Shown: positions 1 to 64,000 of the stretch, in pieces
How the letters are laid out: each line of letters starts with the position of its first letter
How positions within the stretch are numbered: the first letter of the stretch is position 1
Assembly: GCF_000746025.2 (NCBI RefSeq)
Contig: NZ_CP045798.1
Span: 1,660,501 to 1,724,500, forward strand
Length of the DNA: 64,000 nt
Source: Thermanaerosceptrum fracticalcis
GTDB taxonomy: Bacteria > Bacillota > Peptococcia > DRI-13
Direction of reading: 5' to 3'
The notes under the pieces: generated by a model
The model's database searches: none
The model's input: only the letters and a program-made list of their open reading frames with translations
Told to the model about the DNA's origin: nothing
Position numbers and translations under genes: made by a program

Positions 1-723
1 AAAGGAGCCCAAATAGATAACCCGACCTTCCTGGTCCAGAGTTTTAATATGAGGCGGGATTTTTTCCAAAAAGTTAATAGCCCCGTAGGGATTATCCTCC
101 AGGATTAAAAAATCATATTTTTGGGCCAGCTCTATGACTTTCTTCCTTCTCTCCCAGGAGAGGGTCACTCCCGCCGGATTAGAAAAATTAGTAACAAGAT
201 AAAGGAGTTTGGGTTTTCGTCCTTCCCGCTGGAGTCTTTGCAGCGTTGTTTCCAGCAGGTCAACACAGATGCCTTCCCCGTCTAAAGGTATACCGACTTT
301 ATCCGCCTCATAATTATCCATAGCTCCCAGAGCGCCCATGTAGCTGGGTATCTCTACGAGCACTACGTCCCCAGGATCAATAAAGGCTTTACATAACAAA
401 TCCAACCCTTGCTGGGAACCACTGGTAATCAGGATATCAGAAGCATCTGCAGCCACTCCTTCCCGCGTCATTTCCCGGGCAAGGAGTTTTCTCAACTCGC
501 TTACTCCCTCCGTAGGAGCATATTGTAAAGAACTTTCCCCTCTTTCGCTAACTACTTTTTCTAAAAGCTTCTTTACTATTTCCCGGGGAAAAGTATGGGG
601 ACCGGGGAACCCCCCGGCAAAAGAAATCACACTGGGCTTTTCCGCCAGGTGGAAGGCTTCCTTGATATCAGAGGCGTTGTGATGTTTGGCTCGCTCCGCG
701 AAAAATCCCTGAATTTTAAACAT
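1..723 (-). CDS. PLP-dependent aminotransferase, class I/II fold (3' end cut by the window)
   Basis: The first 241 codons are present and the frame runs off the left edge. Reading from the ATG at 723, the N-terminus MFKIQGFFAERAKHH is followed by FAGGFPGPHTFP, ITSGSQQGLDLL and LILEDNPYGAINF, typical of the 2-aminoadipate/MocR-type aminotransferase branch. The window stops at VIYLGSF, just before the expected PLP-binding lysine. The enzyme should transfer an amino group between an amino acid and a 2-oxoacid in the cytoplasm; its substrate cannot be read from the sequence. Two tandem T-box leaders lie upstream on the same strand. Their probable Ala specifiers hint at a role in alanine supply, which is inference. 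The ribosome binding site is AAAAGGAG, 8 bases before the ATG. Confidence 0.85.
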   Translation of the reverse strand, partial: MFKIQGFFAERAKHHNASDIKEAFHLAEKPSVISFAGGFPGPHTFPREIVKKLLEKVVSERGESSLQYAPTEGVSELRKLLAREMTREGVAADASDILITSGSQQGLDLLCKAFIDPGDVVLVEIPSYMGALGAMDNYEADKVGIPLDGEGICVDLLETTLQRLQREGRKPKLLYLVTNFSNPAGVTLSWERRKKVIELAQKYDFLILEDNPYGAINFLEKIPPHIKTLDQEGRVIYLGSF

Positions 724-756
724 AATTAACCACTCCTTTTATTAATCTAATCAGCT

Positions 757-1020
757 TTGTTCTAAAAAATAAAACCCGCCTCTTTGCTCAGAGGCGAGTT
801 TTCCCGCGGTACCACTCTGCTTACTGCTTCGCACTAAGGTAAAGCAATATCTCAGGTCTACATTGTAGACTCCTGGTATAACGGCCAGAACCGGCAGGGT
901 ATAATGACTTCCACCCTGCAGCTCCCAGGCGGCCCCCGCTTTCAAATAAGGAATGTCACACCAAAATCATTCCCTCTCTGCTATTCTCCAGCCAGTTCTT
1001 CCTGTTCTTCGACTTTAGAA
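757..1020 (-). promoter_or_regulatory. T-box riboswitch, promoter-distal copy (nearest the aminotransferase gene)
   Basis: On the minus strand the leader carries a GA motif (AGAGAG), a GGTGTGA-type distal loop, the T-box core GAGTGGTACCGCGGG at about 803-817, and then an intrinsic terminator. The stem I base can be drawn as CAGG/CCTG. The codon just before the purine preceding CCTG is GCC at 931-933, so the specifier is probably Ala. The terminator hairpin competes with the antiterminator formed by the T-box core. Uncharged tRNA would allow read-through into the aminotransferase gene. The T-box assignment is firm; the specifier rests on manual alignment. Confidence 0.88.
764..802 (-). terminator. 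Intrinsic terminator of the gene-proximal T-box
   Basis: The hairpin with arms AAAACTCGCCTC and GAGGCGGGTTTT (771-802) is followed on the minus strand by a U-rich stretch. It is the regulated terminator of the T-box and lies 48 bases before the aminotransferase start codon. Confidence 0.85.
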
Positions 1021-1039
1021 ATGTGTAATTGTAATGTTT

Positions 1040-1300
1040 TGATAAACAAAAAACTCCCGCCCCTATCAGGGGCGAGAGCAACTCGCGTTACCACCCAGTT
1101 TCGTTTTAACCTCACGGTTAAGACCTCAGTAAGTGTCGACTGACACTTTCTTTGTTAACGGAGAAGCCTCCGGCAGTCCTTTCGGCTGCAGCTCCGGGAT
1201 GGCTTTCACCATGGAGGCTAACTGCCTTGCACCAACCGGCAGCTCTCTTCTAGACCTGCATGATTACTCTTCCCATCTTCGCTTCTGTTATATAGATGTA
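1040..1300 (-). promoter_or_regulatory. T-box riboswitch, promoter-proximal copy
   Basis: A second complete T-box leader on the minus strand. It has the S-turn AGAGTAA, the GA motif AGAGAG, the distal loop GGTTGGTGCAAG, the T-box core GGGTGGTAACGCGAG at about 1082-1096, and a terminator. The stem I base GGGA/TCCC places GCC (1201-1203, followed by A) in the specifier position, so Ala is likely here too. The two leaders in series must both be anti-terminated before the aminotransferase is transcribed, which should sharpen the response to uncharged tRNA. Confidence 0.88.
1048..1078 (-). terminator. Intrinsic terminator of the promoter-proximal T-box
   Basis: The stem CTCTCGCCCCTGA-TAGGGGCGGGAG on the minus strand is followed by six U. 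It ends the leader transcript when the tRNA is charged. Confidence 0.85.
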
Positions 1301-1311
1301 TGGTTATTAAT

Positions 1312-1340
1312 AATTTATGCTACAAAAGGATTTTTGTCAA
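1312..1340 (-). promoter_or_regulatory. Sigma-A promoter of the tandem T-box leader
   Basis: On the minus strand a perfect TTGACA (1335-1340) is separated by 17 bases from TAAATT (1312-1317). Transcription would start near 1305, just before the first T-box, giving a leader of about 580 bases. Confidence 0.7.
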
Positions 1341-1400
1341 TACTTTACGGGAATTTCTTTATGGGAATTTCTTTTGGGAAATTTGAAGTTTTTATCAAGT

Positions 1401-1610
1401 TTATATGGCAATGCGCCAAGCATAATTTATTTTACGGACCCGGTCAGGAGTATAATACTCCTGGCCTTTTTCTTTACTGGTCTGCACTTTCCGTTTCTGT
1501 GCCTTATCAGCCTTTGTTTTCCACCGTTCAATGTATTGCTCGATGGTATATCCAAACTGTTTGCTGTAATAAAACCACCACGCTGAATTAGACCTATCTT
1601 TGCGAAAAAC
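1401..1610 (-). pseudogene. Unrecognised gene remnant (no start codon)
   Basis: An open frame of about 69 codons on the minus strand lies between in-frame stops and has no good start. It reads AWWFYYSKQFGYTIEQYI, then a Lys/Gln-rich helix, then EYYTPDRVRKINYAWRIAI before TAA at 1401. The composition looks protein-like (aromatic, charged helix). Upstream, another frame reads KWNNEFFAKIGLI, which may be the same gene after a frameshift. I do not recognise the family. The 1340-1400 spacer holds two near-identical copies of GGGAATTTCTTT. Confidence 0.3.
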
Positions 1611-1723
1611 TCATTATTCCATTTAGTCTTTCTCGGCTCATTTCTACCACGGTAACGTATCCGCCATCCTTAATACACTGATTGCCCGAGTTCTTCAGGC
1701 CGATGCAACTGCCTGTCGCACAC

Positions 1724-1759
1724 AATTAAGCCCTTGGCTCAGAGGCCAAAGGCTTAATT
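1724..1759. terminator. Strong hairpin between a gene remnant and the repeat-protein gene
   Basis: Arms AATTAAGCC and GGCTTAATT, extended inward by TTGGC/GCCAA with one mismatch. It lies 19 bases past the stop of the minus-strand repeat-protein gene and is its likely terminator. The U tract is poor, so termination may be weak. Confidence 0.5.
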
Positions 1760-1778
1760 GGTGATGTTTTGCTAAACT

Positions 1779-2798
1779 TTACTGGTTATATCCACGGGCG
1801 GTACCGCTGATTCCCGCTTGTTGCCCGATGCTTCTTAAATCCGGGGCTGAGCCGCCTAGCCGTTGTGCAGAAGCCTGATAAGTATCGGGACCCATTGTAG
1901 CAACACTGGCAAAGGTTTCATTGGTAGGAAGACTGGGAGTGCTCATGCTAATTCCACCGGTAGTAGTTCCACCCATGGTGCCGCCCATTGTAGCACCCAT
2001 AGTACCACTCATAGCCCCACTGGTAAAACCGGAGGTTTGTCCGGTAGCACCTGCAGCTCCGCCGCCAAACTGCCGGAGGGAACTCTCATAAGTACTGAGA
2101 TTCATAGTAGCAGGGTCAATTAAAGGAGATTCTGTTCTTAATGTCCCCTGAGCGAGATTCTGCGCAGAACCTATGTTAGGGGTGCTGGCATAACCTCCAA
2201 CAATCCCCTGAGTCTGGCCGGAAAACTGTTGTACAGTATTTTGATAAGTACTGGGATTGGAAGTTGTGGGATCAATTAAGGGTGACTGGGTGCTGAGGGT
2301 TGTACCTGCAAAATTCTGTCCCCCCCCTACATTCATACCGCCGGAAATACCGCCAAAACCGGCTTGATTTGTACCGCCAAATTGACGGAGAGAATTCTGG
2401 TAAGTTTCTGCTCCCATGGTGGTCCGGTCGATTAGAGGAGATTCGGTACTCAGAGTCCCTTGGGCCATATTCATGGTAGGTCCAAAGTCCCTGCCGCCTG
2501 CAAAGGAAGTTCCTGCTTCAAATCCCATGCTGTAGCCTGTGCCACCGGTGAAACCGGGCTGGTATCTTTGATATTGAGTCTGGACTCCTTGCTGTACATT
2601 ACCACTAACGTTCTGCAGTAAGCGGTTGCATTCATCACACATTTGCTGGACCTGCCGGAGCTGCTGGGCGGCTCTTGCCTCCTTTTGCTCCAACTGACTT
2701 AGGATCTGCCGATTATTTTCTTCCGACTGTCTCATTTGATAAACCATCTGACTAATTGAATTTAGAGTCCGCTGCGCTTGGTTAATTTGATGAAACAT
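1779..2798 (-). CDS. Gly/Met/Thr-rich tandem-repeat protein with N-terminal coiled coil, function unknown
   Basis: A 339-residue protein with no signal peptide or membrane segment. Residues 1-65 form a Gln-rich coiled coil with two Cys (MCDECNRLLQNV). The rest is a set of four repeats, each with a core such as TESPLIDPATMNLSTYESSL followed by RQFGG, separated by flexible Gly/Met/Ala-rich linkers of 30-50 residues. The fourth copy is degenerate (VATMGPDTYQASAQRLGG). The start is supported by AGGAGG 8 bases before ATG. It lies next to a sporulation-type mini-protein gene on the same strand. A structural role, for example in the spore coat or a surface layer, is plausible but is inference; I do not recognise a named family. 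Confidence 0.8.
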   Translation of the reverse strand: MFHQINQAQRTLNSISQMVYQMRQSEENNRQILSQLEQKEARAAQQLRQVQQMCDECNRLLQNVSGNVQQGVQTQYQRYQPGFTGGTGYSMGFEAGTSFAGGRDFGPTMNMAQGTLSTESPLIDRTTMGAETYQNSLRQFGGTNQAGFGGISGGMNVGGGQNFAGTTLSTQSPLIDPTTSNPSTYQNTVQQFSGQTQGIVGGYASTPNIGSAQNLAQGTLRTESPLIDPATMNLSTYESSLRQFGGGAAGATGQTSGFTSGAMSGTMGATMGGTMGGTTTGGISMSTPSLPTNETFASVATMGPDTYQASAQRLGGSAPDLRSIGQQAGISGTARGYNQ

Positions 2799-2907
2799 AC
2801 TTGTAACCTCCTGTCTTTATTTGGTAGATTTCAAGTATATTATGAGTAAATGTAGACTATTTATACATCCAACTTAAATATTTTGCATTATGCCATATTT
2901 AAAAACA

Positions 2908-2942
2908 CAAAAATTTAAAGCCCCTCGTAAAGGGCTTTAAGA
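2908..2942 (-). terminator. Intrinsic terminator after the YjcZ-like gene
   Basis: On the minus strand the stem AAAGCCCTT-tacg-AGGGGCTTT is followed by AAATTTTTGTGTTTTT. It begins 22 bases past the stop of the mini-protein gene. Confidence 0.8.
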
Positions 2943-2963
2943 TAAGACTAGGAAAATGGCCTA

Positions 2964-3113
2964 TTAAGGATTATAGTATCCATATCCTCCCCAGAAACCG
3001 GGGAACAATAAGAGAATGAGGATAACTAAGAAGAAAATTCCAAAGCCGGAACGCCCAAAATAATTGTAAAAACCATTGTAACCATAAGGATAACCACTTT
3101 CAACTTGTGGCAT
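2964..3113 (-). CDS. YjcZ-like small hydrophobic sporulation protein
   Basis: A 49-residue protein: a Tyr/Gly-rich head (PQVESGYPYGYNGFYNYF), one hydrophobic segment (FGIFFLVILILLLFPGF) and a WGGYGYYNP tail. This matches the YjcZ-type family of tiny single-span proteins made in sporulating Firmicutes. RBS GGAGGTA lies 6 bases before ATG. A paralogue with an almost identical LVILILLLFP core lies at 30749 on the other strand. Membrane location follows from the hydrophobic segment; the role is unknown. Confidence 0.75.
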   Translation of the reverse strand: MPQVESGYPYGYNGFYNYFGRSGFGIFFLVILILLLFPGFWGGYGYYNP

Positions 3114-3311
3114 TAATCATACCTCCTCGTAGATTCATAGGATGTTGCCCTACCTGCTACATACTATGAAGTGGCATCTTTTGATGTGACAACCTACGCG
3201 CTGTGCTTAGCTGAATTTTATATCCCCTAACTTGGTCTCATTGTCATAATAAACCTATCCATACGCCTTCCCACCCCATTCGTTTAGAGTCTTCAAATTA
3301 TTATGAAGGTA

Positions 3312-3340
3312 TTTTTTAATCCCTCTCTAAAGTGTATAAT
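3312..3340 (+). promoter_or_regulatory. Possible sigma-A promoter for the Cys-cluster protein
   Basis: A perfect TATAAT at 3335-3340 lies 38 bases before the gene. The -35 position at a 17-base spacing is only T-rich, so the call rests mostly on the -10 box. Confidence 0.4.
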
Positions 3341-3378
3341 ACATTACTACAACATTTACTTGAGGAGAGGAATCAGGG

Positions 3379-4008
3379 ATGAGAGAAGTTGAGAAACTAT
3401 TTTCATCCTTTCAAGGTCTGCAAGAGCTTTTGACTACCTATAACGAGCTTGATTCACTGATTACTAATTTTAAAGCAAAAACACAGCTTGACTGTCTTAA
3501 AGGTTGTAGAAAATGCTGTCATACTCCTGCCCATAATATTGAAGCTTCTGTATTGGAAATGCTCCCCCTTAGTATCCATATTTGGCAAAGCGGTCAAGAA
3601 GAATACTGGCTGCAAAAATTAAGTGAAACCCGGCCCGAAGATCCCTGTGTCTTATATATCCCTAATCCCTCCATAAAAAGTGAGGGTGGCTGTAGTAAGT
3701 ACACCTGGCGTCCCCTCCTCTGCCGGCTCTTTGGCTTTTCGGCCGTTACGGACAAACAGGGTAAACCGGTTGTTGCTTTGTGCAAAAAGGTAAAACAATT
3801 AAATCCTGATTTAGAAGCAAAAATTCAATGTCTAATTGATGGAGGGTTAAAAGTCCCTATTAATTCACACTTTGCAGAAAGGGTCTCCTTCCTTAACCCT
3901 TTCTTCGGGCAAACACTGTATCCCATCAATGAGGCTTTTCGTTTAGCTTTGGAAGTGGTAGGGTATCGCCTCACTTTAATAAGTCGACATACAACCTTAT
4001 TCCGGTAA
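3379..4008 (+). CDS. YkgJ family Cys-cluster protein (UPF0153)
   Basis: A 209-residue soluble protein. The signature CLKGCRKCCHTP at about residues 38-49 is the CxxxCxxCC cluster of the Fe/Zn-chelating YkgJ family. Further conserved Cys follow in EDPCVLY, GGCSKYTWRPLLCRLFGF and VALCKKV. The family is thought to bind a metal ion, and its substrate is not established. RBS GAGGAGAGG lies ahead of ATG. It is monocistronic, with a dispersed repeat immediately downstream. Confidence 0.8.
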   Translation: MREVEKLFSSFQGLQELLTTYNELDSLITNFKAKTQLDCLKGCRKCCHTPAHNIEASVLEMLPLSIHIWQSGQEEYWLQKLSETRPEDPCVLYIPNPSIKSEGGCSKYTWRPLLCRLFGFSAVTDKQGKPVVALCKKVKQLNPDLEAKIQCLIDGGLKVPINSHFAERVSFLNPFFGQTLYPINEAFRLALEVVGYRLTLISRHTTLFR

Positions 4009-4028
4009 GACACCACCCATATGACCCC

Positions 4029-4074
4029 TTGCGACAATTAAGAACCGTCCCCAGTGTCGCACCCAGTGTCGCAC
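4029..4074. repeat. Dispersed intergenic repeat (GAACCGTCCCC / GTGTCGCAC type)
   Basis: Contains TTGCGACA, then AAGAACCGTCCCCAGTGTCG, then a tandem second CCCAGTGTCGCAC. TGCGACA and TGTCGCA are inverted relative to each other, so it can fold. Related copies lie at 8237-8280 and 24657-24724, all between genes. Confidence 0.7.
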
Positions 4075-4102
4075 TTAAGCCGCCCAAAGTCCCGCCAGTA
4101 CT

Positions 4103-4936
4103 TCAGGTCTTCGTTTTAATATTCTTAAATTCTTTAACCTGTGCAGCTATAGCTTTTTCGGTAGGTAGTCTTTCAATACTGGAGGCCCCATAGAATCCTA
4201 CCACACCTTGTGTTTTTGCCAAGACATAGGCCGCATCTTCCGGTTCAGAAATAGGCCCGCCATGACAGATCACCATGATACCGGGATTGATTGCCACAGC
4301 CGCATCATGGATAGCCTGAATTCGCTCCACACATTCATCTAAAGTTAAGGCCGTCCTGGCCCCGATGGTTCCTTTCGTGGTCAGTCCCATATGGGCAACG
4401 AGTATATCTGCCCCCGCCTGCGTCATTTTTTCCGCCTCTGCAATGTTAAAGACGTAGGGGGTGGTTAATAAATCCAGTTCATGGGCTCTTCTAATCATCT
4501 CCACTTCCAGGTCATAGCCCATTCCCGTCTCTTCCAAGTTCTGCCGGAAGACACCGTCACACAAACCTACGGTGGGGAAGTTCTGTACCCCGGAAAAGCC
4601 CATATCTTTAAGTTGCTTTAAAAACACATCCATAATCCTGAAGGGGTCTGTCCCGCACACCCCGGCCAGTACGGGGGTATGTTTCACAACGGGTAAGACT
4701 TCACTGGCCATTTCCATAACAATGGCATTGGCATCGCCATAGGGCATTAAACCGGCCAGAGAACCCCTGCCTGCCATTCTATAACGGCCCGAGTTGTAAA
4801 CGATGATTAAGTCGACGCCGCCGGCTTCAGCACTCTTAGCGGAAATACCCGTTCCTGCCCCTGCCCCTATCAGGGGCTTACCCTGAGCAACCTGCTCTCG
4901 TAACCTGGCTAATATCTCTTTTCTGCTCATTCTCAT
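4103..4936 (-). CDS. Phosphoenolpyruvate hydrolase-like TIM-barrel enzyme (PF09370 type)
   Basis: A 277-residue single-domain TIM barrel. Conserved blocks are [90 protein letters not shown] and GASSIERLP. The family is named for similarity to PEP hydrolases; its reaction is not firmly known. The ATG at 4936 is preferred because AGGAG lies 6 bases upstream; another in-frame ATG lies 21 bases further up without a better site. The gene follows the Tm-1-like gene by 26 bases, so the two are one operon under the sigma-54 promoter at 6234. The two families are also found fused in other organisms. The N-terminal domain of the regulator at 6334-8163 is a paralogue. Confidence 0.85.
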
Positions 4937-4962
4937 AGCAATCTCCTCTCGCAGCAATAGAT

Positions 4963-6180
4963 TTATTTTTGAGCTTGCATCATCTCATCTAAGGACCTGG
5001 CTAAGTAGAGGGCAAATTCAGGATCGTTAATGTCCGTATCCATCTCCACTAGTTCAATGCGTGGATCAAGATTTACTCTAATGGCCTCGAACAAAGCTTT
5101 ATCGGCATCAGGATCATAGAAAGGCTTACCTTCTATAGCAATTAAAGAGACCCCCTTGAGGGGAAGGACCACCTTGGTAGGCCCCTGGGCCATATTTAAT
5201 TTTTCGGCAATGATTTCTCCCAACCGTTTGCACTCCTCCGGCAGAGTCCTCATTAAGGTCACTGTGGGATTGTGTTTATATAAATTTCTCCCTTTGAATT
5301 TCTCCGGGACAGTATCCAGGGGCCCAAAATTGACCATATCCAAAGCCCCTGTAGAAACAACCTGGGGTATTCCCATCTTACCGGCAGCCTCCAGGCGATG
5401 GGGTCCCGCACTTAACACACCGCCTACCAGCTCATCACACCATTCGGTGGTGGTGATATCTAAAACCCCTTTGATAAATCCCGCTTCAACCAGGCTTTCC
5501 ATGGCCTGTCCCCCTGTCCCGGTAGCATGAAAAACCAAAACTTCATAACCCTTTTCCTCCAGGTATTCTCTGGCTTTAGTCACACAGGGGGTTGTGACAC
5601 CGAACATGGTAGCGCCAATCAAGGGTTTTTCATCTTCCGGTACCTCCACCCGGCCCTTGGCCATCCCGGCCACAGCAAAGGCTGCATTGGCCAGGATTTT
5701 GCGGGCTAGGCTGTTGAGACCGGAGATATCCACTACGGAATACATCATGGTGATATCTTTGACACCCACATAAGGACGGGTATCGCCGGAAGCTACCGTA
5801 GAAACCAATACTTTGGGCACGCCCACCGGTAAGGCCCGCATCGCCGATGAACCGATGGTGGTTCCGGCAGTACCCCCCATACCAATAATCCCGGCCACCT
5901 TTCCTTCAGCATAGAGTTTTTTCACAATTTCTGTAGCGCCCTTCATCATAGTGGTAACAGCTTCACCCCGGTCGTCCTTGGCCAATAGTTCAGTTAAACT
6001 GGACCCTCCTGCCTGAGCCACTTCCTCCCGTGTAACATCAGGCTGGAAATAAGGAGTTCCTTTTACACCCGCATCGATGACTAAGGTGCCTATTCCCGCC
6101 GACTCGATAACGTCTTTGATGAACTTGAATTCCTGTCCCTTGGTGTCTAACGTTCCCAGCACAACCACTCTTTCCTCCAT
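4963..6180 (-). CDS. Tm-1-like ATP-binding protein (UPF0261)
   Basis: A 405-residue cytoplasmic protein. The N-terminus [17 protein letters not shown] and blocks such as [32 protein letters not shown] and [14 protein letters not shown] identify the UPF0261 family, related to the nucleotide-binding part of tomato Tm-1. Length is normal for the family. RBS AAAGGAGG lies 9 bases before ATG. It is the first gene of a two-gene operon with the TIM-barrel enzyme; they probably form one enzyme or complex. The reaction is unknown. A sigma-54 promoter ends about 42 bases upstream. Confidence 0.88.
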
Positions 6181-6233
6181 GGCCCCTTCCTCCTTTATTT
6201 ATTTTTTTAGGTTTTCCTGTTGCCCCTTTATAT

Positions 6234-6249
6234 AGCAAGAACCATGCCC
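6234..6249 (-). promoter_or_regulatory. Sigma-54 (-24/-12) promoter of the Tm-1-like/TIM-barrel operon
   Basis: On the minus strand GGGCATGGTTCTTGCT matches the consensus TGGCAYRNNNNTTGCW at 15 of 16 positions, with GG and GC exactly 10 bases apart. Transcription would start near 6223, about 43 bases before the ATG at 6180. A sigma-54 activator gene lies directly upstream, which makes the call strong. Confidence 0.85.
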
Positions 6250-6276
6250 ATGAACTTTCACGACTTTTCAGTATTC

Positions 6277-6298
6277 TTTGGGAATTACTTTTCCCAAA
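6277..6298. promoter_or_regulatory. Perfect inverted repeat, candidate activator binding site
   Basis: TTTGGGAA-N6-TTCCCAAA is a perfect 8-base dyad centred about 40 bases upstream of the -24 element. It may be the upstream activating sequence bound by the Fis-type HTH of the neighbouring activator. It is closer to the promoter than most such sites. It could also form a weak hairpin. Confidence 0.5.
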
Positions 6299-6303
6299 AA
6301 GGT

Positions 6304-6335
6304 AAATCACCGGGCAAGATTTTTCCCAGTGATTT
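6304..6335 (-). terminator. Terminator at the end of the sigma-54 activator gene
   Basis: Arms AAATCACTGGG and CCCGGTGATTT pair fully with one G-U wobble around a 10-base loop, followed by ACCTTTTT on the minus strand. It overlaps the stop codon of the activator gene and separates it from the sigma-54 promoter, so the operon is expressed from its own promoter. Confidence 0.65.
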
Positions 6336-8163
6336 AATGCCGCCCCAGGCCATATTTGTTTATCTTATTTAATAAGGTCCGCCTGCTGATACCCAGGTAA
6401 TTAGCTGTATTCGTCCTGTGCCAGTGAAACTTCTCCAGGGCTTCTAGAATGGCCTTTTTCTCCATGTCCGCCGAGATAGTGCTGGCATATTGTATAAGAC
6501 TAACGTTTTCCCTTAGCTTTTTCTCTTCTACGGTATGCTGCCTCAGGTGCTGGGGCAGGTCCGCCAGGGTTATCATTTTACCCTCACAGAGAATTACTGC
6601 CCTCTCTATGACGTTTTGTAGTTCCCTTACGTTCCCCGGCCACTCATAGTTGAGGAGACACTCCAAAGCCTCCGGGGTGATTCGCGCAATCTGGCGGTTA
6701 AATTTGTCGTTTGTCTTGGCCAAAAAATGATTAACAAGGAGGGGAATATCTTCTTTATGCTGTCTTAAAGGAGGCGTATAGATTGAGACTACGTTGAGCC
6801 GGTAATACAGGTCCTCGCGAAATTCTCCTTTCTTCACCATTTGCCACAGGTCTTTGTTGGTGGCACAGATTATTCTCGCATCTACCCGAATGGTTTTGGA
6901 GCCCCCTACCCGTTCGAATTCCTGCTGTTGGATAACTCTCAGAAGCTTAGCCTGTGTTAAGAGGCTCATTTCCCCTATTTCATCTAAAAACAAAGTACCT
7001 TTGTGGGCCAGTTCAAACCTGCCCAGTCTCTGCTGTAGAGCTCCCGTAAAGGCCCCTTTTTCATGGCCAAAGAGTTCACTCTCCAGTAAATTTTCGGGCA
7101 GAGCGGCACAATTAACTTTTATAAAGGGTCCGTCACGTCTTTTGCTGTTGTAATGAATAGCCCTTGTAACCAGTTCTTTTCCGGTGCCACTTTCTCCATA
7201 TACCAGTATGTTTATCTTCTCATCCGCAACTTTACGGACAATATTGTATAATTCCTGCATAACCCGGCTCTGACCCACGATTTCGTCAAAACCCATTTTG
7301 CGTTCTAATTCTTCTTTGAGACGTACATTCTCCTGCTGTAGCCGGACGATATTCTTAAATTGATCCGTAATTTCCCTGATTCCCTCTTCGGCGGGAATCC
7401 TCTCAATACTGGAACCGCCAATATAACCCTGAGCTCCGGTGTGCTTAAAAATATAGTCCGCTTGCTCCGGATAGATCACGGGCCCTCCATAGACAAGCCA
7501 GAAACAATCCTTTCGTATGGCCGCTGCCCGGGAGAAAATATTGTTGGCCAATGCAGCAGCATTTTCAATACTCACACTCTTCTTGGCCCCTAAACTGCCT
7601 CCCACCGTGAAACCAAAATGGGCACAAATAACATCAGCCCCGACCCGGGCCATGGCTTCCCCCTGTTCGGGATCAAAGACAAAGGCTACAGTAAACAGTC
7701 CCTTTCTATGAGCACGGGATATTAATTCCACCTCATTGGCAAAGCCCATGCCCTGTTCTTCCAAGGCTTCCCTTAAAACGCCGTCAATAAGACCGACACT
7801 GGGGAAATTGTTAATGCCGTGAAATCCTTTTTGCAGAAGAAGATCAAGAAAATAGTCCCAGTCAATGGTCGGGTCACTGGCGCAGGCGCCAAAGATAATG
7901 GGGATATTTTGCACCACAGGAATGATTTCTTGGCTGCCAAATTCCAGGACCCACTGGTTGCAGTTCTTAAAAGGCATAAGGCCCGCCATAGAACTCCTGC
8001 CTGCGTTGCGAAAACGTCCCGAATTTAGCGCTAACAGTAGATCGGCGCCACCGGAAACAGCCAAACGGGCCGAGAGTCCTGACCCCACAGCAGCCCCCAC
8101 AATATTCTTTTTCTTCTGAAGGGTCTCTCGTAGATTTTCCTTAATTTTATGGTAGGTTAACAT
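6334..8163 (-). CDS. Sigma-54 activator with a TIM-barrel (PEP hydrolase-like) sensor domain
   Basis: A 609-residue regulator in three parts. Residues about 15-270 are a TIM barrel paralogous to the enzyme at 4103-4936 (LNSGRFRNAGRSSMAGLMP, NNFPSVGLIDGVLR, GMGFANEVELI, GGSSIERIP). Residues about 300-535 are the AAA+ domain with Walker A GESGTGKE, the sigma-54 contact loop GAFTGA and Walker B GTLFLDEIGE. The last 45 residues are a Fis-type helix-turn-helix (RTNTANYLGISRRTLLNKI). There is no receiver, PAS or GAF domain, so the barrel is the likely ligand sensor. In the sensor the enzyme's CHGGP reads VYGGP and GVCGTDP reads GACASDP, so catalysis may be lost. No clear Shine-Dalgarno precedes the ATG; a 4-codon upstream ORF ends at TAATG overlapping the start. 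The probable target is the sigma-54 promoter at 6234-6249. Confidence 0.9.
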   Translation of the reverse strand: MLTYHKIKENLRETLQKKKNIVGAAVGSGLSARLAVSGGADLLLALNSGRFRNAGRSSMAGLMPFKNCNQWVLEFGSQEIIPVVQNIPIIFGACASDPTIDWDYFLDLLLQKGFHGINNFPSVGLIDGVLREALEEQGMGFANEVELISRAHRKGLFTVAFVFDPEQGEAMARVGADVICAHFGFTVGGSLGAKKSVSIENAAALANNIFSRAAAIRKDCFWLVYGGPVIYPEQADYIFKHTGAQGYIGGSSIERIPAEEGIREITDQFKNIVRLQQENVRLKEELERKMGFDEIVGQSRVMQELYNIVRKVADEKINILVYGESGTGKELVTRAIHYNSKRRDGPFIKVNCAALPENLLESELFGHEKGAFTGALQQRLGRFELAHKGTLFLDEIGEMSLLTQAKLLRVIQQQEFERVGGSKTIRVDARIICATNKDLWQMVKKGEFREDLYYRLNVVSIYTPPLRQHKEDIPLLVNHFLAKTNDKFNRQIARITPEALECLLNYEWPGNVRELQNVIERAVILCEGKMITLADLPQHLRQHTVEEKKLRENVSLIQYASTISADMEKKAILEALEKFHWHRTNTANYLGISRRTLLNKINKYGLGRH

Positions 8164-8236
8164 TATCGGACCACCATAGCTTTACTATTTTTTTCATAAG
8201 TTCTGTATTTAAATGTTTTTTCCTTCTCATAAATCA

Positions 8237-8280
8237 GGGACGGTTCTTAACTGATTCCTATTCCAGTCAAGAACCGTCCC
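8237..8280. repeat. Inverted dispersed repeat, probably acting as the terminator of eda
   Basis: Arms GGGACGGTTCTTAACTG (8237-8253) and CAGTCAAGAACCGTCCC (8264-8280) form a 17-base stem with one mismatch around a 10-base loop. It is two inverted copies of the AAGAACCGTCCC repeat also seen at 4029 and 24657. It starts 5 bases past the aldolase stop codon and may stop transcription, although no U tract follows. Confidence 0.7.
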
Positions 8281-8284
8281 AAAT

Positions 8285-8926
8285 TTAACTTCTAAAGAGC
8301 TGAATTTTTTCTACAAATCTTCGGGCAGTATCAGTTACTAATTGATAATTGCCTTGTTTGGCACCCTCTGTTAAGGAACCACCTATTCCTACCGCTACCG
8401 CTCCTGCATCAAACCAGTTTTTTATATTATCAAGGGAGACTCCGCCTGTTGGCATGAGAGGTGCTTGTGGTAAGGGGCCTCTAACCGCTTTAATAAATGC
8501 AGGTCCTAGCATTTCTCCCGGGAATACTTTAACAATATCTGCTCCTGCCTCCATTGCCTCAATAATTTCTTTAATTGTCATAGCACCCGGCATTATAGGC
8601 ACTTGATAACGGTTACAGAGTTTAATAACATCGGTATTTACATTAGGGGTAACCACATATTCTGCTCCTGCCAGGATGGCTATTCTTGCGGTTTCAGGGT
8701 CTAGTACTGACCCAACTCCTAAAATAATGTCCTCCTTACCACAATAATCGACTAAATTTTTTATAGCATCTATTGCATTAGGTACGGTCATTGTAACCTC
8801 TATGACAGAAATCCCGCCAGCTTTAATAGCCTCTACGGTTTTAATAGCCTTTTCAGTTGTTTCCGTTCTAACGATGGCTACAATTCCACTATTGATTATT
8901 TTCCTTAATAACTGAAGTTTTTTCAT
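8285..8926 (-). CDS. eda: KDPG/KHG aldolase (2-dehydro-3-deoxy-phosphogluconate aldolase)
   Basis: A 213-residue class I aldolase, normal length. It shows GIVAIVRTETTEKA, the active-site EVTMTVPNA, GVGSVLDPETA, VTPNVN and the Schiff-base lysine in DIVKVFPGE, then LMPTGGVSLDN. It cleaves 2-keto-3-deoxy-6-phosphogluconate, or 4-hydroxy-2-oxoglutarate, to pyruvate plus an aldehyde. It is the last gene of the sugar-acid operon and matches the end step of the pathway implied by the dehydratase and kinase upstream. RBS AGGAGG lies 6 bases before ATG. Confidence 0.92.
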   Translation of the reverse strand: MKKLQLLRKIINSGIVAIVRTETTEKAIKTVEAIKAGGISVIEVTMTVPNAIDAIKNLVDYCGKEDIILGVGSVLDPETARIAILAGAEYVVTPNVNTDVIKLCNRYQVPIMPGAMTIKEIIEAMEAGADIVKVFPGEMLGPAFIKAVRGPLPQAPLMPTGGVSLDNIKNWFDAGAVAVGIGGSLTEGAKQGNYQLVTDTARRFVEKIQLFRS

Positions 8927-8996
8927 AGGAAATCCTCCTAACGTATCTTTTCTATGGAATATTCAAGGTTCAACCTACTTTACAAGCCCCTGGAAA

Positions 8997-10001
8997 TCAG
9001 GGCTTCAATAACACTTTTAGATTGGCCTCTCCTGTCCTCATAAGGTTAATTCCCTCCTGGGCCTGGTCTAAAGGCAGTTTATGGGTAATCACTTTTCCTA
9101 TTTCCGGGTACTTGGCAATCAGGTTTACGGCATGTACGAAATCTGTTTGTCGATATACTCGAGTGCCAATAATTCTTAATTCCGCAAAATTCACACGTTG
9201 CAAGTCAACAGAAGCTGGATGTTTGAATACACCTACTACTACTACCTGCCCTTGTATTCTGCAGTTTTTGATGGCCTCCTCAATTGTTATAGGTAGACCG
9301 ACCGCTTCAAACACAATATCCGCGCCTTCTCCCTTAGTCATCTGCCTGATTGCTCTATCATCAGCACTGGCTAATACCTTAAAGCCCACACTTTCGGATA
9401 TCCTACGGCGAAACTCATTGGGTTCAACAACAATTACCTGTCCTGCGCCATTAGCTTTTGCCGCATAAGCAGTCAAGAAGCCAATGGGACCTCCCCCCAG
9501 CACCAGGACGGAATCCCCCAGGCGCAGGTCAGAGGACCTGACGGCATGCACCGCCACAGCCACGGGTTCTACCAGGGCACCCAAATCATCTGACATTTGG
9601 GAGGGTAACTTAACTAATTGTGATATATTTACCCTCACAAATTCTGCAAACCCTCCATCAGCATCTATTCCTGACAGGCCTAAGGATTTACAGACATGGC
9701 TGTTGCCGGTAAGACACGGTACACACCGGTTACACGTAAGCAAGGGATTGACGGCAACCAGGTCTCCTATTTTAAATTCACCATCGTAATCTTCCGGAAG
9801 CTCAGCAATTCTGCCAGAAAACTCATGACCTAAGACCAGTGGGGCCTTTGCCCGGGGGTGAGTGCCGGAATAGATATACATATCACTCCCACATATTCCG
9901 GCATAACTGATCCGAACTAACGCCTGTCCTTCTGAGATCATTGGTTTAGCAATATCCTCATAACGTATCTCTTCTTTACCCCAATAACGTACAGCTTTCA
10001 T
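8997..10001 (-). CDS. Zinc-dependent medium-chain (sugar) alcohol dehydrogenase
   Basis: A 334-residue MDR-family dehydrogenase. It has the catalytic zinc site ICGSDM and GHEFSG, the structural zinc cluster CNRCVPCLTGNSHVC, and the NAD-binding GGGPIGFLTAYAAK. It resembles sorbitol/threonine/galactitol-phosphate dehydrogenases. The ATG at 10001 is chosen because AAGGAGG lies 5 bases before it; an in-frame ATG 21 bases upstream precedes this site. It follows the SDR gene by 10 bases. It probably oxidises a hydroxyl of a sugar acid or polyol; the exact substrate is unknown. Confidence 0.88.
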   Translation of the reverse strand: MKAVRYWGKEEIRYEDIAKPMISEGQALVRISYAGICGSDMYIYSGTHPRAKAPLVLGHEFSGRIAELPEDYDGEFKIGDLVAVNPLLTCNRCVPCLTGNSHVCKSLGLSGIDADGGFAEFVRVNISQLVKLPSQMSDDLGALVEPVAVAVHAVRSSDLRLGDSVLVLGGGPIGFLTAYAAKANGAGQVIVVEPNEFRRRISESVGFKVLASADDRAIRQMTKGEGADIVFEAVGLPITIEEAIKNCRIQGQVVVVGVFKHPASVDLQRVNFAELRIIGTRVYRQTDFVHAVNLIAKYPEIGKVITHKLPLDQAQEGINLMRTGEANLKVLLKP

Positions 10002-10011
10002 TTTATCCTCC

Positions 10012-10782
10012 TTAAAAAGCATAGGCCAGGTATCCCCCGTCTACAGGGATGACTGTACCGGTAACAAAGTCAGAAGCAGCCGAAGCAAGGAAAATAGTTG
10101 TGCCCACCAAATCACGGGGATTCCCATATCGCTTCAGCGGGGTATCGCCGGTAAGCTTAGCTTCCACTTCCGGCTGCGTTAAGACCTTTTCGTTCAGAGG
10201 GGTTACAAAGAAACCGGGGGCAATAGCATTGACAGTAACGCCATAGGGTCCCCATTCACTGGCCAGGACTTTGGTTAACTGGTTTACTCCCCCTTTCGTG
10301 GCACAATAGGCACTGGAACGGGTTATTCCTAAAAATGCCCCCATGGAAGAGATATTAATGATTTTACCGCTCCTTTGTTCAACCATAAGCGGTCCCAACA
10401 CCTGACAGGCTAAATACATGGCCTTAAGATTCACGTCCATCACACGGTCCCATTCATCTTCACTAATTTCCAGGAATGGTTTTTTTACTAATGTTCCCGC
10501 TGCGTTTACCAGGATATCTACCCTGCCAAATTCAGCAACAACCTGTTCTCTTAGTTTTTCCAACTGGTCCCTGCGTGTGGCATCAACAGAGACCAGCATG
10601 GACCGCCGGCCCAGCATCTCAATTTTTCTTACCAGTTCTTCATTTTTTTCCTCGTTTCGGCTCACGGGTATCACATCGGCTCCTGCTTCGGCCAGGCCTA
10701 GACTCATTGCGGACCCCAAACCACCGTTGGCTCCTATAAACACCGCTACTTTACCAGCTAAATCAAAAAGCTCCAACCCCAT
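10012..10782 (-). CDS. Short-chain dehydrogenase/reductase (gluconate 5-dehydrogenase-like)
   Basis: A 256-residue classical SDR with the cofactor motif IGANGGLGSAMS (an unusual start for TGxxxGxG), DILVNAAG, the catalytic ISSMGAFLG Ser and YCATK (YxxxK), and a C-terminal TGTVIPVDGGY. It belongs to the group that includes gluconate 5-dehydrogenase and KduD. The ATG at 10782 has AGGAG 7 bases upstream; a GTG two codons earlier overlaps the ribosome site and is rejected. Its place in the operon suggests interconversion of keto and hydroxy sugar acids. Confidence 0.88.
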   Translation of the reverse strand: MGLELFDLAGKVAVFIGANGGLGSAMSLGLAEAGADVIPVSRNEEKNEELVRKIEMLGRRSMLVSVDATRRDQLEKLREQVVAEFGRVDILVNAAGTLVKKPFLEISEDEWDRVMDVNLKAMYLACQVLGPLMVEQRSGKIINISSMGAFLGITRSSAYCATKGGVNQLTKVLASEWGPYGVTVNAIAPGFFVTPLNEKVLTQPEVEAKLTGDTPLKRYGNPRDLVGTTIFLASAASDFVTGTVIPVDGGYLAYAF

Positions 10783-10893
10783 ATACACACTCCTTTACCT
10801 TATATTTTGGTCATATCTCTCATCCTCACTTGTTCGTTCAGGCCCATCAAGCCGGTAGTTTAGTTTCACAGCATCACTACGGAAAAGAACAGT

Positions 10894-11847
10894 TTATTGG
10901 TTTACCCAGTTAGGCGGCGTCTTGCCCTGCAAAGCGTCCACCAGGTTCTGGGCGGCAGCCATTCCCATACGTTTATTGGCTTCATATGAATAGGCGCCAA
11001 TATGGGGACTTACGACTACGTTATTAAGCTTGAGGAGTGGATTGTTCTTGTCGGGGGGTTCCGGGCTGAAAGCATCAAGGGCTGCCCCGGCTAAACGCCC
11101 TTCTTCCAGTGCAAGCAGTAAGTCTTCTTCATTTATGAGCTCCCCACGTGCTGTATTAATAAGAAAGGCTCCCTGTTTCATTTCTCCAAGTGTGGTCTTA
11201 TTAATTATGTTCCGCGTCTCAGGTGTTAATGGTAAGTGCAGTGAAAGGAAGTCGGCCTTTTCGATTGCTTCACTAAGACCTGTCAGAATGACACCGTTTT
11301 CCCTGGCAAATTTCTCATCGGGATATTTGTCGTATGCCAAAACTTCCATAGAAAAACCTTTAGCTCGTAAAGCCACTCTACGGCCAATGGCACCAAAGCC
11401 TAATAAACCAAGGGTCTTACCGTACAGCTCAGGCCCTGTGAGACGCAGCCACTGACCTTCCTTTGTAGATTTGTCGGCCAGTGGTATTTTTCGTGCCACA
11501 GCGAGCATAAGGGCAAAAGTCAAATCAGCTACCGCTTCACTGTTGGAGTCGGGACAGTTTGTCACTTTGATCCCCAATTCCCTGGCCCTTTCCAGGGGTA
11601 TATTATCCACGCCTACCCCGTGCTTGGCCACTACCTTCAGTTTTTTTCCTTTTTCCAGGACTTTGGTAGTGACGGGGTCCACTCCCACCAAAAGTCCATC
11701 ATAGTCGGGGATATATTGGCAAAGTTCCTCTTCCGTCATCGGTCTGCCCAATGGATTCTTATGGACTTCCAATCCGGCATCCTGCAGTATCCTTAAGGGT
11801 TCATCACTGTGTTTTCCAAAGGACAGGGCTGTAACCAGTACTTTCAT
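10894..11847 (-). CDS. D-isomer-specific 2-hydroxyacid dehydrogenase (SerA-like)
   Basis: A 317-residue NAD-dependent dehydrogenase with VVAKHGVGVDNIPL, the Rossmann motif LGLLGFGAIGRRVALRA, the catalytic Arg in NTARGELINEEDL and the catalytic His in VSPHIGAYSYEA. It lacks the ACT domain of long phosphoglycerate dehydrogenases. It overlaps the dehydratase stop by 4 bases (ATGA), so translation is coupled. In this setting it may reduce or oxidise a 2-keto sugar acid rather than serve serine synthesis; that is inference. Its RBS GAGGAG lies within the end of the dehydratase gene. Confidence 0.88.
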   Translation of the reverse strand: MKVLVTALSFGKHSDEPLRILQDAGLEVHKNPLGRPMTEEELCQYIPDYDGLLVGVDPVTTKVLEKGKKLKVVAKHGVGVDNIPLERARELGIKVTNCPDSNSEAVADLTFALMLAVARKIPLADKSTKEGQWLRLTGPELYGKTLGLLGFGAIGRRVALRAKGFSMEVLAYDKYPDEKFARENGVILTGLSEAIEKADFLSLHLPLTPETRNIINKTTLGEMKQGAFLINTARGELINEEDLLLALEEGRLAGAALDAFSPEPPDKNNPLLKLNNVVVSPHIGAYSYEANKRMGMAAAQNLVDALQGKTPPNWVNQ

Positions 11848-13487
11848 TCTTTTATCTCCTCTCTGACTGCACCTTGTACCGTAGACCCTACGGATTTGGC
11901 ATAGTAATAAAGTAAACTGCGTTGATCAATTTCCTTTTCCGGTTTTCGGACAGCTCTTTTCTTTAAATCACCTTCGACTAAAATATCCAGTCTTCTTTCC
12001 GGTATATTAATATATACTAAATCTCCGTCCTGTACATATGCTATTGGGCCATCCAGTTCCGCTTCCGGCGAAACATAACCAATGGAAAGGCCGGAGGAAG
12101 CTCCGGAATACCTTCCGTCGGTAATAATGGCTACATGAGGTACCTGGTGGACAATTTCTGTAAGCCTGTGCAATTCCCTCATCCCCGGTCCCCCCTGAGG
12201 CCCCTCATAGCGTACCACCACAACATCCCCTTCTTTGATATCTCCTTTAAATGCCGCTTCCATGGCGGCATCTTCCGAGTCAAAAACCCTCGCCGGACCC
12301 TTGAAGACCCGCTCCTGTTGGTCGATGGCAGATACTTTTACAACAGCACCCTCAGGTGCCAAGGTTCCATACAGTACAACAATCCCCCCCTCAGGTTCCA
12401 GGGGGTTGTCGAGGGAACGTATTACGTTTCTGTCGAGTACTCTTTTGTTTTTGGTATTCTCCGCGAGTGATTTGCCTGTAACTGTAATAACGTCTGCCTG
12501 TAGTAGGGGGAGAAGCTCTTTTATAACAGCCCCGACACCTCCTGCTAAATAAAGGTCTTTCACCGTTCTTTCGTCGCTGTTGGGGGTTATTGCAGCGAGA
12601 AGGGGCGTCTTTTTGCTGATCTCATCGAAATCTTTAAGCTCTAAGGCTATGGAGGCCTCCCGTGCCAATGCCAGAAGATGTAAGACACTGTTCAGTGAAC
12701 CTCCTAAAGCGGCGACAACTGTGATGGCGTTTAAAAAGGCCTCCCGTGTCAAGATATCCCTGGGTTTTAGGTCCTCTTTCACAAGCTCTACTATTCTCCG
12801 ACCGCTTGCTTCAGCAATATTTAACGAGAGCGCTGAGTTTGCCGGGGCAAGAGCCATATCAGGAAGAGTCATTCCCATGGCTTCTGCCACAACACACATA
12901 GTGTTGGCTGTACCCAGAAAGGGGCAAATCCCGGGGCCCGTGTAATATGATAATGTTTTTTCAACCAGTTCTTTCTCGCTGATTGTACCCGCTAAAAAGT
13001 CCTTTCTTGCTTTTTTTGATTCTTTAGGGGTGATACAGTTTAAAGTAGGCCCCCCCGTTACAATTATGGAAGGTATATTCATCCGCGCAGCCGCCATCAG
13101 CATGGCGGGGACAATTTTGTCGCAGGAAGCGATGAGTATCATCCCGTCGAAAATCCCATGTCCACTGACCATGGCCTCTACCGAATCGGCAATCAATTCC
13201 CGGCTCGGCAGAGGATACCTCATGCCGCCATGTCCCTGAGTGATACCATCACAAATAGCAATGGTGTTAAATTCCAGCGGCAAACCTCCAGCCGCCAGGA
13301 CGCCTTGCTTGACCCGCTCCGCTACCTGGCGCAAATGTACGTGCCCCGGGACAATCTCGTTCCAAGAGTTGGCAATGGCGATGATCGGTCTGTCCAGCTG
13401 TGTGATATTAATGCCCGTTGAGCAAAGATGTCCTTTGGAAATTGCCCTTTGGTAGGAAGGAAAACTCTGAAGTCGATTCGGGCTCAT
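11844..13487 (-). CDS. IlvD/Edd family sugar-acid dehydratase
   Basis: A 547-residue Fe-S dehydratase. It carries CDKIVPAMLMAAAR (second cluster Cys) and CPFLGTANTMCVVAEAMG (third Cys). At the first IlvD Cys position it reads NSWNEIVPGHVHL, with Gly where dihydroxy-acid dehydratases have Cys. It is therefore unlikely to be a standard [2Fe-2S] IlvD and fits better as an aldonate dehydratase making a 2-keto-3-deoxy acid. The ATG at 13487 has AAGGAG 10 bases upstream; the GTG at 13496 sits against that site. It lies between the FGGY kinase and the 2-hydroxyacid dehydrogenase. Confidence 0.87.
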   Translation of the reverse strand: MSPNRLQSFPSYQRAISKGHLCSTGINITQLDRPIIAIANSWNEIVPGHVHLRQVAERVKQGVLAAGGLPLEFNTIAICDGITQGHGGMRYPLPSRELIADSVEAMVSGHGIFDGMILIASCDKIVPAMLMAAARMNIPSIIVTGGPTLNCITPKESKKARKDFLAGTISEKELVEKTLSYYTGPGICPFLGTANTMCVVAEAMGMTLPDMALAPANSALSLNIAEASGRRIVELVKEDLKPRDILTREAFLNAITVVAALGGSLNSVLHLLALAREASIALELKDFDEISKKTPLLAAITPNSDERTVKDLYLAGGVGAVIKELLPLLQADVITVTGKSLAENTKNKRVLDRNVIRSLDNPLEPEGGIVVLYGTLAPEGAVVKVSAIDQQERVFKGPARVFDSEDAAMEAAFKGDIKEGDVVVVRYEGPQGGPGMRELHRLTEIVHQVPHVAIITDGRYSGASSGLSIGYVSPEAELDGPIAYVQDGDLVYINIPERRLDILVEGDLKKRAVRKPEKEIDQRSLLYYYAKSVGSTVQGAVREEIKE

Positions 13488-13509
13488 TACAATCACACTC
13501 CTTAATCTC

Positions 13510-15030
13510 TTACCTTTTCATTTTAGCCAGCATGGCGAAACTTTCCTGTAACCCCCAGTATGTCTTCTCATAGACCTTGTATATTTCCTGGTATAGCCTG
13601 TGGTTTTCCCAATCCGGCGTACACTGATAACTGGTGGTTACCATTTTTTCGGCTACGTTGACGGAAGGGATGATCTTAAGGGCCGCCATCCCTAAAATAG
13701 CTGCCCCCAGGGCCGAACCTTCCACACCATCAGGCACTTTTACCTCACAGCCAAAGACATCACTCAATATGCTGAGCCATAAAGGAGAACGGGCAAAACC
13801 ACCGGAGGCCCGTATCTCCACAGGTTTCCCGTTGAGCTCTGCTAAAGCCTTATACACACTGTACATGCGATAGACCACACCCTCCATGATGGCCCTGGCC
13901 ACATGTTTCTTGGTGTGCTCCAGTCCCAGCCCAAAAAGCACTCCCCGCGCATTGGCATTCCAGTAGGGGCTTCTCTCCCCCGCTAAAAAGGGTAAGCAGA
14001 GGAGCCCGTCGGAACCTGGGGGTATTTCCTGTGCCCAGCGGTTCATCACCTCATAATCCCCTGTACTTCCCAATTCCATATCATCCGTCATGATTTTGTC
14101 TCGGTACCAGCGGTAGACAATGCCACCGTTGTTAATGGCTCCCCCGGAGACCCACATGTTATCTGTCATTTGATAGCACCAGGTCCGACCTTGGGGGTCT
14201 ATTTTAGGTTCCGGCGACATTACCCGTACTGCCCCGCTGGTTCCTACCATTGCCGTCATAATGCCCTGGCCCACAGCCCCCGAACCAAGATTAGAGCACG
14301 TACCGTCACCGCCCCCTATGACCCAGGGTGTGCCCGGGTCTAATCCCATTTCCCTGGCCCAGACAGGTCTGATGGGGGGAAGTACGGTTTGGGTTGAAAC
14401 GAGGGTCGATAGTTTCTCGGTGTTAATCCCTATCAGCTCCAGAACTTCGTTATCCCATTTCAACTCATGAAGATTCAACAGTCCCGATCCGGAGGCGACA
14501 GAAAAATCCACAAGATACTCTCCGGTGAGCTCGGCCAGAATATATTCTTTTATGGAAATAAATTTATGAGCTTTCTCAAATACATCTGGCATCTGTTTTT
14601 TCCACCAGAGAAGCTTACCGGGTAAATACATGGGATGGGGAGGACAGCCTGTTCGTTGATAAAAGTAATGAGGAAGTCTTTGCTCCTTAATGAATTCCAC
14701 TTCAGCCAGGGCACGGCTGTCAGCCCAGGGTAAACAATTGGTTAATGGTGTATTCTGATGGTCTACAGCCAGGACACTGTGAAAAACAGAACTTAGGGAT
14801 ATCAATTCAATCCCCCAGTTCTCATCTTTTAGAGATCCTAATAATTCTTTAAGACAGCGGACGAAAGTGTTTAGAATCAGGCGGGGGTCCTGTTCCGCCC
14901 AACCCCATCTAGGGTGGATCAAGGGGTATTCCATAGTACGACTGCCAATAATATTTCCTTCAAAATCAAAAGCCACAACTTTACAGCTTCCAGTACCTAT
15001 ATCCCCACCAATCACCGCTCTTTTTTGCAT
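13510..15030 (-). CDS. FGGY-family carbohydrate kinase (gluconate/keto-deoxy sugar-acid kinase)
   Basis: A 506-residue kinase, normal for the family. It shows the N-terminal phosphate loop GGDIGTGSCKVVAFD, the mid motif GSGLLNLHELKWDN, VGTSGAVRVMSPEP and the C-terminal signature ASGGFARSPLWLSILSDVFG. The closest named functions are gluconokinase and xylulokinase. In the operon it would phosphorylate the sugar acid, or its dehydrated product, before the aldolase. RBS AGGAGG lies 6 bases before ATG, and RpiR ends 10 bases upstream. Confidence 0.87.
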   Translation of the reverse strand: MQKRAVIGGDIGTGSCKVVAFDFEGNIIGSRTMEYPLIHPRWGWAEQDPRLILNTFVRCLKELLGSLKDENWGIELISLSSVFHSVLAVDHQNTPLTNCLPWADSRALAEVEFIKEQRLPHYFYQRTGCPPHPMYLPGKLLWWKKQMPDVFEKAHKFISIKEYILAELTGEYLVDFSVASGSGLLNLHELKWDNEVLELIGINTEKLSTLVSTQTVLPPIRPVWAREMGLDPGTPWVIGGGDGTCSNLGSGAVGQGIMTAMVGTSGAVRVMSPEPKIDPQGRTWCYQMTDNMWVSGGAINNGGIVYRWYRDKIMTDDMELGSTGDYEVMNRWAQEIPPGSDGLLCLPFLAGERSPYWNANARGVLFGLGLEHTKKHVARAIMEGVVYRMYSVYKALAELNGKPVEIRASGGFARSPLWLSILSDVFGCEVKVPDGVEGSALGAAILGMAALKIIPSVNVAEKMVTTSYQCTPDWENHRLYQEIYKVYEKTYWGLQESFAMLAKMKR

Positions 15031-15040
15031 ACTTAACCTC

Positions 15041-15901
15041 CTAGTATCGTTTTAAAGCTATACTGTGCCGCACTTTTTCCAAAGCAGCAATACTCTCTTT
15101 TTGCCGAAGAAAGGAAACGCCAACAATCAGTAAATCAATGACACAAAGCTGGGCAATGCGAGCAGCCATGGCCTCACTTCGGAAAGTAGTTTCCCTGGCC
15201 GCTACATAGAGGGAGATATCAGACACTTTGGTAATGGGGGCCCTCATATAGCTTGTGATACAAATGGTCTTAGCCCCTGATGCCTTAGCATGTTTGAGTG
15301 ATTGAATGGTATCTTTGGTACTGCCTGAATGAGAAATACCAACCGCAACATCATGCTCAGTAAGAAATCCTGCAGAAATAATCTGCATATGAGGATCTGC
15401 ATAAGCCGCAGACGGTATCCCCGTTTTAAACATTTTGTGGTGAGCATCCAGGGCAATAAAACCAGACGCCCCCACACCGTAAAACTCCACCTTATTGGCA
15501 TTGGCGATAATGCTTATGGCTTTTTCCAGTTCAGCTATATCTATCATCCTTAAAGTATCGCTTAGCGTCTGGATTCCACTGTAAAATACCTTCTGGGTAA
15601 TTGTACTAATATTGTCAGTTAGTTCAATTTCTTCATGGATTCCTTTTAATGGGTCTACAAGGTCGTTATATAATGCATTTTTAAGTTCCTGAAAGCCGGA
15701 ACAGCCGATTTTTTTACATAACCTAACAATAGTGGCAAGTGCTGTTTCCGTCTTTTCGGAAAGGTTTGTAATGGTCATATGCATAATCTCTTCCGGGTTT
15801 TCCAATATAAAATTCGCAACTTTGCTTTCTGCCGGTTTTAAATTAGGTACAATACTGCGTAAACGGACCAGAATACCGGACGGCTTAATGAAAGAGTTCA
15901 T
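15041..15901 (-). CDS. MurR/RpiR family transcriptional regulator
   Basis: A 286-residue regulator. Residues 1-80 are the RpiR-type helix-turn-helix (AESKVANFILENPEEI, SEKTETALATIVRLCKKIG). Residues about 125-265 are a SIS sugar-phosphate isomerase fold (EFYGVGASGFIALDAHHK, VGISHSGSTKDTIQ). Such proteins sense phosphorylated sugars. It heads the sugar-acid operon and is divergent from the TRAP operon across a 328-base spacer, so it probably controls both. Confidence 0.9.
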   Translation of the reverse strand: MNSFIKPSGILVRLRSIVPNLKPAESKVANFILENPEEIMHMTITNLSEKTETALATIVRLCKKIGCSGFQELKNALYNDLVDPLKGIHEEIELTDNISTITQKVFYSGIQTLSDTLRMIDIAELEKAISIIANANKVEFYGVGASGFIALDAHHKMFKTGIPSAAYADPHMQIISAGFLTEHDVAVGISHSGSTKDTIQSLKHAKASGAKTICITSYMRAPITKVSDISLYVAARETTFRSEAMAARIAQLCVIDLLIVGVSFLRQKESIAALEKVRHSIALKRY

Positions 15902-16229
15902 CCTATCCCCCCTTTTGATGTTTTTTCCTTTTTATTATAGTACTAATATTCAACCATGTCCGTTTTTCTCCTCCTAAAAAGGGAAATATTTTTTTCGGTT
16001 TATACAACACGCCCTTGATTTAATAAAGAATCTCCATATTCTATTGGGCAAATTTTCACAGACATCAATAAATAAATTAGGAAATTTTTTTACTGATCGA
16101 GAAGGAATTTTGCAAAGTACGTCAAATCTTATTCATAGAGTTTTTAAAAAAATTGTGAAAAAGGAGGGATACTGACAAGGTTAGTTAGTTAAACAACCAC
16201 CTATAAATCATTTTGGGGAGGTCAATATT
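15902..16229. promoter_or_regulatory. Divergent control region between rpiR and the TRAP operon
   Basis: A 328-base AT-rich spacer. On the minus strand CGGACA (15957-15962), 17 bases, TATAAT (15934-15939) is a good sigma-A promoter for rpiR and the sugar-acid operon. For the plus strand, TTGCAA at about 16111 is a possible -35 with a poor -10. No clear RpiR dyad was found by eye. A strong RBS GGGGAGG precedes dctP. Confidence 0.55.
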
Positions 16230-17252
16230 ATGTGGAAAAGAATCCTTGCTCTCGTTTTGGTACTTACTTTTGTGTTTAGTTTAGCAGGTTGTGGTAAGCC
16301 GGCCCCTGCACCAGACGCCAATAAAGAGAAGAAACCAGAAGTTAGGGTTGTCAAAATTGCTAACTATTTCCCGCCCACCCATCCTCAGAACATTGCTCTG
16401 AAAGAAAAATTTAAACCCTACCTTGAGGAAAAAACAAAAGGTGCTTTCAAAGTTGAAATTTACGACAACAATCAATTAGGTTCCGAAAAAGAATTTATTA
16501 ACGGCGTAAGCATGGGGACCATTGAAATGGCTGTAGCAGGCCTCCTACAAGCGGAAATGCTTCCAAAATTAAAGATTCCTGAATTCCCGTACCTCTTCAG
16601 AGATTATGATCATGCTATGAAGGTATTAAACGGGCCTATTGGCGAAGAAATTACCCAGGGTATGATTGAAAAAGGGACACGTCCTCTAGCCTGGAGCGTA
16701 AACGGTCTCCGTGCCATTTCTAACTCCAAACACCCCATTAAGTCGTTGAAAGATACAAAAGACATTAAATTAAGAGTTCCCACCAACAGTATCTTTATTG
16801 ACGGCATGCAGGCCCTCGGCTTTAACACAGTTTCTATGCCAATGACCGAACTCTTCAGTGCCCTGCAGCAAAAGGTTGTTGACGGCCAGGAAAACCCTGC
16901 ACCTACTGTGCTCACCAGCGGATGGTATGAAGCGCAGAAATATATCACCCTCTCCTATCACATTCTGGGGCCCAACATCATGATAATCAGCGAAAAGTTC
17001 TGGCAGACCCTCACGCCTGAACAACAAAAAATCTTTAAAGAAGCGGCTTTAGAGTATGCCAAATATGAAGTTGATCTGATGAAGAAATTTGACCCAGAGG
17101 CTTTGGCTAAATTAAAGGAAAAAGGTCTCCAAATAGATGAACTGACTGATAGACCCGAGTGGGAAAAAGCCGTTCAACCCGTTTATGAGAAATGGTATAA
17201 GCAGTATCCCGAATTCAAGGATATTGTGCAAAGAATCAAGGACACCAAGTAA
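16230..17252 (+). CDS. dctP: TRAP transporter substrate-binding lipoprotein, DctP family
   Basis: A 340-residue extracytoplasmic receptor. The signal peptide ends in the lipobox LAGC (Cys at about 21) followed by a short Pro/Ala linker. The DctP fold is shown by NYFPPTHPQNIAL, LGSEKEFINGVSMGTIEMA, LRVPTNSIFIDGMQALG (the ligand-clamp Arg region), MPMTELFSALQQKVVDGQEN and LSYHILGPNIMIIS. It captures an organic acid outside the membrane for DctQM. The divergent sugar-acid operon suggests a sugar acid. An internal terminator follows it. Confidence 0.92.
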   Translation: MWKRILALVLVLTFVFSLAGCGKPAPAPDANKEKKPEVRVVKIANYFPPTHPQNIALKEKFKPYLEEKTKGAFKVEIYDNNQLGSEKEFINGVSMGTIEMAVAGLLQAEMLPKLKIPEFPYLFRDYDHAMKVLNGPIGEEITQGMIEKGTRPLAWSVNGLRAISNSKHPIKSLKDTKDIKLRVPTNSIFIDGMQALGFNTVSMPMTELFSALQQKVVDGQENPAPTVLTSGWYEAQKYITLSYHILGPNIMIISEKFWQTLTPEQQKIFKEAALEYAKYEVDLMKKFDPEALAKLKEKGLQIDELTDRPEWEKAVQPVYEKWYKQYPEFKDIVQRIKDTK

Positions 17253-17278
17253 AGACAATTATGCCTATAAAACTTAAT

Positions 17279-17318
17279 AAGAGAGCCGGCTCTTCCGGCT
17301 CTCTTAATATTGTTTTTT
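17279..17318 (+). terminator. Intrinsic terminator between dctP and dctQ
   Basis: A perfect 11-base stem, AAGAGAGCCGG-CTCTT-CCGGCTCTCTT, is followed by AATATTGTTTTTT. It lies 27 bases after the dctP stop inside the operon. Partial read-through would make more receptor than permease, a usual ratio for binding-protein transporters. Confidence 0.85.
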
Positions 17319-17367
17319 ATTTCTTATTGCGGAGCCCATTCATAGCAGCTTAACGGGAGGTGTATTA

Positions 17368-17859
17368 ATGAAAATTTTACTCTATGCTGAACGTGCTTTA
17401 GAACTATTTACTGCTTTTCTTTTAGCCTGCATGGCTATCATTGTCTTCATCAACGTAGTTGCCCGTTATGTCTTTGACAAAGCCTTCCCCTGGAACGAGG
17501 AAATATCTCTTTTTATGTTTACATGGGTAGTTTTCCTGGGAGCTCTCCTGGCTTTCAAGCGCCACCGTCATCTAGGCCTGGATATTGTTATCAACCTGCT
17601 GCCCAACTTGGGAAAAAAGGTGGCCGCATTTATAGGGAATATCCTGATGGCAGGTGCCCTGTTGATTCTCATACAGGGGGGTATTAAATTTTATTTTCAG
17701 ACTGTGGTCTGGCCCGCACCGGCAACCCAGATTCCTTACGGATATGTTAACGCCGTTGTTCCTTTTTCTGCTTTTTTTATGCTCCTACTCCTCATCAAGG
17801 ATACTGTTGAGATTTTCCAGAAAGAAAAAAACGAGGGTGAGGGGGGAACACAATGTTAA
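17368..17859 (+). CDS. dctQ: TRAP transporter small permease, DctQ family
   Basis: A 163-residue integral membrane protein with four predicted spans. It shows the family pattern INVVARYVFDKAFPWNEEIS and FKRHRHLGLDIVI. It pairs with DctM and couples to DctP. RBS GGGAGG precedes ATG by 7 bases. Its end overlaps the dctM start by 7 bases, so the two permease genes are translationally coupled. Confidence 0.92.
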   Translation: MKILLYAERALELFTAFLLACMAIIVFINVVARYVFDKAFPWNEEISLFMFTWVVFLGALLAFKRHRHLGLDIVINLLPNLGKKVAAFIGNILMAGALLILIQGGIKFYFQTVVWPAPATQIPYGYVNAVVPFSAFFMLLLLIKDTVEIFQKEKNEGEGGTQC

Positions 17860-19133
17860 CTATTTTTCTAGTATCGTTATTTGGCTTCTTAGCCTTCGGC
17901 ATACCGGTGGCCTTTGCCTTGATTCTCAGTACCGCTGCCCTCATGCTCTTCCACAACAACTTTGACACCCAGATTGTCGTTCAGCACATGATGGCCGGGG
18001 CGGAAAACTACACCCTGATGTCCATCCCCTTCTTTATGCTGGCAGGAGAAATCATGAATCAAGGCGGCATTTCTGTCCGCATCGTAAAGTTTGCCAATGA
18101 CCTGATTGGCCACGTCCGCGGAGGTTTGGGCTATGTAACTGTAGTAGCCTGTATGATTTTTGCCGGCGTCTCCGGTACTGCCGTTGCCGACACTGCGGCA
18201 GTTGGGTCTATTCTCCACCCTGTCATGAAAAAAGAAGGATACGAATCGGACCGCAGTGCAGCCCTGATCTGTGCAGCAGGATGCACCGGCCCCATTATCC
18301 CGCCAAGTATGCCCATGATTCTGTACGGTGTTATCGGCGGAGTTTCCATTGTAGGCCTCTTCTTAGGCGGAATCGTACCAGGCCTTATCATGGGTTTTGC
18401 CCTGATGATCTACTGGTATATTCATTCCCGTAAAAAAGATTACCCGGTGAAACAGCGTGTTCCCTTTATCCAACTTTTGAAAAGTATGCTTGACGCCATT
18501 TGGGCCCTGATCCTTCCCTTGGTTATTATGGGGGGTATTGTATTTGGAATTTTTACGCCGACTGAAGCCGCTGTAGTAGCGGTATGGTATGCTTTCTTTG
18601 TCTCCTTTTTTATTTATCGTGAATTAAAATTAAGTAAACTTCCAGAGATACTACTTGATGCAGCCATAAGTTCTGCTGTTGTGATGTTTGTGGCATCAGC
18701 AGCTACTTCAACCGCCTTCATGATTACCGTCGGCAGGATACCTCAAGCCATTGCAGAGGTGATCACGTCCATTTCCACCAACCCCTTAGTGGTTATGTTT
18801 ATCATTAATATCTTCCTCTTACTTGTCGGTGCTGTATTAGACTTAACACCTGCTATGCTTATTTTAGCCCCTATACTTATACCTCTTGTTAAAAACCTGG
18901 GTATTGATCCTTTATACTTCGGGGTAGTTATGGTCTTTAACCTCTGTATAGGTCTCCTTACCCCCCCTGTAGGAACCGTTCTTTACGTTGGCTGCGGGTT
19001 AAGCGGTCACTCAATTATGCAGCTTTCCAGGCGGGTATTGCCATTTGTCGTTGTGCTTATCGCCGTCTTGTTTTTAATCACCTATGTCCCGGAAACCATT
19101 CTTTTTATCCCCAAATGGTTCCAGGGACGGTAA
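17853..19133 (+). CDS. dctM: TRAP transporter large permease, DctM family
   Basis: A 426-residue protein with about 12 membrane spans. It shows typical DctM sequences: FFMLAGEIMNQGGIS, GGLGYVTVVACMIFAGVSGT, CTGPIIPPSMPMILYG, GIFTPTEAAVVAVWYA and VMVFNLCIGLLTPPVGT. It forms the ion-driven translocation channel. RBS GGGGGG lies ahead of ATG. A terminator follows at 19202. Confidence 0.93.
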   Translation: MLTIFLVSLFGFLAFGIPVAFALILSTAALMLFHNNFDTQIVVQHMMAGAENYTLMSIPFFMLAGEIMNQGGISVRIVKFANDLIGHVRGGLGYVTVVACMIFAGVSGTAVADTAAVGSILHPVMKKEGYESDRSAALICAAGCTGPIIPPSMPMILYGVIGGVSIVGLFLGGIVPGLIMGFALMIYWYIHSRKKDYPVKQRVPFIQLLKSMLDAIWALILPLVIMGGIVFGIFTPTEAAVVAVWYAFFVSFFIYRELKLSKLPEILLDAAISSAVVMFVASAATSTAFMITVGRIPQAIAEVITSISTNPLVVMFIINIFLLLVGAVLDLTPAMLILAPILIPLVKNLGIDPLYFGVVMVFNLCIGLLTPPVGTVLYVGCGLSGHSIMQLSRRVLPFVVVLIAVLFLITYVPETILFIPKWFQGR

Positions 19134-19201
19134 TTTGTCTAATAACATTCAGTTAGAATAAGACACTTTAAAATTCATATTACTTACCCTCCCATTTACG
19201 T

Positions 19202-19226
19202 ACCCCTTTCGGGGTTCTTTTTTTCA
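19202..19226 (+). terminator. Intrinsic terminator of the TRAP operon
   Basis: ACCCC-TTTC-GGGGT followed by TCTTTTTTTC, 68 bases after the dctM stop. Confidence 0.8.
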
Positions 19227-19404
19227 TTCCTATATATCGACAAATATCCATTAGCTAGTGAGTATAGTCCATTTAGCAGTTAACTATATCCAAAAAACAT
19301 CCCAAAAATTAGTGATAGCAAATGTGAGCGTGAGATTTGCTGTCTTTTTTTAGCCTAATTTTATCCAATCATGATTAATACTAAAAAATCGCCGTTTTTT
19401 TCTC

Positions 19405-19434
19405 TTGAAATACAAAAAACCAGTTTTTTATAAT
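19405..19434 (+). promoter_or_regulatory. Sigma-A promoter of groESL
   Basis: TTGAAA (19405-19410), an 18-base spacer, then TATAAT (19429-19434). The CIRCE operator starts 12 bases downstream, as expected for an HrcA-repressed promoter. Confidence 0.8.
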
Positions 19435-19445
19435 TCAAATTGGAA

Positions 19446-19472
19446 TTAGCACTCGCTTTGATTGAGTGCTAA
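19446..19472 (+). promoter_or_regulatory. CIRCE operator (HrcA binding site)
   Basis: A perfect TTAGCACTC-N9-GAGTGCTAA. It overlaps the predicted transcription start of groES. HrcA would repress the operon at normal temperature and release it on heat shock. hrcA itself is not in the window. Confidence 0.97.
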
Positions 19473-19496
19473 CAATACGTACAGGAGGTGAATGCG

Positions 19497-19784
19497 ATGA
19501 ACATTAAACCCCTTGCAGACAGAATTTTGGTCGAACCTGTGGAAAAGAATACGGTAAGCCCCGGCGGTGTGATTATCCCCGACACAGCCAAGGAAAAGCC
19601 CCAGGAAGGTAAAGTACTGGCTGTTGGTCCCGGAGCCATGGGAGATAACGGTCAGCGTATTCCCTTAGAGATTAAAACCGGTGACCGGGTTCTTTTCTCC
19701 ACCTATGCCGGAACAGAGGTGAAACTGGACGGCAAAAAGCTTTACATAATGAAAGAAAGCGAAGTATTGGCCGTCTTGGAATAA
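19497..19784 (+). CDS. groS: Co-chaperonin GroES
   Basis: A 95-residue protein with NIKPLADRILVEPVEK, the mobile loop around TVSPGGVIIPDTAKEKPQ, and EGKVLAVGPGA. It caps the GroEL ring during folding. The ATG at 19497 is used because AGGAGG lies 8 bases before it; a GTG at 19488 overlaps that site. groEL follows 38 bases later. Confidence 0.97.
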   Translation: MNIKPLADRILVEPVEKNTVSPGGVIIPDTAKEKPQEGKVLAVGPGAMGDNGQRIPLEIKTGDRVLFSTYAGTEVKLDGKKLYIMKESEVLAVLE

Positions 19785-19795
19785 GTCTCATTTAG

Positions 19796-21430
<1,635 letters not shown>

Positions 21431-21436
21431 AAAACA

Positions 21437-21474
21437 AGCAGGGACCTCTGAAAAAGAAGTCCCTGCTGTTTTTT
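21437..21474 (+). terminator. Intrinsic terminator of groESL
   Basis: Arms AGCAGGGAC and GTCCCTGCT around a 13-base loop, followed by GTTTTTT, 7 bases after the groEL stop. Confidence 0.9.
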
Positions 21475-21525
21475 CAAGAGACCTAATTGAACACAACCCT
21501 TCCATCCTCTCCCACTTTAACAGAA

Positions 21526-21759
21526 CTAACGGGAACGGGTCTGATTGTATTTTGTGCCAGCCTTGAAAGTCTTTGATGCAGTCGCTTTTATCCACCTGTC
21601 GTTTGAATCTCCTGCCTTTATGTATGTGTTTTTGTCCACCCCTCCCATGTTATTTGCACCCCTGAGACGGACACTGTAACTTACCGTCTCCGTCAGTCCT
21701 GCCGTATGCCTTATTACAACGTCCAGCTTATGGTTAAACTTAAGTATTTCCTTTTTCAT
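21526..21759 (-). CDS. Small basic hypothetical protein
   Basis: A 77-codon frame. It reads MKKEILKFNHKLDVVIRH, then TVSYSVRLRGANNMGG, with a Lys/Arg-rich tail; no known family is recognised. It is preceded by GGAAAAGGG, a weak ribosome site. A hairpin-forming inverted repeat lies 20-50 bases upstream. No other gene fits the 549-base gap between groEL and purK. Coding is possible but not proven. Confidence 0.4.
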   Translation of the reverse strand: MKKEILKFNHKLDVVIRHTAGLTETVSYSVRLRGANNMGGVDKNTYIKAGDSNDRWIKATASKTFKAGTKYNQTRSR

Positions 21760-21777
21760 CCCTTTTCCGGGCAGGCT

Positions 21778-21809
21778 GACAGGTTGTCCACCTTCGCTTC
21801 CAACCTGTC
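21778..21809. repeat. Perfect 9-base inverted repeat upstream of the small ORF
   Basis: GACAGGTTG-N14-CAACCTGTC. It could be an operator or an RNA hairpin in the leader of the small minus-strand ORF. No U tract follows. Confidence 0.5.
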
Positions 21810-21979
21810 GCCTCCCTTAATTATTAAAACTAGCATATCTGCCGTATATTTCCAGTTTTCCCTTTTGATCCACCAGTAAAACTATTTCCACATTCCAGGG
21901 TACCCAAGGGCATTACAGCTCTAACATATTTCCCATACTTTACCTAACTCTCTTCGCATTTTCTCAAAAACATATACAA

Positions 21980-23110
21980 TCATTCCGGGAAGATTGTTTT
22001 TATCCGGGTAATTTCTTGGTCCGGTTGGTCGGTCTTAATGGTCAGGTGACCCATTTTTCGCCTTGCCTCCAGGTTGCCGCGTTTCCCGTATAAATGTATT
22101 TTCCAATTTTCCGGAAAATTGGGGACTTCTTTTAGTACCCGAGGCAGGTTGGTTCCCAATATATTCACCATCACCACAGGAATCAATAATTGGGTGGACC
22201 CTAGAGGAAGACCACAGACTGCCCGGATTAGTTGTTCAAACTGGGATGTCCAGCAGGCATCCCAAGTGAAGTGTCCTGAATTATGAGGCCGTGGTGCCAG
22301 CTCATTAATCAGCAAACCCTCGGGGGTGACGAAAAACTCTACCGCCAACAGGCCTACCACCTGGAAACTCTGAGCAATCTCCTTTACCAAGGCGATAGCA
22401 TCCATTTCCACCTGAAGGGGCACCCGGGCTGGCACCACAGTCATATGAAGTATATTTTCCCGGTGGATATTTTCCGCCACTGGATAGACTGCCATTTCAC
22501 CGGTTGCCTTTCTGGCCACGATAACGGAAACCTCATGGGTAAAGACAATCTTTTTCTCCAAAACCCATTCCCCGTTGGCGGACTGCAGCATTTCTACGGC
22601 AATTTTTAAGTTTTCGGGACCACCTAGTGCCAACTGCCCTTTACCGTCATATCCCCCCCGAGCAGATTTCAGCAAACAGGGATAACCCAGTTCCGCTATC
22701 CCCTGTTCCAGTTCGGCCGGATTTTTGACTATCCGGAAGGATGCAACGGGAAAACCTGCTTTTTGCAATTGCATCTTTTCTTCAATGCGGTTTTGGGTAA
22801 TGGCCAAAATACGGCTTTGCTGCGGGAGATAATAATTTTTCTCCAGTTCTTCAACCACCCGGACATCAATGTTTTCAAATTCATATACCAGTACATCCGC
22901 TCTCTCAGCCAGCCTGACCGCCGCTGCCAGATCATCTAAAGGGGCCACAATCTGGTCATCAGCCACCTGGCCGCAGGGAGAATCAGGGTTGGGATCCAGA
23001 CAGACAATACCGTAACCCATCTTTTTGCCTTCGAAAGCCAGCATTCTGCCCAATTGGCCACCTCCCAGGATACCGATGGTGGCCCCGGGCAGGACCGTCT
23101 TCATAAGCAT
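21980..23110 (-). CDS. purK: 5-(carboxyamino)imidazole ribonucleotide synthase PurK
   Basis: A 376-residue ATP-grasp enzyme that carboxylates AIR to N5-CAIR using ATP and bicarbonate (purine synthesis). It shows ATIGILGGGQLGRMLAFEGK, LKSARGGYDGKGQ, NELAPRPHNSGHFT and ARRKMGHLTI near the C-terminus. The ATG at 23110 lies one base after the purE stop and has GAGGAG 10 bases upstream. A longer frame reaches 23203 but would overlap purE by about 90 bases. Confidence 0.95.
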   Translation of the reverse strand: MLMKTVLPGATIGILGGGQLGRMLAFEGKKMGYGIVCLDPNPDSPCGQVADDQIVAPLDDLAAAVRLAERADVLVYEFENIDVRVVEELEKNYYLPQQSRILAITQNRIEEKMQLQKAGFPVASFRIVKNPAELEQGIAELGYPCLLKSARGGYDGKGQLALGGPENLKIAVEMLQSANGEWVLEKKIVFTHEVSVIVARKATGEMAVYPVAENIHRENILHMTVVPARVPLQVEMDAIALVKEIAQSFQVVGLLAVEFFVTPEGLLINELAPRPHNSGHFTWDACWTSQFEQLIRAVCGLPLGSTQLLIPVVMVNILGTNLPRVLKEVPNFPENWKIHLYGKRGNLEARRKMGHLTIKTDQPDQEITRIKTIFPE

Positions 23111-23111
23111 C

Positions 23112-23597
23112 TCAAGACCACTCCTCAGTTTCCAGGATCTGTCGGGCCGCCTTGTCCCGGCGGGCATCAAGCCTTCCGGCAAGCTCCTCATCATGTAAAG
23201 CAATGATTTGCGCTGCTAAAAGGGCGGCGTTTTTCGCCCCGGCGGCACCGATAGCCACGGTGGCTACCGGTACCCCGGCCGGCATTTGCACAATAGACAG
23301 CAGGGAATCCATGCCATGGAGATGTGTGGTCGGTATCGGCACGCCGATAACAGGCAGAATCGTCTTGGCGGCAACCATGCCAGGCAAATGAGCTGCTCCC
23401 CCAGCCCCGGCAATAATTAGTTTGATTCCCCGCTTCGGGGCGCTTTCGGCAAAACTAAACAGCCAATCTGGAGTACGGTGGGCGGATACTATTTTTTTTT
23501 CGTAGGGAATCGCTAATTCTTCCAAAATCAGACATGCTTCCTTCATTATCGGCCAATCTGATTTGCTCCCCATAATAACGGAAATAAGTGGTTGCAT
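23112..23597 (-). CDS. purE: N5-CAIR mutase PurE
   Basis: A 161-residue class I PurE that converts N5-CAIR to CAIR. It shows [40 protein letters not shown] and [20 protein letters not shown]. The ATG at 23597 is chosen because GAGGAGG lies 8 bases before it; an in-frame ATG 36 bases upstream has no site. It is directly followed by purK. No purine riboswitch was recognised upstream. Confidence 0.95.
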
Positions 23598-23749
23598 CTC
23601 TCTAACCTCCTCATCTTTTAACTTTAACTCCATTCTGATATTATCCCAAGAATTTTCTTAAATTTGCTGCTCTCAGAACATACTCTTCCAAATCATCAGC
23701 TTTGTTTCCTCTTGCCCCCATAATAGCCTTAGCATTCCCAATTTTTCAG

Positions 23750-24240
23750 TCAAATAGCCATTTTTTCGGTTAATCGGTCACCATAATACAGGATAAACTG
23801 CAGGATAAACTGAGCCATAACAGTGTTCCAGTCTTTTACTGGCATAGTCCACTTCTTACTGATATCCATAGTTGCCAGATTGACAATTTTTCTTAAGGCA
23901 TCATCGGTCGGATAAGCCGTTTTCGTCTTGGTTGCTTTTCTAAGTTGCCGGTTATAACCCTCGATAAGGTTTGTTGTATAAATGATTCGGCGGATTTCTA
24001 CCGGATACCGGAAATAAGTGGTCAGTTCATCCCAGTGAGTTCCCAGGCCCTAATTACCAGAGGATACTTTTTACCCCATTTTTTTTTTTGAACTCTTCAA
24101 AGTTGTATTCTGCTTCTTCCAGGGTCAGTGCCTGGTACGCGTTCTTCAGATCGGCTATTAGCAGCTTCTGATCCTTGTAAGACACATATTTTAACGAGTT
24201 ACAAATTTGGTGGATTACACACAACTGGATAAAATCTTAG
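23750..24240 (-). pseudogene. IS256-family transposase, C-terminal remnant with frameshifts
   Basis: The minus strand encodes in pieces IQLCVIHQICNSLKYV (the IS256 hallmark), SYKDQKLLIADLKNAYQAL, KKWGKKYPLVIRAWE, DELTTYFRYPVEIRRI, IYTTNLIEGYNRQLRK and TMDISKKWTMPVKDWN, then stop at 23750. A run of 12 A at about 24083-24094 and a one-base shift near 24035-24050 break the frame. The N-terminal half is absent. CAGGATAAACTG is duplicated in tandem near 23790. No terminal inverted repeats were seen. Confidence 0.88.
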
Positions 24241-24305
24241 ACGTTCTCTTCTAATGTGCTCCTATTCTTTTTTTTGATACAGTCCCTCGTTTATTATTGT
24301 TGACG

Positions 24306-24500
24306 CTAACACGACCGTACCCCTTGTCCTCTAATTTTTATCTTTTCTTCTCCCTTTTTCTTTATCTCGATTAATTTTTCTAAGGTCATGTCTGATTCTT
24401 TCCACTTCTTTCTGAAGTGGGTGGGTGGCCCTGAAATTATTTTACAGTATGCACACAGGCTTTTGTCGCTTATGCAAAGAGAACAATAGTTTTTAAACAT
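24306..24500 (-). CDS. Small Cys-rich hypothetical protein (possible zinc finger)
   Basis: A 64-residue frame with NYCSLCISDKSLCAYCKII, a CxxC-x7-CxxC pattern that could bind zinc. A charged Lys/Glu helix and a short basic tail follow. GAGGGGG lies 7 bases before ATG. It sits next to the IS256 remnant. It has no recognised family and its 3' end may be truncated. Confidence 0.45.
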   Translation of the reverse strand: MFKNYCSLCISDKSLCAYCKIISGPPTHFRKKWKESDMTLEKLIEIKKKGEEKIKIRGQGVRSC

Positions 24501-24916
24501 ATCATTTCCCCCTCATATATATAACTTAAAACAATAATCCGACTTGTTTTTGTACCACAGAATTACACCAGACTTGTTTTCATTCACAAATATACACCTC
24601 TCTTTTTTTCATTTCTACACCGACTAGAGGTTTTCCTTCAAAAACGTTAGCTAAATGCGACAGGAGGACCGTCCCCATATCGCAATTGTATCGCATAATT
24701 GCATAATTGTAATTGCATAATTGAAATTATCTTAGTTTTTGATGGTAGATTTTAGGGTTGCTTTTTTTGACGAGGTATGCCAAAATAACTTTGGAATATT
24801 TTATACATTGGAAGGCTAAACGGAAGGTAATTATACTAGCCGAAAGCATTTCAATGTTATTCCTTAATATTTATGAAACATAACTCTTACTTAAAAATAA
24901 TTTGAGGATGTTTTAA
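24501..24916. other. AT-rich intergenic stretch with repeat debris
   Basis: No gene is visible in these 416 bases. At 24657-24724 a third copy of the GGACCGTCCCC/TCGCA repeat is followed by several near-tandem copies of GCATAATT. The rest is AT-rich and would hold the promoter of the gene at 24917. Confidence 0.6.
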
Positions 24917-25279
24917 ATGACGAAAGGGCAGATTGAAGCAAAGATTAGTGAGATAGTAACTAAGTTTGAAATAGAATTTATGGGTAGAGGCCCTAAACAG
25001 ATAAGAACGAGAATTTTTGAAGATTTGATTATTATAAGACAAAAAGGCTTCCTTAGCCAGGCAGAGCAAAGATTAGCAGAAGATAAAAGTGGTGTAGAAT
25101 TAATAAAGAAGATCCGAACCATGTTATTCGAAAATGCAAAAGAATATTTTACAAAACTGATTAAAGAAATTATTGATATTGACATAATAAGTATACATTC
25201 TGATGTAAGTACGAAAACCGGTGAAAAAATAATTGTAATAACTGTTAGCCAAGATCTAGAAGAGAAATTAAGAAATTAG
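24917..25279 (+). CDS. DUF2294 (MpsC-like) protein
   Basis: A 120-residue protein matching DUF2294, named Na-translocating system protein MpsC family: KFEIEFMGRGPKQIRTRIFED, LIIIRQKGFLSQAEQRL, a central helix and DVSTKTGEKIIVITVSQDLE. It has no membrane span. Its RBS TGAGGATG is weak and 7 bases from ATG. Codon use is markedly more AT-rich than the flanking pur and pyc genes. It is followed by its own terminator. Its role is not established. Confidence 0.8.
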   Translation: MTKGQIEAKISEIVTKFEIEFMGRGPKQIRTRIFEDLIIIRQKGFLSQAEQRLAEDKSGVELIKKIRTMLFENAKEYFTKLIKEIIDIDIISIHSDVSTKTGEKIIVITVSQDLEEKLRN

Positions 25280-25325
25280 GTTGGAAGACCGCACGAAAGG
25301 TTATAAATACCAGTCGTAGTGTAAG

Positions 25326-25370
25326 CCAACATTTATTAGTGTAAGTGACTGATAAATGTTGGTTTTTTGT
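25326..25370 (+). terminator. Intrinsic terminator after the DUF2294 gene
   Basis: CCAACATTTAT and ATAAATGTTGG form an 11-base stem around AGTGTAAGTGACTG-type loop sequence, followed by TTTTTTGTTTTATT. Confidence 0.85.
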
Positions 25371-25482
25371 TTTATTACAATCCATAGATGGGATAAGGGG
25401 CAGAATATTACTTGGATAAAATTATTTGATTGGTGAAAAGAGAAAATAGAGAAAACAAAAAAAATTGTTAGAGGGATAGTAA

Positions 25483-26709
25483 ATGAAAAAGATAAAAGTT
25501 TTCGGTATGGCGGCAGAAAAAGGCAGATGGCTATATATTCCTTTAGGGATAATCATCTTTATGTGTTTAGGTACAGTATATTCATGGAGTGTTTTTAGGA
25601 AACCTCTAGAAAATTTATTTAATATAGGCGCGACTCAAAGTGGGTTACCATATATGTTGTTTCTGGCATCCTATGCAATTTTAATGCTTATATCGGGAGG
25701 ATTTATAGACAAATATACTCCTAAAACAACAATTATAATAGGCGGTATAGTTGTTGGCCTTGGATGGATTTTATCGGGATATGCCTGGAATATTAATGTG
25801 CTGTCTATAACATATGGGATAATTGCTGGTGGTGGTGTTGGAATAGTTTACGGAGTTCCAATTGCAGTAATTTCAAAATGGTTTCCTGATAAAAAAGGAT
25901 TAGCAGTTGGTTTAACTTTATTAGGTTTTGGGCTATCTCCTTTTGTAACTGCACCTTTGGCTAAATGGCTTATAGATTTTTATGGTCCCCTCCAGACTTT
26001 CAAAATTCTGGGAACGACATTTTTAGTAATTGTTCCAATATTAGCTTTACCTTTCAGGTTTCCAAATGAACAGGTAGTTGAGGAAAATGAAAGTTCGATT
26101 AAAAATGATTCTAAGTCTTTAGACATTAATACAAAAGAAATGCTACAGACTTCAAAATTTTATGGCCTCTGGATATGTTATGCAATAGGTACGTTGACCG
26201 GTCTTATGGCAATAGGAATAACAAGTCCTGTTGGGGAAGAAGTTATCAAGCTGGATTCCAAGACGACTGCATTAATGGTTTCTTTGTTTGCTATCTTTAA
26301 CGGAATTGGAAGGCCATTATTTGGTTGGCTTACAGATAAATTATATCCATTAAAAGCTTCTATAATATCATATATAGTAATAATGTTATCATCTGGTTTA
26401 ATGTTAATGGCAACGGAAGGTACAGTGCTATTATATGTTCTTTCCTTTGCCTTGCTATGGTTGACACTTGGTGGTTGGTTGGCTATAGCTCCTACAGCTA
26501 CAGCAATATTTTTTGGCTTAAAATACTATAGCAAGAATTATGGCTTTGTTTTTACTGCCTATGGTGTAGGGGCAATACTCGGAGTTCTAATTTCAGGAAT
26601 ATTTCGTGATATCTTTGGAAGTTATATTTATGTATTTATCCCCATGTTTTTTCTTGCGATAGCAGGATTGTTTGTTGCCCTATTTTTATTAAGAGAATCT
26701 AATAGCTAA
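25483..26709 (+). CDS. MFS transporter, oxalate/formate antiporter (OFA) family
   Basis: A 408-residue protein with 12 predicted spans. The N-terminal MCLGTVYSWSVFRKPLENLF is the OFA hallmark. It also has GGGVGIVYGVPIAVISKWFPDKKGLA and the loop FNGIGRPLFGWLTDK. The substrate is probably a monocarboxylate or small dicarboxylate. It has very AT-rich codon use, like the DUF2294 gene before it. The RBS GAGGGATAG is weak. It is monocistronic. Confidence 0.87.
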   Translation: MKKIKVFGMAAEKGRWLYIPLGIIIFMCLGTVYSWSVFRKPLENLFNIGATQSGLPYMLFLASYAILMLISGGFIDKYTPKTTIIIGGIVVGLGWILSGYAWNINVLSITYGIIAGGGVGIVYGVPIAVISKWFPDKKGLAVGLTLLGFGLSPFVTAPLAKWLIDFYGPLQTFKILGTTFLVIVPILALPFRFPNEQVVEENESSIKNDSKSLDINTKEMLQTSKFYGLWICYAIGTLTGLMAIGITSPVGEEVIKLDSKTTALMVSLFAIFNGIGRPLFGWLTDKLYPLKASIISYIVIMLSSGLMLMATEGTVLLYVLSFALLWLTLGGWLAIAPTATAIFFGLKYYSKNYGFVFTAYGVGAILGVLISGIFRDIFGSYIYVFIPMFFLAIAGLFVALFLLRESNS

Positions 26710-26866
26710 GATTAATTAATGGATTATATTGTTAAGGGTACTGGTAACCGAAAAGTTCATAATTGTGTAAAGTATACATCAACAAAAAATATAGTAAACT
26801 GCCTCATCATGTTTTATAATACTGAAAATAGTTACTCATATTTTCTTACACAGGAGGAAGAAGAAA

Positions 26867-29800
26867 TTGAAGGTATTTAAGAAAGTTATGGTGGCTAACC
26901 GGGGAGAAATAGCCATCAGGGTCTTCCGCGCTTGTGCCGACTTAGGCATCAGGACCCTGGCCATCTATTCCAATGAAGATAAATACAGTCTTTTTCGGAC
27001 AAAAGCTGATGAGTCTTATCTGATTGGGGAACAAAAAGGTCCCTTAGATGCTTACCTGGATATTGGCTTAATTATCGATCTTGCACTGAAAAAGGGCGTA
27101 GATGCCATTCATCCGGGCTATGGTTTTCTTTCGGAAAATGCGGAATTTGCACGGGCCTGTGAGGAAGCCGGCATTACCTTTATTGGCCCAACACCTTATA
27201 TCCTGGAGAAGATGGGTGACAAAATCAGTTCCAAAATAATCGCCCAGAAAGTTGGAGTACCCACCATACCCGGGAGTAATCATCCCATAGGTTCCCTGGA
27301 AGAGGCAGAGTTTATTGCGTCACAATGTGGTTTTCCTGTTATTCTCAAAGCTTCTGCCGGCGGCGGGGGCAGAGGAATGAGAGTAGTCTATAAAAAAGAG
27401 GATCTTTTAACAGAGTATGAACTAGCCAGAAACGAGGCCAAAAAAGCCTTTGGCAATGACACAATTTTTATAGAAAAGTACCTGGAAAAGCCCAAACATA
27501 TTGAAGTGCAGATCTTAGGCGATAAATACGGCAATATCGTACACCTTTATGAGCGGGACTGCTCCATCCAGAGAAGGCATCAAAAATTAATAGAATTTAC
27601 TCCGGCCTTCTCCTTAAGCCCGGAAAAGAGAAGGCAAATCTGTGAGGACGCTCTGAAGATTGCCCGCGAAATTCAATATGAAAATGCGGGAACCATAGAA
27701 TTCCTTGTGGATGCCAGAGGTAACCATTACTTTATTGAGATGAACCCCCGTATTCAGGTAGAACATACGGTAACAGAAATGGTAACAGGCATCGACCTGG
27801 TCCAGAGTCAACTCCTGATTGCACAGGGGTACCCCCTTGATTCCCCCGCCATAGGCATCAAGAACCAGGATGATATCAAGGTACGTGGTTATTCCATCCA
27901 GTGCAGGGTAACCACGGAAGATCCCAGAAACAATTTTGCTCCCGATACCGGTAAGATTACAGTTTATCGCAGCGGCGGCGGCTTCGGTGTTCGTTTGGAT
28001 GCAGGCAATGCCTTTACAGGGGCCATCATCACCCCTTATTATGACAGCCTCCTGGTCAAGATAACAACCTGGGACAGACAATTTACCGGTGCCGTCAAAA
28101 AAGCTCTCCGCTCTATCGGTGAGCTGCGTATCAGGGGCGTGAAAACCAATATTCCTTTTTTGGCTAATGTTTTAAATCATCCCACTTTTCTGGCCGGAGA
28201 CTGTCATACTGGTTTTATCGATGAAACTCCTCAGCTTTTTGAGCTGGAACCTCCCAAAGACAGGGGAACCAAAGTATTAAAATACCTGGGCAATATCATC
28301 GTCAATACGCCCCGCCCCCCCAAGCCTGTATATGATAAACCCCCAATACCTTCACTGCCTGCAGAGACACCCCCAGCGGGTTTAAAACAGTTTCTGGACC
28401 AGCAGGGACCAGAAGCCTTCAAAAAATGGATCCTGGCCCAGGATAAACTCCTGTTGACAGATACCACTTTCAGGGATGCCCATCAGTCTTTGCTGGCCAC
28501 CCGGGTTAGAACCAAGGATATGGTAAGAATTGCCCGGGCTACAGCCCATTTTCTACCCCATCTGTTTTCCCTGGAAATGTGGGGAGGTGCTACTTTCGAC
28601 GTCTCCTATCGTTTCCTTTATGAATCACCCTGGACCCGCCTGGAAGAACTGCGCCAGCGTATCCCCAATATCCCCTTCCAGATGCTTTTAAGGGGATCTA
28701 ATGCTGTTGGCTACACCAATTATCCCGATAATGTGATCAGGGCCTTTATCCAGGAATCTGCCCAAAGAGGGATCGATATCTTCCGTATTTTTGACTCCCT
28801 CAACTGGCTGAAGGGAATGGAAGTAGCCATCGATGAAGTACTAAAAACAGGCAAAGTGGCGGAAGGTTGTATCTGTTATACAGGGGATATCATGGACCCC
28901 AAACGAGATAAGTATTCCCTCCAGTACTATCTTAAACTGGCCAAAGAGTTAGAAAAAACGGGTGCGCATATCCTGGGTATCAAAGATATGGCCGGACTTT
29001 TAAAACCCTATGCGGCTAAAGCCTTAATTAAAGCCTTGAAGGAAGAAATATCCCTGCCTATTCATCTTCATACCCACGATACCAGCGGTAACCAGATAGC
29101 AACCCTGTTAATGGCTGCCGAGTCGGGAGTAGACATTGTGGATGCGGCCCTTAACTCCATGTCCGGCCTCACCAGTCAGCCCCCTTTAAATTCCCTGGTA
29201 GCGGCCTTAGCCCAAACCTCCAGGGATACCGGCCTGGACCCCGACAAGCTGCAGCGCTTATCGGATTACTGGCAGCAGGTCAGGTCTTACTATGCCCAGT
29301 TTGAAACAGGACTCAAATCAGCCATTACCGAAATCTACAAATATGAAATCCCGGGAGGACAATATTCAAATCTCAAGTCACAGGTAGAAAGCCTGGGCTT
29401 GGGTCACCTCTTCGATCAGGTAAAAGAAAAATACAGGGAAGCCAATGAGATATTGGGTGATATTGTCAAAGTAACCCCTTCTTCCAAAGTAATTGGTGAT
29501 CTGGCCATTTTCATGGTCCAGAATAAGCTGACCAGGGATAATATTGTCGAAAAGGGCCGGGATCTCACCTTCCCCGATTCTGTGGTTTCCTACTTCAAAG
29601 GACATATGGGCCAGCCCATGGGAGGATTCCCTCCTGAACTGCAAAAGGTCGTGCTTAAAGGAGAATCGCCCATTCACTGCCGTCCTGGAGAACTCCTGGA
29701 ACCAGTTAACTTTAAAGAGATAGAAGAACATCTCAAAACCCATTTTGATTTGGATGCCGAAAGAACCGATGTTTTAAGTTACTGTCTCTATCCCCGCGTA

Positions 29801-30289
29801 TTTGAAGATTATCTCAAACACTTGAAAGAATACAGTGACCTGAGCAGGATGGACAGCCACGTCTTTTTCCAGGGGCTTGATCCAGGCGAGACCACTGAAC
29901 TTGCCATTGAAGACGGCAAAACCCTGCTCATAAAATATATCGGTCTGGGCGAATTAAACGAGGACGGTACGCGTAATGTGATCTTCGAACTCAACGGAGT
30001 CCGCCGGGAAGTGGCTATTCCGGAAAAAGGTGCCCAGGAGAAAACAACAGCCATCAAACTGGCTGATCCTGCCGATCCGGGACAGGTGGGAGCCAGTATC
30101 CCCGGCACTGTCTTTAAAATTCTGGTGGAGAAAGGCCAGAAAGTTGAGGAGAATGAAGCCCTTATCATTATTGAGGCCATGAAAATGGAAACAAAGATAG
30201 TAGCCAGAAAAAAAGGTATGGTTGAAGAAATCCTGGTGAAACAAGGTCAGGCCGTCAAAGCCGGGGAACTTCTCATGAAAATTAAGTAG
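26867..30289 (+). CDS. pyc: Pyruvate carboxylase
   Basis: A 1140-residue full-length enzyme that makes oxaloacetate from pyruvate, bicarbonate and ATP. Domains: biotin carboxylase, residues about 1-455 (VMVANRGEIAIRVFRA, ASAGGGGRGMRVV, ERDCSIQRRHQKLIE); carboxyltransferase, about 525-800 (DTTFRDAHQSLLATRVRTKD, GIKDMAGLLKP, PIHLHTHDTSGN); conserved PYC/OADA domain, about 800-1000; biotinyl domain, with the carrier lysine in EAMKMETK near 1105. The start codon is TTG at 26867, with AGGAGG 9 bases upstream. A TATAAT at about 26815 may be its -10. It provides anaplerosis for fermentative metabolism. Confidence 0.97.
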   Translation: MKVFKKVMVANRGEIAIRVFRACADLGIRTLAIYSNEDKYSLFRTKADESYLIGEQKGPLDAYLDIGLIIDLALKKGVDAIHPGYGFLSENAEFARACEEAGITFIGPTPYILEKMGDKISSKIIAQKVGVPTIPGSNHPIGSLEEAEFIASQCGFPVILKASAGGGGRGMRVVYKKEDLLTEYELARNEAKKAFGNDTIFIEKYLEKPKHIEVQILGDKYGNIVHLYERDCSIQRRHQKLIEFTPAFSLSPEKRRQICEDALKIAREIQYENAGTIEFLVDARGNHYFIEMNPRIQVEHTVTEMVTGIDLVQSQLLIAQGYPLDSPAIGIKNQDDIKVRGYSIQCRVTTEDPRNNFAPDTGKITVYRSGGGFGVRLDAGNAFTGAIITPYYDSLLVKITTWDRQFTGAVKKALRSIGELRIRGVKTNIPFLANVLNHPTFLAGDCHTGFIDETPQLFELEPPKDRGTKVLKYLGNIIVNTPRPPKPVYDKPPIPSLPAETPPAGLKQFLDQQGPEAFKKWILAQDKLLLTDTTFRDAHQSLLATRVRTKDMVRIARATAHFLPHLFSLEMWGGATFDVSYRFLYESPWTRLEELRQRIPNIPFQMLLRGSNAVGYTNYPDNVIRAFIQESAQRGIDIFRIFDSLNWLKGMEVAIDEVLKTGKVAEGCICYTGDIMDPKRDKYSLQYYLKLAKELEKTGAHILGIKDMAGLLKPYAAKALIKALKEEISLPIHLHTHDTSGNQIATLLMAAESGVDIVDAALNSMSGLTSQPPLNSLVAALAQTSRDTGLDPDKLQRLSDYWQQVRSYYAQFETGLKSAITEIYKYEIPGGQYSNLKSQVESLGLGHLFDQVKEKYREANEILGDIVKVTPSSKVIGDLAIFMVQNKLTRDNIVEKGRDLTFPDSVVSYFKGHMGQPMGGFPPELQKVVLKGESPIHCRPGELLEPVNFKEIEEHLKTHFDLDAERTDVLSYCLYPRVFEDYLKHLKEYSDLSRMDSHVFFQGLDPGETTELAIEDGKTLLIKYIGLGELNEDGTRNVIFELNGVRREVAIPEKGAQEKTTAIKLADPADPGQVGASIPGTVFKILVEKGQKVEENEALIIIEAMKMETKIVARKKGMVEEILVKQGQAVKAGELLMKIK

Positions 30290-30530
30290 CTAGTGAAGAG
30301 CTTTTAAAATGGGGTAGCAGTCTGCTTTGCTTACAAGCATAAGACTGGCTACCCCTTCCTTTCGTACTAACCGCTTCACAATAACAATCTCTTTGGTGAC
30401 AGTCGGAATGATAAATTTAGTAACCAGGTATACCCTTTGGCCCAACGTTTCTAGCAAGCGGAGGGCACCGGAAGAACATCCTGAACCCCCAGTATACTCA
30501 TGTTGGCATAGGTATTATAGACAATTACCC
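30290..30530 (-). pseudogene. Possible degraded small gene, convergent with pyc
   Basis: On the minus strand a frame starting MPGIHFAVRVIVYNTYANMS stops at about 30446. An overlapping frame then continues as LETLGQRVYLVTKFIIPTVT, KEIVIVKRLVRKEGVASLML to a stop at 30290, touching the pyc stop. Together they suggest one protein of about 85 residues with a frameshift. The family is not recognised and coding is uncertain. Confidence 0.25.
30311..30355 (+). terminator. Hairpin after pyc
   Basis: GGGGTAGCAGTCT and AGACTGGCTACCCC pair with one bulged G, and GCTT/AAGC pair inside. It starts 21 bases after the pyc stop and is followed by TTCCTTTCG, a weak U tract. It is a likely terminator. Confidence 0.55.
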
Positions 30531-30748
30531 TTACGGCAAAATGTATACCCGGCATTTTGGGGGCCGGTCGTTCAGTGAACTTACCCCTTTATTCATTTAT
30601 TTAAATACACAGCCTGTCACCTTTTAGCAGGATTTTTCATAATATACATCAGGTAAGGGGGACATCTTCCAACTACTGTTCTCACTAAAATAATCACCAT
30701 ACCTGCTCCGCTCTTCCAAAACTCTAATCTGTAAAGGAGGTATTTAGA
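30356..30748. other. Intergenic region between pyc and the mini-protein gene
   Basis: Apart from the possible remnant up to 30530, nothing recognisable is seen. The 30580-30748 part is AT-rich and must hold the promoter of the mini-protein gene. Confidence 0.4.
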
Positions 30749-30892
30749 ATGGTAGATGTAGCAAAACCTGATCCGGGCTATGGTTACGGCTATGGTTATG
30801 GTTATGGCCCACGCCGTGGTTTCGCCACATTATTCTTGGTAATTCTCATTCTCTTACTGTTCCCGGCCTTCTGGGGCGGTTTCGGTTATTAA
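30749..30892 (+). CDS. YjcZ-like small hydrophobic sporulation protein (second copy)
   Basis: A 47-residue protein with MVDVAKPDPG, then a YG repeat (five YG units), RRGF, a single span TLFLVILILLLFPAFWGGFGY. The span is nearly identical to that of the gene at 2964-3113. AAAGGAGG lies 9 bases before ATG. A perfect terminator follows. It is probably a sporulation membrane peptide of the YjcZ type. Confidence 0.75.
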   Translation: MVDVAKPDPGYGYGYGYGYGPRRGFATLFLVILILLLFPAFWGGFGY

Positions 30893-30930
30893 TTCATTCT
30901 ATGATGTTTAGTTAATTCCATTAAAGCCAT

Positions 30931-30970
30931 AACTCCCAAAGGAGCAAATTTGCTCCTTTGGGAGTTAATC
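30931..30970 (+). terminator. Perfect-stem terminator after the mini-protein gene
   Basis: AACTCCCAAAGGAGCAAA and TTTGCTCCTTTGGGAGTT form an uninterrupted 18-base palindrome, 30931-30966, followed by AATCTTTT. Confidence 0.75.
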
Positions 30971-31075
30971 TTTTAGCGTTATTGTTAAAACACACCAAAT
31001 ATCTCCTCCCGTTCATAATAGTGAGTGCAGATAGGAAAACTAAAATGAAAAACTTATACGGAGGTATTCTGGGCT

Positions 31076-33763
31076 ATGGCTGAAAAAATGATTGAAAAAC
31101 TTGTGGAACAAGCTAAAAATGCTCTCAAAGAAATGATTAAGCTGGACCAGGAACAGGTGGACCATATTGTCAAAGAAATGACCCTGGCTGGTGTGGCCAA
31201 TCACATGCGGCTGGCAAAACTGGCTGTCGAGGAAACACAAATGGGTGTTTATGAAGACAAAACCATCAAAAACCTTTTTGCGACGGAATATATCTACCAC
31301 AGCATCAAATATCAGAAATCCGTAGGCATTATCGACGAAAATGAAGAAGAAGATTATTACGAAATTGCCGAACCGGTAGGCGTCATTGCTGGGATTACCC
31401 CGGTAACCAACCCTACCTCCACCACCCTCTTCAAATCAATTATCTCGATAAAAACGAGAAACCCCATCATTTTTGCCTTTCATCCCCGCTCCCAGCACTG
31501 CAGCGCCGAAGCGGCCCGGATTATGAGGGATGCGGCTATCCGGGCAGGGGCCCCGCAGTACTGCATCCAGTGGGTAGAAGAGCCCTCCATTGAAGCCACC
31601 CAGCTTCTCATGAAGAATGACGGCATCTCCCTGATACTGGCTACCGGAGGTTCGTCCATGGTCAAGGCTGCCTACAGTGCGGGCAAGCCCGCCCTGGGCG
31701 TAGGGCCGGGAAATGTACCTTGCTATATCGAAAAGACGGCGGACATCAAAAGAGCCGTTACCGACTTGATCCTTTCCAAAACTTTTGACAACGGCGTTAT
31801 CTGCGCCTCGGAGCAAGCAGTGATCATTGATGAGGAGATTTATGACCAGGTTGTATCCTATATGAAAGAGAACGGGTGTTATTTTGTCAACGACGCAGAA
31901 AAGCAAAGGCTGGAGAGCCTGGTCATCGATGTAACAAAATCGGCCATGAATCCTGAAATTGTGGGCCAACCGGCTCCTGAAATTGCCCGGAAGGCCGGGT
32001 TCACGGTTCCGGCGAATACGAAAATCCTGGTGGCTGAACTGGAAGGGGTGGGCTCTGAATATCCCCTCTCCCGGGAAAAATTGAGCCCCGTTCTGGCCTG
32101 TTACCGGGTCAAAAACTCGGACGAGGGAATAAAACGGTCTGTGGAAATGGTCAATTTCGGCGGTTCGGGCCACTCGGCGGTCATTCATTCCCATGATGAG
32201 AGGGTCATCAATGAATTTGCCCGGCAGGTCAATACCGGCAGGCTCATCATCAACCAGCCCTCCAGCCATGGGGCTATTGGCGATGTCTACAACACCAACA
32301 TGCCCTCATTGACCCTGGGGTGTGGTTCCTTTGGCAGAAACAGTACCACCGCCAATGTCACTTCTGTTAATTTAATCAACAGAAAACGGGTGCTCAAAAG
32401 AAGATACAACTTGCAGTGGTTTAAAATTCCTGAGAAGATTTATTTTCAACGGGGTTCAGTCCAGTACCTCTCCAAAATGCCTGACATCTCCAAGGCTTTT
32501 ATTGTCACCGATGAAATGATGACCAAATTGGGTTATGTTGACAAAGTACTCTACCACTTGAGAAAGAGGTTAGGCCGTAACTATGTCCACTCGGAAATAT
32601 TCAGCAAGGTACTGCCCGACCCTACTGTACAGGTAGTGATGGAAGGGGCTGAGGCCATCAACGCCTTCCAGCCCGATGTGATCATCGCCCTGGGGGGCGG
32701 TTCAGTAATCGATGCAGCCAAGGCCATGTGGCTGTTTTATGAATACCCAGAAACGAAATTCGAGGAACTGCGCCTGAAATTCATGGACATTCGCAAGCGG
32801 GTCACCAAATTCCCCCGTCTGGGCAGAAAAGCCAAGCTGGTGGCCATTCCTACCACTTCGGGCACGGGTTCTGAAGTCACTTCTTTTGCCGTGATCACAG
32901 ACCCGGAGACAAATATCAAATACCCGTTAGCCGACTATGAGCTGACACCCGACGTAGCCATTGTTGATCCGGATTTCGTGGAGAGTGTTCCAGCAGGTGT
33001 TACCGCGGACACAGGCCTGGACGTGCTGACTCATGCCCTGGAAGCTTATGTATCGGTGATGGCTTCTGATTATACCGATGCCCTGGCGCAAAAAGCCATC
33101 CAAATGGTTTTTCAGTACCTGCCCAGGTCCTACCGGGATGCATCTGACAAGCTGGCCCGTGAGAAAATGCATAATGCCTCGACTATTGCCGGGATGGCCT
33201 TTACCAACGCTTTTTTGGGCATTAACCACAGTTTAGCCCATAAATTGGGTGGTGAATTCCATATCCCACACGGCCGGGCTAACGCCATCCTCTTACCCCA
33301 TGTCATTCGCTATAATGCCTCCAAACCTACCAAGTTCAATGTCTTCCCCAAATATGAACACTATGTTGCTCATGAGAAGTATGCCGAGATTGCCAGGTTC
33401 CTGGGCCTCCCGGCCAGGACCACGGAAGAAGGTATCAACAGTCTCATCGGGGCCGTTATTGAACTGATCAGGAAACTGGATATGCCATTGTCATTACGGG
33501 AAATGGGCATACCGGAGGATCGTTTTCTGCAGGTGGTGGATATGCTTTCGGAAAAGGCTTTTGAAGACCAGGCAACCACAGCCAATCCCAGGATGCCCCT
33601 GATCGCGGAACTGAAGGAGATTTACCTCCAGGCATACAGGGGTTTCACACTTAGTCCCAGGTACCAGAAGGCACCGCAAGAAGGCTACCTCGTAACACAG
33701 GAACAGCCGGCGTGGTGGGATGAAAACAGGACAAACGAAAGACTAACAGAACGTGTGCATTAA
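31076..33763 (+). CDS. adhE: Bifunctional acetaldehyde-CoA/alcohol dehydrogenase AdhE
   Basis: An 895-residue fusion enzyme reducing acetyl-CoA to ethanol with two NADH. Residues 1-440 are the CoA-acylating aldehyde dehydrogenase: VGVIAGITPVTNPTSTT, ALGVGPGNVPCYIE, and the catalytic Cys in FDNGVICASEQAVI. Residues about 455-880 are the Fe-dependent alcohol dehydrogenase: GGGSVIDAAKAMW, PTTSGTGSEVTSF, GLDVLTHALEAYVS and the iron-binding INHSLAHKLGGEFHIPHG. Length is as expected. RBS GGAGGT lies 10 bases before ATG. It is monocistronic, with a terminator immediately after. Redox control by Rex is common for adhE, but I saw only a half-site (TTGTTAAAA near 30980). Confidence 0.97.
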   Translation: MAEKMIEKLVEQAKNALKEMIKLDQEQVDHIVKEMTLAGVANHMRLAKLAVEETQMGVYEDKTIKNLFATEYIYHSIKYQKSVGIIDENEEEDYYEIAEPVGVIAGITPVTNPTSTTLFKSIISIKTRNPIIFAFHPRSQHCSAEAARIMRDAAIRAGAPQYCIQWVEEPSIEATQLLMKNDGISLILATGGSSMVKAAYSAGKPALGVGPGNVPCYIEKTADIKRAVTDLILSKTFDNGVICASEQAVIIDEEIYDQVVSYMKENGCYFVNDAEKQRLESLVIDVTKSAMNPEIVGQPAPEIARKAGFTVPANTKILVAELEGVGSEYPLSREKLSPVLACYRVKNSDEGIKRSVEMVNFGGSGHSAVIHSHDERVINEFARQVNTGRLIINQPSSHGAIGDVYNTNMPSLTLGCGSFGRNSTTANVTSVNLINRKRVLKRRYNLQWFKIPEKIYFQRGSVQYLSKMPDISKAFIVTDEMMTKLGYVDKVLYHLRKRLGRNYVHSEIFSKVLPDPTVQVVMEGAEAINAFQPDVIIALGGGSVIDAAKAMWLFYEYPETKFEELRLKFMDIRKRVTKFPRLGRKAKLVAIPTTSGTGSEVTSFAVITDPETNIKYPLADYELTPDVAIVDPDFVESVPAGVTADTGLDVLTHALEAYVSVMASDYTDALAQKAIQMVFQYLPRSYRDASDKLAREKMHNASTIAGMAFTNAFLGINHSLAHKLGGEFHIPHGRANAILLPHVIRYNASKPTKFNVFPKYEHYVAHEKYAEIARFLGLPARTTEEGINSLIGAVIELIRKLDMPLSLREMGIPEDRFLQVVDMLSEKAFEDQATTANPRMPLIAELKEIYLQAYRGFTLSPRYQKAPQEGYLVTQEQPAWWDENRTNERLTERVH

Positions 33764-34018
33764 CTTAAAAATAACGGAGCCAGTACTAAGTGAACTGACT
33801 CCGTTATTTTTACTTATGCAGCACACAACAAGGTCGCCCGGCCTTACCTTTACTGTGACAGCGGGACCAACTGTTTTAAATTTATTATCAAGTGGTTTTA
33901 TCATGATACCATTGATATAAACGGTGGTTCTTTTTCCTAATTCAGCCTGACCCGCTCTCAAACAAAGATTCAACAGAATCGTTGTTTCTGCTAAATCAAC
34001 GGCTGGACCAACGGCCAT
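33743..34018 (-). pseudogene. RraA-like gene fragment
   Basis: The minus-strand frame contains GKRTTVYINGIMIKPLDNKF and KTVGPAVTVKVRPGDLVV, which match the N-terminal half of RraA/dimethylmenaquinone methyltransferase-like proteins. The next expected glycine-rich part is missing, and the frame instead runs through the adhE terminator to 33743. The first 20 codons lie in DNA copied from the antisense of a nearby GGDEF gene. It is a remnant, not a working gene. Confidence 0.45.
33766..33812. terminator. Bidirectional terminator after adhE
   Basis: AAAAATAACGGAG-CCAGT pairs with ACTG-ACTCCGTTATTTTT, with A and T runs on both sides. It starts 3 bases past the adhE stop. Confidence 0.9.
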
Positions 34019-34330
34019 CCGGCTGACAAAACGGATACCATTTTCGCAGCAACTGTCAAATTTTTATAGTCCACCTATGCCCGGTTAAAAACGTTTAGGG
34101 CGTCTTTTTCCTCAACTATCAAAGAAAGGAATATTCCTTTTCCGCCTTTTTCATCCCCTTCCACTAAAAACTTAAGGGCAAATATTGTCTTGCCCTTAAC
34201 TGTACCGCCGGAGAGGGACTCAGCCAAACGTCCTGGCAAGGACACCGTCTACCGTTTCCTCAACCCAGAAACTGGCTAGCCTTGCTGTCCACCGATATGG
34301 AATTTTCCCAGTCATCTTTAACGCTAATCC
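33961..34330. other. Mosaic of short fragments of the signalling genes
   Basis: Positions 33966-33996 (CAACAGAATCGTTGTTT) match the GGDEF gene at 40929-40946. Positions 33996-34020 (TCAACGGCTGGACCAACGG) match 41597-41616. Positions 34113-34216 match the KaiC-like gene at 42788-42895, still encoding on the minus strand the pieces GKTIFALKFLVEGDEKG and KGIFLS. Positions 34220-34270 read on the plus strand PGKDTVYRFLN, like an IS4-type transposase shred (weak). None is functional. Confidence 0.7.
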
Positions 34331-34793
34331 CCATTACCAGGACACCGTACAGGCATGCCCAGATAATAACCCTGCCCGTATCGAACGCCGGCGCGGCGCA
34401 AAATTTCAGCTGTTTGACGGTTCTCTACGAACTCGGCCACTACCTCTATCGAAAGCTTCTGCAAAAGTTTTGCCATGTTTTCTACAATCATCCTGGAGCG
34501 TCCACTCCTGGTGATCTCACGCACCAGGGAGCCCTCAATCTTGGCAAAGTAACAGTCAAAGTAACGAAGATAAATGAATGAGGAAAAACCGCTTCCAAAG
34601 TCGTCGACTGCCAGGCGCACTCCAAGATCTGTCAGTTCCTTGGCGAAAGCCTGCACAGCATTAATATCCAGCACGGCTTCCCGCTCGGTAATTTCGGCCA
34701 CAATTTCTTCCGGACGGATGCCGTAGCGGTTGAACAGGTCAGCCATGAACCGTGGAGTTTCTCTGTTCTCCAACTCGCGCATAGAGAAGTTAA
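34324..34793 (-). pseudogene. C-terminal half of an EAL-domain protein (severed by an insertion)
   Basis: It resumes as NFSMRELENRETPRF, then IVAEITEREAV, AVDDFGSGFSSFIYL, YFAKIEGSLV, VVAEFVENRQTAEIL and GVRYGQGYYLGMP to a stop at 34324. These are the second half of a c-di-GMP phosphodiesterase domain (DDFGTG, KID and E-x-V-E blocks). The missing first half is the end of the gene at 36404-37655. Joining them across the element gives KIFFNFSMRE, the normal EAL core. The frame now runs into the element up to 34860, so any product would be an unfunctional fragment. Confidence 0.88.
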
Positions 34794-34799
34794 TAAAAA

Positions 34800-34822
34800 A
34801 AGCGCGACCAAGGTCGCGCGCT
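34800..34822 (-). terminator. Terminal palindrome/terminator of the insertion element
   Basis: GCGCGACC-TT-GGTCGCGC on the minus strand, followed by TTTTTTTATT. It ends transcription of the passenger gene and may also be the recognition hairpin at this end of the element. Confidence 0.7.
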
Positions 34823-34831
34823 CTTTGGTTC

Positions 34832-35086
34832 CTATAACTCATATTTAATACCATGCACACCTAAGTATTCTTTTGGGCGCATCTCACCGCCACAAACCTC
34901 ACAACTAAACCTTGGTGGAACTGAAATATCTCCGTCATCCATCATATCGCAGTAATCCACCACTTCCTTCGGAATGTCTTCTTCTATGTTACACTGCAAA
35001 CAAACAAATTTGATGGTTGCCTTGCCGCCTACTTTAGGCGGCTTTTTCTTTGCGTGTTTCTTTCTTTTTCTGCTTACTGGGCTCAT
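34832..35086 (-). CDS. Zn-ribbon passenger protein of the insertion element
   Basis: An 84-residue protein with a very basic N-terminus (SRKRKKHAKKKPPK) and two Cys pairs, CLQC and CEVCGG, 37 residues apart, suggesting a zinc ribbon that could bind nucleic acid. It overlaps the transposase 3' end by 53 bases in another frame, so the two are translationally linked. AGGAATAG lies just before ATG. The function is unknown; an accessory role in transposition or regulation is inference. Confidence 0.65.
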   Translation of the reverse strand: MSPVSRKRKKHAKKKPPKVGGKATIKFVCLQCNIEEDIPKEVVDYCDMMDDGDISVPPRFSCEVCGGEMRPKEYLGVHGIKYEL

Positions 35087-36293
35087 CTATTCCTGCCAAC
35101 TCCTTTAGTCTTTTTTTAGCAAAGTCATCTACGGCATCAACAACTTTCAATATCCCTGATTTTAGACACACTTTCCCCTTGTATTCCATTATCTCTTTAC
35201 ATCTCATACATTCTAACGGGTCTTTTCCTGTGAATTCTTCTATTTTATTTCTCCAGCCTATCCGTTGCTTTCCTCTTTGGCCGTTTTTCCTTCTTTTCTG
35301 CCTTCCCAGGTATGCTTCCATTAATTTGTCAGCCAATCTTTTACTCCTTCTGGAGTAAATTCCATAATACCGGATTGTTTTAAATTGCTCATCCGGTATA
35401 TGCCTTATTATCCGTGATATGAATTCTTCTACGGTGATGGTTTCTTGTTTTTCTTTTTGCTCTGTTTTATCAAAGTATTTAAAGGTTACATTTTCCCCGT
35501 CATAGTCTACAATTCTGCTTAACGCCATGGCAGGTCTTCTCATGTACCGCCCTATATATCCTACTTGGGCTTCTACTGACCCTTGTCCTTTTTTATTGGG
35601 CGGACCATAGATTACAAATCCTTCAGGGTTATCATCCCATATCTTTTGAAACAACTTCTTATATCGTTTAACTTCTTGTTCCGGCAGTTTTTTCTTCAAC
35701 ATCTCCATTACTGCCGCCTGCCACCTTTTCCTCAGCATTACATATGGGATAAAGTCTTTAACAACCCATTTCCCCGCTCCGTCAAAACCACCTTCAGTTA
35801 CTAGGATATGTACATGGGGATTGAAGTTCATTCTTGCTCCAAAGGTATGTATTCCTACCATGGCGCCGGATTTGACTTTTCCTCTTTTCTTCAGCCATTC
35901 TAATAGTATTTTTACTGCCAGGTCCATTAGATCTTTCAAGAGTTCTCTATGACGGGTAAATATTTCCCACAAACGTTCGTCCACTGTAAACATGATGTGG
36001 CGATGAGGAACCGGATACATTCTTTTACTGGTTTCTCGACTCCATTCTTGGGTGTATCCGGTTGCGCACGATGTACAAAAACGTCCCTTACACGTGTGAG
36101 GAACTATTTTCATTTCTCCACATACCGGACATGCGAACAGAGTAAATCCTGCTTCTTTTTGTCCACATCGATTAAATTTATTGATTTCCTTTATCACAAC
36201 AGGACGTATTCTGTCTTCGTATTTATTAACAAACTTTTCCCAATGCTTGTTCTCATCAAAAAATATCTCTCTTAAGATATTATCCTGGCCCAT
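35034..36293 (-). CDS. IS91-family transposase (Y2/HUH type)
   Basis: A 419-residue transposase. The N-terminal zinc-binding part has CPVC, CKGRFCTSC (CxxC pairs) and WSRETSKRMYPVPHRHIMFT. The HUH-type HVH motif is in NFNPHVHILVTEGG. Later blocks are YIGRYMRRPAMALSRI and FISRIIRHIPDEQFKTIRYYG (with the tyrosines of the Y2 region). The C-terminus has a further Cys pair (CMRCKEIM) and a Lys-rich tail. It is intact, so the element may still be mobile. RBS AGGTGAG lies before ATG. Confidence 0.88.
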   Translation of the reverse strand: MGQDNILREIFFDENKHWEKFVNKYEDRIRPVVIKEINKFNRCGQKEAGFTLFACPVCGEMKIVPHTCKGRFCTSCATGYTQEWSRETSKRMYPVPHRHIMFTVDERLWEIFTRHRELLKDLMDLAVKILLEWLKKRGKVKSGAMVGIHTFGARMNFNPHVHILVTEGGFDGAGKWVVKDFIPYVMLRKRWQAAVMEMLKKKLPEQEVKRYKKLFQKIWDDNPEGFVIYGPPNKKGQGSVEAQVGYIGRYMRRPAMALSRIVDYDGENVTFKYFDKTEQKEKQETITVEEFISRIIRHIPDEQFKTIRYYGIYSRRSKRLADKLMEAYLGRQKRRKNGQRGKQRIGWRNKIEEFTGKDPLECMRCKEIMEYKGKVCLKSGILKVVDAVDDFAKKRLKELAGIDEPSKQKKKETRKEKAA

Positions 36294-36346
36294 ATGTTCT
36301 CACCTTTCTAACAACTACTTCCTGCTTTCGTTAAAAAATGAAAAAA

Positions 36347-36363
36347 CCCTTGCTTAGCAAGGG
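36347..36363 (-). terminator. Palindrome at the transposase-proximal end of the element
   Basis: CCCTTGC-T-AAGCAAGGG type palindrome followed on the minus strand by TTTTTTCATTTTTT. It would stop read-through from the interrupted GGDEF-EAL gene into the transposase. Confidence 0.7.
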
Positions 36364-36392
36364 CTGAGAACCACAAAAATTTTTATACTTTC

Positions 36393-37655
36393 CTATACGT
36401 TAAAGAAAATCTTGTCCTTCGCCCAAGAGCTGTTTTTTTCCCGCATGGCCTGCTCTATGACTATACTGCCAATATCCTTCATAAGGCCGGATTGCTCGGC
36501 CGCCTCTACAAAAAGCCCGGCAGGAAGAAACTTTTCCCCTTTCCTCACGCGAGCAAGCACTTCGTAACCTAAAGGCTTGCCAGTCTCTAAATCTACAATC
36601 GGCTGATAAAAGGGGACGATGTTCTCCTTCGAACGTAAAGCTTCTCGCAAGAGAAGAATTCTCTCGTGAACCACAGTAGGATTAGTACTCTCATCGAGCG
36701 CATCTATGAGCTGCGCCCGGTTCCTCCCTTTCCTCTTGGCCGTTACCTGAGCAACCTCGGCAGCTAACATAAGGTCAGCTTGCGCTTGCCCATGGTGGGG
36801 GTACGAAGCCACGCCAATGCTGCTTGTAATGAAAATACCCTCCTCCCCAAAAGGACGAATTTTCAGCTCGGCAATGCCCTGGCACAGCACCTGCGCCTTT
36901 GCCAGGGCTTCAGCAGGACCCGTATCCATCTGCATAACCCCAAACTCGTTACTGCCTATGCGTGCAATGGCAAAGGTGTCGGGGAACGACTCCTGCAGGA
37001 AGTCAGCCACAACCTTAAGTACAATATCCCCTATGGTATAACCGTAAACGTCGTTAATCAGCTTAAAATTATCAATGTCTAGCCAGTATAAAGAAAACTC
37101 TCGTTTTGTGCACCGCGCAAACTCGAGTGCCTGCTGCAACTCTTCTTCGAACTTGCGGCGGCTCAAAAGGCCTGTAAGAACATCTACTTCCGAAAGCATC
37201 CGCATCTGGCGGGCTACTTCTCCCTCGTATCCCAGGAGCAGCAGGCCGAGGTCAAGAAGCAACGATGTCCCGCCGTACTTCAATCTTTGCACTTCTCTCT
37301 CCAGGAATTGGAGAACCGGGACTAGTTCGTCGCAGCAACGCCCGAAAAATAACCCATAAGCTGTTACCAGTTGCTCCAGCGACACTTCTGCAGCGCCCAG
37401 CTTTCTTCCGAATTCTATACGCCGCCGCAAGAGTTCCTTGTTATGGTTTCCAGCAAACAACGCCAATAAGTCGCTCGCTGCTCCGCGCAGTTCCGCCTCG
37501 TTTGCCTCTTGCCCTACCCGATCCAACAAAGATCGCAGCCGGCCAGCGTATGCTTGCGCCACCCTTCCGGTAACCTCTACATCATCCAAGGGCAATTGCC
37601 CAGCCTGGGATGTTAGTTCTTTAATAAGCTCCAGCATTCCCTTTGAAAACCTCAC
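36393..37655 (-). pseudogene. GGDEF-EAL protein, N-terminal part (cut by the insertion element)
   Basis: A 420-codon 5' part. Residues about 1-160 are a helical domain that may resemble the globin-like RsbR N-terminus. Residues about 165-320 are a GGDEF domain with LTGLLSRRKFEEEL and a degenerate active site GSNEF, so it is probably not a cyclase. From about 345 the EAL domain begins (FYQPIVDLETG, GYEVLARVRKG) and breaks off at KDKIFFNV then TAG inside the element. The rest is at 34324-34793. The intact protein would have been about 575 residues and a likely c-di-GMP phosphodiesterase. The start is GTG with GGGGAG 9 bases upstream, next to the stop of the diguanylate cyclase gene. Confidence 0.88.
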
Positions 37656-37661
37656 ACACGC

Positions 37662-38456
37662 TCACTCCCCATCATCGCCCTTGGCAAAGACCACTCTGTT
37701 TTTGCCCAATTCTTTGGCTCGATACATTGCTTCATCCGCTTGCCGGATTAGCTCGTCGGGATCGACAGAGCCACGGCCGGCATACCCGGCAACTCCTATA
37801 CTTACCGTAAGACCCTCCACACCCGGCAGTATCTTTTCCGCTGCTATTTGGGACAGAATTCGTTCCAGGGGAATCCTGGCCTTGGCAAAATCTGTCGCCG
37901 GAAGGACAATTACAAATTCTTCACCGCCGAGGCGAAAGGCCACGTCATCACTCCGCAAGATTCTTTTGATAAGACCAGCTACAAAACGAAGTGCTTCGTC
38001 GCCGGCCTGGTGGCCGAACTGGTCATTTATTCGCTTAAAATCATCCAAATCGAGCATGGCAACAACAAGCGGCTTGCCCTGCTCTTGAGCTTCTTCGATC
38101 ATCTGGGGAAGCAAACGATAAAGGGCTAGCCGGTTATAAAGCCCGGTAAGGTGATCGCGCTCAATCCTTTCATTCAGCTGGAGGAGGAACGTATCAATAA
38201 CTATCAGGATCTGGGCCAAAAACTCGGTCGCACGGGCTATGTATATCCACTGCACACTGTCGCTGTCCCGCTTAATCCCCATGACTTCGCGCAGAGCCCT
38301 TGTATGCACGTCCAAGATGCTGGCGGCCTGCACCTCGCTCCCGTCCAGGCAGCGCGGCAGATCCTGGTATGCTTCCAGAAGCACCCCCTCCGTAGCCCCT
38401 TCGTACATATAACGTTCAAGATAACTGCGGTAAGTTGAATAGAAATCCCCCGACAA
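37662..38456 (-). CDS. Diguanylate cyclase with RsbU-like N-terminal domain (stressosome output)
   Basis: A 264-residue protein. Residues about 5-85 (YRSYLERYMYEGATEGVLLE, ILDVHTRALREVM) match the RsbT-binding RsbU N-terminal domain. Residues about 95-260 are a complete GGDEF domain: DHLTGLYNRLALYR, LDLDDFKRINDQFGHQAGD, active site LGGEEFVIVLP and ADEAMYRAKELGKNRV. It should make c-di-GMP when RsbT is released from the stressosome, as proposed for the cyclase MtG of Moorella thermoacetica. The start is TTG with GGGAGGAGG 9 bases upstream, immediately after the rsbX stop. Confidence 0.9.
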   Translation of the reverse strand: MSGDFYSTYRSYLERYMYEGATEGVLLEAYQDLPRCLDGSEVQAASILDVHTRALREVMGIKRDSDSVQWIYIARATEFLAQILIVIDTFLLQLNERIERDHLTGLYNRLALYRLLPQMIEEAQEQGKPLVVAMLDLDDFKRINDQFGHQAGDEALRFVAGLIKRILRSDDVAFRLGGEEFVIVLPATDFAKARIPLERILSQIAAEKILPGVEGLTVSIGVAGYAGRGSVDPDELIRQADEAMYRAKELGKNRVVFAKGDDGE

Positions 38457-39083
38457 CTAGACATACCTCCTCCCTACCAGCACGCTGGCATCGTCTTCAG
38501 CGATGCCATATCCCTCTACCACACGGCATGCCGCTTCTTCCCCTGCCCCTTCCCAGAGCCATTGCAAACCTACGGGCGAAAAGCTACGCTTGATCCCGTC
38601 GGTACAGGCCAAAAGAAGGGCAGGCTCCGACAGCTCCAGCCGGCGGATGGCAGGATTCAGCATTCTCTTGCCTACAATGCCCGGCTGCCCCACCAGAACC
38701 TCCGTACCTTTTCGCGTCAGCACCCACCCTCTGATGTTCCCGACCAAGATATATTCTATCGCTTTTCGGTCAAGCAGGGCCAGGAAAAGAGCGCATCCCC
38801 GCGTCTGTGAAGCCGCTTCTTCCAGAACGGAGTATGTCTGCTTTAGAACACCCGTGGCCCGTTGCATCGCCTGCGCCAGGACCACCGCCCCGCGGTGTGC
38901 TCCCTCCCCATGGCCCAGCACATCTGCTACAACTACAAGTACGTGTGTACCTAATTCTTTAGTGTAACAAATGTCACCGTTTACTTTCTCCCGCCAATGG
39001 GGACGCGAGTAAGCCGATACCTCCCACCCGGAGCCTTCTCGTGCCAGCTCGTCAGCTTCCGGTTTTTCAATTTGTAATCTCAA
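38457..39083 (-). CDS. rsbX: RsbX-like PP2C serine phosphatase
   Basis: A 208-residue SpoIIE/PP2C phosphatase. Metal-binding motifs are VNGDICY, VADVLGHGEGAHR, LLACTDGIK and EDDASVLVG. RsbX resets the stressosome by dephosphorylating RsbR and RsbS. The rsbT stop and this start overlap (ATGA). The diguanylate cyclase gene follows directly. Confidence 0.87.
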   Translation of the reverse strand: MRLQIEKPEADELAREGSGWEVSAYSRPHWREKVNGDICYTKELGTHVLVVVADVLGHGEGAHRGAVVLAQAMQRATGVLKQTYSVLEEAASQTRGCALFLALLDRKAIEYILVGNIRGWVLTRKGTEVLVGQPGIVGKRMLNPAIRRLELSEPALLLACTDGIKRSFSPVGLQWLWEGAGEEAACRVVEGYGIAEDDASVLVGRRYV

Positions 39084-39532
39084 AATTTGCGCCTCCTCTT
39101 TTCCACCCTCACCACGGTGCCCGTGCCGACTTTGGAGGCAATCTCACAAAAATCCATAAGGCGCCTTACTCCCGGCAAGCCTATGCCCAGACTGCGCTCA
39201 TGCGTCGTATAGCCTCTTGCCAGAACCCTGTCTACGTTATCGATGCCTGGACCGCGATCAGCCGCCACCACTTGTATGGCAGGCCCACCGCTCTCCTCGA
39301 GCCGTTTACGGATCATTATTTTACCAGTTTGGGCATAGCGATAGATATTGCGTGCAAGTTCGGAAACGGCAGTAGCTACTTTGGTTACATCAGCAAGAGA
39401 AAAACCAAGTTCTTGGGCAAGTTGCTTGGCCATCTGTCTGGCTATGGCAATATCTTCTTCCCGGGTGATGCGCACTACCACGTCAAAGTCGTTTTCCGAA
39501 ATATCCAGCAACTCCCTTAGTTTCCCGTCCAA
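39080..39532 (-). CDS. rsbT: Serine/threonine kinase RsbT (stressosome switch kinase)
   Basis: A 150-residue GHKL kinase with the N box SELARNIYRYA, the G box DRGPGI, RSLGIGLPGVRRLMD and a C-terminal GTGTVVRV. RsbT phosphorylates RsbS and RsbR and then leaves to activate a partner, here probably the RsbU_N-type cyclase. The start is TTG, with GAGGAGTAGGAGG upstream. It is preceded by rsbS. Confidence 0.9.
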   Translation of the reverse strand: MDGKLRELLDISENDFDVVVRITREEDIAIARQMAKQLAQELGFSLADVTKVATAVSELARNIYRYAQTGKIMIRKRLEESGGPAIQVVAADRGPGIDNVDRVLARGYTTHERSLGIGLPGVRRLMDFCEIASKVGTGTVVRVEKRRRKF

Positions 39533-39549
39533 GACCTCCTACTCCTCTC

Positions 39550-39912
39550 TCAAGGTGAATATACCAGACCCATAGCGTGCTCGAGATCCCGGGCAACCAA
39601 AAAACCTTGCAGTTCTATTCCCATTTGTGCCAGGGTTAGGGCCACAGGAGGCTGAATACCGCAGATCACAGTACGGCAACCCATCAGGTGAGCCATGGCA
39701 GCAGTCTCCGAAAGAGTATAGGATATATAGCTGTCGATTACCTCTACCATCCGTACGTCCAGAATAACCGCTCGTACCCGGTGTTCCCGAATTTCCTCCA
39801 AAAGCTGTGCTTGCAACTGCTCCACAGTCTTATCGTCCAGGTCTATCTGTATGGGCACCAACAAAGAATCCCCAATCCTTATGGTTGGGACCACCTTTTC
39901 TTTAAATGCCAT
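39550..39912 (-). CDS. rsbS: Stressosome STAS protein RsbS
   Basis: A 120-residue single STAS domain. DVRMVEVIDSYISYTLSE holds the serine that RsbT phosphorylates; CGIQPPVALTLAQMGIEL follows as in RsbS. The ATG at 39912 is preferred (GGTGGAG 6 bases upstream); it overlaps the rsbR end by 11 bases. It forms the stressosome core with RsbR. Confidence 0.9.
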   Translation of the reverse strand: MAFKEKVVPTIRIGDSLLVPIQIDLDDKTVEQLQAQLLEEIREHRVRAVILDVRMVEVIDSYISYTLSETAAMAHLMGCRTVICGIQPPVALTLAQMGIELQGFLVARDLEHAMGLVYSP

Positions 39913-40660
39913 CGTGTTCTCCACCTTCACCTGGGAAATTACTGCCCCGTGTCCATACGATTTTCCTCTGCCGGCTCCTATCTTCCTCGATCATGGCTAT
40001 AGCCTGGCGCAGAGCATCTTCAAGGTCACGGGCTATCACCACCATGCGGAAATCGATCCCCAGCTTAACCAAGGTGTGGGCGATTTCGGGCTTAAGGCCG
40101 GTTAGGATAACCTCCGCTCCCAGTAGCTTCACTGCGCTAAACGTTTCGATAAGAAAACCACCCGCTGCCGTGTCAATCGTGGGGACCCCGGTGACATCCA
40201 CAACTACCACTTTGGCCCGCGTGGTACTGACGCGCTCCAAAAGCTTTTCTGCCATACCCTGCGCCCGGTCACTATCCAGGCTGCCAATCAGCGGCACCAG
40301 CAGTACCTCCGCCCAAATGCGGACAATCGGCGTTGCCAACTCCGAAAGCATGCGCTCAAGCTCGCGAACAGCCTGCTCGCTATCGTGGCGCAGCTCACCA
40401 CAAAGCTCTAGGATCAGCGGCAAAAGCTCGGCTGTCGGAAAAGTTGGTGTACGCTCGATAACAAGCTTCAGCTTTGCCCCCAGCGCCGTTTCTCCTAGTT
40501 CATGAAGCAACCCAAACAAGGGTTCCCGTATCATCTCACGCAAATCATTTCCGGTGGCACCCGAAACAACTCCTGGCAAAAGTTTGCGCCATAGTTTCTC
40601 TTCGTGCTTACTACCAGCCTCCAGCTCCTCAACAAGCATTTCTACCCGGTTTTCATCCAC
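39902..40660 (-). CDS. rsbR: Stressosome sensor RsbR
   Basis: A 252-residue protein. The N-terminal half (to about 120) is an all-helical sensor; the C-terminal half is a STAS domain with VVVDVTGVPTIDTAAGG, which carries the phosphorylatable Thr, and LTGLKPEIAHTLVKLGID. The start is taken as GTG at 40660, with AAAGGAG 9 bases upstream; a longer frame from a TTG at 40684 would include that site. It is the first gene of the rsbRST-X-cyclase-EAL operon. Confidence 0.88.
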   Translation of the reverse strand: MDENRVEMLVEELEAGSKHEEKLWRKLLPGVVSGATGNDLREMIREPLFGLLHELGETALGAKLKLVIERTPTFPTAELLPLILELCGELRHDSEQAVRELERMLSELATPIVRIWAEVLLVPLIGSLDSDRAQGMAEKLLERVSTTRAKVVVVDVTGVPTIDTAAGGFLIETFSAVKLLGAEVILTGLKPEIAHTLVKLGIDFRMVVIARDLEDALRQAIAMIEEDRSRQRKIVWTRGSNFPGEGGEHDGI

Positions 40661-40745
40661 TTTAACATACTCCTTTCTTGTCAAACGAAAGTACGAACAC
40701 GAAAAAGGCGTACCCGACTTTTATTTAGATCTTTTTTCTAACTGG

Positions 40746-40754
40746 ATTATAACA
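40746..40754 (-). promoter_or_regulatory. Extended -10 promoter of the stressosome operon
   Basis: TGTTATAAT on the minus strand (TATAAT at 40746-40751 with the TGn extension). No good -35 lies upstream. It is about 85 bases before the rsbR start. Confidence 0.55.
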
Positions 40755-40846
40755 CATTTAACAACAACAGAGCTATTTGTCTACACTCCTCATGAAGGGT
40801 AAAAGTATATTAAGCATCTCCCCATAGCAAATTAAAGCGAATATTG

Positions 40847-42263
40847 TTACGATGGGTCCAAGTAGAAGCGGTTTTTCCCTTGTCTTTTCGCCTGATATAA
40901 AGCCTGATCTGCCCTTTCAAGCAAGGAATCAACAGAATCGTTGTTTTTCGCTAAAGCTATCCCCAGGCTTGCGGTAACCTGGCGGTACGGGAAAGGGTAA
41001 GTCTCTATCGATTTCCGTATTCTGTTCGCCACTTTTGCAGCACCTTCCTTTTCCGTCCCTGGAAGAATAATTACAAACTCCTCACCTCCGTAGCGGCCCG
41101 CAATATCCACACTCCTGATGCTGTTTTTTATTATTTCTGCCGTTTTCTGCAGCACCACATCGCCGGCCACGTGGCCATAGGTATCATTGTAAGCTTTGAA
41201 ATAATCTACGTCCAGGAAAATAACTGAATAAAGGGGTACCGTACCTCCTTGTCCTCTCAAGTTCGGTAAACAGCATGTTCCGCAAGGCACGCTTATTAAA
41301 GAAATCCGTTAAAAAGTCGGTTTCGGCTTCTCTTTTCAGTCGGCGGATAAAAGTTGCATTGGCCAGGGCCACTGCGGCGAAGTTGGCATATATCTGCAGA
41401 TTTTTGCTACCGTTGTCATCCTGAGAAACAGGGGCCACTATACCTAACAACCCGACGGCACCCAAAGCACTCCAGAGGGGATAAACAATAATTTCAGTCC
41501 CAGGAGTAACCTCTACACCGGTAAGACCCGGTAGAGTCCTTAACTCCTCAAGACTCAGAGATAAGGGCTCAACTTTTGAAAAAACTTGCTCAATCAACGG
41601 CTGGATCAACGGCCATTCGGTCCCGGTCAATAAGTGGCTGTGTTCACCTTTGGCTTGCGCTATTCTGATTTTGTCACCTTCTCGAAGGCCTACAAAGCAT
41701 AAATCAACCTTGTAGATTATAATCAGCGAATTCGTGATAAGGTCCAGAACCTTGTCCAGTTCGACGATGGAGGTCATCAGGCGGCTGATCTCATAGATGC
41801 TGTTCAGTTCAAGCCTCCGTAATCCTAACAGGTTTTTTTCCAGGATAGCCTTAAGAACCTCATTGATCGTCTGGTAAATGCTATGTGCTTTCGTAACAAA
41901 GATATTTTCTTCCTCACGTCCCACCTGGGTTATAAGCCTGGTAGGAGTGACAATAAGGAACCCCATCTTTTGAGCGTAGGAGCCCAGGCGGTACGCACAA
42001 AGTTTAATCCCGTAAGGGCAGGTAAGCATGTCTTTATCTTCTAATGAACCGAGGGCAGACTTATAAAAACTGATACACTTTTCGTCGCGGAGCACCCTCC
42101 CTTTATTTACCTCCCGGCATAATTCAACGGGCAGACTAAATTGGGAAAAAGAGCCACCATTTATATCAAAAATATAAATATTTGTATCCATGACCTTGGC
42201 CAGCGTATCCTGAAAGTCCTGCCAGTATTTTACCGATATATTGAGGAGAAGGTTTGTTGGCAT
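40847..42263 (-). pseudogene. PocR-GAF-GGDEF diguanylate cyclase with a one-base frameshift
   Basis: From ATG at 42263 the frame encodes a PocR-type sensor (residues about 10-120; CREVNKGRVLRDEKCISFY, LTCPYGIKLCAYRLG), a GAF domain (about 150-310) and the start of GGDEF (TDFLTDFFNKRALRNML), then stops at 41184. A second frame continues SVIFLDVDYFKAYNDTYGH, RYGGEEFVIILPG and ADQALYQAKRQGKNRFYLDP to 40847. Removing one T at 41224-41231 joins them as RYGTPLSVIFLDVDYFK. Without the shift it would be an active-looking cyclase of about 470 residues. It may be a real mutation, a phase switch or a sequencing error. It follows the KaiC-like gene by 11 bases. Confidence 0.85.
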
Positions 42264-42274
42264 CTAGGAGCACC

Positions 42275-43678
42275 TCATTTTAACATATCTGCTCTGTCTA
42301 ATTTACCGAGAATACTAATTCCGTTTGGCGTTATCTCAAATTCCCTCAAGGCCTTATCATGGTCACTTCCACGGGTTTTCAGGATTCCAAGGACTTTTTT
42401 GATGTGGGAATTTTCCTCTACATACCGCAGTATGATTATATTATCGATTGTTAAGGATATTTGTGTTTTGGATACTATGAGGGGTGAAAAGGGGTCGTCG
42501 TTGACCGCCGTAAATATGGTGTTAATCTGCCGTCTCCTGAGCTGCTGTCCCAGCGCCCAGAGATAGTCATTGTACTTTTGTAGATCAGAAACGCTGTTTT
42601 CAAAAGAAGAGATGCTGTCGATGACAAACCTCTCCACCTTTTTTTCCCTGATCATGTCCAGTATCTCAAAAGCGTGTTTATCTACATCCAGTTCTACGGG
42701 AGAAATAAACTTGATATCGAGTCGACCCTCTGCCAGATGTCTATCCATCTCCCACCCCAGATGACGGGCAGTATTCAGAAGTTGAGCCGCAGGCTCTTCA
42801 AATGAAAGGAATATTCCTTTTTCGCCTTTTTCAGCCCCTTCCAGAAGGAACTTAAGGGCAAGTATCGTCTTGCCCGCACCTGTGCCACCGGAGATGAGTG
42901 TAATAGTCCCTTCTAATAACCCGTCAGACAACATTTCGTCTAAACCCGGGATCCCGAATCCCTTGCGCCCCTGCTTGACCTCGTACTGGAGTTCTTTACC
43001 CTCCGGCCTCATCCTCGGGTACACTTCTATTCCCACTGGGCTAATTTGAAATAAATGTTCCCCCTGTTCAAAACTGGTCCCTCTCATTTTCCGAATACGG
43101 ATAAACCTTTTTTGAAAACGCTTTTCTTCCTGCCCGTAAAGGTGAAAAATCCCGTCAGCTATGGCAAACTCGCTTAAGAGCGTCAGCTCCTGTTCTTCGT
43201 ACTCGCCCACGAGAAACACGGTGATTTCCCATATCGATAAAGCGGCAGCCAGGTCAAAAACAAAAGCCTTAAACGTTTTTTCGTCCGGGAAGAGGTCTCT
43301 TATGGCCTTGAAACTATCAATGACAACTATGTTCGGCAGATGTTTTTTGATCATTTCAGTCAGGTATTCCAATGCCTTGTCCGTGCCCTGTTTGCGCAGA
43401 ACAAGTCCTAAATCACCATAAATAACCTTGTCCCCCAGCAAATCATCTGAAAAAAACTCAAACCCTTGCAGATGCCTTACCATCTTGAACTGTGATTCTG
43501 ATATAGTGGTCAGATATAGACTTTTGAGGCCGTTCCTGGCGCTGTTAAATATGATGTTTTGAACAAATATCGTCTTTCCGCTGCCTGGAGCGCCGGAAAC
43601 AATGTTTAATGAATAAACAGGTATGCCGCCACCAAGAATATAGTCAAAATTTTTGATGCCTGTTATCAATTTATCCAT
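42275..43678 (-). CDS. KaiC-like ATPase with two RecA domains
   Basis: A 467-residue cytoplasmic protein. Domain 1 has Walker A GAPGSGKTIF (about residues 29-38) and Walker B-like NIVVIDSFKAIRDLF. Domain 2 has Walker A GGTGAGKTILALKFLLEG (about 260-277) and RFVIDSISSFENSV. The C-terminus (TRGSDHDKALREFEITPNGI) is typical of KaiC relatives. It is probably a signalling ATPase, not a circadian clock, since no kaiA or kaiB is present. A small helical partner precedes it and a PocR-GAF-GGDEF gene follows; a scar copy of its Walker A region lies at 34113-34216. Confidence 0.88.
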   Translation of the reverse strand: MDKLITGIKNFDYILGGGIPVYSLNIVSGAPGSGKTIFVQNIIFNSARNGLKSLYLTTISESQFKMVRHLQGFEFFSDDLLGDKVIYGDLGLVLRKQGTDKALEYLTEMIKKHLPNIVVIDSFKAIRDLFPDEKTFKAFVFDLAAALSIWEITVFLVGEYEEQELTLLSEFAIADGIFHLYGQEEKRFQKRFIRIRKMRGTSFEQGEHLFQISPVGIEVYPRMRPEGKELQYEVKQGRKGFGIPGLDEMLSDGLLEGTITLISGGTGAGKTILALKFLLEGAEKGEKGIFLSFEEPAAQLLNTARHLGWEMDRHLAEGRLDIKFISPVELDVDKHAFEILDMIREKKVERFVIDSISSFENSVSDLQKYNDYLWALGQQLRRRQINTIFTAVNDDPFSPLIVSKTQISLTIDNIIILRYVEENSHIKKVLGILKTRGSDHDKALREFEITPNGISILGKLDRADMLK

Positions 43679-43681
43679 CTA

Positions 43682-44050
43682 TTATTCCTCCCTGCAAGAA
43701 AAAGAGACACCGGCAACTTCTTCTTTCAGCTTGTTTTTTATTTCTTCCGCTCTTTCATGGCCAAGAAGTTTGGCCAAAATTGCTACATACCTGGTGATAA
43801 ACTTCATGAACATGTCTTGGACAGGCAGATCCGGGTTTTCCTCTAAACCGGCTGCTATCCTTGCGCACGATATCCCGTTCTGGTCATACTGCAGGAGTTC
43901 TATTTCCTTATACTCCAGCGAAACTTCCCATACAACCCTTTCTATAAGAAGATTTACAGAAACCATTCCAAGGTACTTTGCCGACGCAATCCATATCTCC
44001 CTCAGCAAAGTTTCATAGTGCTCGATCCGCTCCTTTTTGAATTCACTCAT
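43682..44050 (-). CDS. Small helical protein of unknown function next to KaiC
   Basis: A 122-residue soluble, mainly helical protein: SEFKKERIEHYETLLREIWI, VSVNLLIERVVWEVSLEY, then DMFMKFITRYVAILAKLLGH and a charged tail. No family is recognised. It ends 3 bases before the KaiC start, so the two are co-translated and probably interact. ATG at 44050 has GAGGAGG 6 bases upstream. A fragment of a paralogue (KFITRYVVILAKLLGHERA) lies inverted at 46646-46722. Confidence 0.7.
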   Translation of the reverse strand: MSEFKKERIEHYETLLREIWIASAKYLGMVSVNLLIERVVWEVSLEYKEIELLQYDQNGISCARIAAGLEENPDLPVQDMFMKFITRYVAILAKLLGHERAEEIKNKLKEEVAGVSFSCREE

Positions 44051-44158
44051 AACAATCCTCCTCAGATAAAAACATAGATTCAAATTAGTTATACCTTGCT
44101 GTTTGAAAATTTCCACGGGGACGGATTATCTGCGAGAGCACTTCTACAAAAAGTTCCA

Positions 44159-46291
44159 TTAGGGTATCCACCTCCCCTTCCCCCCCCCCCCCCCCCCCCC
44201 CCCCCCGGAAATTTCTTCCATTTCATCTTCCGGAATTCGAAGGAAAGCCTCCACCACACGCGGGTCAAACTGCCGGCCCGCCCATCGCCTTAATTCCTCC
44301 TGCGCCTGCCGTTGAGTAAGCGGCTGCCGGTAGGGCCTGGCGGACGTCATGGCATCGTAAGTATCGACCACGCGGATAATACGCGCCAGCAGCGGAATCT
44401 CTTCCCCAGCCAGGCCGGCGGGATAACCACCGCCGCCATAGTCCTCGTGGTGGTGCCGTACGGCTGCAATGACCGCCGCCGGAAATCTGGCGGGCTCCAA
44501 AATCCTGGACCCCACAACAGGGTGGCTCTGCATCTCCTTTCTTTCTTCCTCAGTGAGAGGTCCCGGTTTGAGAAGAATGTCTTCCCGCACGCCAATCTTG
44601 CCCAAATCGTGTAAAAGCCCGGCCAGGTAGACTTGTTCCTTTTCTTGGGCGCCAAGCCCCAGCACGCGGGCACACGCCCGCGCCCAATTCGCCACCCGCA
44701 CGGAATGACCCCGCGTGTAAACGTCCTTGGCCTCCAATGCCGCCACCAACGCCTGCACGGCACTCAAATAATAATCCCGCAGCGACGAGTAAAGCCGGGC
44801 GTTCTCCAGGGCCAGCCCGGTCTGGCTTGCGATGGTCGCCAGGTAACCGACTTCTTCTTCCTTCCAACGATGCGGGGAGGACGAATATACTTTCAGTGTA
44901 CCCAGTACCTTTCCCCTGGCCAGTACTGGGACCACGGCAACCGAACGTATCTCTTTGCTGTAATATGGCAGGCGCAAAGAGGGAGCGCACTTTGCCAAAT
45001 CTTCCACGAACTGCGGCTGCGCCGTTTTCAGCACCTCACCCAAGATTGTGCCTTCTGCTCGCACTCGCTCAACCTCTGCCTGCAAGTCCTTGCCCATGCC
45101 CAGGCTCGCTTTCAGCACCAGTTCGCCCGTCTCCTCGTCAAGCAGCCTCAACACACACCACTTCACACCCAGGACTTCCTTCATGCTTTGCAGCGCATAT
45201 CCCATGAGCACGTCCGCTTCTAAACTGGAAGATACCAATTGCCCCACCTCAATAAGTTGCTTGAGCATCGCCGCGTTTTCCTCCAGACCCTGGAAAAGAC
45301 GAGCGTTCTCCAGGGCCAGGGCAAGGCTTGTACCAAGGACGCTTAAAAAGCGAGCTTCGTCTTCGCCGAACTCTGCGCCCTCAGGTTTGCCGGACAGTGT
45401 CAACACCCCTGTTATTTTATCCCCGACCTTGAGGGGCATGGAAAGGGCTGGCCGCTTCTCCTCCACTGTGTTGCCTTCCGGGTGGCTGTCAAATCGCAAC
45501 TCACTTCCTTCGCGCGTTACCGCTTCAATGACCTCTTTTTCGGGAACCACCCGGAACTCTTTGCTCGATTCTGCAGTAGCAGCAACTTCAATCGATTCGG
45601 AGGTTTCCCCGGCAAGCATGACCACCGACCCGCTGGTGGCACCGGTCAGCCCGAAGACGAGTTCCAGGGCCTTTTGGGCTACTTCTGATATACGAAGGCT
45701 TGATGAAACAACCTGGCTGAACTCGAACAAGGCCGCAAGCTTTTCAGTCTTTTCCTGCAACTCTTGCTTCGAATACAAAAGCCGGGAAAGAGTATCCGTG
45801 AAGGTATGAAAAGGTTCGACTGCCTCCCGGAGACGCTCTTCCGTCCATACCGGTACCCTCCGGGCAGCTTCCATAAGTTCCTTTCCATTAAGGCTCAATT
45901 CTCTTGCCAGTTCCGGCACAATCTCGAGACGCAACGGTTCCAGGCTTACGTTCTCCCCTATCACGACGGCTACAGTCTCGTTTTTTATTTTGATCGGGAG
46001 AGCAATAAGTACCAGACCGGCATGGCACAACTGCAACGTGGGTTGCCCGGATTTGGCAACGGCCTTTGCCGTTTCAATCCGGGAAGCAATGCAACGCGCA
46101 TGACCCGGGTCCGTATTATTGATTATGGCACAGAAAGGGCAAAGATTACTTATCCTGGTAATCGGCTTGCCGCTCGGGTCTGTAACTAGAGCTGCAAGGC
46201 CCGTGGCTTTACTTACTTGCTCCTGTATCTGCTGCAATCCCGCTTCTTCCAAAAGTTCCTTATAGTCCAGGTGCGAAAGTTCCTTTTTCAT
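44159..46291 (-). CDS. PocR-GAF-GAF-HD-GYP c-di-GMP phosphodiesterase
   Basis: A 710-residue cytoplasmic protein. Residues about 15-160 are a PocR sensor (ISNLCPFCAIINN, HARCIASRIETAKAV). Two GAF domains cover about 190-330 and 350-500. An HD-GYP domain covers about 515-690 with RGHSVRVANWARA, GLLHDLGKIGV, HHHEDYGGGGYPAGL and the closing DAMTSARPYR. The HD and GYP residues needed to hydrolyse c-di-GMP are present. The C-terminal tail is encoded by a 27-G run and reads as nine Gly before KGRWIP. It balances the cyclases in this island. Confidence 0.92.
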   Translation of the reverse strand: MKKELSHLDYKELLEEAGLQQIQEQVSKATGLAALVTDPSGKPITRISNLCPFCAIINNTDPGHARCIASRIETAKAVAKSGQPTLQLCHAGLVLIALPIKIKNETVAVVIGENVSLEPLRLEIVPELARELSLNGKELMEAARRVPVWTEERLREAVEPFHTFTDTLSRLLYSKQELQEKTEKLAALFEFSQVVSSSLRISEVAQKALELVFGLTGATSGSVVMLAGETSESIEVAATAESSKEFRVVPEKEVIEAVTREGSELRFDSHPEGNTVEEKRPALSMPLKVGDKITGVLTLSGKPEGAEFGEDEARFLSVLGTSLALALENARLFQGLEENAAMLKQLIEVGQLVSSSLEADVLMGYALQSMKEVLGVKWCVLRLLDEETGELVLKASLGMGKDLQAEVERVRAEGTILGEVLKTAQPQFVEDLAKCAPSLRLPYYSKEIRSVAVVPVLARGKVLGTLKVYSSSPHRWKEEEVGYLATIASQTGLALENARLYSSLRDYYLSAVQALVAALEAKDVYTRGHSVRVANWARACARVLGLGAQEKEQVYLAGLLHDLGKIGVREDILLKPGPLTEEERKEMQSHPVVGSRILEPARFPAAVIAAVRHHHEDYGGGGYPAGLAGEEIPLLARIIRVVDTYDAMTSARPYRQPLTQRQAQEELRRWAGRQFDPRVVEAFLRIPEDEMEEISGGGGGGGGGKGRWIP
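44180..44206 (-). repeat. 27-base homopolymeric C tract (G on the coding strand)
   Basis: Twenty-seven uninterrupted C on the plus strand lie within the last 18 codons of the HD-GYP gene. Slippage would change the last codons and the stop. Tracts this long are rare in bacteria and are typical of phase-variable loci or of sequencing/assembly error. Confidence 0.85.
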
Positions 46292-46640
46292 CGGCCTGCC
46301 CTCCTAAAAATGTAAGTTTTGCTGATTTATCCACAGTCCTGATGAACTTTTTTATTATCTCTGCCGTCTTCTGCAGCACCACATCGCCGGCCATGTGGCC
46401 ATATATATCATTGTAAGCCTTGAAGTTATCTATGTCCACGAAAATAAAGACAAAGGGATACCGTACCTGATGTCCTCTCAAGTTCAGTAACCAGTATATT
46501 CCGCAGGGCACGCTTATTAAAGAAACCGGTCAAAAAGTCAGTTTCGGCTTCTCTTTCCAGGCGGCGGATAAAAGTTGCATTGGCCAGGGCCACCGCGGCG
46601 AAGTTTACATATATCCGTAGGTTTTTGCTGCCGTTTTCAT
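46292..46640 (-). pseudogene. GGDEF-domain fragment, paralogue of the gene at 40847
   Basis: The minus strand is about 80-85% identical to 41120-41420 by eye. It still encodes in broken frames FIRRLEREAETDFLTGFFNK, RYPFVFIFVDIDNFKAYND and GDVVLQKTAEIIKKFIRTVD. It ends against the HD-GYP gene before the GGEEF motif. It has at least one frameshift. Confidence 0.8.
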
Positions 46641-46730
46641 TGAAGATATATTCATGAAGTTTATCACCAGGTATGTAGTAATTTTAGCCAAACTTCTTGG
46701 CCATGAAAGAGCTCGCTCCTTAGTTCGATA
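46641..46730 (+). pseudogene. Inverted fragment of a paralogue of the KaiC partner gene
   Basis: On the plus strand EDIFMKFITRYVVILAKLLG then HERARS matches residues about 83-105 of the product of 43682-44050. It abuts the oppositely oriented GGDEF fragment, so the junction arose by rearrangement. Confidence 0.75.
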
Positions 46731-46818
46731 TCTTCCTAGCAATTTCCTCCTGAAATCACTTTTCGCATGCCGACGCCAGTTTTATCTAAAAAACCCTTAA
46801 TATTCATCTTTGTCTTTT

Positions 46819-47697
46819 TTATTTTCCCTCTTCGAAGACCAGCGTAAAATAGCTCGTCGTTTCTATAAAATCGTTCTGCAGGATTACCCCCGAGTTAGTG
46901 TTGTCCAGGACCCGAAAATACTTTAGCCCCATTTTTTCCATGGACCTAAAGACCAGGGCCAAAGAAGGGGGGGAATCCAGGTGGTCATTGCCCAGATGGA
47001 ACAGGGTGGTGTAGTTAAAGTCTTTCATTACTTTTAAAGTGAACACATCTTTGGCTTCCGCTTCCCGGCGCATCAGGTAATGAGAGAAGTCTACGGAACC
47101 CAGGATAACTGCGTTCTCTTTGAGAAGAGGCGCAAGTTCCTGGACAAGGGGGTCGATTTCTTTTAAGGAAACATCGTGGTGAAAAATAATGGGGACGATT
47201 CTTGTCTCCGGCAGGTAGTGCTTGATAAAAGGTAGGATTGTGCCTATAGAATGCTCCTGGGAGAGGACTTTGTCGTCCAGGACGACCAGTCCTTTCTGGT
47301 GAAGCTGGTTTACAATGCTCCTTTCCGTCTTCACCAGGCCCTCGCTGGTCTCCCAGTTATAGAGGCCGGAGATGATTTTAGCGCCGGCGTTCTTGTGGTT
47401 TGGCCCCACAATGATGATAACTTCCGGCTTTTGTTCCGCCAGCAAACTGATAAAATCGGCAATCAAGGCTCCTGCCAGCAGGTGATGGGGGACGATTCCC
47501 CCTTTCACCTTACCCTGGACAGGATTCTCTTTTTTCTCCCTGCCAACATAGCGGTACAATTCCTTTTGGGGGACAAAGCTGCCGGGATGAGCGAGGCTAA
47601 CCTCCTCTCTCTTCCCGGCAATTTTATCATTTTTCTGGCAACCACTTAACGCGAAGAGAAGGAGGATAATCAGGAGGATAATAAGTGGTCTTTTCAT
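46819..47697 (-). CDS. MEMO1-family lipoprotein (AmmeMemoRadiSam system protein B type)
   Basis: A 292-residue protein. The signal peptide LIILLIILLLFALSGC ends in a lipobox with Cys at about 20, so it is anchored outside the membrane. The mature part has the MEMO fold blocks GGIVPHHLLAGALIADFI, VIIIVGPNHKNAG, VLSQEHSIGTILPFI, VPIIFHHDVS and LGSVDFSHYL; His and Asp residues that bind metal in the family are present. It overlaps the alpha-2-macroglobulin stop by 4 bases (ATGA). A secreted MEMO protein next to a macroglobulin suggests work at the cell surface; the function is unknown. Confidence 0.82.
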   Translation of the reverse strand: MKRPLIILLIILLLFALSGCQKNDKIAGKREEVSLAHPGSFVPQKELYRYVGREKKENPVQGKVKGGIVPHHLLAGALIADFISLLAEQKPEVIIIVGPNHKNAGAKIISGLYNWETSEGLVKTERSIVNQLHQKGLVVLDDKVLSQEHSIGTILPFIKHYLPETRIVPIIFHHDVSLKEIDPLVQELAPLLKENAVILGSVDFSHYLMRREAEAKDVFTLKVMKDFNYTTLFHLGNDHLDSPPSLALVFRSMEKMGLKYFRVLDNTNSGVILQNDFIETTSYFTLVFEEGK

Positions 47698-50600
47698 TTG
47701 ATGATTACTCTACCCTCATTTCCTTGTATGCTGATTTTATTACTCTTCCCATGGGCCAGGAGAGGAGCCTGGGCGGTAAACTCACCGGGCGAGATGACCC
47801 GGGCATAGTAGACGATCTTTTCCCTCCCCTTACCTACATGGAAGGTCAGCTTTTGTCCTTTTACCTCCGTGGGATAGGACCAGTAGTTGGTGAACTTTTC
47901 ACCATAGACATAGGGACGTTCCACATAACGCAGGCCTGCCGGGAGGATATCCACAATTTCATAGCTGCCTGCGGGAGCTTTGTCGCCGATCTCAAAGGAA
48001 ATCACCACCTGTACTAAGTCGGTGCGCCCCATCGTATTGGTGACCCGTTTATTCACGGTATAGCTCCGGGCAATGGCCAACCCTTCCTGGGGTTTTATCT
48101 CTTCAGCACTGTAAGGTTTGGTATAGAGGGACATGACGCCCACCTTACCCTCAATGTTGCTGAACTTGATGGCGTTAAGGTCTTCGGGCAGCAGGGGCAA
48201 TAGATAAGTCTCCTGGTTCTTCAGTGTCTTGGTTACTTTCTCACCGCGCAGCTCATAGGTGAAGCTCACGGGATTAGGGTTCATATAGCGCAGGTTGTAT
48301 TTCATTATCTGCAGTTGTTCCAGGGTATTGAGCACATCCTTGCCGGGGTTCTCCAGGATGTACTGGTAAAGCTTATGTTTTTCAGGTCTATCGAAACTGG
48401 CGGCTAAGAGGGCCATCTGTGTCGTAGCTTCGATGATCTCGTCCTGGTCCCGGCCCACTTTAATTCTCATGGTGGAACCAAGGTCTTCCCCGTACTTGGT
48501 AAGGAGTTCCTGGAAGACTTCCTTGGCATAAGCACCGTTGCCTAATTCCAGCAAGGCCATGGCTAACCGTATTTTGACGGCAGGCTCCAGGTTTTTCTCA
48601 TGGAGCTGTTTATTGATCTCCAGGAGTACGGGCTCCTTCAGGGCAGCCAAACCCCATAAGGCCAGGCTCTTATCCTCTTCCTTCTGTTTATCGCCTTCGA
48701 GAATCCGGTACAGGTAGCGGGCCAGGGACGTTTTATCAAATTGATCAGCCTCATAGGCTGCTACCAGGGCAGTGAGATAGGGTTCACTTTCCCCATAAGG
48801 AAGAAGACTGATTCCACCATCAGGCTTCTGGTACTGGAGAAGAGAATCGTCTTTACCGCCTTCCCGCAAACTATTTTCCGGGAAATACTGGCTTAAGAGC
48901 TTCTGGGCACCCCGTTTGGTTAACTGCTGTTCCACCCGGCTGCCGTCAACCCGGCTCAAACTGTAGAGGGCGGTAAGATACTGGCTTTTCTCATAGTCAC
49001 TGAAGATCAGGGTGGTAGGTTCTGTAGAAGACCCTTGCAACTGGAGATCAGAGTGCAAAAGGTCATGCCGGCTAATCGTTCTTTCTAAATATGACCTGAC
49101 CACGGCGAATTCCTTGGTAAGAATATCCTGGTATTCCCCAATACTGCCTTTAATGGTGATTTTATATTTTCCCTCTTTGAGTTCGGGTAAAACCATGTCG
49201 ACAGGTGAGAAGGGTTTCCCTTCTGCTTTTTGGGTGATTTCCTCCCCGGCAGGAGTCTGCAATTTCAACTCATAGGAAACCAGGGCCGACTGGAGAGGCA
49301 GCATTTCGCCGAAAGAACGGACTACCGCTACCGGCCTGTCACCGGCGAGATAAGTATCGTTCAGTACCAGGGCTACAAAGAAGGGCAGCCGCACAGGTAT
49401 TTTGACGGTGCCGCTGGCTGCTTCTAAACCAGCAGTGAGGGCATGATAGGTGATGCGCCAGGATGTTAAATTATCGGGAAGCTGGAACTCCGTGCTGGCC
49501 ACTCCCTGTTTATCCGTTTCCAGGGTCGTAAAGAGAACAGTATCCCGGAAATCCTTGCGTTCCGCATCACCTTCGCCTCCCTGTTCCGCACCGCCGTGGA
49601 GGTCGGGATGATAATGGGTATACCTTATATTGACCATGGGGATGATATAGTCCCCGTATAAACTATCAAGGAAGTTTACATGCTCGTTTTGCAATTTATA
49701 GAGGGCTTCATCCACCAGATTGAGGTTTACTTTGGCCTGAACAGGCTTATTTTCTCTGTCCCTCACCGTTACCTTGAGCTTCACTTTGTCCTGGGGACGG
49801 TAGGCTGTTTTATCCGTCTCTATAGTGACTTTCAGCATTTTTGTATCCCGGGCAAAAGGTACTGGATAATGGTAAGTGGTATGATAACCATTGCCGTCAA
49901 AGTAGACAGCAAAGACATTAACGTTGGGAACATGCTCCTTTTGGAAGGTGAAAGTATAGCGGGAGCTATTGAGGACCTGATACTGGTCAATCTTGTTCTG
50001 GGCCTGGAAATACAAGAAACCATTTTCCCGTGAGGGAAGCTGCTTTTGGTTATTCATAAACTTGAGACTTACTTCTTCCCCGGCCGTATACCCTACCCGG
50101 CCCTGTTCTTCATTCTGCAGGTGGTAATAGCTGTAGGTGTTGTAGCTGATATCCTCGCTGCTGTAGAGGGGATATCTGTTCTTAATCTGCCGGCCTTCCT
50201 TATCCTCGGCAGAGAGCTCGATGAAGTAAGTAGATTTGGGGTCTAGATTGGCACCGCTATAAGTGGCCTCCCCATTGGCATCGGTCACCATATTAAAATC
50301 GGCCACGTGTTTGGCGGAATGGTTGTAATGGTAAATCTTTTCCACCCGCTTATTGATAAAGTCGTAGCGTTCACCGGCTTCTACCTTTTGCCAGACATCC
50401 TGGTAAATGCTGCCTTTAACCAGGGTGTTGGCTGCAGGCCCCTTCAAATAAGTTTCTTCCCGGGGATAGTCCCCGTCATTGATGCCGCTTAAATCCACTT
50501 CCCGGAGTTTGGCTTTCAGCGTAAAGCTTTCACCCTGGCGTTTGGTCTCCCCGCTTAAATGGACTTTACTCTTGAAGACATAGACTCCCGAAGTTGCCAT

Positions 50601-52766
50601 GATCTCTCCCGCTTCCGGAAGGTTACTGTGCACACCCAGGTAACTGAAATGAAAGAGAGAATAATGGTCATGGCCCTGGGGTGCAGTATAGGGGATAACT
50701 CCTTCCCCTTTTTCATCGGTGGTCACTGTCTTCTGGTTGGAACCATCGATATGGTAATTCAAGCTCATGTTAGGCACAGGCGTACCTTCAAAGAAAGCAG
50801 CCTTGACTTTAAACTCCGTCTTTTCTCCGGCAAAAATAGCCTTCTTCACAGGATCAACGGTAATCTCATAAGCAGGTTTCTGGTAAGTCTGCACCGAAAA
50901 CCCCCTGGAGAGGAGCACGGTTTCCCCGGCTTTAATGTTTATATAGTAATAGCCGGGCTTCAACACAGGAAGCTGGATTTGGCCAGTAAAGGTATTCCCT
51001 GTAAGAGCAATGCGCCTTTCTGTAATGGGGGCATCCTCAGCTCCCCCGTAAAGCGGTCCGTCCGAACCTTTTAATTGAATAACAACCTCTTTCAGCTCCT
51101 GGCTATTTTTGGCTCTGGGGGCCAGAACTCCCCAAAAATGGACCACATCACCGGGCAGGTATAACTCCCGGTCCAGATAGAGATATTTCCAGTAATCCTG
51201 GCGTTCCTTTCCTTCACGGAGATAGTATGCCATTCCCCCTGTTTCCAGGGAAACAAGAATTTCTTTATCCTTGTTCTTAATCAGGGCATAACCCGTTTTA
51301 TCCTTTATCAGAGGGGCATCTACCAGGCAGACACCCTTTGCGTCGCCCTTAAAGGTATTATTGAGGCCGTCTATATTTATGGTAACGGTTTCTGCAGGCT
51401 TTTTCGTTCCCAGGTCATTTACCCAGAAAATGGCATTGTCCAGTCCCAGGGCATAATAGGTGGCCAGGTCAGTAACCTGGAACCACACCTGTCTCGTGGT
51501 ACCGGCAGCCTTCAACTCGGCGGCGTAGTACCCTGGGGAAAGGGGTTCGGGGAAGACGGCATAGTGGTTATAATCGTCAACTCTCAGGAAATTCGTCTGG
51601 TACTCCGCCACCTTGCTGAGTTTGCTCAAATCCTCTTTATACTGGCGGCGGGAGTAATAAGCCCACTGGGGCACTTCATCCAGTTTTACCAGGGCATTTT
51701 TAAAGGCTGTAGAATCCGGATAGCGATAAACCGTAATAGAGAGAAGCGGAAATTCCTTGCGGCCGTAAAAGTAAACAGGGAAAACAGGGGCTTCTTTGGC
51801 GGCAAATTCTGCAGGCCTGAAATCTATTTCGAAATTAAAAGTTTCTTTTTCATTGCCGGGAGGAACTGTTTCAAAGCTGAAGGCATAATCCTCTGTCAAA
51901 ACTTCGCTGCTTCCCTCCAGAGGCAGTCCCTTTTTGACCTGCACATTATAGACCTGGCCGGGTTTCAGTTCTTTGGGCACAAAGACTAAGGTTTTTTTGT
52001 GTTTCTCGAAACGACCTTCTACCTGGGGTGAGATGGAGACATAGTCTTTAATTTTGTCCATACTGTAGTTTTCATGGGAAAATACAATCTCCACCCCGCT
52101 GTTTACAGGAACATTGACAGAATTATTACCGGGGAGGGTACGCAAGACGGAGAATTTGCCCTTGGTCTGGAAGGCCCAGGTAAAATCTTTCCTCCCTTTG
52201 CCCGAGGGGTCAAAAGTAAAGTTATAGATGGTGTTGGCGGCTAATTTCTCTTGGGGGATAATCCGGTACTCCTTCCCTCCTGCTCCTTTTTCCAGGTTGT
52301 AGGAAAAAGCGGGGGTGATTTTTAGGGTCTCTCTGACCACTTTTTCCTCCATGGGTTGGGAGCTATACAAAACAAAGGCCGTTCCTGGGTCTACCCCAAT
52401 ACTATCTTGATTTAAGGCTTTCAGGGTGATTTCCGCGGCATTGACAGGCTGGGGATGCAAGAGTAAGCCAAGTTTATTAAGCCCCAGGAAGAGCCCGGTA
52501 AACATGAAAATCACCAGGGTAAAAGAAGCCACCACTTTCACGTTGCGCGATGCGGGGGAATTACCCGTTAACCAGTTGCTCCACCAGGGTGTCTTTTTCT
52601 CCCGCTGTGCCGTTTCTTTTTTCTCGGCAGCATCGGCTAGGGTTTGGCGCAATCTACTTTCGAACCCTCTGTCTAAAGGTACCTCATCCATCTTACTAAA
52701 CTGAGGTTTAAATTCCCTTTCCAATTTATCTAATTCTTGATCAAGGTTAAAAGGTTCCTTAGTCAT
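47694..52766 (-). CDS. Alpha-2-macroglobulin-like protein with N-terminal anchor, thioester Cys absent
   Basis: A 1690-residue protein. Residues 1-75 are cytoplasmic and helical (LDQELDKLEREFKPQF, GFESRLRQTLADAAEKK) and recall an anti-sigma factor; about 78-100 is one membrane span. Outside are Ig-like/MG domains (LDRELYLPGDVVHFWGVL, GYYYINIKAGETVLLSRGF, TDKTAYRPQDKVKLKVTVRD), the A2M core (FFVALVLNDTYLAGDRP) and a terpenoid-cyclase-like helical region. The thioester CLEQ site reads DGSRVEQQLTK, so covalent trapping of proteases is not possible by that route. The start overlaps the sigma fragment by 8 bases. Confidence 0.87.
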   Translation of the reverse strand: MTKEPFNLDQELDKLEREFKPQFSKMDEVPLDRGFESRLRQTLADAAEKKETAQREKKTPWWSNWLTGNSPASRNVKVVASFTLVIFMFTGLFLGLNKLGLLLHPQPVNAAEITLKALNQDSIGVDPGTAFVLYSSQPMEEKVVRETLKITPAFSYNLEKGAGGKEYRIIPQEKLAANTIYNFTFDPSGKGRKDFTWAFQTKGKFSVLRTLPGNNSVNVPVNSGVEIVFSHENYSMDKIKDYVSISPQVEGRFEKHKKTLVFVPKELKPGQVYNVQVKKGLPLEGSSEVLTEDYAFSFETVPPGNEKETFNFEIDFRPAEFAAKEAPVFPVYFYGRKEFPLLSITVYRYPDSTAFKNALVKLDEVPQWAYYSRRQYKEDLSKLSKVAEYQTNFLRVDDYNHYAVFPEPLSPGYYAAELKAAGTTRQVWFQVTDLATYYALGLDNAIFWVNDLGTKKPAETVTINIDGLNNTFKGDAKGVCLVDAPLIKDKTGYALIKNKDKEILVSLETGGMAYYLREGKERQDYWKYLYLDRELYLPGDVVHFWGVLAPRAKNSQELKEVVIQLKGSDGPLYGGAEDAPITERRIALTGNTFTGQIQLPVLKPGYYYINIKAGETVLLSRGFSVQTYQKPAYEITVDPVKKAIFAGEKTEFKVKAAFFEGTPVPNMSLNYHIDGSNQKTVTTDEKGEGVIPYTAPQGHDHYSLFHFSYLGVHSNLPEAGEIMATSGVYVFKSKVHLSGETKRQGESFTLKAKLREVDLSGINDGDYPREETYLKGPAANTLVKGSIYQDVWQKVEAGERYDFINKRVEKIYHYNHSAKHVADFNMVTDANGEATYSGANLDPKSTYFIELSAEDKEGRQIKNRYPLYSSEDISYNTYSYYHLQNEEQGRVGYTAGEEVSLKFMNNQKQLPSRENGFLYFQAQNKIDQYQVLNSSRYTFTFQKEHVPNVNVFAVYFDGNGYHTTYHYPVPFARDTKMLKVTIETDKTAYRPQDKVKLKVTVRDRENKPVQAKVNLNLVDEALYKLQNEHVNFLDSLYGDYIIPMVNIRYTHYHPDLHGGAEQGGEGDAERKDFRDTVLFTTLETDKQGVASTEFQLPDNLTSWRITYHALTAGLEAASGTVKIPVRLPFFVALVLNDTYLAGDRPVAVVRSFGEMLPLQSALVSYELKLQTPAGEEITQKAEGKPFSPVDMVLPELKEGKYKITIKGSIGEYQDILTKEFAVVRSYLERTISRHDLLHSDLQLQGSSTEPTTLIFSDYEKSQYLTALYSLSRVDGSRVEQQLTKRGAQKLLSQYFPENSLREGGKDDSLLQYQKPDGGISLLPYGESEPYLTALVAAYEADQFDKTSLARYLYRILEGDKQKEEDKSLALWGLAALKEPVLLEINKQLHEKNLEPAVKIRLAMALLELGNGAYAKEVFQELLTKYGEDLGSTMRIKVGRDQDEIIEATTQMALLAASFDRPEKHKLYQYILENPGKDVLNTLEQLQIMKYNLRYMNPNPVSFTYELRGEKVTKTLKNQETYLLPLLPEDLNAIKFSNIEGKVGVMSLYTKPYSAEEIKPQEGLAIARSYTVNKRVTNTMGRTDLVQVVISFEIGDKAPAGSYEIVDILPAGLRYVERPYVYGEKFTNYWSYPTEVKGQKLTFHVGKGREKIVYYARVISPGEFTAQAPLLAHGKSNKISIQGNEGRVIIK

Positions 52767-52890
52767 TGTTCATCATCCTCTCCCGCAAACTTGTCAAACC
52801 GCGGTGCAGCAACTGTTTGACAGAACCCTCGGTCTTGTCCATAATTTCGGAAATTTCGCCATATGTATAGTTTTCATATATCCTCCTCAC
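52759..52890 (-). pseudogene. ECF sigma factor remnant (region 4 only)
   Basis: Forty-three codons: YENYTYGEISEIMDKTEGSV then KQLLHRGLTSLRERM, the DNA-binding region 4 of an ECF sigma factor. Region 2 and the linker are missing and stop codons lie just upstream. GTG at 52890 is the only possible start. It overlaps the macroglobulin start by 8 bases, the usual sigma/anti-sigma arrangement, and suggests that the macroglobulin N-terminus once controlled it. Confidence 0.8.
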
Positions 52891-52903
52891 TGAACCGGTT
52901 CAT

Positions 52904-52980
52904 TAGTTGTAACCGGGTATTGCTAAAAAGTTACGTTTTCCTTCTAAGGAAAAATAATACTTTTCGTCCCATTACAACTA
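52904..52980. repeat. 77-base element with short terminal inverted repeats
   Basis: TAGTTGTAA (52904-52912) and TTACAACTA (52972-52980) are perfect inverted ends. Inside is a second small hairpin (TTTTCCTT-CTAAGGAAAA). It lies where the 5' part of the sigma gene should be. It could be a tiny non-autonomous element or a leader structure. Confidence 0.4.
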
Positions 52981-53052
52981 TATCATTTTTCTTCAGAAAG
53001 TTCCTTATTTTTAACTACCCTGAAAACACAGAATTAGTTGTCTATAAACCAG

Positions 53053-53087
53053 AAAAAAACTCCTACCGTTTATCACGGCAAGAGCTT
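53053..53087 (-). terminator. Intrinsic terminator of the glycolate-oxidase-like operon
   Basis: On the minus strand CTCTTGCCG-TGATAAA-CGGTAGGAG pairs fully with two G-U wobbles and is followed by TTTTTTTC. Confidence 0.8.
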
Positions 53088-53151
53088 TAACTATCACTAT
53101 ACATTGGCCACCGGCGCTGGGCTCCTATTTGCTCCAGGAACTAGTGTACAA

Positions 53152-54528
53152 TCAATCCGTAAACATTTTGCCAGGATTAAGAATATTGTGGGGGTCCAGT
53201 TGCTTTTTAATTGCTTTCATCACCTGGTAACCCGTCTCGCCTGTTTCCCATTTCAAAAAAGGCGCCTTCATGTAGCCAATACCATGTTCTCCGCTCAAGG
53301 TACCACCCATCTCTACCGTGGCCTGAAAAAGTTCTGCCACGGCTTCCTCCACCCTGGCCATCTCCTCTTTGTTCCTTTTATCCGTCAGGACATTGGGGTG
53401 AAGATTGCCATCCCCGGCATGGCCAAAAATAACCATTTTAATCCCGTATTTTTCCGCAATTTCACGAACCTTTTTAATCATCTCCGGAATTTTACTGCGG
53501 GGGACAGTGGCATCTTCCGATATTTTGGTGGGGCTGATTTTCCCACAGGCCCCGGAAATAGAACGCCTGGCCAGCCATAGTTTATCAATTTCTTCTTTCG
53601 TCCTGGCAACTTTTATACTGACGGCTCCAAAACGCCGGCAAGTCTCCTCAACGATGGCGATTTGCCGGACAACCTCATCTTTTATCCCATCCACCTCTAT
53701 CAGGAGAAAGGCCTGGGCATCTGTAGGCAAGCCAATGGCGAGGTAGTTTTCTACCGCATTAATGGTGGCATGGTCGGCAATCTCCAAAGTAGTCGGGATA
53801 ACCCCCTGTTTAATCATGGTGCTGACGGTTTCACCAGCTGCTTCCAGTTGGTCATAGATGGCCAGGACCGTTTCCTTATAAGGGGGAAGTGGTATCAACC
53901 TGACCATGATTTTTGTGATGATCCCCAGGGTCCCCTCGGACCCTGTAAAGAGCAGGGGATAATCATAATCTCCCGTTTCGCCGTCAATAGGATTTCCTAC
54001 AGTTATGACATCCCCCTGAGGCAGGACAACTTCTAAGCCCAGGACATAGTCTTTAGTTACACCATATTTAACTCCTCTGGCCCCACCTGCGCACTCCGCT
54101 ATATTCCCCCCCATGGTTGAAGTTTTGCCACTGGCGGGATCAGGAGGGTAAAAAAGCCCCATTTGTTCTGTAACCGCATGAAAATCATCTGTAATAACCC
54201 CCGGCTCTACTACAGCTACCCTGTTCTCTTTATCAATACTGAGAATCCGGTTCAAGCGGGTAAGTACTAAACAGATACCTCCCTTAAGCGGTACGCTTCC
54301 CCCGGAAAGTCCCGTACCTGCTCCTCGCGGTACTACCGGTATTTTATACTCGTTAGCCAGCCTCATAATTAGGGATATTTCTTCGGTTGACCTGGGCTTT
54401 ACGACAACAGCAGGGAGACTTTCCCGGAAAGTGGCATCATAGGCGTAACAAAGTAGGTCCTCGTACTCGGTTGTTACGTTTGACGGGCCAACTATAGCCC
54501 TCAATCTGTCAATAATCATCTCCTCCAT
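53152..54528 (-). CDS. glcD: FAD-linked oxidase, GlcD/lactate dehydrogenase type
   Basis: A 458-residue flavoprotein. The N-terminal PCMH-type FAD domain has VPRGAGTGLSGGSVPLKGG, CLVLTRLNRI and GNIAECAGGARGVKYG. The C-terminal domain has FGHAGDGNLHPNVL and SGEHGIGYMKAPFL. It oxidises a 2-hydroxy acid such as glycolate, D-lactate or 2-hydroxyglutarate, passing electrons to the Fe-S subunit. Start at 54528 with GGAGG 7 bases upstream; another ATG lies 3 bases before. It overlaps the glcF end by 20 bases. Confidence 0.9.
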   Translation of the reverse strand: MEEMIIDRLRAIVGPSNVTTEYEDLLCYAYDATFRESLPAVVVKPRSTEEISLIMRLANEYKIPVVPRGAGTGLSGGSVPLKGGICLVLTRLNRILSIDKENRVAVVEPGVITDDFHAVTEQMGLFYPPDPASGKTSTMGGNIAECAGGARGVKYGVTKDYVLGLEVVLPQGDVITVGNPIDGETGDYDYPLLFTGSEGTLGIITKIMVRLIPLPPYKETVLAIYDQLEAAGETVSTMIKQGVIPTTLEIADHATINAVENYLAIGLPTDAQAFLLIEVDGIKDEVVRQIAIVEETCRRFGAVSIKVARTKEEIDKLWLARRSISGACGKISPTKISEDATVPRSKIPEMIKKVREIAEKYGIKMVIFGHAGDGNLHPNVLTDKRNKEEMARVEEAVAELFQATVEMGGTLSGEHGIGYMKAPFLKWETGETGYQVMKAIKKQLDPHNILNPGKMFTD

Positions 54529-55825
54529 CATTTTCCCTCCTCTCATCCTCTAGCCCTTTCTCGCCATATGCCATATCCAGGAGCTGTATAGTATGCCAAA
54601 CTTGAATGGGCTTTCCCTGCCGGCCCAAGCCATCCGCAATGTGCATTCTGCAGGCAGAACAACCGGTCAGGACAACCTGGGCCTGGCTCTTTGCGATGTT
54701 ATCCACCTTGCGGTTATTTATTCCCCTGGAAATATCATAGTAAGCCAGATTGAAGGAACCTCCTGAACCACAACACTGGTCTGCGCCCGCCATCTCTTTG
54801 TAGACGATACCGGGAATAGCTTTAATTAATTCACGCGGTTCTTTAAACACATCCTGACCACGCTTTAAGTGACAGGGATCATGATAGGTGACTTGGAGGT
54901 TCACCTCCCTGAAATCCTGACGATAGCCATTTTTAATGAGAAATTCCGATATATCAAAAGTCTTGCCTGAGAGTTCTCTGGCCTCCCTTATAGCCGCCCG
55001 TGTATTGAGAATTTCCGGAAACTCCTTTTTCCAGGCCAGTCCACAGGAGGCGCATCCCGTAACGATAGCATCTACGGATAACCCCTTGAATACTTTGATA
55101 TTATGCTGGATAAGCTGCCGGGCCGTTTGCTCATCCCCTGAAGTGAAAATGGGCGTGGCACAGCACTGCTGGTCTTGGGGAACAACTACCTCAATATCGT
55201 TTTTCCGCAGAACATTCACCAGGGAATGCGCTGCATCAGGGTAAATATAATTCATCATACACCCGGTAAAAAAGGCTACCTTCATCCGGGGTTTCAGAAC
55301 TTTTATCACCTCTGGCATTTGAGACCGAAAAGGACGAACAGCCAAAGGAGGAATGATTCTACGTTTATTAAGACCGGCTACGGGTATGGGTATCCGGGCT
55401 TCTTTACCCGTTCCCTGTTGTGCGGTTTTGAAAAAAAGGTTTTGAAAGACGGCGCCGAAACGGAGAGACCAATCAAAGATTCGACGGTATTTCAACCAGG
55501 TGAAGACAAATCTTTTTACTGCGTGCAGTCCCCGTTTTTCAACCAACATTTCTCTCATTTTGACAAATACTTTATCCGCCTTTACTCCAGAGGGACATGC
55601 CGAAGCGCAGGCCTTACACAACAGGCATAATGACATCCGTTCCGCAAAACCAGGAGTATAGTCAAGTTTTCCTTCCAGGACAGCTTCTACGAGACGAAGC
55701 TTGCCCCGGGCTACTAAGGCCTCGCTGTCTACTTCCTGAAACACCGGACAAACAGAGCGGCAAGTTCCACATTTAATACACTTGGCTAATTCCCTTTGCA
55801 TCAGATCACATGTTCCCTGGGACAT
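54509..55825 (-). CDS. glcF: Glycolate oxidase Fe-S subunit (GlcF-like)
   Basis: A 438-residue protein. Two [4Fe-4S] clusters are bound by CIKCGTCRSVCP and CLLCKACASACPSGVK. Two CCG domains follow, with QQCCATPIF, TGCASCGLAW, DQCCGSGGSFN and LTGCSACRM. It passes electrons from the flavoprotein subunits to an acceptor such as quinone. The ATG at 55825 has GGAGG 7 bases upstream; the ATG at 55831 is too close to that site. Confidence 0.92.
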   Translation of the reverse strand: MSQGTCDLMQRELAKCIKCGTCRSVCPVFQEVDSEALVARGKLRLVEAVLEGKLDYTPGFAERMSLCLLCKACASACPSGVKADKVFVKMREMLVEKRGLHAVKRFVFTWLKYRRIFDWSLRFGAVFQNLFFKTAQQGTGKEARIPIPVAGLNKRRIIPPLAVRPFRSQMPEVIKVLKPRMKVAFFTGCMMNYIYPDAAHSLVNVLRKNDIEVVVPQDQQCCATPIFTSGDEQTARQLIQHNIKVFKGLSVDAIVTGCASCGLAWKKEFPEILNTRAAIREARELSGKTFDISEFLIKNGYRQDFREVNLQVTYHDPCHLKRGQDVFKEPRELIKAIPGIVYKEMAGADQCCGSGGSFNLAYYDISRGINNRKVDNIAKSQAQVVLTGCSACRMHIADGLGRQGKPIQVWHTIQLLDMAYGEKGLEDERRENDGGDDY

Positions 55826-55827
55826 GG

Positions 55828-56961
55828 TCATACCTCCTCTCCTTCCGTCCAGGGATTGAGAATTCCCAGGGGATCAAGGGCTTTTTTGAGACCTTTGCTG
55901 AGAGGCGAGGGTCTTTGCTCACTCCTAATTCCCCCCAACAAATACAGCAGTTCCGTGAAACCATCTAACTGGGCTCCTTCTTCAAGGAGGATATTAACTT
56001 TGCCTTCGCCCACCTGCCCCCAAACCCCGGGCAGCAAGGGACTGGAGCCGGAGCTATAAAGTTCTGGCCATTTGCTCATGGGTAACTTGAAACTCTCCTT
56101 AAGGGCGAGAGCACCGGATTTTTCAGGTATGCTTAATTGTTGGAAAAATCTTTCCTCCTCAACCTGCTCCCATCTCACTTGCACCTCTTCAGCCATTCCG
56201 AGAATTTCTGCAACCTGTTCCTGCACAGCCTCATTAAAACCCTCACAAAGAATTCCCAGCCAGGCCTCATCCTCCTGTACTTTGGAAATCCTCAGGGTTT
56301 TTTTGTCTATAAAGCTTAAACAGGCCGGGGTAACCCCTTTCCCCAAAATGGCCCGCACCAAATTAAGGAGATCCGGCTCATCCTTTGCTCGGAGCACAAG
56401 GTACTGCCTTTGTTCGGGGAATGGTGCCAACTTAAGAATATATGATACAGGGACACCTAAGGTTTCCCTGCTGCTTAAGAAGAGCCTGGTCAAATCATAC
56501 CCCGTAACGTTTTTTACTGTTTTCCCCCCCGTTTTCAGGAGCTCACCATTGGCCAGGACTACTTCCAGTCCCAAAACATGATACTTGGCTGCTCCATAAC
56601 GCAATCCCTTCAAACTACTCATTCCCCAGCCATAAAATTCTCCCACCGTGAAGTCGTCCTTCTCGGGGGTGGCAGGGGGAAAACACAGCTTTTCCTCCTG
56701 GAGGGCTTTTCGCAACTGCCCCAGGGTAACACCCGGTTCAACGATAGCCACCAGATTGGCGCAATCCAACTCGATAATCTTGTCCATCTTCTCCAAGTGT
56801 AACCAGAGAGAAGTACCGGTCTTCACTGGAAGTTGAGCTGCATTTGTATAAACGTGTACACCATGTTGGCAGGCGTATTTCATTATTTTGCCTACTTCAT
56901 CACGGTTGCAAGGAGAAAGGGGGCCTTTAGGCAAAGGCCCCTGGTTTTTTAGGAATACCAT
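55828..56961 (-). CDS. glcE: FAD-binding subunit (GlcE-like)
   Basis: A 377-residue protein with an FAD_binding_4-type fold: LVAIVEPGVTLGQLRKAL, GLRYGAAKYHVLGLEVVLAN and KTVKNVTGYDLTRLFLSS. It is shorter at the C-terminus than GlcD, as GlcE is. It begins right after the transporter stop and ends just before glcF, so the three subunits form one operon. Confidence 0.88.
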   Translation of the reverse strand: MVFLKNQGPLPKGPLSPCNRDEVGKIMKYACQHGVHVYTNAAQLPVKTGTSLWLHLEKMDKIIELDCANLVAIVEPGVTLGQLRKALQEEKLCFPPATPEKDDFTVGEFYGWGMSSLKGLRYGAAKYHVLGLEVVLANGELLKTGGKTVKNVTGYDLTRLFLSSRETLGVPVSYILKLAPFPEQRQYLVLRAKDEPDLLNLVRAILGKGVTPACLSFIDKKTLRISKVQEDEAWLGILCEGFNEAVQEQVAEILGMAEEVQVRWEQVEEERFFQQLSIPEKSGALALKESFKLPMSKWPELYSSGSSPLLPGVWGQVGEGKVNILLEEGAQLDGFTELLYLLGGIRSEQRPSPLSKGLKKALDPLGILNPWTEGEEV

Positions 56962-58359
56962 TTAGAACATCACTCCAATCCAGCGCCAGTAAGTAAAGAC
57001 CATGAGACTGAAGAAAGCGGCGGCAAAAATGCTGGCAATGGCCCCGGTCTTTATGACTTCAGATATCTCCAGATGCCCCGTTCCCATGATTACGGCATTG
57101 GGCATGTTACTGACCGGAAGCAGATATTGATGCTGCATGTTCATTCCCATGATTAAACCAAAGACCAGGGGATCGGCTCCTATGGTCACTGCATGGGCCA
57201 GGACAATGGGAGTCAGAGCTGTAGTTTTGGGCCCTCCGCCTGTAAAGAACACCTGTAAAGCCGTAGCAAACCAGATTAACACTATTAATTGAGTCGTAAT
57301 GGCCAGATGGCTAATAGGAGCGAGGGCTGTACCGGCTATCCATTTAGCAACCCCGGAAGACACCAGAGCGCTTCCCATGGATAGGCCGGCGCCGTATAGA
57401 ACGAAAACGTTCCAGGGTACTTTACCCGATGCCTCTTTCCAATCCATAACGCCAAACTGAGGCCAGATCAAGAGGATAACTGCGACAAGTCCTATCACTG
57501 TTGCGTTTATTTTATGATAGGTATCAGTGGCCCAGAGGATTAAGGTAACAATAAAAACTACGAGGGTATATCTTTCCACTTTGGAAAACTGGCCCATTTT
57601 CTCTAATTCCTTTTTGACATAGGCTTCTCCCTCACCCAAAAGAGATGTTTCCGGGGGCCAGAGGATTTGCAGGAGTAAAATTGAAAGGAAGCCAGAAATA
57701 AAGGCGGGAGGTCCACCAACAACCAGCCATTGAGACCAGGTAACGGTCTGTTTGGTGGCCGTTTGGATGAGACCTGCAGTAATGGGGTTACCGGCATGGG
57801 CAGTTAAGACACCGATACTCATGAGGGTTCCGCTAATAGCAACAATAAACAGCAGCGCTTTAACAATTGGGCTTTTACCAGGACGGGCGCCAAAGGCTTC
57901 GCCAATTCCCAGGATAATAGGCAGCATGAGTAAAGTGCGGGCAGTAATGGATGGCACTAGAAAAGTAAGAATAGCCATTACTAAACCGATCGCCCAGTAG
58001 ATTTTTCGGGCGGAACCACCGGCCAGGCTGATCAGATACAGGGCGATTCGCCTGGAGAGACCGCATTTTTCCATACCAGCCGCCATGATAAAGCCTACGA
58101 CTAATAGCCACAGGGCAGTGTTACTGTATCCCGAAAAGGCGACACTCGTCTTACCGGTAAAAAAGGCAAGGAAAAAAACGATAAGAAATCCACTTAAAGC
58201 ATCACTTACAGCAGATGTAGCCCACACAATAATGGCAAAGACGGCGATGCCCAAGACCCTTTTCCCCTCTACAGTCAGCCCCTGAACTGTTGGCATCACC
58301 CAGACAATGAGAGCAAGAGCCAGAAAAGCCGCAATCAGACTGATTTTCTTTTTGTCCAT
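56962..58359 (-). CDS. DASS (SLC13) family anion transporter
   Basis: A 465-residue protein with about 12 spans of the divalent anion:sodium symporter/CitT group. It shows GYSNTALWLLVVGFIMAAGM, PSITARTLLMLPIILGIGEA, LTAHAGNPITAG and FFTGGGPKTTALTPIVLAHA. It probably brings in a carboxylate, the substrate of the GlcDEF-like oxidase encoded behind it. The LytS/LytTR pair upstream is a likely inducer system. Confidence 0.87.
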   Translation of the reverse strand: MDKKKISLIAAFLALALIVWVMPTVQGLTVEGKRVLGIAVFAIIVWATSAVSDALSGFLIVFFLAFFTGKTSVAFSGYSNTALWLLVVGFIMAAGMEKCGLSRRIALYLISLAGGSARKIYWAIGLVMAILTFLVPSITARTLLMLPIILGIGEAFGARPGKSPIVKALLFIVAISGTLMSIGVLTAHAGNPITAGLIQTATKQTVTWSQWLVVGGPPAFISGFLSILLLQILWPPETSLLGEGEAYVKKELEKMGQFSKVERYTLVVFIVTLILWATDTYHKINATVIGLVAVILLIWPQFGVMDWKEASGKVPWNVFVLYGAGLSMGSALVSSGVAKWIAGTALAPISHLAITTQLIVLIWFATALQVFFTGGGPKTTALTPIVLAHAVTIGADPLVFGLIMGMNMQHQYLLPVSNMPNAVIMGTGHLEISEVIKTGAIASIFAAAFFSLMVFTYWRWIGVMF

Positions 58360-58443
58360 AATTTACCATCCCCTTATAAACTTTTATAGTATTTTCTCTA
58401 AATTCAGTTTAATTAAAATAAATAACGCTAATAAATGAAATAG

Positions 58444-58474
58444 CCACCAGGGAACATATTTGCCCTACCGGTGG
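58444..58474 (-). terminator. Hairpin between the LytTR regulator and the DASS gene
   Basis: CCACC-GGTAGGG-N10-CCCT-GGTGG on the minus strand, with a 3-base bulge and a moderately T-rich tail. It is a weak terminator or attenuator separating the regulators from the transporter operon. Confidence 0.4.
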
Positions 58475-58511
58475 TAATTAGGGGATAACGAAGTGTACTG
58501 ATTTTTAGATT

Positions 58512-59282
58512 TTAGCCCTGAGGTAAATTAAAAATCTGCTTAAGGAGCTTAACCCTTTTCCTGGAGACTGATATTTCAAATTTTTTCTCGTCCATTACCA
58601 GTAAATAGGAGCCATTAAACCAGGGGATAACCTCTTTTATTCTTAGCAGGTTTACCAGGTAATTCCTGTGACAGCGAAAAAACATCTGGTGCTCCAAAAT
58701 TTTTTCCAACTCTTGTAGGGATTGGCTGCTTAGATACTCCTTTCCGTCGGCATAGATAAAAACCTGTCTGTCTCTTGCATAAGCCATTAATATCCTTGTT
58801 GGATCAAGGAGATGGGTTTTGCCTTCCAGTTGGCCAGAAATACGACATAGGCCAGGATAAACAGGTTTTGCCGCTGCAGTTTTCTGGGGAACCTGGCACA
58901 GGGCCTCCCGGGAGGCATGAAAGACTCTGGCCTTTTCCAATACCTTTTCTATATCTTCCTGTGTTAAAGGTTTCAGGAGGTAATCAATGGCGTCCACTTT
59001 AAAGGCATCAAGGGCAAACTGGTCATAGGCTGTAACATAAATAATGTAAGGTTTATAAAAACAACTGCCCTGGATATGCCTCCCTATTTCTATACCGTTT
59101 AGGCCGGGCATTTTTATGTCTAGGAAAACAATATCCGGCTTAAACAGTTTGATAGCCTCCAAACCGCTGTCCCCATCGTGATACTGTCCCATAACCAGTA
59201 CATCTTTGAATTTCTGTAAAATGTGATTGAGGTCGTCACAAATATACTCTTCATCATCAATTATGAGGATTCTTAAGGGCAC
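58512..59282 (-). CDS. LytTR-family response regulator
   Basis: A 256-residue protein. The N-terminal receiver has IIDDEEYICDDLN, phosphorylation Asp in DIVFLDIKMPGLNG and the Lys of YLLKPLT. The C-terminal LytTR DNA-binding domain has YLSSQSLQELEKIL, FFRCHRNYLVNLLRIKEV and EISVSRKRVKLLKQIF. It pairs with the histidine kinase 14 bases upstream. Likely targets are the DASS-glc genes downstream. Confidence 0.92.
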   Translation of the reverse strand: MPLRILIIDDEEYICDDLNHILQKFKDVLVMGQYHDGDSGLEAIKLFKPDIVFLDIKMPGLNGIEIGRHIQGSCFYKPYIIYVTAYDQFALDAFKVDAIDYLLKPLTQEDIEKVLEKARVFHASREALCQVPQKTAAAKPVYPGLCRISGQLEGKTHLLDPTRILMAYARDRQVFIYADGKEYLSSQSLQELEKILEHQMFFRCHRNYLVNLLRIKEVIPWFNGSYLLVMDEKKFEISVSRKRVKLLKQIFNLPQG

Positions 59283-59296
59283 ATCCGGTCACCTCC

Positions 59297-60970
59297 TCAG
59301 GTAAGATAGGGAAGAATAAATTCTACACAAGTTCCACCGGAATCACTGCTGATATTAAGCTTATAATCAACCCCGAAAAGGGCATGCAATCTTTGCCTCA
59401 CATTCGTAATACCAATTCCCATGGAACTAATCACCTGGTTATTCCCAATTGCCTCTTTCACTTCTTCGCTTATTCCTAAACCGTCATCTTTAACGCGTAT
59501 AATCACAGTATTGTCCTTTATAAAGGCCTGCAGGGTCAGAGTCACATTGCCTTTTTTCGGAAAGAGGCCATGCTGCAAGGCATTTTCCACTATAGGTTGC
59601 AAAGTGAAAATGGGAATTTTCGCCTCGTAACATTCCCTCTCTATTTCCATAAATATTGTTAACCGACTTCCAAAGCGTGATTTTTCAATGGCCAGATAAT
59701 CTTCCAATCCTTCCAACTCTTCGGCAAGGGAAACCAGCGGTTCCTTGCGCTGGAACGTCCTGCGAAAAAATTTCGCCAGACTCACCAATAAGTCCTGAGC
59801 CCGTTCGGGATTACTCCGGCACAAGGATTTGATAATACTCAGGGTGTTGAAAAGAAAATGGGGGTTGATTTGCGCCCGCAGCATGTCATATTCCACTTGC
59901 TTTAAATGTCTCATCTGTTCATCTATTTTAGCATTTTCAATCTGCATGCTTAAAAGCTCCGCAATTCCTTCACAGAGCTTAACATCCGAGGAATGGACCA
60001 GGTCCCCCACCTTAAACATTTTAATTGAACCAATGATTTTACCGTGGCTTTTTAAAGGAGCTTCCACCCCGGATTCGAGGGGACAACCGGGCACTGGACA
60101 GCCCAGTTCCTCCCTGCTGTTGGCTACTAAAACGCTCTCCTCCTGGAATACCCCCCTGGTCAGTGCAGTCATAATCGGATCGCCTGCCAGGTGGTGATCA
60201 CTGCCTACACCTACATAGGCCAGTACTTGTCTATCATCGGTAATGGCCACTGCGGCTACATTCGTGACCCGGTGGATTACTTCCACTGTAAGTTGAGCCG
60301 AGTTTTCGTTCAACCCCTTCCGCAAAATGGACATGGTTTCCCTGGCAATGCACAAAGCCTTTTCTGCGTAGGCTGCTCCCGCCAGTTGCGAGACCATATG
60401 CATGTCCTTTACAATGATGACGAAAAGGGCCACAGCCAAAGAATTAATGAGCATGGTAGGCAAACCAATAATCTTTTGTAAGGCCAAAGCCGCTTCAAAG
60501 GGTTTAGATATTAATAGCACCAGGGTTTTCAAGACCAATTCAGCCGCCAGTCCGGTAAAAAATCCCATCAAGGGTGTTATCCTGGCCGGGCCATAACGTT
60601 TATAAACCCACCCTCCAATTAGACCAGCTGTAATATTGGCTATTAATGAAGCCCCAACAGTAAAGCCCCCTAAAAACACACGGTGGATACCCCCAATTAG
60701 ACCGGCAGTTACCCCTACTACCGGCCCAGCCAGGAGTCCGCCTACCACAGGCCCCACTATTCTGCTGTTAGCTAAGGCCCCTTCTAAAATGGGGATGCCC
60801 AGGTAATTCCCGATAACGGAAATCATACCAAATAACACACTTAAGAACAGCTTCTCCTTTTTACTGGCCTGATTAACCAGGGCATTACGAAAGCTGTTAT
60901 TCCTGCACAGGATGTAAGCAAGTAAGGCAATAGTAGTCATGTTTTGCACTATGTTTATAAGGAGTTTCAT
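59297..60970 (-). CDS. LytS-type sensor histidine kinase
   Basis: A 557-residue membrane kinase. Residues 1-200 are the 5TM Lyt receptor (NSRIVGPVVGGLLAGPVVG, GGIHRVFLGGFTVGASL, NITAGLIGGWVYKRYG). Residues about 220-350 are a GAF domain with the Cys motif GCPVPGCPL. The His kinase has LRAQINPHFLFNTLSIIKSL (phospho-His) and an ATPase part with PIVENALQHGL and KDDGLGIS. It signals to the LytTR regulator. A carboxylate signal is inferred from the neighbouring transporter. Confidence 0.92.
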   Translation of the reverse strand: MKLLINIVQNMTTIALLAYILCRNNSFRNALVNQASKKEKLFLSVLFGMISVIGNYLGIPILEGALANSRIVGPVVGGLLAGPVVGVTAGLIGGIHRVFLGGFTVGASLIANITAGLIGGWVYKRYGPARITPLMGFFTGLAAELVLKTLVLLISKPFEAALALQKIIGLPTMLINSLAVALFVIIVKDMHMVSQLAGAAYAEKALCIARETMSILRKGLNENSAQLTVEVIHRVTNVAAVAITDDRQVLAYVGVGSDHHLAGDPIMTALTRGVFQEESVLVANSREELGCPVPGCPLESGVEAPLKSHGKIIGSIKMFKVGDLVHSSDVKLCEGIAELLSMQIENAKIDEQMRHLKQVEYDMLRAQINPHFLFNTLSIIKSLCRSNPERAQDLLVSLAKFFRRTFQRKEPLVSLAEELEGLEDYLAIEKSRFGSRLTIFMEIERECYEAKIPIFTLQPIVENALQHGLFPKKGNVTLTLQAFIKDNTVIIRVKDDGLGISEEVKEAIGNNQVISSMGIGITNVRQRLHALFGVDYKLNISSDSGGTCVEFILPYLT

Positions 60971-61039
60971 CTGTTCACCTGTTCAATCTCTTGCACTATT
61001 ATTTAACTACTTTTCGAGATGAACGGCTGTTTTTCCTTT

Positions 61040-61079
61040 AACTAAATCTTAAAGCCCTCTGCCATTAGTGGCAAAGGGC
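61040..61079 (-). terminator. Intrinsic terminator of the liv operon
   Basis: GCCCTTTGCCA-CTAA-TGGCAGAGGGC (61054-61079) with one mismatch, followed on the minus strand by TTTAAGATTTAG. It starts 7 bases after the livF stop. Confidence 0.75.
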
Positions 61080-61085
61080 CTCTTA

Positions 61086-61793
61086 TTAATGTCTTACGCC
61101 GAGATAAGCCTGCTGGACCATGGGATTGTCCAGGAGTTCTTTTCCGGGACCGGAAAGTATTACCCTGCCTGTTTCCAGGACATAGGCATAATCGGAGATT
61201 TCCAGTGATTTAAAAGCGTTCTGTTCCGCCAGGAAGATGGTAGTACCCTGGGCTTTTACATCCAGAATCGTCTTAAATACCTGCTCGATAATGAGGGGCG
61301 CTAACCCCAGGGAAGGTTCGTCTAAGAGAAGGATTTTGGGCCGGGACATGAGCCCCCGGGCAATGGCCACCATCTGCTGTTCTCCTCCTGAGAGAGTTCC
61401 CGCATATTGATTAATGCGCTGCCGCATGATGGGGAAGAGGTCCAGCATTTTTTCCATATCCTCCTGAATCCCTTTTTTATCCTTACGCAGGTAGGCCCCC
61501 ATGAGGAGATTTTCTTTTACTGTAAGATTGGCATACAGCCGCCTTCTTTCCGGCACCAGACATATTCCCTCAGCCAGGACAAGATGAGGCTCAGTGGGCA
61601 AGGGCTTTCCATTGTAAAAGATGGAACCGCTTCTTGCTTTCAGAACACCGGCCAGGGTCATCATTAAAGTAGACTTTCCCGCACCGTTGGCGCCGACCAT
61701 GGAAACGATCTGACCCGGCTCCACCTGCAGAGAAACATCCCTTAGTGCATGTATCTGGTCATAGAAGACATTGATGTTTTCCACTTTAAGCAC
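61086..61793 (-). CDS. livF: Branched-chain amino acid ABC transporter ATPase LivF
   Basis: A 235-residue ATPase with Walker A GANGAGKST, signature TLSGGEQQMVAIARGL and Walker B ILLLDEPSLGLAP. The LivF branch is indicated by ICLVPERRRLYANLTVKENL. The start is GTG with GAGGGG 9 bases upstream, overlapping the livG end by 8 bases. Confidence 0.93.
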   Translation of the reverse strand: MLKVENINVFYDQIHALRDVSLQVEPGQIVSMVGANGAGKSTLMMTLAGVLKARSGSIFYNGKPLPTEPHLVLAEGICLVPERRRLYANLTVKENLLMGAYLRKDKKGIQEDMEKMLDLFPIMRQRINQYAGTLSGGEQQMVAIARGLMSRPKILLLDEPSLGLAPLIIEQVFKTILDVKAQGTTIFLAEQNAFKSLEISDYAYVLETGRVILSGPGKELLDNPMVQQAYLGVRH

Positions 61794-62562
61794 GCTTGTA
61801 CCCCTCCCCCAAATAAGCTTTTAACACCAATGGATTTTCCTGGATCTCTTCTGGGGTACCTTCGGCCAGTTTTTCACCGAAATTCATGACGACAATACGG
61901 TTACACAGTTCCATCACCACATCCATATGGTGTTCAATGAGGAGAATGGTAAGGCTGAACCGGTTCTTAATCTCCCGGATCAAACCTGCTAATTCCAGGG
62001 ATTCTTCAGGATTCATGCCTGCTGCCGGTTCATCAAGCAAAAGCAGGGTCGGCTCCAGGGCCAGGGCCCGGGAAATCTCCAGTTTGCGCTGCAAACCATA
62101 GGGCAGGCTGTCTGCCCGCTGATAAGCCTTGTCCTCTAAGCCAACGATCCCCAGATAATCCAGGGCCAGCTTGCGCAATTTCTCTTCAGAACGGGACACA
62201 GCAGGGGTCCTGAGCAATGCTCTGGGTAAGGAATATTCCACATGCTTTTGATCTAAAGCAATGATGACGTTTTCCAGCACGGAAAGGTTCTTAAACAGAC
62301 GAATATTTTGGAAAGTCCGGGCTATCCCCGTCTCTACAATGGTGTCGGGCCTTTTCCCACCAATTTCTTGACCCCGAAAAATAATCTGGCCGCTGGTAGG
62401 CCCATAAACCCCGGTGATTAAGTTGAAAACCGTGGTTTTACCTGCCCCGTTGGGTCCAATCACCCCCATGATCTCTCCCTGGACTACCTGAAAGGAGAGG
62501 TCGCTGCAGGCCACAATACCGCCAAAACGTTTAGTTAGATTGCGGATTTCCAAAACAGTCAT
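61786..62562 (-). CDS. livG: Branched-chain amino acid ABC transporter ATPase LivG
   Basis: A 258-residue ATPase with Walker A GPNGAGKTTVFNLITG, TGIARTFQNIRLF, signature SLPYGLQRKLEISRAL and Walker B LLLLDEPAAGMNP, matching LivG. It overlaps the livM stop (TGATG). Confidence 0.94.
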   Translation of the reverse strand: MTVLEIRNLTKRFGGIVACSDLSFQVVQGEIMGVIGPNGAGKTTVFNLITGVYGPTSGQIIFRGQEIGGKRPDTIVETGIARTFQNIRLFKNLSVLENVIIALDQKHVEYSLPRALLRTPAVSRSEEKLRKLALDYLGIVGLEDKAYQRADSLPYGLQRKLEISRALALEPTLLLLDEPAAGMNPEESLELAGLIREIKNRFSLTILLIEHHMDVVMELCNRIVVMNFGEKLAEGTPEEIQENPLVLKAYLGEGYKRA

Positions 62563-63440
62563 CAGGCCGCACCTCCTTTGGCCCTTGATGTTTTACGCAC
62601 CAATCCCGAAAATGTCTTCCAGCTTAGCTCTTTATAACCGAAAATACCCTGGGGCCGTAAAACCATGATGGCTACCAGAATAAAGCCATAGGCCACCAGG
62701 CGCCACATGTTGGCCACCCGCAAGACTTCGGGTATAGCGGCAAAGATAAGGGCTGCGGCAATGGGCCCGGTGATGCTGCCCATTCCTCCTGCTACCACGG
62801 CAGCAGTGAGCATGGTAGACTGTACTCCTGTGAACATGCTAGGCTGGATAAAGGAAATGTAGTGAGCAAAGAGACCACCCCCCACTCCGGCACAGACAGC
62901 ACTGAAGAAAAGGGAACGGAGGCGCACTTTAAAGAGGTTTATCCCCATCATTTCTGCAGCCGTAAAGTCTTCCCGCACAGCGATGGCCATCCTGCCATAC
63001 CTGGAGAAAACAAAATTACGGGCTACATAGATGACAATAAGGGTTACTATCAGGACCACAGGAAAAGTAGAATACACTTTGATTCCCGGCAGACCCCGGG
63101 CTCCCTGGGTTATATCCAGGTTTTCCAGGATAACGCGCACCGCTTCACCAAAGCCTAAGGTAGCAATGGCAAAATAGTCACTTCTCAATTTGGCCTTCAG
63201 GGTAGGATATCCGATGATCAAACTTACCAGTCCGGCCATTAAACCGCCCAAAAGCAGGGCTACATAAAAGTTGACTTCATAAAAATAGGTGCTAATGGCT
63301 GCCGTATAAGCCCCAATGGCGATAAAAGCCGCATGACCCAGGGAAAAGAGGCCGGTAAAACCGGTGAAAACCGCAAGCCCTACCACGGAAATCACATTGA
63401 TCATGGCCAAAGCCAGGACTCCTTGTACATAATACCACAT
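62562..63440 (-). CDS. livM: Branched-chain amino acid ABC transporter permease LivM
   Basis: A 292-residue permease with about 9-10 spans: GLFSLGHAAFIAIGAYTAAI, ATLGFGEAVRVILENLD, AIREDF-like AVREDFTAAEMMGIN, and VVAGGMGSITGPIAAALI. The ATG at 63440 has GGGGTGG 6 bases upstream; a longer frame to 63482 would overlap livH by 29 bases. Confidence 0.92.
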   Translation of the reverse strand: MWYYVQGVLALAMINVISVVGLAVFTGFTGLFSLGHAAFIAIGAYTAAISTYFYEVNFYVALLLGGLMAGLVSLIIGYPTLKAKLRSDYFAIATLGFGEAVRVILENLDITQGARGLPGIKVYSTFPVVLIVTLIVIYVARNFVFSRYGRMAIAVREDFTAAEMMGINLFKVRLRSLFFSAVCAGVGGGLFAHYISFIQPSMFTGVQSTMLTAAVVAGGMGSITGPIAAALIFAAIPEVLRVANMWRLVAYGFILVAIMVLRPQGIFGYKELSWKTFSGLVRKTSRAKGGAA

Positions 63441-63453
63441 AACCTGCCACCCC

Positions 63454-64000
63454 CTAGACTTTCTCTTCCAAATACTTGCCAAAAAGACCGGCAGGCATGA
63501 AAAGAAGGAGAATGATTAAAAGGGAGAAACTGAAAACATCCCTAAAAGTGGAAGCGATATAAACGGACACCAAAGATTCCAAAATTCCCAGGATAATACC
63601 GCCTACAACGGCTCCGGGCAAACTGCCCAGACCACCGATAACAGCAGCGATATAGGCCTTATTGGTAATCCACCCCATGGTTGGATAGGCCATATATTTC
63701 ATACCTAAAAAAATTCCGGAAATACCGGCCAGAGCTCCCGCCAGTACAAAAACCAGGCCAATGAGCCGGCTTAAGTTAACTCCGTTAATCTGGGTAATCA
63801 TGGAATCATAAGAAGCTGCCCGTATGGCAATCCCTGTCCGGGAATTGTTAATAAAGTAATGAAGAACATAGATGGAAACAAAGGAAAAGATAATGGCAAA
63901 AAGATCTAATAGACCGATAGAGGACCCCAGAATTCTTATGCTTTGCTGTTTGAATATTTCCGGATAGGCCATAAAACTGGAACCGATGGTGGCATAAACC
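63454..64000 (-). CDS. livH: Branched-chain amino acid ABC transporter permease LivH (5' part beyond the window)
   Basis: The C-terminal 181 codons of a LivH-type permease; the frame stays open to base 64000 (VYATIGSSFMAYPEIF). It shows GIAIRAASYDSMITQINGVN, FVLAGALAGISGIFLGM and YIAAVIGGLGSLPGAVVGGI. It pairs with LivM. The binding protein LivJ is not in the window. Confidence 0.92.
   Translation of the reverse strand, partial: VYATIGSSFMAYPEIFKQQSIRILGSSIGLLDLFAIIFSFVSIYVLHYFINNSRTGIAIRAASYDSMITQINGVNLSRLIGLVFVLAGALAGISGIFLGMKYMAYPTMGWITNKAYIAAVIGGLGSLPGAVVGGIILGILESLVSVYIASTFRDVFSFSLLIILLLFMPAGLFGKYLEEKV

Follow-up and report, generated by a model that had tools for sequence, protein, structure and literature searches.

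A putative hexonate catabolic locus in Thermanaerosceptrum fracticalcis and its dehydratase, a candidate sister of the Entner-Doudoroff enzyme Edd

Introduction

The E. coli L-idonate pathway uses an MDR enzyme (idnD) and an SDR enzyme (idnO) to convert L-idonate to 5-keto-D-gluconate and then gluconate, and a gluconate kinase and Edd-Eda follow with 6-phosphogluconate (6PG) and the Entner-Doudoroff split. Its IdnT, IdnR and IdnK belong to other families than TRAP, RpiR and FGGY. The E. coli GhrB/TkrA enzyme is active on both 2-ketoacids, 2-keto-L-gulonate and 2-keto-D-gluconate. Edd is the usual criterion for the presence of an Entner-Doudoroff pathway.

Two other systems are close in logic. 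The A. niger D-glucuronate pathway (GluC/GluD, GluE and GluF; PMC5306355, PMC5814732) runs from 2-keto-L-gulonate through L-idonate and 5-keto-D-gluconate to D-gluconate, one oxidoreductase acting at each of the three steps, and then to 6PG. The H. influenzae L-gulonate system (PMC5788505) consists of a TRAP transporter, two dehydrogenases, a dehydratase, a kinase and an aldolase. In studies of gluconate-fermenting Bacillota (PMC4179846 and PMC5322786), the dehydratase gene could not be named securely.

Here, we analysed a window of 64,000 nucleotides from T. fracticalcis (contig NZ_CP045798.1, positions 1,660,501 to 1,724,500) and compared its sugar-acid locus with these systems. With a probability of about 60%, we read it from sequence comparison as one catabolic locus that would convert hexonates differing from D-gluconate at C5, keto forms or both to pyruvate and glyceraldehyde-3-phosphate (GAP), its dehydratase being a sister of Edd rather than a DHAD.

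Results

Gene content and recurrence

The first-pass annotation had proposed a sugar-acid gene set at 8285-19133, and our profile search of the window ORFs confirmed every gene in its place with Pfam matches far over the cut-offs (Table 1). The minus-strand run of seven genes is divergent from DctPQM, and the TRAP subunits P, Q and M are all present by Pfam. The minus-strand genes are tightly spaced, with overlaps of 11 nt between SDR and MDR and 4 nt between the D-2-hydroxyacid dehydrogenase (D2HDH) and IlvD/Edd, and look like one operon. The hairpin after the aldolase is its probable end.

Table 1. Features of the sugar-acid locus and the adjoining operon (window positions)
Feature	Position	Strand	Basis
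KDPG/KHG aldolase (Eda-like)	8285-8926	-	PF01081; NF005119; TIGR01182
Zn-dependent MDR dehydrogenase, proposed L-idonate (C5) dehydrogenase	8997-10022	-	profile matches; 29% to E. coli IdnD
SDR, proposed 5-keto-D-gluconate reductase	10012-10788	-	nearest models gluconate 5-dehydrogenase, KduD; 37% to E. coli IdnO
D2HDH, proposed 2-keto-L-gulonate/2-ketogluconate reductase	10894-11847	-	PF02826/PF00389; 36% to E. coli GhrB
IlvD/Edd-family dehydratase, proposed 6PG dehydratase of Edd-sister lineage	11844-13496	-	R164, Y185, H443-R444
FGGY kinase, proposed gluconokinase	13510-15030	-	TIGR01314, 500.5 bits
RpiR/MurR-family regulator (HTH_6 + SIS)	15041-15901	-	profile match
DctP solute-binding protein	16230-17252	+	PF03480; best PDB sequence match 4pbq
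DctQ small TRAP membrane subunit	17368-17859	+	PF04290
DctM large TRAP membrane subunit	17853-19133	+	PF06808
Hairpin, 18-pair stem, directly after aldolase stop	8237-8280	-	arm pair at two places in genome
Tm-1-like operon: sigma-54 activator with N-terminal PF09370, UPF0261, PF09370	4103-8163	-	profile matches

The gene set is not a chance neighbourhood, as it is found again at 53–77% protein identity in another Bacillota genome (loci L194/L238), and the sister genome G001 has it in the same order with 98% identical DNA. DctP is 68% identical to that of L194/L238 and 59% identical to that of L199.

Among the enzymes, the KDPG aldolase passes both of its cut-offs (NF005119, 289.3 versus 238; TIGR01182, 182.2 versus 156.05), whereas the MDR, SDR, FGGY and D2HDH proteins are all under the curated equivalog cut-offs. 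The FGGY kinase is below the cut-off of the gluconokinase model (648.55), yet this is its best-scoring NCBIfam model, and the SDR scores 240.7 with the gluconate 5-dehydrogenase model (cut-off 279). The gene content of the L-idonate pathway, namely an MDR and SDR pair, a gluconate kinase and a 6PG-using enzyme, fits the locus, with the MDR, SDR and FGGY below the cut-offs.

The dehydratase lineage

The window dehydratase scores below the cut-off of the Edd model (TIGR01196, 327.8 versus 708.25 bits) and reaches neither of the DHAD models (TIGR00110, 595.7 versus 618.15; PRK00911, 607.6 versus 644). In plain identity it is closer to E. coli IlvD (39%) than to Edd (35%), a DHAD is its top match by sequence in the PDB, and its relative at L081 does pass TIGR00110 (634.0 versus 618.15); all three observations count against our reading.

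In the tree, the lineage is placed with Edd against the DHADs, AraD and the paralogs with a support of 99/95, and the E. coli and Bacillus IlvD proteins are on the other side. The 23 rows outside the lineage and Edd remain grouped (100) after removal of the domain-2 columns. Fold comparison was rejected as a means of separating Edd from DHAD: the dehydratase model fits the pentonate dehydratases and DHADs with Z of 41.6–49.6 and Edd 2gp4 with Z of 33.4, this only listed Edd structure being apo, with fewer residues aligned (420) and the lowest score of the family.

The residues were compared over 25 rows of the lineage, 4 of Edd and 23 others. R164 and Y185 are common to all the lineage and Edd rows and occur in 0/23 others, and H443 is equally constant in both with 1/23 others. 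Domain 2 has 38 residues in 25/25 and 4/4 rows, compared with 40–45 in the 23 others. R164 is aligned to Edd R194, a contact of the docked 6PG (PMC10847513). The domain-1 insert of Edd, with the motif LAHGFAA... described in the same paper, is found in 0/25 lineage rows, 4/4 Edd rows and 2/23 others. Edd H47 has no counterpart in the lineage alignment and the Edd K190 position is Ser in 21/25 lineage rows, both of which count against our reading; a K lies three residues ahead of the Arg in 24/25. Despite its amino-acid enzyme label, the dehydratase is more likely an unrecognised relative of Edd, the classical enzyme of the Entner-Doudoroff pathway.

Neighbours and distribution

Within 6 kb of the dehydratase in this Bacillota lineage, FGGY is found in 24 and KDPG aldolase in 20 of 33 loci that are not all independent, as a single contig carries both L068 and L089, and L066 is the same locus in the sister genome. 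FGGY accompanies 2/48 and aldolase 0/48 of the other IlvD loci, a control that is mostly archaeal with flanks of 9.5 versus 10.9 kb, so that the contrast is partly one between phyla. For the six other IlvD genes of the T. fracticalcis genome, the counts within 6 kb are 0/6 for FGGY and 1/6 for aldolase. L081 has a run of GntR, gluconokinase, dehydratase, aldolase and GntP, and its kinase passes TIGR01314 (792.5 versus 648.55). A DHDPS-type protein stands at the expected aldolase place in L194, where the family replaces the KDPG aldolase, and also in L080 and L091, which counts against our reading.

The Edd model is over its cut-off in 0/30 genomes and 2/14 of the control. Lineage members at E 1e-160 or better occur in 3/146 genomes of the L094 genome's family, L094's own included. 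In the open-access library searched, no earlier description of the lineage was found.

Exchange with 6PG dehydrogenase

Two other Bacillota carry the MDR-SDR-FGGY-D2HDH set with a 6PG dehydrogenase instead of the dehydratase and aldolase. The order is DctPQM-LarA-MDR-SDR-FGGY-D2HDH and then 6PG dehydrogenase at L199 (TIGR00872, 409.7 bits versus cut-off 297.2), and MDR-SDR-D2HDH-FGGY with a 54% relative of this dehydrogenase at L198. This observed exchange makes 6PG the most likely common product. Relatives of the L199 enzyme occur also in 5/33 dehydratase loci (L067, L080, L081, L087 and L090). At L196 and L197, the MDR/SDR relatives of 50–57% are accompanied by PfkB and not by FGGY, which counts against our reading.

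Discussion

We infer the substrate of each enzyme, the order of steps and the imported acid as follows. The TRAP system would import a sugar acid, and the D2HDH may reduce the 2-keto forms, 2-keto-L-gulonate to L-idonate and 2-keto-D-gluconate to D-gluconate. The Zn-MDR would oxidise L-idonate to 5-keto-D-gluconate, which the SDR would reduce to D-gluconate. The FGGY kinase would then produce 6PG, the IlvD/Edd protein would dehydrate it to KDPG and the aldolase would split KDPG into pyruvate and GAP. The three dehydrogenases at one locus could thus be explained by known chemistry. Also in favour of this reading are the nearest solved relative of DctP, which binds L-gulonate, and the lack of a UxuA match in this genome. 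The first-pass annotation had suggested an uncommon hexonate or epimer altered by redox steps ahead of dehydration, and this is supported, being the known L-idonate and ketogluconate logic of E. coli and A. niger; the 6PG dehydrogenase swap in relatives indicates that the routes converge at gluconate/6PG.

The dehydratase might instead act on unphosphorylated D-gluconate to give KDG in a modified Entner-Doudoroff pathway, with a kinase making KDPG and FGGY being the KDG kinase or serving another branch. Such a route is inferred for clostridia in PMC4179846 and PMC5322786, and at L088 a PfkB kinase, with no FGGY within 6 kb, adjoins the dehydratase and matches best the NCBIfam KDG kinase model, under its cut-off (214 versus 400). 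We consider it unlikely, as PfkB is within 6 kb in only 2/33 loci compared with FGGY in 24, the 6PG dehydrogenase substitutes for the dehydratase and aldolase in relatives, and the Edd-type Arg and His-basic pair, carried as R and H-R by the further FGGY-linked members L194, L215 and L219, are missing in both PfkB-linked dehydratases checked (L240 and L058). Somewhat short of an even chance is given to the three dehydrogenases being parallel entries for 2-ketogluconate, 5-ketogluconate and L-idonate rather than a series, which differs from our reading only in the order of use. Some dehydratase loci, among them L051, L069, L088 and L219, have D2HDH but no MDR/SDR, which agrees with parallel entries, whereas the MDR and SDR adjoin in all six further loci with MDR relatives (L194–L199), as expected of a two-step couple.

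An H. influenzae-type route, in which the MDR converts L-gulonate to D-fructuronate and the SDR makes D-mannonate for dehydration to KDG, shares its gene layout with the HiGul system, and the nearest solved relative of our DctP is HiGulP (4pbq, E 1.9e-66), described with bound L-gulonate in PMC5788505. This route is disfavoured and quite improbable, because TIGR00695, the mannonate dehydratase model for UxuA, matched nothing in this genome (G000) or in G094, G156 and G271; the locus is also without a PfkB KDG kinase, its kinase is gluconokinase-like and the D2HDH is left without a role. Less credible still is that the Tm-1-like/TIM-barrel operon acts in the same pathway, as the first-pass annotation had suggested. 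It adjoins on the same strand, and both gene sets are in G000, G001, G094 and G423. Nevertheless, the operon is separate from the sugar-acid locus and its proposed membership is dropped: the 18-pair hairpin lies between it and the aldolase, the homology with G001 ends at window position 8289 with the Tm-1-like genes on another contig, and they are placed elsewhere in G094 (L205 versus L194) and G423 (another contig). None of 20 PF09370 loci from 19 other genomes has sugar-acid enzymes, L203 alone having a DctP match at 22% identity.

Within the Tm-1-like operon, a sigma-54-type site GGGCATGGTTCTTGCT is at 6234-6249(-), ahead of UPF0261; the promoter scan of the window gave 23 such sites versus 29.4 expected by chance, showing no excess. 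HpeHI (PMC9618137) was considered as a UPF0261 enzyme, but its description shows otherwise.

Returning to the Edd-sister reading, we see roughly even odds that Bacillota have a second type of 6PG dehydratase, a sister of Edd without its domain 1 and named as DHAD. If so, numerous users of gluconate and hexonates would have an Entner-Doudoroff route that is annotated as missing, and the enzyme would here complete a bacterial equivalent, supplied by a TRAP transporter, of the glucuronate route of fungi through 2-keto-L-gulonate, L-idonate, 5-ketogluconate and gluconate. For this group, DHAD models give the highest scores, and the Edd model fails. The residue signature (short domain 2, Arg, Tyr and His-basic) and the neighbour rule (FGGY versus PfkB) make the assignment testable and could correct many genome annotations.

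Compared with Edd, the window dehydratase is on the closest tree side and has the short domain 2 and the equivalents of R194, Y215 and H488-then-basic, while the domain-1 insert is absent and H47 and K190 are not conserved. With IlvD, it shares the overall fold, the lack of the domain-1 insert and the current best model name, and differs in being below both cut-offs, having Edd-type residues, lying on the other tree side and having sugar-acid neighbours.

The H. influenzae pathway (HiGulPQM, HiGulD, HiUxuB, HiUxuA, HiKdgK and HiKdgA) is likewise TRAP-fed with two dehydrogenases and a KDPG aldolase, but uses UxuA and a KDG kinase in place of the IlvD/Edd dehydratase and FGGY kinase here. The E. 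coli L-idonate pathway resembles the locus in its MDR and SDR pair and the proposed passage to 6PG and the Entner-Doudoroff split. It has IdnT, IdnR and IdnK where TRAP import, RpiR and the FGGY kinase are here, and Edd where an IlvD-labelled dehydratase is here; the operon here also has a D2HDH, and the identities are only 29–37%. The A. niger pathway is fungal, lacks TRAP and is proposed to lead on to the pentose phosphate pathway. Likened by its reactions rather than by the GluC/GluD/GluE protein families, it has the same intermediates as those proposed here, and its GluF is also an SDR.

The dehydratase lineage

The pathway logic of the sugar-acid locus is ordinary and its single unusual component is the dehydratase. 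In a tree of 25 rows of its lineage, 4 of the classical 6-phosphogluconate (6PG) dehydratase Edd (TIGR01196) and 23 others (dihydroxy-acid dehydratases (DHADs), AraD-type enzymes and paralogs), the lineage and Edd split from the rest with support of 99/95, and the lineage by itself has 87/85. With the domain-2 columns removed, the 23 others remain on one side (100, quick method) and the lineage then fails to separate from Edd as a single group (2 changes).

Edd has two specific regions and docked 6PG contacts its H47, K190 and R194, as described in PMC10847513. All 25 lineage rows have the R194 equivalent, His23 in the N-terminal helix, a short domain 2 of 38 residues as in Edd (40–45 in the others), Y185 in common with Edd (0/23 others) and, also as in Edd, H443 with a basic residue after it (His in 1/23 others). 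Three further members, L194, L215 and L219, agree with this pattern, and the PfkB-linked dehydratases L240 and L058 are without the Arg and the His. K190 is not kept, being Ser in 21 of the 25 rows; a conserved Lys lies three residues N-terminal of the Arg in 24, and the domain-1 insert of Edd is found in none.

Other comparisons count against the Edd-like reading: DHADs or pentonate dehydratases are favoured by overall identity, by the ranks of the PDB sequence matches and by comparison of the model (pLDDT 89.3). On balance, we place the protein in a sister lineage of Edd that probably works like Edd, outside TIGR01196. The E. coli and soybean DHADs are inactive on 6PG (PMC10847513), so the DHAD name would predict no 6PG activity.

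The lineage, assembled from a search and L051, is from Bacillota, and its members, except for the copy in the sister genome, are 50–60% identical. Within 6 kb of their dehydratases lie FGGY kinases in 24, KDPG aldolases in 20, GntP in 11 and D-2-hydroxyacid dehydrogenases (D2HDH) in 11 of the 33 loci, but at other IlvD loci FGGY is found in 2/48 and the aldolase in 0/48. The Fisher p values of ~4e-11 (FGGY) and ~1e-10 (aldolase) overstate the contrast, because related loci enter the count and most of the control loci come from archaea. None of 30 genomes has a match above the cut-off of the Edd model. A gluconokinase-model match occurs in 31/31 genomes and exceeds the cut-off in 12. A Bacillota lineage of Edd-like 6PG dehydratase hidden under the DHAD name is probable.

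Locus layout and recurrence

The ten sugar-acid genes named in the first-pass annotation are all present as it stated. Seven of them are closely spaced on one strand, with overlaps of 11 nt between the SDR and Zn-dependent dehydrogenase (MDR) genes and 4 nt between the D2HDH and dehydratase genes, and DctPQM is divergent to them.

Coordinates of the features in the window
Feature	Position	Strand	Remark
RpiR to aldolase, seven genes	15901 to 8285	-	
IlvD/Edd-family dehydratase	11844-13496	-	
DctPQM	start 16230	+	
Sugar-acid locus and following genes	8289-21539		98% DNA identity to sister genome G001 (L052, L053 compared)
Sigma-54 activator	6334-8163	-	N-terminal PF09370 TIM-barrel domain fused
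UPF0261 gene	4963-6180	-	
PF09370 gene	4103-4957	-	
Hairpin	8237-8280		between Tm-1-like operon and sugar-acid locus
12-mer GGGACGGTTCTT	4040-4051 and 8237-8280		both sides of Tm-1-like operon

The dehydratase of L066, in a Peptococcaceae MAG, is 99% identical to the window's. Another Bacillota genome (L194/L238) has RpiR, FGGY, dehydratase (61% identical), D2HDH, SDR (62%), MDR (55%), DctP (68%), DctQ and DctM. At the expected aldolase position it encodes a DHDPS-family protein. Such a protein lies inside or beside the dehydratase operon in L194, L080 and L091, where the KDPG aldolase is missing, and is possibly a replacement aldolase. FGGY, dehydratase and D2HDH occur with a LarA-family protein in L051, L215 and L219, of which L051 and L219 additionally hold TRAP genes and the KDPG aldolase. 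Since LarA homologues include D-gluconate 2-epimerases (PMC7583248), these loci may have epimerisation at C2 in addition to the redox pair acting at C5.

The 3.8-Mb genome, a single contig, has seven IlvD/Edd-family genes, and sugar-acid genes lie near four of the other six: TRAP and LarA-family genes at L055 and L056, a KDPG aldolase (62% identity to that of the window) plus a weak PfkB match at L058, and an SDR and MDR pair ~7 kb off at L059. The organism seems specialised in sugar acids.

The neighbouring Tm-1-like operon

The activator's N-terminal TIM barrel is homologous to the enzyme-like protein whose gene lies two genes downstream in this operon, and this fusion stands beside UPF0261 and PF09370 again in L200–L204 and L053. 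Plant Tm-1 consists of two halves, UPF0261 and PF09370 (PMC5028733). The window UPF0261 protein has a match in PDB entry 9mpy, which according to its title contains bound acetovanillone. The flanking 12-mer forms a full hairpin at two places in the genome.

The suggestion that this operon belongs to the sugar-acid pathway is not supported, as the hairpin separates the two and in G001 the operon is located elsewhere, unlinked to the sugar-acid locus. On present evidence it is outside the pathway. Its DNA identity to G001 is only 82% against 98% for the locus, and this with the different location possibly reflects recent exchange, insertion or a mixed MAG. At L062 and L209 the UPF0261/PF09370 pair adjoins a RuBisCO-like protein (by Pfam for L209, by the same blast cluster for L062), which is a different setting for the pair.

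The imported acid and the proposed redox steps

L-Idonate and L-gulonate are C2 epimers. The best PDB match of DctP is 4pbq, reported as the H. influenzae TRAP protein HiGulP with L-gulonate (PMC5788505). The H. influenzae-type continuation by the L-gulonate route is disfavoured, since UxuA was not found in the window's genome. Candidates for the imported acid are L-idonate, 2-keto-L-gulonate, 5-ketogluconate and 2-ketogluconate.

Among 398 genomes searched for MDR relatives, six further loci (L194–L199, from 5 other genomes) were read and the MDR is next to an SDR in all six. L198 and L199 combine MDR, SDR, FGGY and D2HDH with a 6PG dehydrogenase, which passes TIGR00872 in L199 and in L198 is a 54% relative of the L199 protein; L195–L197 have PfkB and KDPG aldolase instead, and L240, adjoining L197 in the same genome, encodes a dehydratase of ordinary IlvD type. 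The dehydratase with the aldolase and the 6PG dehydrogenase look like alternative exits of the pathway, and therefore the kinase product is likely 6PG and the product of the dehydrogenases likely D-gluconate.

None of the window's MDR, SDR, D2HDH and FGGY attains a curated equivalog cut-off, and similarity of sequence by itself is not decisive for their substrates. A route of 2-keto-L-gulonate to L-idonate, 5-keto-D-gluconate, D-gluconate and 6PG is established or proposed in A. niger, and E. coli converts L-idonate to gluconate (PMC5306355, PMC5814732). By analogy, the three dehydrogenase families of the window would fit the three redox steps of A. niger, with D2HDH, MDR and SDR leading from 2-keto-L-gulonate through L-idonate and 5-keto-D-gluconate to D-gluconate.
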